Shown here: piece after piece, positions 1-64,000 of the stretch
Layout: each line of letters opens with the position of its first letter
Numbering within the stretch: the stretch's first letter is position 1
Source: Gigantopelta aegis
Lineage: Eukaryota > Mollusca > Gastropoda > Neomphalida > Peltospiridae
Direction: 5' to 3'
Length of the DNA stretch: 64,000 bases
Assembly: GCF_016097555.1 (NCBI RefSeq)
Contig: NC_054708.1
Span: 5,154,462 to 5,218,461 of the forward strand
Made by a program: the position numbers and the translations under genes
Notes under the pieces: generated by a model
What the model was told of the DNA's origin: nothing
Database searches by the model: none
What the model saw: only the letters and a program-made list of their open reading frames with translations

Positions 1-170
1 TAATTATCCCCATAGCCAATGCCTTAGTATCTATATACGTAATAGTCAAACCCGAGATATATCCAATATATAGATATTCATACATCAATACATACATACA
101 TTTCTGTTAAAAAGACATATATAGATCTGCAAGGTGGTGCCAGGACAGCCACCGTAATTGGGTACATAAC
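1..170 (+). repeat. SINE-body fragment with CATA-rich stretch
   Basis: The stretch from TAATTATCCCC through ATAGATATTCATACATCAA parallels 25571-25660 and 25261-25350, so it is a third diverged copy of the same repeat body. 171-627 shows nothing I recognise. Confidence 0.55.
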
Positions 171-627
171 CACAAACATTATTACTCCACCGTCATCCGA
201 AATCCATTCTATTATACATTTTACAATTACTGTCTTGTTATATCTATGCCTTGTGTTTATCTCGTAGTATTAATGGAAAACGTTCCTACTGGCTTTGTCT
301 AAAGATCATTCCTATAATAAATGTTGAACTGAGCTAGTATTTGCTTACTCGCATGTTGATGAACGCGTTGTGCATTTTTATTACGATTAGTTTATTTTAC
401 TAGTATTAAACATGCTGATTATATTACTCTTGTTAGTACAACGCAAACAAACACGGATATTTGATAGCTTTATTGGTAACAAATAATTAATAATGACACA
501 AGCAATCACGTACACAAGTCCTCATTGTACAGTCAGGATTTCGTCTCCTAAATCAAGAGAGTTCTACTTAAATACGTTTCGGTTCACACGCTATATCGTC
601 ACTATCTAACATGGTTCTTTCCCCTTC

Positions 628-633
628 TTTTAT
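628..633 (-). promoter_or_regulatory. possible Vax polyadenylation signal AATAAA
   Basis: An AATAAA hexamer on the minus strand lies about 235 nt downstream of the Vax stop codon, beyond the MITE. Such hexamers are common in AT-rich DNA, so this is only a candidate. Confidence 0.3.
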
Positions 634-692
634 TAGGAGGGATGCAGGTGGGGTGGTGGTGGTGATGGTTATAAACACTTTTTATCACTATT

Positions 693-867
693 CAGTGGCG
701 GATCTAAGAGGGGCCATCCCCATGGCCTACATTTTGCGACAGTTCTATTTTTTTCTTTTTTCTTTTTTTTTCGTTGGAGAATTCAATTAATCCCCTCGGT
801 AACGTTTGTGGCCTTCTGCCACATGTCACTGCCCCTCCCCCAAATGGATTTGTTGGATCCGCCAGTT
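693..867. mobile_element. hAT-like MITE with CAGTGGCGGATC ends
   Basis: The left end is CAGTGGCGGATCTAAGAG and the right end reads GGATTTGTTGGATCCGCCA, an imperfect inverted repeat. The same termini bound the element at 41831-42096. It lies in the predicted Vax 3' UTR, directly after the stop codon. Superfamily assignment is by terminal resemblance only. Confidence 0.55.
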
Positions 868-868
868 G

Positions 869-16999
<16,131 letters not shown>

Positions 17000-18371
17000 C
17001 TCTATCACCGTCAACGACGATGTTTATTTAATGACTCCTATTTCAAATATAACTGCGTCCTATTTTAAAAAACTTTGTGAAATATAAATAAATATTTCTA
17101 CCGAGAAGAACGTGTGCTTCGTATGAGAGCTTATTGGTAGCTGTTTTATAAACATCGTCAACAAAATCACCCCGGGGGGCCGACACGTCACGTGTTCCAC
17201 TCTATGGGGGTGCATGCGGCTCTTCGTGCTTCAGAGACGAGTGACGTTTCGCGGCAATATCTTTCAAGTGGCTATGGAAAACTAATTCAATTATAACCGA
17301 AACACGTCTATTGTTGCAGCACATCTTAGTGCAGGTACACCATTTTAATGGGAAATAGTCCGAAGAGCGTATAATTACGAACCATACATGTATAACAATA
17401 CATTTTTATATTTCTTTAAACACTAATGCGGTGTTTTATTTTATTTAAAAAAAAAAAAAAAAAAAATCAGTGCACGGAATATTGTGTAAACATCTGCAGA
17501 TTTATGCCATTGTTTGAACCGCTGGTTGTGTTGTCCAACCTGCATTAGGAGTTGGTGGAAAGGTTCTTGAAAGCATGTTTCCCCCACTGTATGACGGGAC
17601 TAGACTTGCGAGGACGAAGTAGTTCTGAATGGACAACGATTGTTCTGAATAGCGCACGGAGTTTAACGTTTCAGACAGACATCTAATAATTTTCCGAGCC
17701 AGTGGATATTAATAATAAAGGGCCTGGTTGACAGGCATCGATACTATGACTGGTTGTCGCAGTAATACAAACTCCCACGTGAAGTAAATATTATAATCGC
17801 TCAACGTGGTTCATCGCCAACTTTCCGTAACATCTTTTTATCCTATTTAGGTTTTCGTCATTTACAATTTTCAGTATTAAAACACATGTATTAACGTGTT
17901 TTTGAAAATAAATAAATAAATAATTTTGTTTGCTTTATATAACAGTTTAAAAAAAAATTGTAGAGATAAAATATTACTTATGGCAAATGCGCCATTAAAT
18001 ATCATTTAGTAAATAAATTCCTCAAACAAGTGGTATATATTTTTTAACAGTATACATATTCATACGAAAGGATATGGTTATTTTTTTTTTTTTTTTTTTT
18101 TTTTTGGGGGGGGGGGGGTTGGTTACTTATTTGTTTGTTTTATTGTTTTTGTAGTTTTCTTTGTTGTTGTTTGTTGCGTTTTCCTTTGGCGTTTGTTTTG
18201 TTTTGTTTTGTTTTGTCATTGTTGCTGAACATGCAATCATCACTTAGCTAGTTTGATTGTTCTCTGTTATGTCGAGTGACATTTTGTTCACTGTATTGTG
18301 GCTTAACTAAATATATGTTCACTGTCATTTGTGTACTGGCATTTTGTCCACTGTTGTATCTTTTCGTATTT
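17000..18371. other. Vax 5' flanking region
   Basis: 17000-17820 is repeat-poor and GC-richer than its surroundings and lies directly upstream of Vax, so it is the best place for promoter elements. A T-run joined to a G-run (18081-18118) follows, then TTTTG-rich low-complexity DNA (18130-18220). No coding frame was recognised. Confidence 0.5.
17144..17150 (-). promoter_or_regulatory. candidate Vax TATA element
   Basis: TATAAAA on the minus strand lies about 145 nt upstream of the Vax ATG. The surrounding 17000-17340 is unique-looking, non-repetitive sequence that includes a near-palindromic CACGTC/CACGTG pair at about 17187-17202. The transcription start is unknown. Confidence 0.3.
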
Positions 18372-18490
18372 TGGGCAGGACGTAGCCCAGTGGTAAAGCT
18401 CTCGCCTGATGCGCGGTCAGTCTAGGGTCAATCCCCGTCGGTGGAATCATTGGGCTATTTCTCGTCTAGTAAGTGCACCACCATGTCTGT
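18372..18490 (+). mobile_element. SINE head (family A)
   Basis: A box GTAGCCCAGTGGTAAAGC and B-box-like region GGGTCAATCCCCGTCGGTGG, then GGGCTATTTCTCGTC. It stops soon after GTGCACCACCATG. 18491-18765 holds short GTATTTTGTTCAC-like imperfect repeats. Confidence 0.75.
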
Positions 18491-18766
18491 TAGTATTCTG
18501 TTCACTATACGGCACTTTTTTATTTTGCTTACTCAATGTATGTATTGGCATATTCTTTAGTCTAGTATGTCTATTGGTATTGTGTTCACTGTAAGACGTC
18601 TGCTTGTCTTTCGTTCACATCTGTGTATGCGCTGTTATATCTTGTTGTATAGTCTGTCTATTGGTATTTTGTTCATTATAAGACGTCGTCTGGTATTTTG
18701 TTCACATCGGTGTAAATATGGGTTTTTTGGATATAATTCCTTGATCTAGTGCGTCTGTTGGTATTT

Positions 18767-18965
18767 CCTTCAACGACACCACTAGAGCACATTCACTAAT
18801 TAATCATCGGACATTGTGTGTCAAACATCTGATAATTCTGAAGCATAAGTTTTCAGAGGAAACCAGCTATATTTTTCCATTTGTAGCAAGGTATCTTTTA
18901 TATGCACTCCCCTCACAGACAGGACAGCACACGCTACGGCATATGATATGCCAGCTGTGAGGTTA
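18767..18965 (-). mobile_element. SINE (family A), 3' two-thirds
   Basis: Plus-strand reading starts CAACGACACCACTAGAGCAC, then ATCATCGGACATTG and TATCTTTTATATGCACTC. The tRNA head is missing. Confidence 0.8.
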
Positions 18966-19059
18966 GACCGAGTATTATGCCTTTCGAGAGCGATTATAAC
19001 TGTCCAAGTGCCCGTCTAGCTCAAAAGGCATATACTTGGGTTACTGTGAGGTGTGAAAT

Positions 19060-19500
19060 GTTAACGAGAGCAAGCTATTTGAAGCACGCCTGACCTGAAC
19101 ACGCGTTTCGACATTCTACTCCTCGACAGTGTACAGTTTATGTAGGTAAACACTAATAACACAGTGAAAAAGGCAATGGATTCCGACAGCCTAATGACTG
19201 TTGATGCCTCCACAGAGTCTACCCGACCTTCACGGCAGGGATGTAGACTCCCTGTTTGTAAAGACTGGGTAATAACTAGCGACCGGTGAACTGTGCAGCG
19301 CGAGGGCACTTGTCGCAGATTCTGCCGATACGTTTACACCGAAACCCATCGGTACGTTACGACTAGACATACATGTCAACGGACGTCAGCCCATCGCCTC
19401 GATGTCGCGGTGATAAGATCACGTTCTGTTGAATGACACGGCTTTCAGAGGAAGATTACCACGTATTATCGGCTTTAATACCGGCTGTCAACAAGAAAAA
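19060..19500. other. repeat-poor, GC-richer intergenic block
   Basis: High-complexity sequence without open frames of coding character (the 82-codon minus frame 19061-19309 has no domain). It is about 2 kb upstream of Vax, so it could be regulatory; nothing in it proves that. Confidence 0.35.
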
Positions 19501-19638
19501 AACATTCTTTTTGCCGTAATTATACTAAGTTTTTTTCATGCATGTTATATGAGTGCGCAGACTAGCGTTCAACTTACACGTAACAAATAAACAGTCTTTC
19601 GGTGCGAGTTTCTTATCCGAACTAAATCTGTCATTAAT

Positions 19639-20017
19639 TTAAAGGGACAGACCCTAGGTTCAACCCGTGAAAATTAACACTAAGTTTAATTAATCTACAG
19701 ACCTGAAACACATTTGGATAAAGTTACAATTGAGTGAAACACGAGTCTATGACTTTGAAATGGTGAAATACTCTCTAAAAACGGACTAAAACTCGACTCC
19801 ATAACTGTGTCTTCTCAGACGCACGTGCGTTTTTAAAAATATAAGAAATGCATTTTGTGATATTAAAACCACCAGGGTGACCAAAAACACTTCGAATGTA
19901 TGGAAATTGATAATCTAAACCATAAAATCTAAGTAAAGTGTGATTTCAGTTATTAAAAACGGCTATAAGAGTAAAAAATATGCCTTAGTGTTTAAAAACT
20001 AGGGTATGTCCCTTTAA
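19639..20017. mobile_element. MITE with TTAAAGGGACA ends, copy 2
   Basis: The left end is TTAAAGGGACAGACCCTAGG and the right end is CTAGGGTATGTCCCTTTAA. It is the same family as 46132-46485 in opposite orientation: both contain GTCTATGACTTTGAAATGGT or its complement. TTAA sits at each outer edge. Confidence 0.85.
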
Positions 20018-20483
20018 AGCTGGTATAATAGAAAGATTGCAACACCCCACACAACACCCCACACAACACCCCACACAACACCCCCCACCCCCACAAAAAA
20101 AAAAAAACCCAATAAAAAACAAAACAAAACCCAACAACAATTAAAAAACCCAAAACAAACAACAACAACTCAACAACAACAAACAAACAAACAAACCAAA
20201 ATCAACATGCACCCCCCCCCCCCAAAAAAAAAAGAAAAAAAAAGAAAAAAGAAGAAGCAAAACGAACACAACTTTTATATACAGATAATTCTGATAAAGT
20301 AACCATTTACCCCTACTGTTCAAGGCATTACAATCTCCCAGTGTTTGTTTTATAATACATGCAGTAGAGTAAACTGGGTCTTACTAAAATGTTTTTTCAA
20401 AAAGATGCACAGTCAAACTGTTACAGAGCAACCCTAAACCACCTTCAATTTCTCCAAATACAGATCATATTCTTTTATTTATA

Positions 20484-20522
<39 letters not shown>

Positions 20523-21400
20523 AAAACCCACCCCAAAACAACCCAAAAAACTACAAGCCTTATTGTTACTATAAAATAAAAAATACAGCTAAACACCACC
20601 TTCAGTGTCGATATGGCAAAAACTGCATTTACTCGTGACCTAGATGATACATACTTAACATATAACAGATATCGATTCGAAGAATGGTGTGACATAAGAA
20701 AAAAACACTGGGTGAAGTGATATAAATAATTAAGTATTGGTAATATAAATACCCGATGATAAAAGAATGAAATAGAGCGAGCAGGATAGGAAGTAAAGGG
20801 TATTTAAAACTTAATATAAATGGTTATAACTACATTATATACATAATCCTGATTTCAAGCAATAACAAAGAATTTCTTGTAACTAATTGTTTTAATCACT
20901 TTCAAATCGAAGACAGTCAACTACAGAACTAATTGAATCAAAGGAACCAACTCTAGGCATATGGAGTTCATAGAAATGTGAGCGTATGAAAGGAGTGGGA
21001 CAGGTCTTATTATTAATCTTAGTTAATGTTCTATAGACGTCCAGACTAAACGTAATCCTTTAATATTATGGTGACTTGTCGGTCGTCAGTTTCCAGTCCT
21101 GACGGAAAAATCAAATAAACTTCACAAACGAAATGCACCTCCCCAAAACTAAAATCTCAACAACACAACTTTTTTTTTTTCTTTCATGAAGGTATTAGAA
21201 GGTGTCAGTTGCGATATTTTGTATTTGAGTTTGTATTTCAAAATGTATTTGTGTGAGTATTTGAAAATATAGATAAAGATAACCGAGTACATCTACATCA
21301 CAGGGAGATACGGAGATACTAATAGCACACAAAACAGTGTTCCTACAATAGTTCGTTTCATTACTATTAGTACATGCACTCGCATATAGGTTTTATCATA
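20018..21400. other. low-complexity intergenic stretch
   Basis: Starts with four copies of CACCCCACACAA-type repeats (20041-20090), A/C-rich sequence with C12-A10 homopolymers (20208-20260) and a (CAA)n run (20486-20522). The rest, to 21400, is AT-rich single-copy sequence with nothing recognised. Confidence 0.7.
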
Positions 21401-21462
21401 GTTTGACACCCAACAGCCGATGTATTTTCCATGCTGGAGTGCCGTTAAACATATATTCTATT
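21400..21462 (+). mobile_element. SINE 3' tail (family B)
   Basis: GTTTGACACCCAACAGCCGA followed by GTGCCGTTAAACATATATTC. This is the tail shared with 22466-22525 and 25944-26033. Confidence 0.7.
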
Positions 21463-21705
21463 CTATTCCCATCAAGGTAACATCCAACCAACACCTGTCC
21501 ATTCGCAAGTGTTGAAGAACCTCACTTGGATACCGGAAGTTGTCGGCGAGGCGAAGAATTACTGGGGGAAGGTGAGAATATACGATGGTAGGGTGAACAA
21601 CTTGACGCCATGGTGTCAATCTATGAGGATTAAAGGTGTACCGCCATCTTGGTACGTGCTAAACATCTTACAGTACTAATTGGTTTACTGGGTTTTATTT
21701 GGAAT

Positions 21706-22022
21706 TAAAGTTTGTTTTGTTTAACGACAACACTAGAACACATTAATCATTGTTAATCATCGGCTATTGGATGTTAAACATTTGGTAATTTTGATATGTA
21801 GTATTAGAGAGAAAACCCGCTACATTGTTTCACTAGTAGCAAGGGATCTTGTATATGCGCCATCCCACAACCAGGATAACACATACCACGGCCTTTGATA
21901 TACCAGTCGAGGTTCACTGGTTAGAACGAGAAATAACCCAATAGGCCCATAGACTGAGATTGATCCCAAACCGACCGCGCTTCTAGCGAGCGCTTTACAA
22001 CTGTGCTACGTTCCACCCCCTA
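21706..22022 (-). mobile_element. full-length tRNA-headed SINE (family A)
   Basis: Plus reading runs from TAAAGTTTGTTTTGTTTAAC (tail) to the head complement ACCGACCGCGCTTC...GAGCGCTTTACAACTG...GTTCCACCCC. About 317 bp. Confidence 0.88.
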
Positions 22023-22051
22023 TTTTGAAGTAATGCTTTAACAATAATGTG

Positions 22052-22053
<2 letters not shown>

Positions 22054-22143
<90 letters not shown>
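22054..22143. repeat. (TA)n microsatellite ending in (AC)n
   Basis: About 38 TA units followed by ACACACACAC. The Tyr-Ile frames on both strands here are artefacts. Confidence 0.95.
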
Positions 22144-22254
22144 TATGCATATGTTTGCCAATGCACTTCATTTATTGAATAAATATTGTTTAAAAATTTA
22201 CAAGATATTAATTTATTACATACACGCCAATTGCTTTGTGACTTCGTAATAAAG

Positions 22255-22530
22255 ACCCCTGCGCGTGCTGTAACCTCACCGTGGTACAGGGGTGTAACAA
22301 TCTCTTTGAGAATGGCCAATACAGCACAAATTGAAATTTTGTGTACAAGTCAGCATCTATCTGTGATATTTGTATTTTTGCACAGTTCTTTATAATGTTT
22401 TTATTTAAATCTTGAATATTTATATTGATGTTGATCATCACCTTATTTGTTTGCATTACCATAGTTTGACACCCAATAGCCGATGTATTTTTCGTGCTGG
22501 AGTGACGTTAAACATTCATTCATTCGTAAT
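22255..22530 (+). mobile_element. SINE (family B), 5'-truncated
   Basis: CCCCTGCGCGTGCTGTAACC through GAGAATGGCCAATACAGCAC and ATTGATGTTGATCATCACCT to GTTTGACACCCAATAGCCGA and CGTTAAACATTCATTCATTC. It is nearly collinear with 25734-26033. Confidence 0.85.
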
Positions 22531-22999
22531 AAAGAAGGTTCTTGCGCTGACACTAATTAGTACAGACTTTTATTTTGTAATGTTTTCTTAGAAATCGTGT
22601 CTGTAATTAGTATAGAGTATGCAGAAACAATCTGCCAATAATAAAATAGCAGGTTGGATGTTGCACCTTTATGTTTATCTTTATAAATCTTCGTTTTAAT
22701 ATACAAAATTACAGAATATATTTATTGTGCCGTTATAGATTTTGGAAAGTATTTGATAAAGATTGCAATTTTTTTCTCTCAACAATTCTAATTATAAGCG
22801 TGTTGGAAATGTACCAAATACCGTGCTATGTTTTGCTTTTACGCGCCATTTATACTATAGATTAAAGGAAGATCAAAACGACAAACATATCTTACGATGT
22901 ATTCACACATTAAAGTCAATTATTAAATAAAATATACAAGCCTAATCTGGTACTTTCAAAATATTATTTACACCTAACACCATCCAGTTCGAATTTGTC

Positions 23000-23650
23000 G
23001 CCAAACGATAATTTCCATATGGCACCAGTTACCCAAACAATGGCAGCTTCCTACTGGTAAATCATTGTAAAACAACAATGGCTACAGCCCAAGACAAACT
23101 GTTTCTCTAATTGAGCGTGGTGGAGACTACAAATTGAGGGTTCCTTCACTGGGGCTCATCACCTGAGCTCGCTTTGTGAGGTGGAACATAATCGACCCAT
23201 TGCAGACCGCTCCTCCCCTTGCCTAAAGTCATTAGTGCGCCGTGGTTGGGGGTCGGATTTAAAGCGACCATATATTGTTTAGCACGTGTCGCCTTAAATA
23301 ATTTAAAGTGAGAGTCTAACGGAGATGGATAAAAGACGATAACATCGCTGAAAGGAAGAAAGTTAAAGTTAATGAGCGCCCCCGCCGTGTTTTGAAATAA
23401 GCCAATAACGGCTAAATATGTTCGTTTAATGGGGATGTTTGATAATAAACAATATTTGAAAGCAATTAACCACAGTGTGAAGGGATTCTTCCTTCATGAC
23501 ATCATGCCCCTTTGAACGAGATTTAGCGAGACGTTGTCGGTGGCGGGAGGTCTCGGTGCGAGGTATTTCTGTTTGATGGTATTGACGATCACAATGCCCG
23601 GTCTGTCGATATCGAGAAGACAATGCTGGGATGTTGGGAGGCAGATGTTA
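23000..23650. other. repeat-poor candidate cis-regulatory block
   Basis: This is the most complex, GC-richer block of the intergenic region. It has no long frame and no repeat family seen elsewhere in the window. It contains homeobox-, RUNX- and E-box-like words (TTAATGAGC, TTAACCACAG, GCACGTGTC). Its position about 6 kb upstream of Vax makes an enhancer plausible; this is inference only. Confidence 0.35.
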
Positions 23651-24169
23651 CCATTTTCAATATTATGCATTTAAAAATAATTCACTACTCCCAATGCATG
23701 AAAGTGTGCATTAAAAAAATAACATCCAAGCAAGTGCACAGCAATATAAGGGTTATTTGTACTGCCAAGTAAAATATTCGGCTACAGTCATGACCCACCG
23801 TTTTAATCGTCTGTTTGCATGGAATTCATTAACACCATAATGTTTTGTTTAAACATAATTCGATAACTGTTTTCATCTACTATAATTGCAACCGTTTAGA
23901 ACATTGTTTAAATGTTTCTGTTATTTGTCACAGTAAAGTGATTTCATACAAACTGAGACACATATACAAACTATGTTTAGCTTTTATGATTTTTAAAATT
24001 ATAATTTGAAAGAAATCATTGTATATAAGTGCATGCATTATGACATGCCTTTATCCCACCTGCACATACGTATTTTTTCTCCACATGTAATATGTAATTT
24101 CAATGTTTGCATGGCATACCAATATAAATCGCCAAGAAGGGTGGATATGTTAAGAATAAGTAATGTTAA

Positions 24170-24633
24170 AAACATTTTAAAAGATTAACAGGGTTGCAAA
24201 GAACAGTATAAAATATTACGTCATACATCCATAATTCCAAAATTGCAATTAAATTATATGAAAAAACGTTTTAATTGTCCGCCAAGAGAATGGGAAATAT
24301 ATTATACTATACTTTTTAAATGTGTAAGAGACACAAAAGTGTACGATGATTCAATACAGAATATTGCATCGAATTCCTATAAGAAATAGTTTTCTATATA
24401 AAATCCATTACTGAGTCTCCGAAAAGTGCATGTTTTTGTAACCTATTGCCAGAAACACTGAAATACGTATTTGATGATTGCGTCCATAGCAAGATGTGGC
24501 AAACTGGATATACGAAACAAATGGCGAACAATTTATTTTAGATAAAGATACAGTTATGTTGGGTTTGCTTAATCAAGCCAATAGTAATGTGGCCAACTGG
24601 TTGATTATTAATACAAAATATTATATATATATA

Positions 24634-24704
<71 letters not shown>

Positions 24705-24794
24705 TGTATGTATGTATGTATGTATGTATGTATGTATGTATGTATGTATGTATGTATATATATATATGTACACGTATATATATATATATATATG

Positions 24795-24859
<65 letters not shown>

Positions 24860-24985
24860 TTCTACCAAAATGCAAAAACAGAAGCTAAACTACATTATAA
24901 AGAGTACTTGAAAACAAATTAGAAATTGAAAAATGTATTTTGCTTAAAAATTGTGAATATGAATCTTTTTGAAAATAATTTATTT
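24170..24985 (+). mobile_element. LINE C-terminal relic split by a microsatellite
   Basis: Readable pieces: IRNSFLYKIHY, then ACFCNLLPETLKYVFDDC with VHSKMWQ (zinc-finger region, 24400-24500), [15 protein letters not shown] residues with NTKYYIY to 24625, and after the microsatellite [19 protein letters not shown] and [11 protein letters not shown]. It is the same family as the minus copy at 53050-54120. Frameshifted and inactive. Confidence 0.7.
24617..24857. repeat. compound (TA)n(TATG)n(TA)n microsatellite
   Basis: A TA run, about 24 TATG units (24676-24755), then TATA/TATG mixtures and a terminal TA run. It lies within the reading frame of a LINE relic. All Tyr-Ile and Met-Tyr-Val-Cys frames are artefacts. 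Confidence 0.95.
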
Positions 24986-25139
24986 CACTGACAACTATTT
25001 TTGTTTATAAGTAACTAAACAATTGTAAGTCAGTGAGCTCAGGGCTCGTCAACCCCGACACTGTCAAGCATATCTGGGGATCATAAAACATTTTTTGCAC
25101 AAAAGGAGAAAGACCCAAACCGTAATGCATATATATGGT

Positions 25140-25194
25140 GTATGTGTGTATGTGTATATGTATGTATGTATGTATGTACGTACGTACGTACGTA

Positions 25195-25229
<35 letters not shown>

Positions 25230-25262
25230 GCATGCATACATACATACATACATACATACATA
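25140..25262. repeat. compound tetranucleotide and (CA)n microsatellite
   Basis: GTAT, then GTAC, then CA, then CATA repeats in sequence. Confidence 0.95.
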
Positions 25263-25400
25263 TCCCCTGCGCCAGTGCGTTAATATCTATGTATGTAATA
25301 GTCAACCTCAACATACATACAATATAGATATTCATACATCAATACATACTAGCCAGTGCCAGGTCTGCCCACTGTTTCATGCACGTAAGCGGGATCGACC
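25261..25400 (+). mobile_element. partial copy of family B SINE body
   Basis: CCCCTGCGCCAGTGCGTTAA through TAGATATTCATACATCAATA repeats the segment at 25577-25665. Confidence 0.7.
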
Positions 25401-25449
25401 GCGTAGATTGTAGGCCCCCATGCATATGGTTGAGTTAAAGAGCTTCCTT

Positions 25450-25659
25450 TTTATGGAAGCTTCGATAGCTCAGAGCGTATCGTGGTTAGCCTTGCAATTT
25501 GCGGGCGAATCGGTGCCACAGATTCGAGTCCCAGCAACGGCATGGGACACTTTGTGAGGCCAGAAAGGATTTAATTATCCCCTGCGCCAGTGCGTTAATA
25601 TCTATGTATGTAATAGTCAACCTCGACATACATACAATATATAGATATTCATACATCAA

Positions 25660-25691
<32 letters not shown>

Positions 25692-26035
25692 CAATGTATA
25701 TATAATCAATGTGGTACTTTATTATATTAGCCCCTGCGCGTGCTGTAACCTCACCGTGGTGCAGGGGTGTAACATTCTCATTGAGAATGGCCAATACAGC
25801 ACAAATTGAAGTTTAGAGTAAAATTCAGTATCCGTAAAATTCTGTGATATTTGTATTTGTATTTATGCACAGTTCTTTACACTGTTTTTGTTTAAACCTT
25901 GAATTTTTGTATTGATGTTGATCATCACTTTATTTATTTGTATTACCATAGTTTGACACCCAATAGCCGATGTATTTTTCGTGCTGGGGTGTCGTTAAAC
26001 ATTCATTCATTCATTCATTCATTCATTCATTCATT
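25450..26035 (+). mobile_element. long composite tRNA-headed SINE (family B), near full length
   Basis: The head is CGATAGCTCAGAGCG (A box, about 25467) and ACAGATTCGAGTCCC (B box, about 25520). It continues through TAATTATCCCCTGCGCCAGT, a CATA repeat, the CCCCTGCGCGTGCTGTAACC segment, GATGTTGATCATCACTTT and the tail GTTTGACACCCAATAGCCGA with CGTTAAAC and (CATT)n. At about 585 bp it is much longer than family A, yet it has a similar 3' tail. Confidence 0.8.
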
Positions 26036-26180
26036 ATTATATTAGCATCGAAAATTGTAAATATTGTTGAATTTCTTTATCATAATATTTTCTCCTTTTT
26101 TTCTGTTTCTCCATATTATTATCATTATGTACCACGAAAGTTCAGTGTGACAATTATTTTTCATTATAATAATTTGTTTT

Positions 26181-28018
26181 GGGCAATTCCGTGGTGTCGG
26201 ACGTACATTTCAGACACTTCAGCCAAGCATTACATATATGTACAAAAAGTTCCACAACTGTTTTTATTGTTATACATTGTAAGAACCAACTAGGGCACCA
26301 TTATTATATATAACCTTTATTCCATCCTTATGTCGCTTTAGGTGTACAGGGGAAAATATGCATGGTGTCGGATGTATGCACACAAACTGTAATGTTTCAC
26401 CCACGCAGTGATAAACATGCTTGGTGTCGGACGTACATTTTTTTGTTATCGGACATATTTGTGTGAAATGCACCTTTACATGTTTCGAAAAACAGTCATT
26501 ATAGTTAACAAACAAGATGATATTAAAACCAAGAACACAGTTTGAGCTAGGATTTATTATTTGTGTTTGAAGAAAATGAAAAACAATTACCAGGTGCATC
26601 ACAGGAGGGGGGGGGGGGGGGGTCAAGGGGTGGAGATGAACCTCCTCTTGGCCATGTGGGTTTTTTTGTTGTTGAAAGAATTCTTAAATATTAGCCATAA
26701 ACTGAACTAGTTCAGTGCAAATTAAGATGAACACCATTCAAAAATTCAAGGTACCACCTATGACTACATGGGGTGGGGTGGGGGCAAAGTGGCCACCTTG
26801 TGACTAGTGTACACCTACAAGTGACAAGTGACACAAGAAAAATTGCCACTAGCTACATGTATGACTATGAGATGACAGCACCACAGAAAAATTTCATTAT
26901 TCTAAAATTAAAGGCATATAAGATGGAGGTAACTGTAGCTGTGGCAGCCCCCAGTGACTAAAGACCTGAACAAGGTGCAAGAGACATATTTTAATATTTT
27001 TGCATTTATTTGTGATAAGTAACTTTATATTTATTGATTCCACACATAACCTCTGTAAAATTAATTAGAAATTTTAAAATAGTAAAGTGATGCCTATGAA
27101 TGTAAAAGTGGTTTCCTCAAATGTGACGTCACATTTACCATGTTAGTTGTGATCCTCTACAAATGTTTCAATTTGTATAATTCTGGCAGTAAATGCAATT
27201 ACTGGGTTTGTTATTTTGTTATGGAGATGAACAGGTAGCTGCAAGTATAATTTTTACCTTTTAAAACATAATCAACACTTTTGGTGGGAAGCTGCCTTTT
27301 GCACACTTTGATAAATTCCTCTTAATCCACTTATATGGATAAAAAATTAATACTGATATTGATAATTGGCTCTAGTTATAAAAAATGTCTCCTAAAATCA
27401 CACTGGCATTGCATAAATATCAATACTTTGCTTCAAAATTGGAAAAAATAAACATGCTTTATGTTGTCGGACGTACATGGTGTCGGACGTACACTATAAC
27501 AGCACCACAGTAGCATGGCAATTGTTACATATTCAGTAATGGTTTTATATGTTTTAATCAACTATATAAAATTAACATTGCATCTCAGTTAGTAACATTT
27601 TACAACCAGTTTGCAGAAGTGGAGATTATTTGTAAAAAAAATTTGGTGTCGGACGTATACACGAGTAACATATGTAAATATTATAGATAAAAGTCTGCTT
27701 GAAATATAAATTTTTATATGTTATGTCAATTAACAAAGGACATGTCTGGGGTTATTTCTGTATAAAGAATTTTATTTTGACTCACTTATGTATAAAAAAT
27801 ATGCTGATAAATGTGTTAATAGAATTTTTCTTAAAATATTGCTGCATTCATGGTTGATGCATTAGTTGCATTATAAGTGACTAAAACACATCTACTGAAA
27901 AAGGATTAATGTAATATTTGACACTAGAGATAATAACCTTTCAAATGATACCAAACTTGTCTCACTTGAATGAGTTTCAAAAAATGACCTATTGGTTTAT
28001 TTGACCACGGAATTGCCC
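26181..28018. mobile_element. 1.84-kb non-autonomous DNA element with 15-bp TIRs and internal direct motif
   Basis: The left end is GGGCAATTCCGTGGT (26181) and the right end is the exact complement ACCACGGAATTGCCC (to about 28017). TTTT lies on both outer flanks. Internally, TGTCGGACGTACA or a close variant occurs on the plus strand at about 26195, 26366, 26424, 27465, 27481 and 27645, with a weaker one near 26447. No convincing protein was found. The superfamily is not assignable from what is visible. Confidence 0.65.
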
Positions 28019-29418
28019 TTTTATTTTTTCTTGATGTATAAACATGACCCATATTAATCGTGGGTGATCCTAGCTATCAAACTGGAACGTACTGCATTTG
28101 TGACTTACTCAACGATTTGTATTCAAATTCAGCATTTCGAATCACTGACACGAGTAACACATGCAATTTGAAACATGAGCATGAGATGTAATGTACATGT
28201 CACAAAGCAATCGATTTCGATCTTCCTTTTTTCCATTGGATGGTATGGCAGTGGCGACCTGGTCATCACCCAGAAGCAGCCAGTCCTATATCTTTAAATT
28301 GTTTTAACGTGTGTGTGTGTGTTATTAGTACATGTATGTGTTATCATAAATAGCAGTAGAGATTGTCACTAACGGGTCGGTGTGTAAGAATAGATTATTC
28401 TAGTTATTCTTTAACAGAATGAAACTACATATACGTCCTTTTTTGTAATTATGTTTATTCAAAATACAAAATATACAACAAATATAATAAAGAATATAGT
28501 CAATAATAAGAATAGTAAATAGTTAAAACTCTTTGTTGAAAACGATCAACTAACAGAAAGGGAATTTCATAATAATAATACAGAAATAGTGTAATACATG
28601 TTGCGAAATAGGCCTTCTATATTCATTTTATTTTTAAAAATCGGACGGCACATTTATAACAACTTGTACATTACAGGAAATACCAACTGACTTTCAAGTT
28701 TACAAAAAGTAATGACACACCTTAATAATGTATCGATTTGTATATAAAAGAACAACAACATTTGAACACCTATTTATAATGTATTTGAATAGTAACATGT
28801 TAATCAGGTCATGGACTGGTAATTTCAGGAAAACTATTACTCTTAAATTAGAAATTTATATATAATTTTACTTTGTGCTTTTTCAGTTCTTCCACCTCAA
28901 TAAATCGCATATAAATTTAATCATCTTTGAACAAAATGTGAAAAACTACCACTAAAACTAAATATTCTCAGTAGCATACTCTTTATTTACTATTACGTAC
29001 TGATTAATATACTGAAACGCGATATATAGCATTCAAAAATTGTTTATGTAAAACTATTTCTCAATAGTTAGTTTATAGATACTGAATAATTATATTACCT
29101 CCATATCTATAATGAAATCTTGAAACATATTATAAAATGACTATTGCCTTATTCTCACTAAAAAGCATTATGTTGGTACGTTTAACATGATCTCCATGCA
29201 CATTATTAGTGAATTATTGTTCAGTATTTGAAACTGCTTGGTGCAATAAACATCTATTTCTAGATTTGAATCTGAAATCAGTTTAGTATCTAGTAGTATA
29301 CAAATCAAATTCCTTGTCATAATGCACGCTGCGCGTATGTAAATAACAAATCCGAAATGTTTCTTCTTAAATATACTTTTTATAAATTTTCAAAAGTTTC
29401 ATTCAGTGACCAGGTTAA
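28019..29418. other. intergenic / RTK 3' flank
   Basis: AT-rich and without a recognised repeat or gene, except a short (GT)n at 28311-28321. The 3' UTR of the downstream kinase gene must lie within the upper part. An AATAAA on minus at about 28982-28987 is a candidate polyadenylation signal. Confidence 0.5.
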
Positions 29419-29557
29419 TTATCGTTTCTCGTAGTAGTAGAAGTCGTTTGATGAGGGCTGCATGCCGAATAAGGACTCTTGCTGGTCAACCAGTTTCTTG
29501 AAGGTTGGTCTGTTTCTCGCTTTGTCTGCCCAGCAGTCCTGCATCATTTTGTAGTGG
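29419..29557 (-). CDS. RTK-like exon 22: alphaH-I and C-terminus
   Basis: 139 nt. [20 protein letters not shown], then the tail [20 protein letters not shown] ending YYEKR and a TAA stop. CW-x(6)-RP is the conserved end of the kinase fold. Confidence 0.95.
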
Positions 29558-30706
29558 CTGTAGGTTGATTAAAGATAAACAAGGTAAATAGTAATTTGGT
29601 TTTTAATATAATGTATGGCTGTTTTTATTTAATAATGTTTGAAATTTAGTTTTCTGAAGACCGATTTCTCGTTTGTAGTTCGAAAATGAGAGGCTTGAAT
29701 TTTGAATTACGTTCAGATAATCTTGGTTTACAAAGAACCGCAGACCAGATCAGGAACGATTTCACGTGCAAATAATACAGGTCAAACAGTCGGCAGAAAT
29801 CAAATTAACAATTTAACAATGTTTATAAAAAACCCTCAAACAAACATATTTTGTTTACCCGTATAACAGAAATAAATAAATAAATAATCGAAAATAAAGT
29901 TAACGTTTGCAGATCATCTATGTTCTTTGACGTTATGGAAATCTTGTGTTTACAGTATGTTCACTTTTTTCCACATCTCTGTTTCCAGTTTCTGCAATTA
30001 TGACATACACTGGCAAGATATGATTAATAGATATATTTCTATATTGCCAGCAACTGACCGAAAATATAGCTTTTAAAGATGGAATTAGTTTTATCCTAGT
30101 TACGATCAACAAAGGAATGTTGACCTTTGACCCTACAACCATACTATTTATTTTATCAATTATTCTATCTTTTCCCTCAATTTAGTTTTTGGCTTACATG
30201 ATAAAGGTAATGATATAGGATATCAGCTTTATCCTCTTCAGACCGAATAGGAAATGCCGCTCGCCAAGTCTCGTGGAATACCCTATTCTTACTTTCACAG
30301 GACACAACCAATATCCTTCATCATTAACTAGTAATGTTTTGACTTTATTTATACACTAGTGACTTTGTAATGAACACTACCTGACCACTGCAGAACAAAA
30401 TGGTATAAATTATTAATCTAACTACTTACATATCTTCACAGAACTCGGGCTGTCCAAGTCTGTAGCCACCCTTCAGTTTGCCGGCGATGTCACGACTTCG
30501 AATGCTCGGGTAGGGAGTTTGTCCTGTGGAAATGTCAAGTAGGTTTTAAATAAATAGAACAATTACTAGAAAGATATTCAGTGAAATATAGTAAGTCACT
30601 AAATAGTTTCATATATACATACATGTATGTTAGTTGAAAACCCATTCCATAAGAAGATTTCACATAATTTTATTTATGTATTTACTATTGTGTTTTTACA
30701 TGTATA

Positions 30707-30739
<33 letters not shown>

Positions 30740-33700
30740 ATTATTTATTTATTTGTATTTGTTTAATAATTTTATTTGTGATTTAGTTAGCTACTACAGT
30801 GGCTATATAAGAATTGGTTCTATTTTTTTTGGAATTTATCGATGTATAAAAGTCACAAATGGTATAAAATCGCGTAGCGTAGCGATCTTGGTCTTCCGTG
30901 ATGACGTATTTTTATGAGGTTTATGGAAGGATAACGCTTGGTTTTTTAGTGACGTCAGCCAATCAGAATACAGTAAATCGTATAAATTCGGAAAGTTTGT
31001 AATTATATAAAAATAGATATGCAATATATTACAAGATATAACAAATGACTGACCCAAAGTGAATATTTCCCACAGAACGACGCCATAAGACCACACATCA
31101 CTCTTTTCATCGGCGTCTTTCAAAGTCTTGAGACATTCCGGGGCAGTCCATTTGATAGGAATACGATCCTGAAACAAAGGAAGGAAAGCAATACATAATT
31201 GTTATTTCTTGCGAGTCCACATATCTCTATAGCTGACAACCAGCACTGATGACGTCAAGTATTTGAGAGTAAAAGAATAATTCACTAATTTGCATGTATT
31301 TCTTATGATGGAGGGGATGTAGGAATGATGCCTAGCTATATAATTGAAAATAAGTAAATAAAATTGCTTTACTTTTCAAAATTTTCCGATTTTTAACGGT
31401 AAAAGCTCTCTCTGTAAGTAAGATATGTTGTTCATGTATACACTGTGTCGAATAGATTGATATTATACCACATGATTATGTTCTCAAAACTTCATACCAG
31501 CTACCAGACTACACTTTTGGGCCCTCAGGTGGAAGAGGCCTATCCCAGATTCTAACATCTGAAAGATTATTTTAATGTTTATAAGGTCACACCGTATTAA
31601 CATCCTATTTATTGCACGATATTCGAACAGTACATTGTATGTAATATGTGTCATAATTCTTATTTCTAAAATCAAAAACATAGCGAACACATGCTAGGAT
31701 CTATGTACTTAAGGAATATAACAAAGTGACCAATTAGGACAGTTGGCTGGTTAACACGTAACACGATGGCAGTACAAGACACATGCTTGCCTGACAGAGG
31801 TAACATATTTAATGAACATTAACTGGTGCTAGCAAGTAGTGTATTAACACACAAACACATCTCACACAACAACCACCCCAACAGGCATCTCGTACAATAT
31901 TGAAAAACCGCTACCCCTGTATCTCTGCACAATGCAGAGTCGAATGGGAATTTGGCAAAATAGTGGTTGATTCCATGAATCTTTATCTAGTGCCTCGTTT
32001 ATAGGACAGGCACACCCGAGGAGATCCGTGACAGGACCGCCACAAGGAGGACTGCCACTCCCAGACTAGTTTATGCAACAAGAAAGAGCTCTTTAGAATA
32101 ATGAATGAATGAATGACTGAATGTTTAACGACACCCAAGCACGAAAAATACATCGGCTATTGTGTGTCAAACTACATTAGAATAAATACATTTATGGTGA
32201 CATGCAGCCATGAATCATTGTCCAAACAGTGATGATATCATGTGTTCGTTAAAGGTGAGCTTATCCTGCTCCACCAGTGGCACTCGTCATGGATGCACAC
32301 CTCCTTCAATTCATAGAGCATACAATTTACCCCTTTGGAGTTCTCGTCCTCTTCCTTGTTCTCTCCACGTTGAGGTCCAAACCCTGTGACCTTCGCTTGA
32401 AGAACGAAAGTCAGAAGAACATTTCTTGCTGCAAGCTTCTTGTGGACAATCTGTAAGTAGTAAGATGTACACATTTAATAAATTAGACAGAACTATGGAC
32501 AGTGTTCATGAAGATCACGAAATTAATATATGAGAATATTTTAATTAGACTAGAATTAAGCATCCAATATACTTGTAAAAACAATTTATTGTATGATAAT
32601 AGTACAAGAAGAAACTTATAGTGTTTTACATTTGAAACCTATATATCATTAATATGTTTCTAATCTTCACTGATATCTTACCCCTCGTGACGTCAGATAT
32701 ATCATGGCCTGGGAAATCTCCATGGCAATCCTCGGTATCTATACATTATTAATCTTCTATTAAACTGATGTCTTACTCCTCGTGACGTCAGATATGCCAT
32801 GGCCTGGGAAATCTCCATGGTAATCTTCTGTATCAATTTCATTACTAATTTTGCATTAAACTGATATCTTACCCCTCGTGACATCAGATATGTCATGGCC
32901 TGAGCGATCTCCATGGAAATCCTCTGTATCAATTTCATTATTAATCTTGTATTAAACTGATGTCTTACCCCTCGTGACGTCAGATATGCCATGGCCTGAG
33001 CGATCTCCATGGAAATCCTCTGCATCTTCTCGATGGTGTCATCTGTTGTCTTTCCTTGCTGTTTGGACAACCATTGGTCAAGCTGACCCATCTCGCAATA
33101 TTCCAAAACCATTATAGGACCCACTGTAGTATAGTGAAAGAGACGGTGAGAGGCAAAGATACAAGCAGAATTAGAATTAATTAACATATTGACAACTGGA
33201 GTGGAAATAAAAAAGCATATATCAGCAAAAATTCAAACAAATTACATACTCATCCTCTTGGTTATAATGACATGGCAGAATGACCAATTGGATATTAAAA
33301 ACAATCATTACTGTTCAACATCTAACTACATATATATTATATTATTAATTTCATATATATTGTCTAAAGAATAATAACTGTTTATTATTGTCATTATTTC
33401 TGGTTACAGTGACCACTGGCATAACACAAAAGGTACAGTCGACCTTACAATAAGTAGTAATACTGTCACATAATTCAATTAATGTTTTGTGTAAACAGGA
33501 AATGCATACATACACTCATCATTGTCCACAACAGCTCCGAAGAATCGTAAGATGTTTGGATGCTCCCCAACTTGGGTGGCTTGAAAGTTGATCTTTGCCA
33601 TAATGGTTAGAACATCATCTTCTGTGTGATCATCTGAAACACAACGGTGATTTTTAGTATTTTATCTTAACAGAGATTCATGGAATCAACCATTATTTTG

Positions 33701-35782
33701 CCACATGCTCATTCCACTCTGCATTATGCAGATATGGTCTTAATATTAATTAATAACCCGTAATATATAATATTTTACTACGTCCTTTCCTCTTGGAATT
33801 TTCTTGACATATTTAAAAGAAATCAAGTAGGAATTATTTTTAAACAGTCAACAAAAAAAAAGAAGAAAAAAAAAGAAAAAAAGAAGAAGAAAAAAGAGAA
33901 TGATCATATTTAAGAAGAGCGACTCTTGGCATAATTATTATCAAAATCGGAAAACGATCATTTCTTAAAAAATAAAATAAAATGTTCATAAAACCGGTGG
34001 TGGTTATGTGAATATGAATAAAACTGTATCTGTGAACTATTTGGATTTCAGGTTTTGTAGCTTAAACTAGAATGACCACGCCTCGATGGCTCGAAGTTCA
34101 TATGCTGGATGCTGAAACAATCAATGAAGCAATTGGTTGACAGGTTTTCTCCTACAGACGAGTCACTAGATAGAGCATCATGAAATCAAACACTATTTCG
34201 ACTCTGCATTGTGCAGATATATGGCCTTGATCACGGATAACGGTTTTGTCGTCCAGATTCAAAACGTAGGAAGGATGTTTTAGTCCAAAAATATATTTCT
34301 TTAACATTTTGTAACATATCTCATAAATATAACTTCATATTACATAATTATCACACTTTCCTTAGTAGCTGAAAACTGTGTTAAACAATTCGTCCAAATA
34401 TTCAGTTGAAAGGCTCACTTTGTGAACAAATTTAAAAGTCACCCATTAAACAATTAAAAAGTCAAAGGCAATTCGAGAAACCTTAACAAAACTATAATAA
34501 CATTTTATTTGACCATTAACCCAGTTTAACTATGCCTAAACTAAATAACAATTATGCAAATGTATCATATAGTATTCCCAACGTAAACTAGAATTCTGTC
34601 TGTAAACAATGGGGTCAAAGATAAAAAGTTTGCTTTGTTTAACGACACCACTAGAGCACATTGATCATCGGCTATTGGATGTCAAACATTTGGTAATTTT
34701 GACGTATTATCCTTGAGAGGAAACCCGCTACATTTTACCATTAGTAGCAAGGGATTTTCTATATGCACCATCCCACAGACAGGATAGCACATACCACGGC
34801 CTTTGATATGCCAGTCGTGGAGCACTGGCTGGAACGAGAAATAACCATATGGGCCCACCGACGGGAATTGATCCTAGACCGACCGCGCATCAAGCAAGTG
34901 CTTTACCACTGAGACGAAGTGAAAATGTAGAAAGCAAACATTTCACGCACAAACCTTTGGCCATCTTAGCAATGACTTCATCTTTGTCTGCAGGAGCGCC
35001 CTTCCACGTGGCTGTGTAGACGTGAGCAAAACGTCCTGTGTGGATGAGTTTCACCAGCGTCAGGTGGTCCTGGTGGATATACCAAGGTTGTCGCGCTTCA
35101 AAGTTCATGCTTCCATACAGGTAGATTTCATCATCCGCTGAATAGGCGTTATTCTGTGTAGCAGACAATCGTACATCAATTATAGTCAAAGTGCTATACA
35201 ACTGCGTTTGATAAATAACATGGAAAACGACAACATTAAACCGGTGTAAACGGAATGCAAGTCCGTAGGAACAGTGGTCTCCTAGGAATGCAGGTCCTAG
35301 GTCTAATATACCTAGGAATGCAAGTCCTAGGACTTATGTTCCTTAGGAATACTGGTCTGACTGCCAGGATATCAAGTCCGGGCCGGACTTGCATTTCTGG
35401 ACAATCAAAATTTAAGTCCGGTCGTACACATACAAATTAAATTATAAATGTAAACAAAACGAAAAACAGTTTCCTTTTTGGTTTATTTAATTAACTTAGG
35501 ATACTAGCGCCTCTCTTTATTTAAATATTTTCTATTTATTCCAATATTTTCCATTTATATAATTTGCAAGAGTTTGTACATATTTTGTTGACCTTATTAC
35601 ATGAGCAGAACTAAGGTCTTTATTCACTGCGTATTGTTCCAACTAATAAATGTTTAAACATTTAAAAGTAACTCATAAACATTTACCATAATTCGAAGCA
35701 TATTAGTACTCGCAAATAGGTATAACTTGCCCATATGATATACCAATACAATTATCTGTTAGACATTATATATTGGTATTTG

Positions 35783-35817
<35 letters not shown>

Positions 35818-38800
35818 TATTAATAATAATTTAACTATAAAAATGTGATATTTGCGTTATATACATTATCTTGTTATTATATAATTTTAAGTTTGTGCCT
35901 TTCTGTCAATAATATTGCAGGCGCGTGTACATAGGGTATGGGGTGGGGTGGCAAATTTCTTTACCTCTCCCCTGCATAGCTTACTGAACATGTGCCTGCT
36001 TTGTCAAGTTTGCTCATTTAAAAAAATAATTTGGTCTAACATATGACATATCAGACTCTAGCCTCTATGATATCTTAGTCCTAACAAACCATACCATCGA
36101 TAAACAAATATGTTAAATGGTTTTCATTAATGTTTATCAATTAATAGAAATATCAATGACTAAGAGTGGGTTTTAGCAGCTCAATGGGCTACTACACCGA
36201 CTAAAACAAAACAGTAATCCCTGAACAATTATCATACTGTCAATAATAATATATGCACACACAATTTACAAAGATCCTTTTAAACAGACTAACTACTCAT
36301 GACACTTTTACACCTGACCGTTTTTGTCGCAATAGGCATTCAGACTCCCTTTTGGGGAGAAGGGTGGGGGAGGCATGCTGATCATTATTGCCCGAATGAA
36401 ACGAAAATGTCCGAATCTGGAACACAACGTATATTTATATTCGCATTACTACCAAGATGCTAAATAGGATTCCAAACAAATCAGTCTGCATTTTTAAATG
36501 GATTACAACTAATATTGTGAGTAAAATTATGGAAATGCATGGTAAAGATTTTAGACCAACTCATTTTTCTCCAACGTGTCCATTGACCCCATACATATGT
36601 AATAAGCAAACTATCGGAAATAAATTCCAGAGGACTAGGAATACTAGAATTGAAACTCCTGTGGACTAGGAGTACCAGGAATAAAAGTCCCACGGACTTA
36701 CATTCCTCGAAATGCACGTCCCACAGACTTAAATTCATAGGAATACAGGTCCCACAGACTAGGATTCCGAGGAATGGAAGTCCGATCGGACAAAGATTAA
36801 AAAATCACAATTAATCAGATTGTGACTTACCGTCAAAATATAAACTAACAAAACATATTATTAAAAATTATGTTCGTGCATATAGATATTGTTCACCAAA
36901 TGTTAGTTTTTTGGAGTTACCAGTTTTCATATATATATTTTAAAAACAATTTTGGGCTACATATTGAGGGGGAGGGGGGGTATATTTTTTCGTGTTGAAC
37001 ACATGGACATATAGCCTACTTTATATCTGTAGTTGCTTTATATACTTTAAAAAAAGCAAGATATTCGTCCTACTTCAGTATTGTAACAAAAATGTAAGAG
37101 GATTACAAAAATACACTTGTCTGATCCACAAGTCTATGACGAAAAAAAAAAAATTAAGTTGATACTCAAACTTAAAAATATTTTTTTACATGGAGATTTG
37201 AACCCAGAATAATCTTAAGAGACTCGTACAGTTATCCATCACACTACGATGGAAGGCTGCCAAAACCTCACTTTTTTTCTAGTGTCTTTCTGGCAGCTTG
37301 TGCAAATTGCAGAGTATAATAAACGGACATCTAATTTGCCGGACTAGTATTTCTGTCACTGCTGTAGAAGGAATTTAAGTCTGGTAGGAATACAAGTCCT
37401 AGGATAAAAACAACTTAAAAATAAACCAGGAATGAAAGTCCGGGTAGGACTATGGTTCCTAAGCTATGGAGGTCCGATAGGACTACTGTTCCTAGGAACC
37501 GAGGTCCTACGGACCTCGATTCCTACGGACCTGCGTTCCTTTTACACCGGTTTTTATACACGTTTATAAGTATTGTTATATTAAGGAACACCACTTACAA
37601 ACACAGCAACAGAAGCTGGAGATGGTCCGGCGTTCTTCACCTTTGTGTCCACTACAGGGTTGCTGATGGTTACGTGGTCTGCCCCGCCATATTCCTCATG
37701 TAGTCGCCATGGCAGCTTCCTAGTAAACCACGGAAGCCGTCCAGTGCGCCACAGAACAAAGCCAACCAACACGATTACAAGTGCTATTAGGAGTAGCATT
37801 CCTGAAGAAACCCCCCCCCCCCCCCCACATTAAAGCAATAAGAGCTATGTGAATATTGTTGTCATCAATGTTGATTTCATTGGGGAAAATGGCGAAATTG
37901 AGATGTCTGTAGTTTTGACGTACTAATGCAGCTGTTGACAATATTAAAATTTGTAACAAAGATTTTAAAAAAACGAAGCTATATTGTATGTGCATGCGTG
38001 CGTGCGAGTGTTTCTCTTTGTTGGCGATCTGTAAATATAGCACCTCAAGTACAACATTTATTCTGTCATGATAATACTCTGTACTAAAACACCCTTGAAA
38101 ATACACGAAAACAAAACATAACCAAAAAACAAAACAACAACATAATACCCAGAAGAATTTAACAAGCACAATAAAATAAACCACACACCACTACTGTATA
38201 CTTGAATACAATATTTCTGAGCGTTCTGGATTGTTATTGACAGTGGTCATAAATAAAATAAACATCAAAACAAAAATTATATATAATAAAAGTACAAATG
38301 CGCAAAATAATCATACTGAAATATCTGTATTAAATATCGAGCATTACATAGATACTATTTGACTTGAAACGGTTTTATTTTTAAGTAAATTGTTTGGGAA
38401 GATATCCTTCTTTTCAGTTTTTTACTGACGGATGTGTGTAAAGTGCTCGCTATGATTATATGCGTGATTGGTTTACCTAACATGTGTTATGGTATATTAC
38501 ATACATGAGTGGGGCATGTCATCACAGCTTTATTTATTCCAATGAACTCTGCTATGTAAGTTTTGATTTAGTAAACTAGCCTGGTAGTGGCATTCCTCTA
38601 GTAAATTTGTCTAGTAAATGATCTCCTCGGGAGTAGCTGTCCATCTATAGACGAGGCACTAGATAAAGATCCATGGAATCATTTACTATTTTGCCAAATC
38701 TCCATTCGACGTACCCAACACTGAAAACATTTCGTCGTAAATTCCTTGCGTTCCCTACCTCATAAATATCATACTATAAGCATAGAAAGAGGACGGATAC

Positions 38801-41800
38801 AGCATGCAAATGTAGACAGCTTGCGGAAAGTTAAATGCTATTTCCCAGATTTATTGAAAATAAGTTTCCATTTGTGGGCGGATTCGTGTACCTAGTTTAA
38901 CAATGCGAAATGTCTGCACGTGTTCATCTTACCAATAGTGATACCAGCAACTGATCCGCCACTTAGTCCGCTAGATTCTGGTGGGCCAGGCTCTAGAAAT
39001 TGAAAAAATAACCCAAACAAATAATAATTATGTTTACCCTCAATGTAACATGGATCAAGGCAAACATATAGTATGCGATTACCTATAGTTATGACACTGA
39101 AATAACACTGTCACCTAAACAATAGTGGTATCAAACGCACGATGGAAGGAAGTATTTTATTTAACGACGCACTCAACACATTTTATTTATGGTTATATGG
39201 CGTCTGACATATGGTTAAGGACCACACAGATACTGAGAGAGGAAACCCGCTGTCGCCACTTCATGGGCTACTCTTTTCGATTAGCAGCAAGGGATCTTTT
39301 ATATGCACTATTCCACAGACAGGATAGTACATACCACGGCCTTGTGGAGCACTGGCTAGAACGAGAAATAGCCCAATGGGTCCACCAACGGGGATCGATC
39401 CTAGACTGACCGCGCATCAAGCGAACGCTTTACCACTGGGCTAAGTCCAGCCCCCAAACGCACGATGGAGCTTATACGGTACAGCTGTTATACTGAACCC
39501 AACATCACTGGACGTAGAGGCTACAATTCTGATACAATTGTGGCATTATTATCATAATATTATTATTGTCATTATTTTTAGTTTTATTATTGTTGATGTT
39601 AATAATATTATAATTATTAATAGCAGCAGTGATAATAATATGACATTGTTATTTTACTTTATTTTATGTTTATTTGTGACGTATTAAGAAATGTTTTTAT
39701 TTTAGATATATGTAATAGAGTGATGTATATGTCTGGGTCTACTAACCCTATATAGCCTAATAACGATATATGGTATAGAGTGATGTATATGTCTGGGTCT
39801 ACTAACCCTATATAGCCTAATAACGATATATGTAATAGAGTGATGTATATGTCTGGGTCTACTAACCCTATATAGCCTAATAACGATATATGTAATAGAG
39901 TGATGTATATGTCTGGGTCTACTAACCCTATATAGCCTAATAACGATATATGTTATAGAGTGATGTATATGTCTGGGTCTACTAACCCTATATAGCCTAA
40001 TAACGATATATGTAATAGAGTGATGTATATGTCTGGGTCTACTAACCCTATATAGCCTAATAACGATATATGTTATAGAGTGATGTATATGTCTGGGTCT
40101 ACTAACCCTATATAGCCTAATAACGATATATGTAATAGAGTGATGTATATGTCTGGGTCTACTAACCCTATATAGCCTAATAACGATATATGTAATAGAG
40201 TGATGTATATGTCTGGGTCTACTAACCCTATATAGCCTAATAACGATATATGCTATGTCAGCATGCCACCATTTGACTCTTTAATAAACAAGTATCATGC
40301 AACTATGCTTCCTGTGACCCGATAGTTCGAAATATTATTATGTCACTGCCTGGTAACACCTCCGTGATAAGCATGATAACCTTGGCATTGCTAGGTGTAA
40401 TCAGGTTATCAGGTTAGAAAGTGAGTTCTGCGCAGTTTTGAAACATTGAGTATGTATAATGTGTATGTAATACATGACACCATGTGGTGTATTGTTGCTA
40501 CTTCAAATATAATATATTACCGGTTCAAACGAAATACGAGCCTAGTCCTTGAGCCGAGGCTTGTTACAAAAAAAGGTTTACTTACGAGTTACGAGGATAA
40601 AGTTAACTGGTTCACTCATGATATCACCATATTGAGATATCAGTTGCATGGTGTAGTTGGTACCAGGTTCGAGTCCAGTCATATCTTCATACACAGCGTC
40701 TTTGTGTAACTTCTTCTTGATCAACTTGCTATCTTTGTTCTTGTAGTTGATCCACATTTCTGTCCGTTCGTAACATGCGGGGGAGTGGTCCCACGTGATC
40801 CTAGCTCCAGTCTGGGTGACTCGCTCGTTACGAACATTCATGGGACCCAGGACTGTAATCATCAGTCAGATTATTAACAGTGCAGTTGTGTAAACTACTA
40901 CAAACCGAAATATTAAATAACCATGTCTAGTCATATCAGAAATATTACTGACGATGTATATATTTTGAAATATTGCTGGTTTTAACGTTCTGTATTCAGC
41001 AACACACATATATGTAGAGATTTATCTCGTCTAACCTAATCTAGTTTTTCTAGTTTTTCTAGTTCAATTCTAATCCTATCTGATTAGTCCATCGATCGCT
41101 AGATCCATTTATTTATATATTGTGTGTGTGTCTTCTTTAGTTTTTCTATTATTTGTTTAGTTTTAAATACTTACAGGCGTCTGTACCATTCAGTGTCAAC
41201 AAATCAGAAACCTGTAAAAGTACAAATATATATTATGATTTTGGATGAAAAGAATGCTACTCCTTTTAACCATTAACAACAAATTAAATAATCTAACATT
41301 AAGTACACTTGTTAAATAGTTTGGCATAGCGTTCTCGAAAGTAGAATGACACTTTACCGTGTATATGTTTTGGGATTAGTTTGGAGTTACGGCAAGCAAT
41401 TGTTAATTATTAACAATCATAATGACTACCCATTCACCAAAACGGACAACAAAACATAGGATATCCGCACAAACACAGAAACTGATATGTATTATTTTTA
41501 ATGCAGATACTATCTATAAACTATGATTTTATGTTTTCATTTTAAAAGCAAATTAAAATTATAATATACTTACTCTGACAGTTCGAACGATAGACAGTAA
41601 GGCATAATTAAAAATCTCAAATCTCAATTCAACTGTCTCGGATTCGAGTCCATCTCTTGGAACCATCAGCCAGCAGTTATTGATATCCAGAACTTGGGTT
41701 TTCTTCTGACACAAGTCAGGTTGGTTATTTGTGCAAAAACAGTTGTCTTGTAACACATCCTTGCATTCTGATTTCTACAAAACACAACGTCAATCGATGT

Positions 41801-44800
41801 TTATCGTGTAGCTAGCAACACAATGCTGACAGTGGCGGATCTAGAAAATCCATTTTGTGGGGGGAGGGGGGGGCAATGACTTGAGGCGGAATGCCAAAGG
41901 AACTTTGGGGGAGATGTAACTGTAAAAAAAAAGAAAATTAATTATCCATAAATTATAACTGTCGTTTAGGTGGGCGAGTCCCTGCCCCCCCCCCCCCCCT
42001 AGATCCGCCGGATCTGGGAAGGTGAGTGTGGGGGTGGCGCCCCCGCTACGTTTTGCTCTTTTTATTCATTTTGGATTTTCTGGATCCGCCACTGCAATGT
42101 AACTTCATATCCATACGATTCGTGTCGTTCATTCATATTGATGATCCACTCACCCAACCCCAATTTTATCTATCACTATGGGTTTTTGTTTTAAAACAAA
42201 CGAATACTTACAGGTATAGTCGGAATACTGTATGAATAAGCCATCATATCAGAAGCTGATTTCAATCGTACAACCGTCATGTTCATTCGATAAATACCGC
42301 TTTCCATGTCAAATACAGTCAGTAAAGCTCTGTTTTAAGAAAACAAGTTACATATATCCACAAAATGTTAGATATGCACACACAGCCAATTGAACCTCTG
42401 ACTAAAGACCTGAATTAGTTATGACAGTTATGAATTTGGCAACATTTATATTTATAGTATGCGGATTCAGGACCGGCATTCTCCGCTACGAGTAGTTCGT
42501 AGATCATATGATATTTCTCGGATGTAAATAGTTTCAGTATGTTTACAAATGCGGGTAAATATTTATAACTTTTAAAAGTGTTCAGATACACACACGAAGA
42601 TCGTAATGGTTTTAAAGCCACAAGTAGACACACTTAATGTATTCATTAAAATCAATATTAAATATACTATATTTTTCGTAGAGAGAGAATAATAATTTTT
42701 AGAAGACATACCTTTCATATTGCTGATTATATTGTAATATATCCAGTGTAGCGTTACTGGTTAATACATGTTTGTGGCCCATAGTGGTTATCCTGATATT
42801 ATACAGAAAATATTATATGGTTACGAATATAGATTTCACTTACATACCTGTGAACATGGACATGTAAAATTAAAAGTAAACTATTGACTTACCGAGATCC
42901 AAATGAGTAATTTCCGAGAATATTTCTTTTAAAGTTAACCTGTTCCAATGCACTTGGTACTGTATCATCAAAATGAACTTTGATCTTATCAGTCTTCCTT
43001 CGACCTGTGATGTCCATAGCTCGAACCCAGATAGTGACAGTGTCTCCTTTGCTTGGATTATTGGGAGTTACAGATGTACTCAGAGTTGAATAAGATAAAT
43101 TTCTCCATCCAGTCGTCGGCTCTAGTTGTCCTCTTCCTCCATTGCTGTCCTTCGCATGGACAACCTCGAACTTAACGATGCCTCGGCTGTTGTCGATGGC
43201 TGTCACTTTCCGTGTACCGTAATTGTCGTCGTCTTCAATTCTCTTCAAGCCATCTTCCAATTGCTGTGGGTAGACTTTCACGAGGTTAAGAAGCTTGTTG
43301 TCTTCATGAATCCTGTTAATGAAATGATCCTTCCAGCTAACGATCAGAGGATTGGATATGTTAGATGTCCAGACATCGTTGCCGAATCCTCTAGCTGAAG
43401 ATACTTCCAGCGCCTCAGAATTAAGTATGATTTCTGACGATGGGTCATACAGACATAAGCGTCTTATAAAGCGAGAGTTGTTTGCCAAATCTGAAGTTTC
43501 CAGAATAAAAGAATACATCCCAACTTCTGTCGGTTGGTAAGACGGCGTCACGCTACTAAGATTTGCGTGCATCACTTCCTCAATCTTCAAGGGTTTTAGT
43601 GGATATTGCTCGTGCAGTCTACCGCTAATGTCTGGCACCAATTTGAAAACTTCCCATGCGTAGCGGAACATACCAGACAGAGAGTCAGTCCAGCCATTCC
43701 AGTTCAAGACAATTGGAGTCTGCAAAAAATTGGAATATTCTAGTTGTGTTTCTGTTATAATCGAGGTTAAGATGCTTGGTTAATATAATCGAAGCCCCTC
43801 GGCATCCAGAACCACACAAATGGTTTACCAAAGGTCATTGTATGAATTGACCTGAAGAGAAAGTGCATATAAAAGATTCTCGCAAAGTCCCATCCCCATG
43901 AATGCCTGGGAAAGGGCATTGCCATTTATAATTTCGTTACAGTTTGTTTTAATTGTAATTTTTAATGGATGGTTTTCATATGTGGTATGGAGTCCCAGCC
44001 ACATGAATATAATCCTATGGAGATATATCAAATAGGTTTTAAAGGTAAAGTTTGTTTTGTTTAACGTCACCACTAGAGCACATTGATTAATTAACCATCA
44101 GATATTGGATGTCAAACATTTGGTAATTCTGACTCGTAGTCATCAAAGGAAACACGCCACATGTTTCCACTAGCAGCAGGGGATCTTTTATATGCACTTT
44201 CCCACAGACAGGAAAGCACATACCACGGCATTGGACCAGTTGTGGTGTACTGATTGGAAAGAAAAAACCCACAATCAGCTGAATGGATCCACTGAGGTGG
44301 TTTGATCCTGCGACGCAATCACCTGAGGCGAGCACTCAACCGACTGAACTAAATCCCCCCCCCCCCCAACGCTATTATAATGAACCCTTATGCTCTTTTC
44401 TGTACTGCAAATACAACTTACCTGTGTTACATGGATGTCATTATCAACGCTAAATATGTTGTCTGCACAGGACGGGTTTTTGAGTTTGCAATGATTCGGT
44501 TTAGCCGTATCAAACCGGAACTCGACAGCCTTAGTCGTCGTTTGTCCCCGAAAATCGTGTGTCTGGTACGGAACATCGGGACGTTCTACATCCACCACCT
44601 CACGATAGCCACCACTCTTTGTCATGAAGGTCATGGTCAGTCTGAAAACAGCAGTGCTCTGTTAATAACATCATTCAAGTAATTATTAATCATACACTAT
44701 TGGATATCAAACATTTGGTAAATCTGACTCGTAATCATTAGAGGAAACCCGCTATATTTTTTCTAATGCAGCAAGGGATTTTTATATGCACTTTCCCACA

Positions 44801-46632
44801 GACAGGAAAACATATACCACGGTCTTGTCCAGTTGTGGTGCACTGGTTGGAATGAGAAAGAGCCCAATCAGCTGAATGGATCCACCAAGGTGGTTTGATC
44901 CTGCGACGCAAGCACTTCGAGCGAGCACTCAACCGACTGAGCTAAATCCCGCGCCCTCAACTAAATAAGAAGAAATAAGTTGTTTTGAAGAGTAATAGAA
45001 AGTTATTATTAGTTTATCCAAGAAAACCATTCTACACAATAAAACAAACAAATTCAAATATTAGGTTGTGTCTGTAATTCATTTAATTAATTATTTTCAA
45101 CCGATGTTCGTGCTTATATCCAATTAAGGTTCAATTACACTGTCCTGGACACACACCTCAGCTATCTAGGCGGTCTGTCCAGGACAGTGGGTTAGTTGTT
45201 AGTGTGAGAGAAGAGGGTGTAGTGGACTTAAACCTACCCATTGAGTCGTTAAAACTCGCTCTGGGTGGGAGCTGGTACCGGGTTTAATTCACAATAATTG
45301 TTCAATGATATCATAAAAATATCTAATGTTAATTGGGTTTGGAAGAATTAACATTATGGATGTCTAAATTATGTGATAAAACTGCAATTAATAGATTAAA
45401 CAGTCTTTAATTACCATTGAAAATACCAGTCATTATGCAGCAATTCTACATCTATCAAATAGTGATTGTATCGTACTGCCGTATATCAGACGTTTGAAGT
45501 GTCTATCTGTTATACCAGTTCTAGATAGGTCATACTATTTACATAATAAACAAACAATATGAAAATATATGTAACTTGAACGTATTTGTGTCCGTTAGAA
45601 ACTATGCATCTCAATTATATGACAAAACAGCATATTTTTGGCCATTTTAACATTTTGTAACTAACTATATCCACATCCCACTGTACATACTACAATCGTG
45701 TTAGGTCAAATGTGATGGCAGTGAAGATACATTAAATAAAAATAATAATAATGTAACCAGTTAAGATTATCTTTCAAATGAAAAATATAAATAATATACA
45801 AGTACCTGTCGCCGTTTTCCAGCTGCCTGTCAAAGTTTGGAAGACTGATACTGCAGTTTACGACATCCGGGGCAGGTGATCTCGGACCAAAATTCAAAGA
45901 TGTAAAGGTCCGATTACACTTGAAGGTTTCATTTTTGCTGACAAATGTCTTGTTAGGGTCTGAAACGATGCCACATAATCGACAATTTCATGTCATTCAT
46001 TCAAATATACAGTTGTTTTCATTGAGCTTGTAAAATACCAATATATGAGATATTCACCCTCCTAGGCTCTGTCTGTAAAACATACTTATATAGTCGAAAT
46101 AAGAGAGACAAAAAGACGAAATTTGTGTTTATTAAAGGGACATACCCTAGTTTTTAAACACTAACACATATTTTTTTTACTATTATAACCGTTTTTGGTA
46201 ACTGAAATCATACTTCACTTCGATGTTTTGGTTTAGATTATCAATCCGTACATTCGAAGTGTGTTTGGTCATCCTGGTGTTTTTAATATCGCAAAATGCA
46301 TTTCTCATATTTTTAAAAACGCACATGCGTCTGAGAAGTCGAGTTTTTAGAGGGTATTTCACCATTTCAAAGTCATAGACCCATGTTTCACCCAACTGTA
46401 ACTTTATCCAAATGTGTTACAGGTTTGTAGATTAGCCAAACTTAGTGTTAATTTTCACGGTTGAAACTAGGGTCTGTCCCTTTAATTTGACAGCACGTCT
46501 GTGATAGGAACCGATGGCAGGTAACTCCACATGAATAATGTTAAAACTCGTACAAAAACATATTTTTTAGTTTTAAACACATACAACACTTTTTACAAAC
46601 GGGTGGATAAAAATTATCCCCCCCCCCCCCCC

Positions 46633-46685
<53 letters not shown>

Positions 46686-49101
46686 CCACCCCCTGCCCCC
46701 AACAACAAACACCCTGGTGTCGTTGCATAAAGCAAAATTTAATTTTAATTAATTAATCATCAGCGTCAAACATTAATTTTGGTAATTCTGACAGATAGTC
46801 TTCAAAGGAATCCTGTTACATTTTTTCGATTAGCAAGAGATCTTTTTTATGCACTTTCTCACCAGTAGGATAGTACATACTTTATATAATGGTTGAGGGG
46901 CAATCCCCCCCCCCCCCCCCCCCGTGATATATAGTGTGATAGCGCATGGAATAATTAAGGGTATGAAAGCAACATTTAAAAATAGCAGTCGTATATTGTT
47001 TTCCAACTGTGTGAGCGCAGTCAAGATATTATATATTTATACTGCAAAATATACTAAAGGAATGCAATACTGTCAAATATGTGTGTTTGTTTGTATGTGT
47101 GTACGCACGCACGCACGCACGCACGCACACAGAGTAAACCATAATATATGCTCAACTGTCTAAAATCTGTCACGCCATATAATGCTGTTTTACGACAGGC
47201 AGCTAACGTCTTCCAGTCGAAAGCTTGTGTCTGAATCCAACATAAGGCATGTACTTTTGTTTGCACATAAATTGCAATAACTTCGACCCTTATATCCAAA
47301 GCACGAAATTACTTATAGTTACGACTAGCATGCTGTATTTAAATTGCAAGCACATATATAATTAAAAGTAGTATTTTTTTCACTGTATACAAAAAAAGGT
47401 CGCAATAAAGATTGTATTGGATTATAATGTATTGTATTGTTTTGTATTGTACTCTACTGTGTCATATCAGCTACAACCACAATTGCCATTCTGGGGAGAT
47501 TTAAGCCCACTACTCTGAGTACTCTCTTGCTATCGACTGACACTTAAACATTAAATTCTGTTCTGGACGGACAGCCCAGATGTGTGGCTGAAGTTAAAAC
47601 CAGGGCAGTGTGGATGTTAAGGATTAAAATTAAATGCCAAGGTAAACGAAAGTAATGTTCACCAAGAGAAATATTACCTTGAAAGGACTGTTTGATCAGT
47701 AAAATATTGACGTCTGCTTCTGTTATGCCAAACGCGACTTCTTTTATCCAGTCGGGTTTAGGCGGGGGATCTTCTCCCATATATTGACTGACAGCTGTCA
47801 CGTTGAGCCAGTTGAACCGATAGCGATTGGTCCATATGAAATCAGTGTCTTTTTGATTGGTCGAGTCTACCAAGAGGGCGTATTGTTCCCACGGATTAGC
47901 TATCCGTCTCATCCAGTATGACATTCTTGCCTGAATAGCGTTGACATCAGGTGCTAATTTGGACCCCACTATCATAGTAATAATAAACATAATAACAACA
48001 ATAATAACAACAATAACAACAATAATAATAATATATATCTATTAGTAGTACTAGTGTTATTACTAGTAGCAGTGGTGGTGTAGTGGTGGTTATGGTAGCA
48101 GCAGCAGCAATAGTAATAGTGGTAGTGGTTGTGGTGATACTACTACTACTACTATTACGTCTTCTACTACTACAACAACAACTACTACTACTACTACCAC
48201 AACTACTACCAATATCAGTAATAAAAAGGACTAGTTAATTTACACAACTTTGTTAAGGGTTCAGTGTTTTGGGTGACCTCATTCGGAACATTAACTAATG
48301 TTTGCATATACGATAGTTTGACACCCAATAGCCGATGCATTTGTCGCGATGGGATGTTAAACATTCATTCATTCATTCATTCATTCCATTCTGAACATAT
48401 ACTTGAATAGTTCTGCAGTTTTCAAACATTTGGAATGAGATCTTTAGAATGAATTGAAGATAAGTTTACGTCTTAACATAAAAAAAAAAAACACAACAAA
48501 ATTATATAACATGCCACTAAAATACAAAAGACAATTCCGAAGTGAATAATATTATCAAAAATAAAAATAATAAAACTATTGAAAACTATTTCCAAATAAA
48601 CACTTGTATCTAGATATAAATATATATTGGAGGGGTTTAGATTATTCATAGCTCACTACGCTTGATTCAACTCACTATCATGACATTTAGGACCTCCAAA
48701 TCCACCCTCACAGGTACACGTGGTGGATGTTCCGTCCGGGTTTCGTTGACACATACCAGGGTAACATGCTGTCAGGTGTGAACATGTCCCTGAAATTTGA
48801 CATCATTATGACGTGAAGCAACAATGCTGGGGATAGATGTTGAGGTGCGCTCGTCCCTCCAAATCCAAAATGTTCGAACGAAAAATGCAATATCAGGCTA
48901 TTCACAAAATGTCCAGTGAAAATATAGACAAAATGGTTCATATTCGAATCGCCCCTGACTATCGTTGACTGTTGTTAAGTTTGCAAACACATACGTTTGG
49001 CATAATTTGTATCATCGACTATTATGTTTATCTCGAGCCACGGATATCTCGAGCTTGGTGGTTCGGTCCCTTCAACATCGAGATACCGAAGTTTGACTGT
49101 A

Positions 49102-49132
<31 letters not shown>

Positions 49133-52100
49133 AGATATAGATATATAGATATACATAACTCGCATAAATACGCAAACAAATTTATAAATCATAATGCCTA
49201 TAATGCACGTTTGGAAATACTTGTTTTCGCTTCAGATAAGTAAATAAAAAATTAGCCATGAAAAGAAAATTAAAAGAAAGAAGAAAACGTTTTATTTAAC
49301 GGCGCACTCAACACATTAAATATGAAACGTTATTGAAGATACAAAACCTGCCTTCAGCAATATATACCATCTTCCACGAGTTAAAAACACAAAACAAATC
49401 AAAACATTTCAAGTAAAGACATTTCTATTTAACGAACACATGCAGTGATGTTATTGTCATGTCAAGTCATGCGGTCAGATACTAGCATTTACTGTTGAAA
49501 ATATTTATGTTTTGTCTAACTTCATTAGTAGATTCTGGTGTAGATACTCACGTCCATCACATCTGTATCCGTCATAGCCAGACGGACAATCACAATGACC
49601 AGGTCTGTCACAGACTCCTCCGTTTTTGCACGATGGATTACAGATAGCTGAAACAGTGATGGCAATATTTTATTTCAAAGAATTCTACTCTAAACTAAAA
49701 CTAAACTGTAGTATTTTGCTAAAAAAAAGTAAGAGCCAGGCCGTAAGCAACGTAAAATAGCACGAGGGTGGTGTTGGGGTGGGTGGGGTTGGGGTGGGTG
49801 AGTAAGAATTGTGGCACAATAATATTGGACTTTCTCGTGATACATGTATCTTTTATTTTTCTAAGTTTGCTGACTAACTACATGGACAGCTAGTTGAGTT
49901 AAAAAAAGACAATTTTTGGTGACATAATAAATGACGAGAACTGACAATAAACACATCTAACTAGAACATAATAACAATATATGTAATACATTAATATGCG
50001 TACAATAAACACATCTAACTAGAACATAATAACAATATATGTAATACATTAATATGCGTACAATAAACACATTGAAGAACATCCGTTGACGTTTTAGAGT
50101 AAGCGCCAAAAACATGGTTCGCACAGAGTGGTCTTACCAAAAGTGGATTATTGGTGTTGTACACATTTAAGTGTTTGCGTGTAAATAATTCAATTTGGCA
50201 TCAAACATGAAAATGGGGTGTTTTGGAATGAACAAAATGTTCTATATTTTATATGTGTAGTAAAACAACATTCGCTTAATTGTTGTATGCTCGGATGAAT
50301 TCGCTGGGAATACTTCAAGGAGTTCTCACACTAAATATTTTATAATATTTCTGTTAAATATTTACAATTCTCCACCTGGACGGAGGAGTCGGCGAACGTC
50401 GACACCTGCGCCCATGACAGGGGTGCGTTACAACAGTTTGTTCCGAATATGCACGTTAAAACCTATGACCTGAACTAACCTGCTTGAAATATTATTCTGT
50501 GTATTCAGATGTTCCATTGTTCTCGGAAACGTTAGAAACGTATTTTGAGCTTGTACTGGCGCGCCCGCACTATGGCAGTGCTCCTACAGATGTGGTGGGA
50601 ACCCTATATCACGGTCAAGACCAGGGTTCCGTTCCACGAACGAATTGTAGCTAAGGTTGATTGTAGTGATTTAAGGTGAGTTTTACAACTGGCACCGTAA
50701 ACTTTACAGCTGTTCCACAAAGCAACCTTACGGTAGTCGTAAGTGCCCCTTTAATTATTAATAGAATTTTTGCAAAGAAGTGCGAATTAGTTAAAAAAAA
50801 AAAATGTTTACCGACTTTTCGGAACATGTTAGATGTATTCATTGGTATGGGACAACCATGAAGTAACTTTGTCAATTTATTCGGTAAGCGATAATTGCCA
50901 AATGCATAAGACATGAGAGTTATCTCCCTTATTTTTGTGTGAAGGTCGTTAGACCTAGACTGTTTTTCATCGATCACAGAGTTTCATAAAAGGTATTTGG
51001 TATATATTAGATCCATTTTTACTGTTAGTATCCTTCTTAGAAAATTATCAAATCATCATCTAACTGCCATTTGACAGCTACGTTAGTGGCTTACAACTGC
51101 CTCGTACCTATTGTAAATTTTCACAGTAATTTACGACGATAGTAAGTTACGCCGTGTCGTGGAACGGGCTGACGATCGTAGAAAAAACTTAAGGTCTCGA
51201 TGGTAGGTATTTACGACAATAGTAGGGCTAAGATCGCTTCGTGGAACAGGGCCCAGTTCTCCTTAAATAAACCTGACATTCATGCATGTCCCCGAGACTC
51301 CGTCATAACTTCTTTGGGACTGTCTACCGGCCTCGGTGGAGTACTGGTTAAGCCACCGGATTATGGCTGGTAGACACTGGTTTCGCATCCCGGTACAGCC
51401 TCCCACCCAGAGCGAGTTTAACGATTCAGTGGGTAGGTGCAAGGCCACTACACTAACTGCTAACAACTAACCCATTATGCTGTACAGACAGTGCATATAG
51501 CTGAGATGTGTGCCGATGAAAGCGTGCTTGAACCTTAATTGGATATAAGCACGAAAATAAGCAGAAATGAATTGAAATGTGGACTGTCTTTTTCACAGAT
51601 TTGATGCTAATGGTAGATCCGTTATTGTCATGAATCTTACGATTTTTATACGCTTTAAATTAGCTATTGTCTGGGGGCATTGCTAGGAGTACATGTATAT
51701 TAACATATTATCGTCGTCGATCTTATCAGCAAAGACCCCTTCAATTTAAAATATGCCCCAGTCTTTCAAAACTTTGTTTTTGTCATTTGTGGTCTCCAAC
51801 TCACCCAAAAACGTTTCCTATACTAGACAGAGTAGCCAGCGAAAGTTGACACATGCGCCCACGACAGGCATGTGCTACAACAGCTTGTTCACAATGTGCA
51901 CGTTGAAACCTATAACCTGACCTGTCTGTTTTGAAGTCTTAATTAGTTATGAGACATAGAGTAATAAGTATAAGCAAGGTCTTACCTACAATACAGTTCG
52001 TTTGATCTGATGAAGTCCCTTTCCAACCGGTACAGCAATAAGGGTCGTATCTATAACGCTCCACCCAATAGGTGCGATAAGAGCAACAGCTGAAAACAAG

Positions 52101-55068
52101 TGGCCATTCAATATTATCCTTCACTATTGTCAAGTGCATGCATATAAAAGATGCGTTGCCAATGGATAAATGTAGCTCGGGGTTTCTACGAGTTAACACA
52201 TTGTTAAATAAAACATTTCCTTTCTACGAGTTAACACATTGTTAAATAAAACATTTCCTTTCTACGAGTTAACACATTGTTAAATAAAACATTTCCTTTC
52301 TACGAGTTAACACATCGTTAAATAAAACATTTCCTTTCTACGAGTTAACACATCGTTAAATACAATATTTCCTTTCTACGAGTTAACACATCGTTAAATA
52401 AAACATTTCCTTTCTACGAGTTAACAAACCGTTAAATAAAACATTTCCTTTCTACGAGTTAACACATCGTTAAATAAAACATTTCCTTTCTACGAGTTAA
52501 CAACTGCCAAATATTTGGCATCCAATAGCCGATGATTAATTAATCGATCTGCTCAAGTGGTGTCACAAAATTAAATCTAAAATTATTTTTCAGGCCAAAG
52601 TACCTTTCACGTACACATTACTTAATCTTTTTCTTCAAATTATAAACGTTGGTAAATCCTACTGAAGTCTGCAGTATTGTAATATTACGTTTTTGCATAA
52701 CCAAAAGGGTTAGGAAGTTTAATCAAACAACAAACGTTGATCAGTGTATTATGAGGTGTGGTATGTGTAAGATACTCCTATATAAAAGAAGAGGGGTTGC
52801 ATATCTTAAATGAAGCCAACGGGAAAGTCAGAGACGAAAAGAAATTAAAAGTAATACGTACCCAAACCATGTTCTGTAAACACACCTTCGAAGACGGACG
52901 TAATAACATACTCTACGGTAACACACATTTCTGTACAACAAAAGGTATAACATACAAAATTTGTATAAAATAATAAAACAAATATTATAGCACATTGACT
53001 TCATTATAGTTATGTATTTTAATTGTTATTTGTTTTCCTATATTATTATTATTATTATTATTTTTTTTATTAAAAAAAAAAATCTTTATTGTCCCAGAAG
53101 AATACGTAGTGTTAGGTTTGGGGCACTAAATCACTATAATACACAGTGTACATATTAGCAGCAACGTACACAGGTAATCACAGAGACATGTCTAGTTCGA
53201 AGGAATATTACATATTAGCAGCGACGTACACAGGTAATCACAGAGACATGTCTAGTACGAAGGAATATTACATATTAGCAGCGACGTACACATTACTTTA
53301 ACACTTCTAAGGCAGTGACTTAAGTATTTTAAGAAAGCTATAGTAGAATTTAAAAAAAAAGAGCGAAACAAATAGGAAAGGCAAATGAAAGGAGAAATAA
53401 CAAAAATAATAATTATAGAAAATAAATAAATTAAATAATAAAACAAATAAAAAGAAAGAAAAAAAAAAGAAAAAAGGAAAACGAGATACTTCATGCATAA
53501 GTAATTGCGCCTATATGGCAGTACATTCATACAGATACCCACATACATAAATACATATATGCATACACATACAAACGTAAATATACACATACATATTATA
53601 CATATATTGACCAATATACCAGAAATATACTGAAGAGATTAAATTAAAGTATTATATTTGTGCTAAAATGTAGTCTGGAGAATTATTTTTTTATTTTTTC
53701 AATCAAGCTGTTCCCTTGTCTATATTATCATTAAGCCTCAGTAAAATATGTTTTCCACATTGCCCATTCATTATTAAATTCATCGTATAAACAAGTTTTT
53801 TTTTTTTAAACCCATAATATACCTTTCCATTTCAATATTGCAGTATGCCATGCACAGCGTTAATATTATTAATCAGTTTATAAAATCGCTTTTATTATTC
53901 TTCATCAAACCAAACATTATAATAATTTTATTAAAATGAGTTCTGTTCGAATAAATATCCAATCTGTTACATAGTGTGTAATTATCACATTCGGAAAATA
54001 AATGTTTCAGGAAAATTATTACAGAAACTGCATATATCAGAATCAATGTAGTTAATCTTGTATAGAAAAGTATTAGTATTCGCTATATATGCACATGTGA
54101 TTGTTTTTGCTAGTTACATTTGAAGAAATGGATCTTTGAATACTTCATGATTCAAAATAATTAAAGGTGATAACAAGATATGCTTATGATGTGATACTGA
54201 GAACGATATTAAATGTGTCTGGCCTACAAGAGGTATGAGCACTTTCGTCGGAAGCGAGAACTGATCGGACGACTTCCGACTGATTGGCACCAAACACCAC
54301 ACATGTATCGTACGACGGAATCGCAGAGGTATATGTGCTTGGCTTCAGACTTTTTACCGGACAACTCCCACTCGTCGCATCGACGTCCTAGACATACTAA
54401 TCATACTGGGAGCATTTGTTTGGCCGTCTTTGCAGACCCACGGCGATTTTAATTCAAGTTTATTATTTATTTTATTTTTGTTACAATGTGCCGAGAACAC
54501 AACAAGTCAAACAGGGTTTGTGTGCAAATATCACAGAGAGATGATCTCTCTCGTCTGGAAAGAAAACTGCCATAACGGCTTCCGATTTATCGGCATCAAT
54601 ACTCTGAACATTCAACATTAAATCGTAAGGCGTAAGCCAAAATATGCGCCCGGACGTAATCCACCATAGCTTAACCATTTGAACAATGAGAATAATTCTT
54701 ACAGATTATTATTTTGCTTTCCAAACCATAAAAAAATAAAAAATAATAATAATACCCCCCACAATTCCCCCCCCCCCCCCCACCAAAACAAGCAAAACAA
54801 ATACCACTCACCCCAAAAAAAGAAAGGAAAAAAAAGAAAAGAGAACGAAGTAGAAAACAACCGATAAAACTAAGCAACCACCACCAACAACAAACAGACG
54901 AAACTAAAAAAAAAAATCCAAACAACCCCCTACCCAATGAAAACGAAATGAAAAAACAATACTAAAACAACAACAAAAATACAAGAAGAAGACAACTTAC
55001 CCTGACCATCCATAAGATAAAGTTACAAAGGTTAACAGAAAAAGAAACAAGGTCATTTTCATACCCAT
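29419..55068 (-). CDS. receptor tyrosine kinase-like protein with predicted inactive kinase domain, 22 exons, 1260 aa
   Basis: Twenty-two coding exons total 3783 nt; every junction is GT-AG and in phase. Order: signal peptide 1-20; EMI-like cysteine module 24-57 (CC...CCTGW); EGF 60-88 and 92-125; unrecognised beta-rich ectodomain 128-770 containing SGM..Y and DxANNS patterns; fibronectin III-like 772-858; membrane helix 874-897; juxtamembrane 898-970; kinase about 975-1235; short tail ending DFYYYEKR. The type I topology points to a cell-surface receptor. Kept: beta3 Lys1010 (VIAK), Asn1115 of AARN, APE 1154-1156, WSYGV. Lost: loop glycines (His985, Ala990), alphaC Glu, HRD Asp (HKK 1108-1110), DFG Asp (GFG 1128-1130). 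It should bind partners or peptides but not transfer phosphate. No orthologue name can be given from sequence alone. Confidence 0.92.
29558..30429 (-). other. RTK-like intron 21
   Basis: 872 nt, AT-rich; no repeat family or conserved motif recognised. Confidence 0.75.
30430..30523 (-). CDS. RTK-like exon 21: alphaG region
   Basis: 94 nt. [20 protein letters not shown] then [10 protein letters not shown], the alphaG segment typical of receptor tyrosine kinases. Confidence 0.93.
30703..30738. repeat. (TTA)n microsatellite
   Basis: About twelve ATT units, in intron 20. Confidence 0.95.
30829..31015 (+). mobile_element. MITE, short derivative of 58437-59042
   Basis: Contains ATTTATCGATGTATAAAAGT, TCGCGTAGCGTAGCGATCTT, then TGACGTCAGCCAATCAGAAT and TAATTATATAAAAATAG. 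All of these occur, in the opposite orientation, at the two ends of the element at 58437-59042, with the middle missing here. Confidence 0.7.
31054..31168 (-). CDS. RTK-like exon 20: P+1 loop and alphaF
   Basis: 115 nt. [20 protein letters not shown] then [19 protein letters not shown], a canonical tyrosine-kinase C-lobe. The open frame continues past the donor into a MITE; that part is not coding. Confidence 0.95.
31169..32330 (-). other. RTK-like intron 19
   Basis: 1162 nt. It holds one copy of a short dispersed repeat (31905-32020, with TCTGCACAATGCAGAG and CTTTATCTAGTGCCTCG) and a family B SINE tail (32098-32175). The remainder is unremarkable. Confidence 0.7.
32098..32175 (-). mobile_element. 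SINE 3' tail (family B)
   Basis: (AATG)n followed by TTTAACGACACCCAAGCACG and ACATCGGCTATTGTG; the complement of the family B tail. Confidence 0.75.
32331..32450 (-). CDS. RTK-like exon 19: catalytic and metal-binding loops (degenerate)
   Basis: 120 nt, phase 0 at both ends. [14 protein letters not shown] replaces HRD by [16 protein letters not shown] replaces DFG by GFG. The following acidic segment KEEDENSKG stands in for the activation loop. Confidence 0.93.
32682..33020 (-). repeat. 4-copy ~96-bp tandem repeat spanning the exon 18 splice donor
   Basis: CTCGTGAC(G/A)TCAGATAT starts at 32684, 32779, 32875 and 32971, giving periods of 95, 96 and 96. Each unit has the alphaE coding end ([15 protein letters not shown]), a GTAAGA donor and about 45 nt of intron. 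The frame stays open through copies 2 and 3 (each adding 32 codons) and shifts at the last. Confidence 0.93.
32969..33123 (-). CDS. RTK-like exon 18: hinge and alphaE
   Basis: 155 nt. [20 protein letters not shown] (hinge) and [19 protein letters not shown] (alphaE), donor GGG/GTAAGA. The last ~50 nt plus ~45 nt of intron are repeated three more times downstream (32682-32968), each with a GTAAGA donor. Confidence 0.93.
33514..33633 (-). CDS. RTK-like exon 17: alphaC and beta4
   Basis: 120 nt. [20 protein letters not shown] then [15 protein letters not shown]. The position ten residues before the conserved His, where the alphaC Glu belongs, is Ile; a two-residue shift gives Phe. The donor GTATGT was chosen over GTGTAT because only it keeps phase. 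Confidence 0.9.
33634..34954 (-). other. RTK-like intron 16
   Basis: 1321 nt. Contains two copies of the short GCATTATGCAGATATGG-type repeat (33677-33735, 34135-34222), a purine-rich AAG stretch (33852-33899) and a full SINE (34630-34915). Confidence 0.7.
34630..34915 (-). mobile_element. near full-length tRNA-headed SINE (family A)
   Basis: Plus reading from TTTGCTTTGTTTAACGACAC through AAACCCGCTACATTTTACCA and GCACATACCACGGCCTTTGA to the head complement CCTAGACCGACCGCGCATCA and GTGCTTTACCACTGAGACG. Confidence 0.88.
34955..35153 (-). CDS. RTK-like exon 16: kinase N-lobe, glycine loop and beta3
   Basis: 199 nt. After [14 protein letters not shown] comes [20 protein letters not shown] (loop reads HTGRFA instead of GxGxFG) and DEVIAKMAK with the beta3 Lys (residue 1010). 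A family A SINE ends about 40 bp from the donor. Confidence 0.93.
35238..37553. mobile_element. 2.3-kb TIR element filling RTK-like intron 15, with palindrome arrays
   Basis: The left end AAACCGGTGTAAACGGAA... and the right end, read in reverse, AAACCGGTGTAAAAGGAA... form a ~35-bp terminal inverted repeat that continues GCARGTCCGTAGGAA. Subterminal and internal zones (35254-35420, 36625-36795, 37345-37530) are arrays of imperfect palindromes built from GGAAT, AAGTCC, TAGGACTT and GTTCC. It leaves only 84 and 45 nt of other intron sequence. (AAT)n at 35783-35815 lies inside. No coding frame was recognised. Confidence 0.75.
37599..37801 (-). CDS. RTK-like exon 15: transmembrane helix and juxtamembrane
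   Basis: 203 nt. [18 protein letters not shown] completes a single-pass helix (residues 874-897), followed by the basic stop-transfer [15 protein letters not shown] and a Ser/Pro juxtamembrane stretch. Confidence 0.93.
37802..38932 (-). other. RTK-like intron 14
   Basis: 1131 nt, mostly single-copy AT-rich. A short dispersed repeat copy (38600-38715, TAGACGAGGCACTAGATAAA) matches pieces in introns 16 and 19. A C-tract (37810-37827) sits 8 nt from the exon 15 acceptor. Confidence 0.7.
38933..38992 (-). CDS. RTK-like exon 14: membrane-proximal linker
   Basis: 60 nt, [19 protein letters not shown]; a Gly/Ser/Pro linker leading into the membrane helix. Confidence 0.88.
39148..39456 (-). mobile_element. 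SINE (family C tail, A-type head)
   Basis: Plus reading from TTTTATTTAACGACGCACTC through GGCGTCTGACATATGGTTAA, CCCGCTGTCGCCACTTCATG and AGGATAGTACATACCACGGC to the head complement ATCGATCCTAGACTGACCGC...CTTTACCACTGGGCTAAG. Confidence 0.88.
39705..40252. repeat. 60-bp satellite, about 9 copies
   Basis: The unit begins TGATGTATATGTCTGGGTCT and continues ACTAACCCTATATAGCCTAA, TAACGATATATG, then two variable bases and ATAGAG. Units are otherwise identical; the variable pair is GT, AA or TA. It lies in RTK-like intron 13. Confidence 0.97.
40586..40852 (-). CDS. RTK-like exon 13: fibronectin type III-like domain
   Basis: 267 nt. [20 protein letters not shown] ... [20 protein letters not shown] then [13 protein letters not shown] shows the W of strand B, the L-x-P-G-T-x-Y motif and the terminal strand of FN3 domains. 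Confidence 0.92.
41175..41211 (-). CDS. RTK-like exon 12: 37-nt microexon
   Basis: Encodes [12 protein letters not shown] plus one base. The acceptor TTTTACAG and donor GTAAGT are good, and its phases fit both neighbours exactly. Confidence 0.85.
41212..41573 (-). other. RTK-like intron 11
   Basis: 362 nt, AT-rich; nothing recognised. Introns 9 (42330-42711) and 12 (40853-41174) are likewise featureless. Confidence 0.75.
41574..41774 (-). CDS. RTK-like exon 11: cysteine-containing ectodomain
   Basis: 201 nt, phase 0 at both ends, [20 protein letters not shown] then LCQKK...[11 protein letters not shown] and [13 protein letters not shown]. Six Cys in the exon suggest local disulfides. Confidence 0.9.
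41831..42096. mobile_element. hAT-like MITE with CAGTGGCGGATCYAGAAAA ends
   Basis: The left end CAGTGGCGGATCTAGAAAAT and the right end ATTTTCTGGATCCGCCACTG form a 19-20 bp inverted repeat. G- and C-tracts are internal. Located in intron 10. Confidence 0.8.
42212..42329 (-). CDS. RTK-like exon 10: ectodomain
   Basis: 118 nt, [20 protein letters not shown] then [19 protein letters not shown]. Confidence 0.88.
42712..42792 (-). CDS. RTK-like exon 9: ectodomain
   Basis: 81 nt, [20 protein letters not shown] then YNQQYE. Joins exon 8 through Arg (CG/G) and exon 10 through Arg (AG/A). Confidence 0.88.
42893..43719 (-). CDS. RTK-like exon 8: large ectodomain exon
   Basis: 827 nt, residues 350-624. 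It has two similar-looking halves: [20 protein letters not shown] ... [16 protein letters not shown], and IVSWKDHF ... [20 protein letters not shown] then DTVP. Both look like Ig-type beta-sandwiches with D-x-x-SG and D-x-(A/T)-x-x-(N/R) patterns; this is inference from pattern, not a family match. Confidence 0.92.
44045..44370 (-). mobile_element. full-length tRNA-headed SINE (family A)
   Basis: From TAAAGTTTGTTTTGTTTAAC to the head complement TTTGATCCTGCGACGCAATC and CAACCGACTGAACTAAATCC, ending in a C-tract. It sits in intron 7. Confidence 0.88.
44422..44641 (-). CDS. RTK-like exon 7: ectodomain
   Basis: 220 nt, [17 protein letters not shown] to DNDIHVTQ, with a paired CKLKNPSC. A family A SINE (44045-44370) lies about 50 bp past the donor and another (44683-44956) about 40 bp before the acceptor. 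Confidence 0.9.
44683..44956 (-). mobile_element. tRNA-headed SINE (family A), tail truncated
   Basis: From AATCATACACTATTGGATAT to the head complement TTTGATCCTGCGACGCAAGC and CAACCGACTGAGCTAAATCC. In the same orientation as the neighbour at 44045-44370; exon 7 lies between them. Confidence 0.85.
45105..45290 (-). mobile_element. SINE (family D), reverse orientation
   Basis: TTCGTGCTTATATCCAATTA through GACAGTGGGTTAGTTGTTAG and CCTACCCATTGAGTCGTTAA to GGGTGGGAGCTGGTACCGGG; the complement of 51326-51560, with the tRNA head cut short. Confidence 0.75.
45806..45959 (-). CDS. RTK-like exon 6: ectodomain
   Basis: 154 nt, from [18 protein letters not shown] to QLENGDR. Three potential N-glycosylation sites (NKT, NET, NRT) lie close together. 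Confidence 0.88.
46132..46485. mobile_element. MITE with TTAAAGGGACA ends, copy 3
   Basis: The left end is TTAAAGGGACATACCCTAGT and the right end is ACTAGGGTCTGTCCCTTTAA. The same family as 19639-20017, inverted relative to it. In intron 5. Confidence 0.88.
46619..46683. repeat. C14-A50 homopolymer junction
   Basis: A run of about 14-15 C joined directly to about 49 A. Similar junctions occur at 2261-2286 and 20208-20231, and as T-G at 18081-18118. Confidence 0.95.
46715..46885 (-). mobile_element. SINE (family A), degraded
   Basis: GTGTCGTTGCATAAAGC, TAATTAATCATCAGCGTCAA, GTAATTCTGACAGATAGTCT and TTTTTTATGCACTTTCTCAC are recognisable; the head is missing. Confidence 0.65.
47678..47968 (-). 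CDS. RTK-like exon 5: ectodomain
   Basis: 291 nt, residues 128-224, beginning [20 protein letters not shown] and ending IKQSFQ. Several aromatic residues and N-glycosylation sequons (for example NVT) suit an extracellular segment. No domain was recognised. Confidence 0.88.
48000..48215. repeat. mixed trinucleotide repeat tract
   Basis: AAC/AAT, GTG and ACT triplet runs follow each other in intron 4. Confidence 0.9.
48308..48388 (+). mobile_element. SINE 3' tail (family B) with (CATT)n
   Basis: GTTTGACACCCAATAGCCGA, then GATGTTAAACATTCATTCAT. Confidence 0.75.
48676..48789 (-). CDS. RTK-like exon 4: EGF domain 2
   Basis: 114 nt. [20 protein letters not shown] then [15 protein letters not shown], a second six-cysteine EGF unit directly abutting the first. 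Confidence 0.93.
49093..49156. repeat. (TA)n / (AGATAT)n microsatellite
   Basis: A short TA run followed by six AGATAT hexamers, in intron 3. Confidence 0.95.
49552..49647 (-). CDS. RTK-like exon 3: EGF domain 1
   Basis: 96 nt encoding [20 protein letters not shown] then [11 protein letters not shown], six cysteines in EGF spacing. Confidence 0.93.
49944..50085. repeat. 58-bp direct tandem duplication
   Basis: ACAATAAACACATCTAACTA starts at 49944 and 50002, and a third partial start at 50060 diverges after ACAATAAACACAT. In intron 2. Confidence 0.95.
50627..51253. mobile_element. MITE with GTTCCACGAA ends
   Basis: The left end GGGTTCCGTTCCACGAACGA and the right end (reverse) GGGCCCTGTTCCACGAAGCG are inverted, followed by TTAGC/GTAGC. 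Internal copies of the same word (GTTCCACAAAGC, GTCGTGGAACGGG) form nested imperfect inverted repeats. Confidence 0.7.
51326..51560 (+). mobile_element. tRNA-headed SINE (family D)
   Basis: Head GGCCTCGGTGGAGTACTGGT and B-box-like GGTTTCGCATCCCGG, then CCCACCCAGAGCGAGTTTAA, and the tail CTTGAACCTTAATTGGATAT with AAGCACGAAAATAAGC. Confidence 0.8.
51986..52089 (-). CDS. RTK-like exon 2: EMI-like module
   Basis: 104 nt encoding [20 protein letters not shown] then GWKG...TNCIV. The YR...CCxGW...C pattern just before EGF repeats resembles the C-terminal half of EMI domains in MEGF-type receptors; the first half is not present. Confidence 0.88.
52130..52565 (+). mobile_element. SINE (family A) carrying an internal 38-bp tandem array
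   Basis: GTGCATGCATATAAAAGATG and GATAAATGTAGCTCGGGG, interrupted by the array 52183-52501, then GCCAAATATTTGGCATCCAA, TAGCCGATGATTAATTAATC and GTGGTGTCACAAAA. Confidence 0.75.
52183..52501. repeat. 38-bp tandem repeat, 8.5 copies
   Basis: The unit is TTTCTACGAGTTAACACAT, (T/C)GTTAAATAAAACATTTCC. Starts are every 38 nt from 52183 to 52487. It includes GTTAAATAAAACATTTCC, the sequence found at the 3' end of family C SINEs. Confidence 0.97.
53050..54120 (-). mobile_element. LINE 3' portion, minus orientation
   Basis: The minus strand reads [20 protein letters not shown] then ETF (54015-54085), [20 protein letters not shown] (about 53925-53985), and ends with CAATAAAGATTTTT at about 53085. Same family as 24170-24985. 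In intron 1 of the RTK-like gene. Confidence 0.65.
53150..53293. repeat. 60-bp tandem duplication, 2.4 copies
   Basis: CATATTAGCAGCRACGTACA then CAGGTAATCACAGAGACATG; period 60. Within the LINE 3' region. Confidence 0.95.
54130..55000 (-). other. rest of RTK-like intron 1
   Basis: 54200-54660 is single-copy and GC-richer, with no recognised gene. 54740-54985 is an A/C-rich low-complexity stretch with a C-tract at 54766-54781. Confidence 0.65.
55001..55068 (-). CDS. RTK-like exon 1: start and signal peptide
   Basis: Begins ATG at 55068. [20 protein letters not shown] is a clear hydrophobic signal peptide. The donor is TCAGG/GTAAGT; the codon GG/C completes Gly23 with exon 2. A second Met (residue 3) or third (residue 5) could also start without changing the leader. 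Confidence 0.88.
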
Positions 55069-55115
55069 CTTAATTTGATGTGCCAAAGAAATAACTATTT
55101 TGTTGCTGCTAAAAC

Positions 55116-55123
55116 TATTTATA
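55116..55123 (-). promoter_or_regulatory. TATA box of the RTK-like gene
   Basis: TATAAATA on minus, 48 nt before the ATG, in the context CCATATAAATAGTTTTAGC. A start site about 30 nt downstream would leave a 5' UTR of about 20-30 nt. ACTTCC (ETS-like) and CCGCCCAC (KLF-like) words lie just upstream at about 55133-55148. Confidence 0.6.
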
Positions 55124-55129
55124 TGGAGA

Positions 55130-55915
55130 GAGAAGGAAGTGGGCGGACTTTGTGTGAAATATTACTCTAAGACAAAGTGACGATTGAGGAAGACACGAAC
55201 ACTTCAGTTATATTTATGTGGTACTAATACAATTTATTACCCCAGCGGAACCTCTTAACCGGCGAAATCATAATTACAATTTCTTACTGAGGACAAACAA
55301 ATATAACAATTGTGTGTGTCCGGGAACCCGACCCTACCTAGAAAAAAGGCTGACCATAATTTGTTTTTCGAATTATTTATTTTTCGATTTTCGTTTAATA
55401 AAAAATCATTCTGAAACATTAGGGGTGAATGTAGTAAAACATAAATAAATCAATAAATCAATAAATAAACAAATAAATAAAAATAATTCCGATCTAACCT
55501 ATTATTTTTTTTCAGCACTAACACATTTTGTTAGACCTAGGAAATTATATCATGCATTGATTGTATGATCAATATGACTTCACGTACTTTAAAGTTTGCT
55601 ATTTGTAAACGCTTTTCTATTTACATTGTTAACTTTTGTCATTACGCATTTTTGGAATAGAATAAATAGAACTTTGGTTTTTGGAAATGATCTGATAACG
55701 GTATAGCAATACTTATAATAGTATCTAAACTGATTTACATTATATACCGAATGGGAGCGAATAATGGAAACTTTAAAAATAAGAGGTAATTTGATGTTAC
55801 AGGAAGTGTAAATGTTATATTTATTTATGCAGTTCAACAATTATTGCTGTAAATGGATGTTTGAAAAATGAGAAAACCATCTACCTTAAAATTGAGTAAA
55901 CATTCGTCATGCGCC
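55130..55915. other. 5' flank of the RTK-like gene
   Basis: Unique AT-rich sequence with a short (AAAT)n run near 55442-55488. Apart from the TATA region, nothing was recognised. Confidence 0.6.
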
Positions 55916-55920
55916 CAACT

Positions 55921-56376
55921 CATTTCCTAGTGATATGATAACACTTGCTAGTGACATGATAACACTTCCTAGTGACATGATAACACGTCCTAGTGACATG
56001 ATAACACTTCCTAGTGACATGATAACACTTCCTCGTGACATGATAACACTTCCTAGTGACATGTTAACACTTCCTAGTGACATGATAACACTTGATAACA
56101 CTTCCTAGTGATATGATAACACTTCCTAGTGACATGATAACACTTGCTAGTGACATGATAACACTTCCTAGTGATATGATAATACTTGCTAGTGACATGA
56201 TAACACTTCCTAGTGACATGATAACACTTGCTAGTGACATGATAACACTTGCTAGTGACATGATAACATTTCCTAGTGACATGATAACATTTCCTAGTGA
56301 CATGATAACACTTGCTAGTGACATGATAACACTTGCTAGTGACATGATAACACTTGCTAGTGACATGATAACACTT
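55921..56376. repeat. 21-bp tandem array, about 21 copies
   Basis: The unit is CTAGTGACATGATAACACTT plus C or G. Variants differ mainly at that one base (CTTCC or CTTGC). One 10-bp partial unit occurs near 56091. Frames through it (Met-Ser-Leu, Met-Ile-Thr-Leu repeats) are artefacts. Confidence 0.97.
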
Positions 56377-56615
56377 CGAATTATCAGGTAAGGGTTGTCA
56401 GGTCAGTAGGAAACATGGTTACATGATAAAGCTCATGACGGTTGACAATTACTTCGGTCGGGATATTAATTTGATAATAATTGGCAACTTGTTTATTATT
56501 CACAATACAGAAAAAAAGTGTAGTTTTTTGTGTGATTTGTTGGCACAATCGAGCCCTCGGTTATACAATCCGATTATTATGCACCCAATATTTTTCATGA
56601 AACACCTAAGCCTAA

Positions 56616-56680
56616 ATGCTATAGTCCTGTTCAATTTGCAAAATACTTAGGGTCTAAACAATTGAACAGGACTATAGCAT
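56616..56680. repeat. perfect 21-bp inverted repeat (hairpin)
   Basis: ATGCTATAGTCCTGTTCAAT(T) at 56616-56636 is exactly complementary to 56660-56680 with a 23-nt loop. It could be a MITE end, a fold in RNA or a replication-derived palindrome. Confidence 0.9.
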
Positions 56681-57174
56681 ACATGTTCATCTAGCACTTC
56701 ATCCACAAAATCTTCCAATTTAATCAGAAGATAGCAAATGCTAACGTTCGTGATCATTTAAAGTGCTGTGAATTGTAATATACCCAACGATTAAAACTGT
56801 GTTTTACCAGATAAAAGCCCAATATCATTAAACCTCTGACGAATGGCAACAGGCAAACAGACACGTCAAGACACGGTATGTACGGAGATACATACTATAG
56901 TATTGTAATCAATAAACTGTAAGTTTCAAACTGGAGAATCGGATATCTTTTTACAGAGGACTATGCCAGTTTTATACTTAAAATGGCGCTCATGACAAAA
57001 AGAAAGAAAGAAAAAACCAAAAAAAAAAAAAAAAAAAGAAACAACAAAACAACAAAACAACAACAAAACCAGAAATAAAACAAATACACCCAACAACTTG
57101 TGTGGGATTTGTCTGCACTATGCCCAAAGAATTACGTCCACTTGTAAGTGTTGTCCATAGCTTTTGTTTCTTTT

Positions 57175-57340
57175 CATTTGCCCCTGTTGCTAATCTGCTT
57201 ACTGCTAAAAGAGTAGCCCATGAAGTGGCGACAGCGGGTTTCCTCTCTCAATCTGTGTGGTCCTTAACCATATGTCTGATGCCATATAACCGTAAATAAA
57301 ATGTTTTGAGTGCGTCGTTAAATAAAACATTTCTTTCTGT
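57175..57340 (+). mobile_element. SINE 3' part (family C)
   Basis: AAGAGTAGCCCATGAAGTGG, GGTCCTTAACCATATGTCTG, GAGTGCGTCGTTAAATAAAA and CATTTCTTTC. The spurious frame 57102-57299 runs through it. Confidence 0.85.
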
Positions 57341-57739
57341 TTTCCTTTTCATTTGTGACCGCGCTTGTTAATTTGGCCCTGATCGTGTGTTTATCTTAGA
57401 CACATAATCCACGATAATGAACACTTCCCGAATGTCAAAATTGGGATTTTTATTTGTATTCATTTTGAAATTTATTAATTATTTTAAAAATTTATCTAAG
57501 CCACCTGGCAGACGAACAGATTTGAAATAAATAAATAAATAAATAAAGCATTATGGGAAGTTGTTTACTAAATGCATTCATTGGTCAACTGCAATTAATT
57601 TTGGACTAGTAAAAACTATCCAAAACTAACCCTGGGTTTACTAACCCAGAGTTAAAAGTGTTTCAGCAACGTTTTTTTAAACGCTGTAGTTTTATACCCA
57701 ATATGTATCGACGTCCTTGTTTTGGTGGCTGAACCAGTT

Positions 57740-58035
57740 GTAGATCTAGTCTGATGCGCGGTCGGTCTAGGTTCGATCCCGTCAATGCACCTATCTTTTT
57801 GTTTTTGGGGAAGGGGGGTTCTCGTTTCAGTCACTGCACCACGATTGGTATATCAAAGGCTATGGTATGTGCTATCATGTCTATGGGATGGTGCATATAA
57901 AAGATCCATTGCTAATAATAGAAAACTGTAGCGGGTTTCCTCTCTAAGACTATGTCAGAATTACCAAATGTTTGACATCCAATAGCCGATGAGTAATGAA
58001 TCTCTAGTGGTGTCGTTAAACAAAACAAACAGTTT
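57740..58035 (+). mobile_element. SINE (family A), partial head
   Basis: TGATGCGCGGTCGGTCTAGG, TTCGATCCCGTC, then GGTATGTGCTATCATGTC, GTAGCGGGTTTCCTCTCTAA and the tail TAGTGGTGTCGTTAAACAAA. Confidence 0.85.
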
Positions 58036-58436
58036 AACTGAACCAGCTACATATACGGAGTGTCCGACGTTGGAATGTTGACGCGTCTAAAAACAAATAT
58101 TTTCAAATATATTGATAAAAAAATTATCGTGAACTCGGGCACCAAAATCAAATCAGTGGAACAGTGGTATAATTTATTTCAAATATAAAAGCTTATTAAA
58201 TGTATCAAATATTGAGATATATTTATTTTTAAAATACCTTCTTCGTACTTTGTACTCCTTCTCACTTGTTTATCGATGTTAATTCCGTACATGACATCTT
58301 TTCCTTCCTTTTTGGCCCGAGATAACAAATTAAAAACAAATTAACACATAAAAAAACCCTCCCAAGCAAAACACAACACCAAAAAATCAAAAATATACAT
58401 AAGTTGTGTTGATTTTATGTCAATTCGTGTGTGTAT

Positions 58437-59042
58437 ATTTTGCCATTTATATGTATATAATTACAAACTTTCCGAATTTATACGATTTACTGTATTCTGA
58501 TTGGCTGACGTCACTAAAAAACCAAGCGTTATCCTTTCATAAACCTCATAAAAATACGTCATCACGGAAGACCAAGATCGATTGGAACTATTTTTAGCTG
58601 GATGGGCGAGAAGCCCAATGACCCAGTTCGGTGATCGTTTTAAAAATAGAACAAGGAAGTGACCTGTTTTCTCGATTAAAAAAATAAGGGAAACTGGATG
58701 AGATGTTATAAATAAATAAAAATTACAATATATTTTTTATTTGTTTTTATTCTGTTAAAAAAAACCCCCCAAAATATCCAGTAGTATGTATACATGTATT
58801 CCTACGCTTATTTACAGAACATGGCTGACGGTAAGAACGAAAGAAATTATTTTTGAGTGTTTTAAGGTACACTTCTTGTACTGTTTGTAATTATAAGAAT
58901 TGTTTCTCATTTTTTAGGAATTTATCGATGTATAAAAGTCACAAATGTAGTATAAAATCACTTCGCTACGCTACGCGATTTTATACCATTTGTGACTGTT
59001 ATACATCGATAAATTCCTAAAAAATGAGAAACAATTCTTATG
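58437..59042 (-). mobile_element. MITE with internal large palindrome
   Basis: One end (58437-58590) is TATATAATTACAAACTTTCC through CTGATTGGCTGACGTCACTA and CACGGAAGACCAAGATCG. The other (58910-59035) is a long inverted repeat: AATTTATCGATGTATAAAAG on one side and GTTATACATCGATAAATTCC on the other around a CTACGCTACGCG centre. The 30829-31015 copy contains both ends without the middle. Confidence 0.75.
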
Positions 59043-59921
59043 TACATGAATATAAAAATCTGTATTCCATATGCAATATAAAACATAGTGAGACTGTGAG
59101 CTCAGGGCACCCCGACCCTGGAGTGGGAGGATGGCTTATAATTTGTGAGGATACTAAATTCAGGTTCATCTCCTCACTAACTTCTTTTCTTGTGTATGAT
59201 ACAAACTATATAGGCGCCCAATCACGGATTTAGTGGGCTATATTTCTCTAAATATGGATTATAAATGGAAATTACATTCATTTGGAATACCAAACCTTGT
59301 TATTGTATGATCCAAAACATTTCAATTGAACTACGATCGAGGGAATTCCATGACACGCTTCATTTTTAAAATTTGGAAGTCTTCTTGTAAAAAGTCATAA
59401 AAAATACGGCAAAACAGACTGAGACTGTATATACGACAATCGTATAATGTAATTTATAATTTTATATAAACGACCGCTGTGTATAGAGACTTGGCAAATG
59501 AGGGCCGGCTATATAATAAAATAATAATAATAAAAAAAAATTCATGACGAAAATAACTGCGAATACACTGAAATAAAATAATAAACAGTAGAAACATGAA
59601 CTCACCATTTATTATTATTGTTATTATTATTATTATCAGGCGCGTGTGCATGGAATTTAGCATGGGAGAGAGTTTAATGTACAGCGTAAAAAAAAAGCAA
59701 AACAACAACAACAACAACAACCCCCCCCCCCTCCCCCCCAACCAAACACCAGTATAGGGGCCTACTGCCGCATGTTTTGCCGTCCAAAGGTTGGCTTAAT
59801 TATTACTTAACCCAGTTGAATCCAGTTCTACGTGCAGGGACGAGTTCAGCATCTTTAATTTTTTATAGCCAACCCCCCCCCCCCCCCCCGCTCCCTCCAC
59901 CCCAAAAAGGTAGTAGTAGGC

Positions 59922-59960
<39 letters not shown>

Positions 59961-60732
59961 GCTATTATTATTATTATTACATGTTTTATAATATTGTTAA
60001 AATCACGTCGCGGTGGGGTGGGTGGGGGCGGTTGTTACAGAAACATTACATAAATTTAGAGGAGGACCCGGGAATGGTCTCAGCGTTACTGGTATAAAAA
60101 AATATGTATTTTGAGTTTTATTGCCCCTTGCAATTTTGCGCATTTGAAATATGACTAAATACAGCAAAATAACCTTTTAGTCATATTTATTTGCGGTATA
60201 ATTAACTTTTCAAAATTTTTACGTAAGAAGCCTCAAAATTGCAATCAGTGAAAGATTATTAAGTTGAAGTCCTGTTGTTAGTTTGTGTACTGTCCGAAGT
60301 TAAGTTTCTCTTTCAGATAATCTACCTAAGCAGCTGATAATTTGTAATTTGTAATTAGATTCATATACTCCCCCTCCCCAGTCTCCTCTGTTCAGAAAAC
60401 GCACTGTTCGTACAGTACTGAGTATGCATTCCTCCTGTTCCAGATGGTTCGGTAATATGGATCAATCAAATACTTATTTACCGCCTATATACATTTTTGC
60501 TGTGAATATAGCCAGCTCTCATTGGCGGAGGCTATATACACGGCCGTCGTATATATAGTCACATCGTCTAGTTCAGAGTATTCTTTTAAAATGTAACAAT
60601 TCCTATCCCAAGTCAGCTGTTATGGCATATTTTGCATAAAATGAATTTGACAAGGTGGAAAATGAAGGTGTTTGTGATCCAGATATTTAGAGTTTTTTTG
60701 CGTACGACTAACGATAAATTTACCTGTAGAAA
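59043..60732. other. intergenic stretch
   Basis: Contains AAC/C-tract (59696-59733), C-tract (59873-59889) and (TAA)n / (TTA)n runs (59922-59979). 60100-60730 is single-copy AT-rich. No gene was recognised. Confidence 0.7.
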
Positions 60733-61110
60733 GAAGTGTTTTATTTAACGACGCACTCAACACATTTTATTTACGGTTATATGGCGTCAGACATATGGTT
60801 AAGGACCACACAGATTTTGAGAGGAAACCCGCTGTCGCCACTACATGGGCTACTCTTCCGACTGGCAGCAAGGGATCTTTTATTTGTGCTTCCACAGGCA
60901 GGATAGCACAAACCATGGCCTTTGTTGAACCAGTTATGGATCACTGGTCGGTGCAAGTGGTTTACACCTACCCATTGAGCCTTGCGGAGCACTCACTCAG
61001 GGTTTGGAGTCGGTATCTGGATTAAACATCCCATGCCTCGACTGGGATCCGAACCCAGTACCTACCAGCCTGTAGACCGATGGCCTGCCACGACGCCACA
61101 GAGGCCGGTA
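60733..61110 (-). mobile_element. full-length tRNA-headed SINE (family C tail, D-type head)
   Basis: Plus reading: GTGTTTTATTTAACGACGCA, CCATATGGTTAAGGACC-type body, GGGATCTTTTATTTGTGCTT, CCTACCCATTGAGCC, and the head complement CTGGGATCCGAACCCAGTAC and GACGCCACAGAGGCCGGTA. It combines the family C 3' end with the head seen in family D. Confidence 0.85.
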
Positions 61111-61969
61111 AATTTACTTATAGATGCAAAGGCCTAACTAGCCGAGATTGTCGACGTTTAACATGCTTCATTTACTAAAATAAATAAATGTATAAGATTA
61201 TTATCATTTAGTACATGTTTTTTCTATTTACCCTACGTCACGGAGGACGGTCAAGCGTTCTAGTTAGACGAGCTTGGTAAATCGTTTTGACACTGTGGTT
61301 ATTCGGGGGATGCCCGTCACGTGACTCAAAATAATACGTCAACATTTCTGCTCTCCAAATAGCCATTATTTTTCTCTGAATTATGGACCGTCGACATAAT
61401 TCAATTATTTTTACAAAATATCAGTAATAAGTGGGTTATGGTAGTTATGTAGATGGTTAAATAAAGTACTTTTGACGATAAATCAAATGTATATATTTTC
61501 AGATAATTCTTTGTTAGGTCATTAATTAGGTCAACCATCCGTGACAGAGCGCCTTTAATGCAAAGAAAGTCAATCGGTATTACAATTTTGTTGCTTTTCT
61601 AAGTTATTGCCATATAGCCAAAACTATTAAAAGCGACACGATGTTAGTTTTATGTCATTTTATGAATACCAACTTAAATATGATGACTACTTCAGTTTAG
61701 GTTCAAGTATATTTAAACCAGGAATGTTTTATGAATAAGGAGCTTGACATATATCAAGTTATTTTTTTATGCCCATTTGATGGTTTTATGGTTAAATATA
61801 TGATATGCCTAAAGTCAGACAGTAGTATGTAATTAGAACCCATGGAACACTTGTAGTCTTATCAACATTAAGACTAAAATTAGATCGTATGTATATATTT
61901 GCTGCTTTCCTGAAACAAATAAAGTAAAACCCCGTGTACAAGTGAGTTATGTACATGTTAACAAATAAT
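61111..61969. other. intergenic stretch
   Basis: No repeat or gene recognised; 61230-61400 is moderately GC-richer. Confidence 0.6.
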
Positions 61970-62182
61970 ACATCCACAACGGCAGGTATATCAAAGGCCG
62001 TGGTATGTGATATCCTGTCAGTGAGACCGTACATATAAAATATCCCTTGATACTAATAGACAAATGTAGTGGGTTGCCTCTCACAGACTATATGTCAAAA
62101 TTAATGAACGTGTGACATCTAATAACCGATGATTAATAAATCAATGTGCTCTAGTGGTGTCGCTAAACAAAACAAACTTTCT
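61970..62182 (+). mobile_element. SINE (family A), 5'-truncated
   Basis: GTATATCAAAGGCCGTGGTA, AATATCCCTTGATACTAATA, TAGTGGGTTGCCTCTCACAG, then the tail CTAGTGGTGTCGCTAAACAA. Confidence 0.85.
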
Positions 62183-62279
62183 GAAGAATGAAAGCTGAAC
62201 GTACATCTCTTCTGCGCCATTGTCTATACAAAAAAATATATATGAACCTGTTTGTTCACTCTTGGTTAGTATGAACAAT

Positions 62280-62480
62280 TCATGTCAGTGCTCGGGTGTC
62301 GTTAAACAATCATTCATTCATGCATTCATTCATGCATTCATTCATGCATTCATTCATTCATTCATTCATTCATTCATTCATTCATTTATTCAATTCATGT
62401 CAGTGCTCGGGTGTCGTTAAACATGCATTCATTCATTCATTCATTCATTCATTCATTCATTCATTCATTCATTTATTCAA
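62280..62480 (+). repeat. duplicated SINE tail with (CATT)n
   Basis: CAATTCATGTCAGTGCTCGG plus GTGTCGTTAAAC followed by CATT repeats occurs twice (62277 and 62391), so tail and microsatellite were duplicated together. Confidence 0.85.
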
Positions 62481-62844
62481 TTCATATCAGGGTTGTAATA
62501 TATTCTAATTTTCATGTATAGTACTGCGAAAGTTAGAGTCTTGTTAACAAAAGTCTTCAATCAAACAAATACTTTGGTAATAATATGTAAGATATTATGC
62601 TAATTATAATGGTTGCATGAAAACGACATATGGATATCATAATACATCGTTTAAGACGATCTACGGTTTTTGGTTTCATATATTACCTTGCAATACCAAT
62701 ATGTGGTAGTTTTGGGCGACGTTTATTATATATAATTCAAGACAGCAACGTACATAACAAAACAGGATAGGTTCATATAATGTATTACAAAATAGCACAT
62801 TTTTAAAATTTTGCGGTTTCCTGTTTATTCACAACTAAATATTG

Positions 62845-63012
62845 ACGACTAAATTTCCACGGCTAAATGTCTACGACTAAATTCCCACGACTACATTTCC
62901 ACGAATAAATGTCCACGGCAAACGTTCCATGACTACATTGCAACGACTAAATGTCGCCAACTAAATTTTCATGACTAAATGTCCATTACTACATTTTTAC
63001 GACTAAATTTTC
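62845..63012. repeat. degenerate ~14-bp repeat, GACTAAATNTCCAC
   Basis: About twelve imperfect units such as CGACTAAATTTCCACGG, CTACGACTAAATTCCCACGA and ACGACTAAATGTCGCC. Spacing stays near 14-15 nt while the sequence drifts. Confidence 0.85.
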
Positions 63013-63470
63013 TTTATTGTTTTCATGACAGGCAAACTTGGATCTCTTATTTGAGCCGAAACTACAAGTACGTTATGTGATTTGTTTTCGCGTTTCCGTG
63101 GCGCGTTTTAGGTGTGATTGTTAGGTCAAGACAACGCAAAAATACTCAATATTTGCTTACTCAGCTGTTCCATATTGGTACGACTGAAGTGCACATGAAC
63201 TACGTCTTGAGAACACGCGGTGGTATACGCATTAGAAGCGCGAGATCAAAGGAGACACTCCATACTTGTATTCAAGTGCCTAATTTTTTCTGAAGGTTCT
63301 GTATGAATCAAATATCGAGAGGCTAGCGGTTGTCAATGGTGTTTGATTGATGATCCTGTTATTGAAGGGATCAATAGCACAATAACCACGGAGTGTGCAA
63401 ACATGACACACGCGGGGTAAAGGAAGACTTCCTGATATGTTTGTCCTTCAATAAAAAAGTTAAAGCCTTT
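63013..63470. other. repeat-poor intergenic block
   Basis: Complex, GC-richer sequence lacking a coding frame. Nothing recognised. 63472-63545 after it is a degraded family A SINE tail on minus. Confidence 0.5.
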
Positions 63471-63739
63471 AAGGTTGTTTGTTTAACGAAAGCACTAGAA
63501 TAAATTGATTATTCTATTTGATGTAAAACACATGCCATATATAATTAAAGAGCAAACCCTTTAGTTTTAAATGGTGAAAATACTCTAAGTGAAGAAGACA
63601 ATAAAGAAATATGTTTTCATGTACATAAGTATATAAATGAAACAAAACGTTTCCCTTAAGTAGTAAATAAAGTATGGATCTTTAAAATTATTACTATTTA
63701 TTTATTTTATTGCTATTATTATTATTATTTGTGTAGCCA

Positions 63740-63995
63740 TTATGTAATCATTGCGATGCCTTGTTTGTGTTTTGTGTTTTCTTTTATCAAACCTACTGTC
63801 TAATTATCGAACACACAGAAAACTTTATTGCGTCTCTTTTTTTTCTGTTTCCTTTATTCTTTCTTTTCTCAATAATATTTATATTACTGTCGTAATATGT
63901 ATGTGTTTTGGAGAAGGCCTAGTACGTTGTGTAACTTGTGCCTAATCCATTTGTTCTTTAAAAAAGCAATAAAATATGTTTCAATCAATCAACCC
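63740..63995 (+). mobile_element. LINE 3' end fragment, GCAATAAAATATG tail
   Basis: AAGGCCTAGTACGTTGTGTA, TTGTGCCTAATCCATTTGTT and GCAATAAAATATGTTTCAAT match 7093-7165. It ends with (CAAT)n at the window edge. Confidence 0.6.
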
Positions 63996-64000
63996 TCTAC

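Follow-up and report, generated by a model that had tools for sequence, protein, structure and literature searches.

Which splice donor is used when the end of an exon and the start of the following intron stand in four tandem copies, and do the additional copies matter to the protein? This question is raised by a gene of the hydrothermal-vent snail Gigantopelta aegis, located in a 64,000-nt stretch of contig NC_054708.1 that was analysed as a whole (the window). The locus is probably an old, neutral minisatellite that spans a splice donor, with donor 1 used and donors 2 to 4 acting as decoys at most.

Host gene and repeat array

The gene was identified as LOC121382895. Its protein, P0121 (1091 residues), was found, at 100% identity and coverage, by a long-query search in which the kinase region was scored. 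The kinase-like domain, together with one fn3 domain in an upstream exon (Pfam, E 6.7e-06), corresponds to the fold of a receptor tyrosine kinase. A TM-like hydrophobic stretch was noted by eye at ∼37740-37800. The features of the kinase region and of the array were located as follows.

29419..35153, minus strand: kinase-like domain, seven exons with canonical splice sites (Pfam PF07714, E 8.7e-69; tblastn of P0121)
32969..33123, minus strand: kinase exon 3 (counted from the 35153 exon), spliced as in the public model, with the alphaE end as its last 54 nt
32927..33022, minus strand: unit 1, 54 nt of exon end as in the public model, donor 1 and 42 nt of intron
32831..32926, minus strand: unit 2, a copy with donor 2 and exon end 32873, in frame, 32 additional residues if used
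32736..32830, minus strand: unit 3, 95 nt, with donor 3 and exon end 32777, in frame, 64 additional residues if used
32640..32735, minus strand: unit 4, with donor 4 and exon end 32682, where the 95-nt step has put the sequence out of frame
32331..32450, minus strand: next exon, with the loop HKKLAARN and GFG, degenerate forms of HRD and DFG

The array was assigned by Tandem Repeats Finder to 32669-33026 (period 96, 3.7 copies, 88% matches, score 541), and a second, separate repeat search returned four copies with spacings of 95, 96 and 96. On the minus strand the array runs from ∼33026 to 32669 as four head-to-tail units with steps of 96, 96 and 95 nt. When split at the donor, every unit contained 54 nt (18 codons of helix alphaE) from the exon end, followed by an intron-derived part of 42, 42 and 41 nt in units 1, 2 and 3. 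Unit 4 simply continues into the intron and its low end was set at 42 nt by analogy. The sequence-only reading of this DNA had placed four head-to-tail units of ∼96 bp at the alphaE/loop junction, each with the alphaE coding end, a GTAAGA donor and ∼45 nt of intron. Both repeat searches bore out the units, the position was correct and the intron length was close to the measured values.

Of the 155-nt exon, only approximately the final 54 nt fall within the repeat unit; the stretch 33027-33123, which the earlier interval had included, is unduplicated exon. Tandem (mutually exclusive) exon duplication was ruled out, as the whole exon with its own acceptor was not copied. Head-to-tail units that each carry a donor place the array with the donor-bearing minisatellites or VNTRs of the ABCA7 and CBS type. 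Across the window, 71 Tandem Repeats Finder rows were merged into 51 arrays, and among these only the donor-bearing array overlaps any of the 21 listed exons of the gene. Other minisatellites were located at 39705-40252 (60 nt x 9.1, 98%), 52183-52502 (38 nt x 8.4, 96%) and 55924-56377 (42 nt x 11.1, 88%). An imperfect palindrome around CCATGG lies in each unit of the donor-bearing array, and a further palindrome, TGACGTCA, which we take to be CRE-like, occurs 3 times in the four units (both within 32640-33022, minus strand).

P0121 reads LTSRG-IVHKK with no insert, and the public model joins donor 1 to the next exon; in this gene model the first donor is the canonical one, as in the VNTRs. 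The P0121 entry carries no isoform label, P0122 being labelled isoform X2, and homology may be part of the basis of the public model. The three G. aegis paralogs (proteins P0122, P0123 and P0124; loci LOC121383106, LOC121382898 and LOC121382899) align over 100, 79 and 76% of the query with 82, 85 and 85% identity, and their alphaE/loop junctions likewise contain no insert. P0121 may be truncated at its N-terminus: its start lies inside the exon next after a series of likely N-terminal exons that were located by tblastn of P0124 at 52867-52926, 51993-52091, 49550-49651 and 48683-48787 (minus strand). The same search gave a weak signal-peptide-like match near 55068 (minus strand, E 2.7e-4), whose alignment contains a stop.

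Small introns of 45 nt, running from GTAAGA to ATACAG within the array, would if spliced leave a tandem repeat of 17 codons. ATACAG is present at the start of units 2 and 3, as this would require. The stretch is, however, purine- and AT-rich with the pyrimidine tract absent by eye, 45 nt is very short for an animal intron and P0121 contains no such repeat, so that splicing of this kind is scarcely credible.

Donor choice and reading frames

A GTAAGA donor was present in 4 of 4 units, with exon ends at 32969, 32873, 32777 and 32682 (minus strand), the positions given by the sequence-only reading. Donors 1, 2 and 4 have the same sequence from -9 to +6. The donor of unit 3 has A at -1, which costs it one match to the U1 consensus: of 11 positions, donors 1-4 match at 6, 6, 5 and 6.

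The acceptor of exon 32331..32450 would be common to all four donors. In conceptual joining, donor 1 to 32450 gave the plain kinase, donor 2 an additional 32 residues and donor 3 an additional 64 residues, so the claim that the first three donors share one frame held. A frame shift had been expected at donor 4 after the 95-nt step; it was found, with a stronger outcome than foreseen, since read-through towards donor 4 meets a stop inside unit 4, upstream of the donor.

The open frame was considered as a sign of function and rejected, being unremarkable by chance. Across the gene region, 45.5% of 42-nt windows have a given frame free of stops, and when the intron part of unit 1 was shuffled with GTAAGA kept, 20.4% of 5000 sequences were open. 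A repeat step that is a multiple of three has a chance of one in three. A random single substitution in the 192-nt read-through created a stop in 34 of 576 cases.

Because donors 1, 2 and 4 do not differ between -9 and +6, site sequence is not what decides donor choice. This identity counts against the preferred explanation of a neutral minisatellite in that it gives no reason for donor 1 to win. The intactness of all four GTAAGA donors also counts against neutrality, because useless copies left to decay would not require it.

Use of donors 1, 2, 3 and 4 would give exons of 155, 251, 347 and 442 nt, respectively. Exon definition would favour donor 1 through the shorter exon, proximity to the acceptor would instead point to donor 4, and among identical competing donors the intron-proximal one is often favoured. 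The intron-proximal donor is preferred in DOK7, where the report, as available in part, names both a stronger site and SRSF1 as causes (PMC5585400); the available text of a paper on competing donors (PMC8724738) does not settle the winner of two equal donors. Since the exon-definition and acceptor-proximity rules conflict, and since DOK7 prefers its intron-proximal donor, a leak to the later donors at a modest level is quite possible.

Such a leak could also make the array a regulated or polymorphic brake, in which donor 4 would lead to a stop and decay of the message and the number of units would tune expression. The stop does precede donor 4, and donor 4 equals donor 1 in U1 match and is the nearest to the acceptor. 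The canonical junction does, however, appear in a public model, and a brake is unlikely.

The proposal that the locus is a natural test of donor choice was supported. The identical donors 1, 2 and 4, ∼96 nt apart, would compete for one acceptor with distinct outcomes (normal, 32 additional residues and stop), and the combination of one donor sequence with distinct outcomes makes the locus a ready test of position, rather than site sequence, in donor choice.

RNA structure was rejected as a mechanism, as the fold of a 684-nt stretch had a z of -0.53 and 5 of 20 shuffles were at least as good. The predicted fold does pair units 1 and 2 via the imperfect palindrome around CCATGG.

Pseudokinase family and history of the copies

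The receptor is a pseudokinase by sequence. The HRD and DFG aspartates of an active receptor tyrosine kinase are replaced in the window gene by Lys (HKK) and Gly (GFG), respectively. The 'catalytic loop' of the sequence-only reading stands as a loop position and falls as regards catalysis; because the receptor is by sequence a pseudokinase, the name is positional only.

The family was surveyed in 240 listed proteins, comprising the best 120 of 470 and the best 120 of 461 matches. Among these 240, H-x-D-LA-x-RN was found by script in 133, another residue stood at the Asp place in 93 and the pattern was absent from 14. The residue at the Asp place in the 93 listed proteins was Lys or Arg in 92 and Asn in 1 (P0042, a coral protein with DFG kept, which is probably unrelated to the Lys/Arg family). 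At the DFG place, assessed by script and by eye, Gly came first in 91 of the listed 93 and Asp in P0042, with one unreadable; plain GFG was present in 74 of the 91 (script). The named Lys/Arg members that were looked at, covering the sources of some, came from snails and bivalves.

The alphaE end was followed directly by the loop in 92 of the 93 listed proteins, P0042 included. Four of the 14 pattern-less proteins (P0135, P0139, P0144 and P0211) carry Lys or Arg followed by LGARN, with no junction insert. Among the matches listed with Lys or Arg at the Asp place, 95 of 96 were contiguous from alphaE to the loop; the lone exception, P0199 of Batillaria, is shorter rather than longer, with part of alphaE before the loop missing, and this gap may reflect misannotation of that junction. 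On the evidence of these proteins, an insert, if made, would be peculiar to the window gene. A literature search on molluscan receptor pseudokinases found no description of the family, and the available text of PMC4883820 does not describe it.

Any two of the four units show 2-8 differences over the 54 exon-derived sites, and the units also differ by indels. Tandem repeats are a usual place for assembly errors, and the real genome might on that account hold a single unit; a stuttering assembly, however, would give near-identical copies. The assembly was made with long reads: the DNA of one individual gave PacBio fragments of 8-50 kb, and subreads >4 kb were corrected for assembly (PMC7895826, as available in part). 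The same paper describes RNA reads from the organs of four dissected individuals (BioProject PRJNA680542). As the fragments are far longer than the array and the copies are not near-identical, an assembly artefact is unlikely and was given very little weight.

The variable exon-derived sites (n = 10) fall at codon positions 1, 2 and 3 in 3, 4 and 3 cases. Changes relative to unit 1 were 2N:0S, 3N:3S and 5N:2S, where 123 of 162 possible changes are nonsynonymous. Within units 1-3, 8 of 54 sites vary in the exon part, as do 5 of the first 30 in the intron part. The copies carry no mark of protein-level selection; these small numbers fit neutrality and are compatible with weak selection. The exon-derived part of unit 4 aligns gap-free to the other units and its intron part has diverged by indels, a gap pattern that leans slightly towards constraint.

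Unit 3 looks mosaic. Its exon copy is like unit 4 at sites 21, 22 and 24, and its first 30 intron sites have 1 difference from unit 1 and 14 from unit 4 (ungapped), a pattern such as unequal exchange between units would leave. The history of the array is not a simple tree, because sites 34 and intron 7 group units 2 and 4. At a codon for Ser in unit 1, unit 4 has one for Ala, and Ala is also found in the three paralogs, which suggests that the array is probably older than the change from Ala to Ser in the working exon.

We propose that a 96-bp segment across the kinase exon end and the intron start was duplicated in tandem, and that the array was then rearranged to four units, probably via unequal exchange. 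Splicing would take the first, exon-proximal donor, and the remaining three units would sit in the intron as a neutral minisatellite with decoy donors. If donor 2 or 3 were used leakily, rare in-frame insertions of 32 or 64 residues would result, and use of donor 4 would give a truncated message. The array is probably neutral for receptor biology.

The sequence-only reading had raised the generation of isoforms. Donors 2 and 3 would then be used at a biologically relevant level, giving receptors with a 32- or 64-residue insert. The frames are open through both donors, the donors are intact and an insert near the degenerate active site of a pseudokinase may cost little; with a further alphaE copy closing each insert, the fold downstream could remain in register. 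The ABCA7 array shows that a second donor can be used (PMC5954066). The claim was nevertheless not sustained, as the public model uses donor 1 without an insert or an isoform label, the checked relatives have no insert and the substitutions show no amino-acid constraint; isoforms of this kind are quite unlikely. A 136-residue read-through query gave no match at E 1e-3 among 36 candidates of only ∼75-238 residues, a weak test, and a phage record DNA search with the locus gave no match, as expected.

A working ladder, in which in some tissues donors 2 and 3 would lengthen alphaE and donor 4 would feed decay, is very unlikely. If true, one locus would set both the insert length of a pseudokinase and the amount of receptor, in a receptor free of catalysis.

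Known systems and other features of the window

No standard feature class had been known to the sequence-only reading; donor-including VNTRs are, however, described in human ABCA7 and CBS. Each unit of the VNTR in intron 18 of human ABCA7 starts with the exon 18 donor (De Roeck 2018, PMC5954066). According to the available text of that report, the first donor is canonical and cDNA showed one unit retained; the 25-bp units, ∼12 to 427 in the study, are out of frame, and polymorphism and RNA were shown (PMC5954066). Both systems are tandem arrays that adjoin an exon and have units carrying a splice donor. The snail array differs in its 96-bp units, n = 4, which are in frame with exon sequence in each, and it is known from sequence alone.

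The human CBS 31-bp VNTR, c.1444_1467+7(16_21), is polymorphic with 16-21 copies (PMC2630376, in its available part) and is placed at exon 13-intron 13 (PMC1395315, likewise). Its name was read as 24 exon bases plus 7 intron bases, by which the unit, like that of the snail, runs from the end of the exon through the donor into the intron. Unlike the snail array, the CBS VNTR has a shorter unit, 16-21 copies and known polymorphism. RNA work on the CBS VNTR was reportedly carried out by Lievers in 2001.

In CBS 844ins68 the intron 7/exon 8 junction is duplicated, one copy is strongly preferred and the normal message is kept (PMC2630376). It resembles the snail array in the preference for one junction copy and differs in being a single duplication on the 3' splice-site side (per the title of the cited paper) rather than an array of donors. 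Intron gain by tandem genomic duplication, in which a duplicated AGGT gives a new intron inside an exon (PMC3443670, PMC2891723, both as available in part), likewise makes extra splice signals from a short tandem duplication, whereas the snail array lengthens an existing intron. Intron gain of this type was rejected, with no AGGT in 33022-32640 and no new intron in the P0121 exon.

The class of donor-bearing minisatellites is already known, and the novelty here lies in the host animal, in a longer unit that keeps the frame and in the setting of a pseudokinase. Such minisatellites, known from human genes, also occur in molluscs.

Elsewhere in the window, open frames resembling two homeobox gene exons were noted by eye at 869-1291 and 2332-2616 (minus strand), and broken open frames resembling a non-LTR retrotransposon reverse transcriptase at 12465-13537 (plus strand). 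Short stretches at 34640-34910, 39150-39455, 44080-44350 and 44700-44950 (minus strand) are alike and, by eye, have the look of a tRNA-derived SINE.
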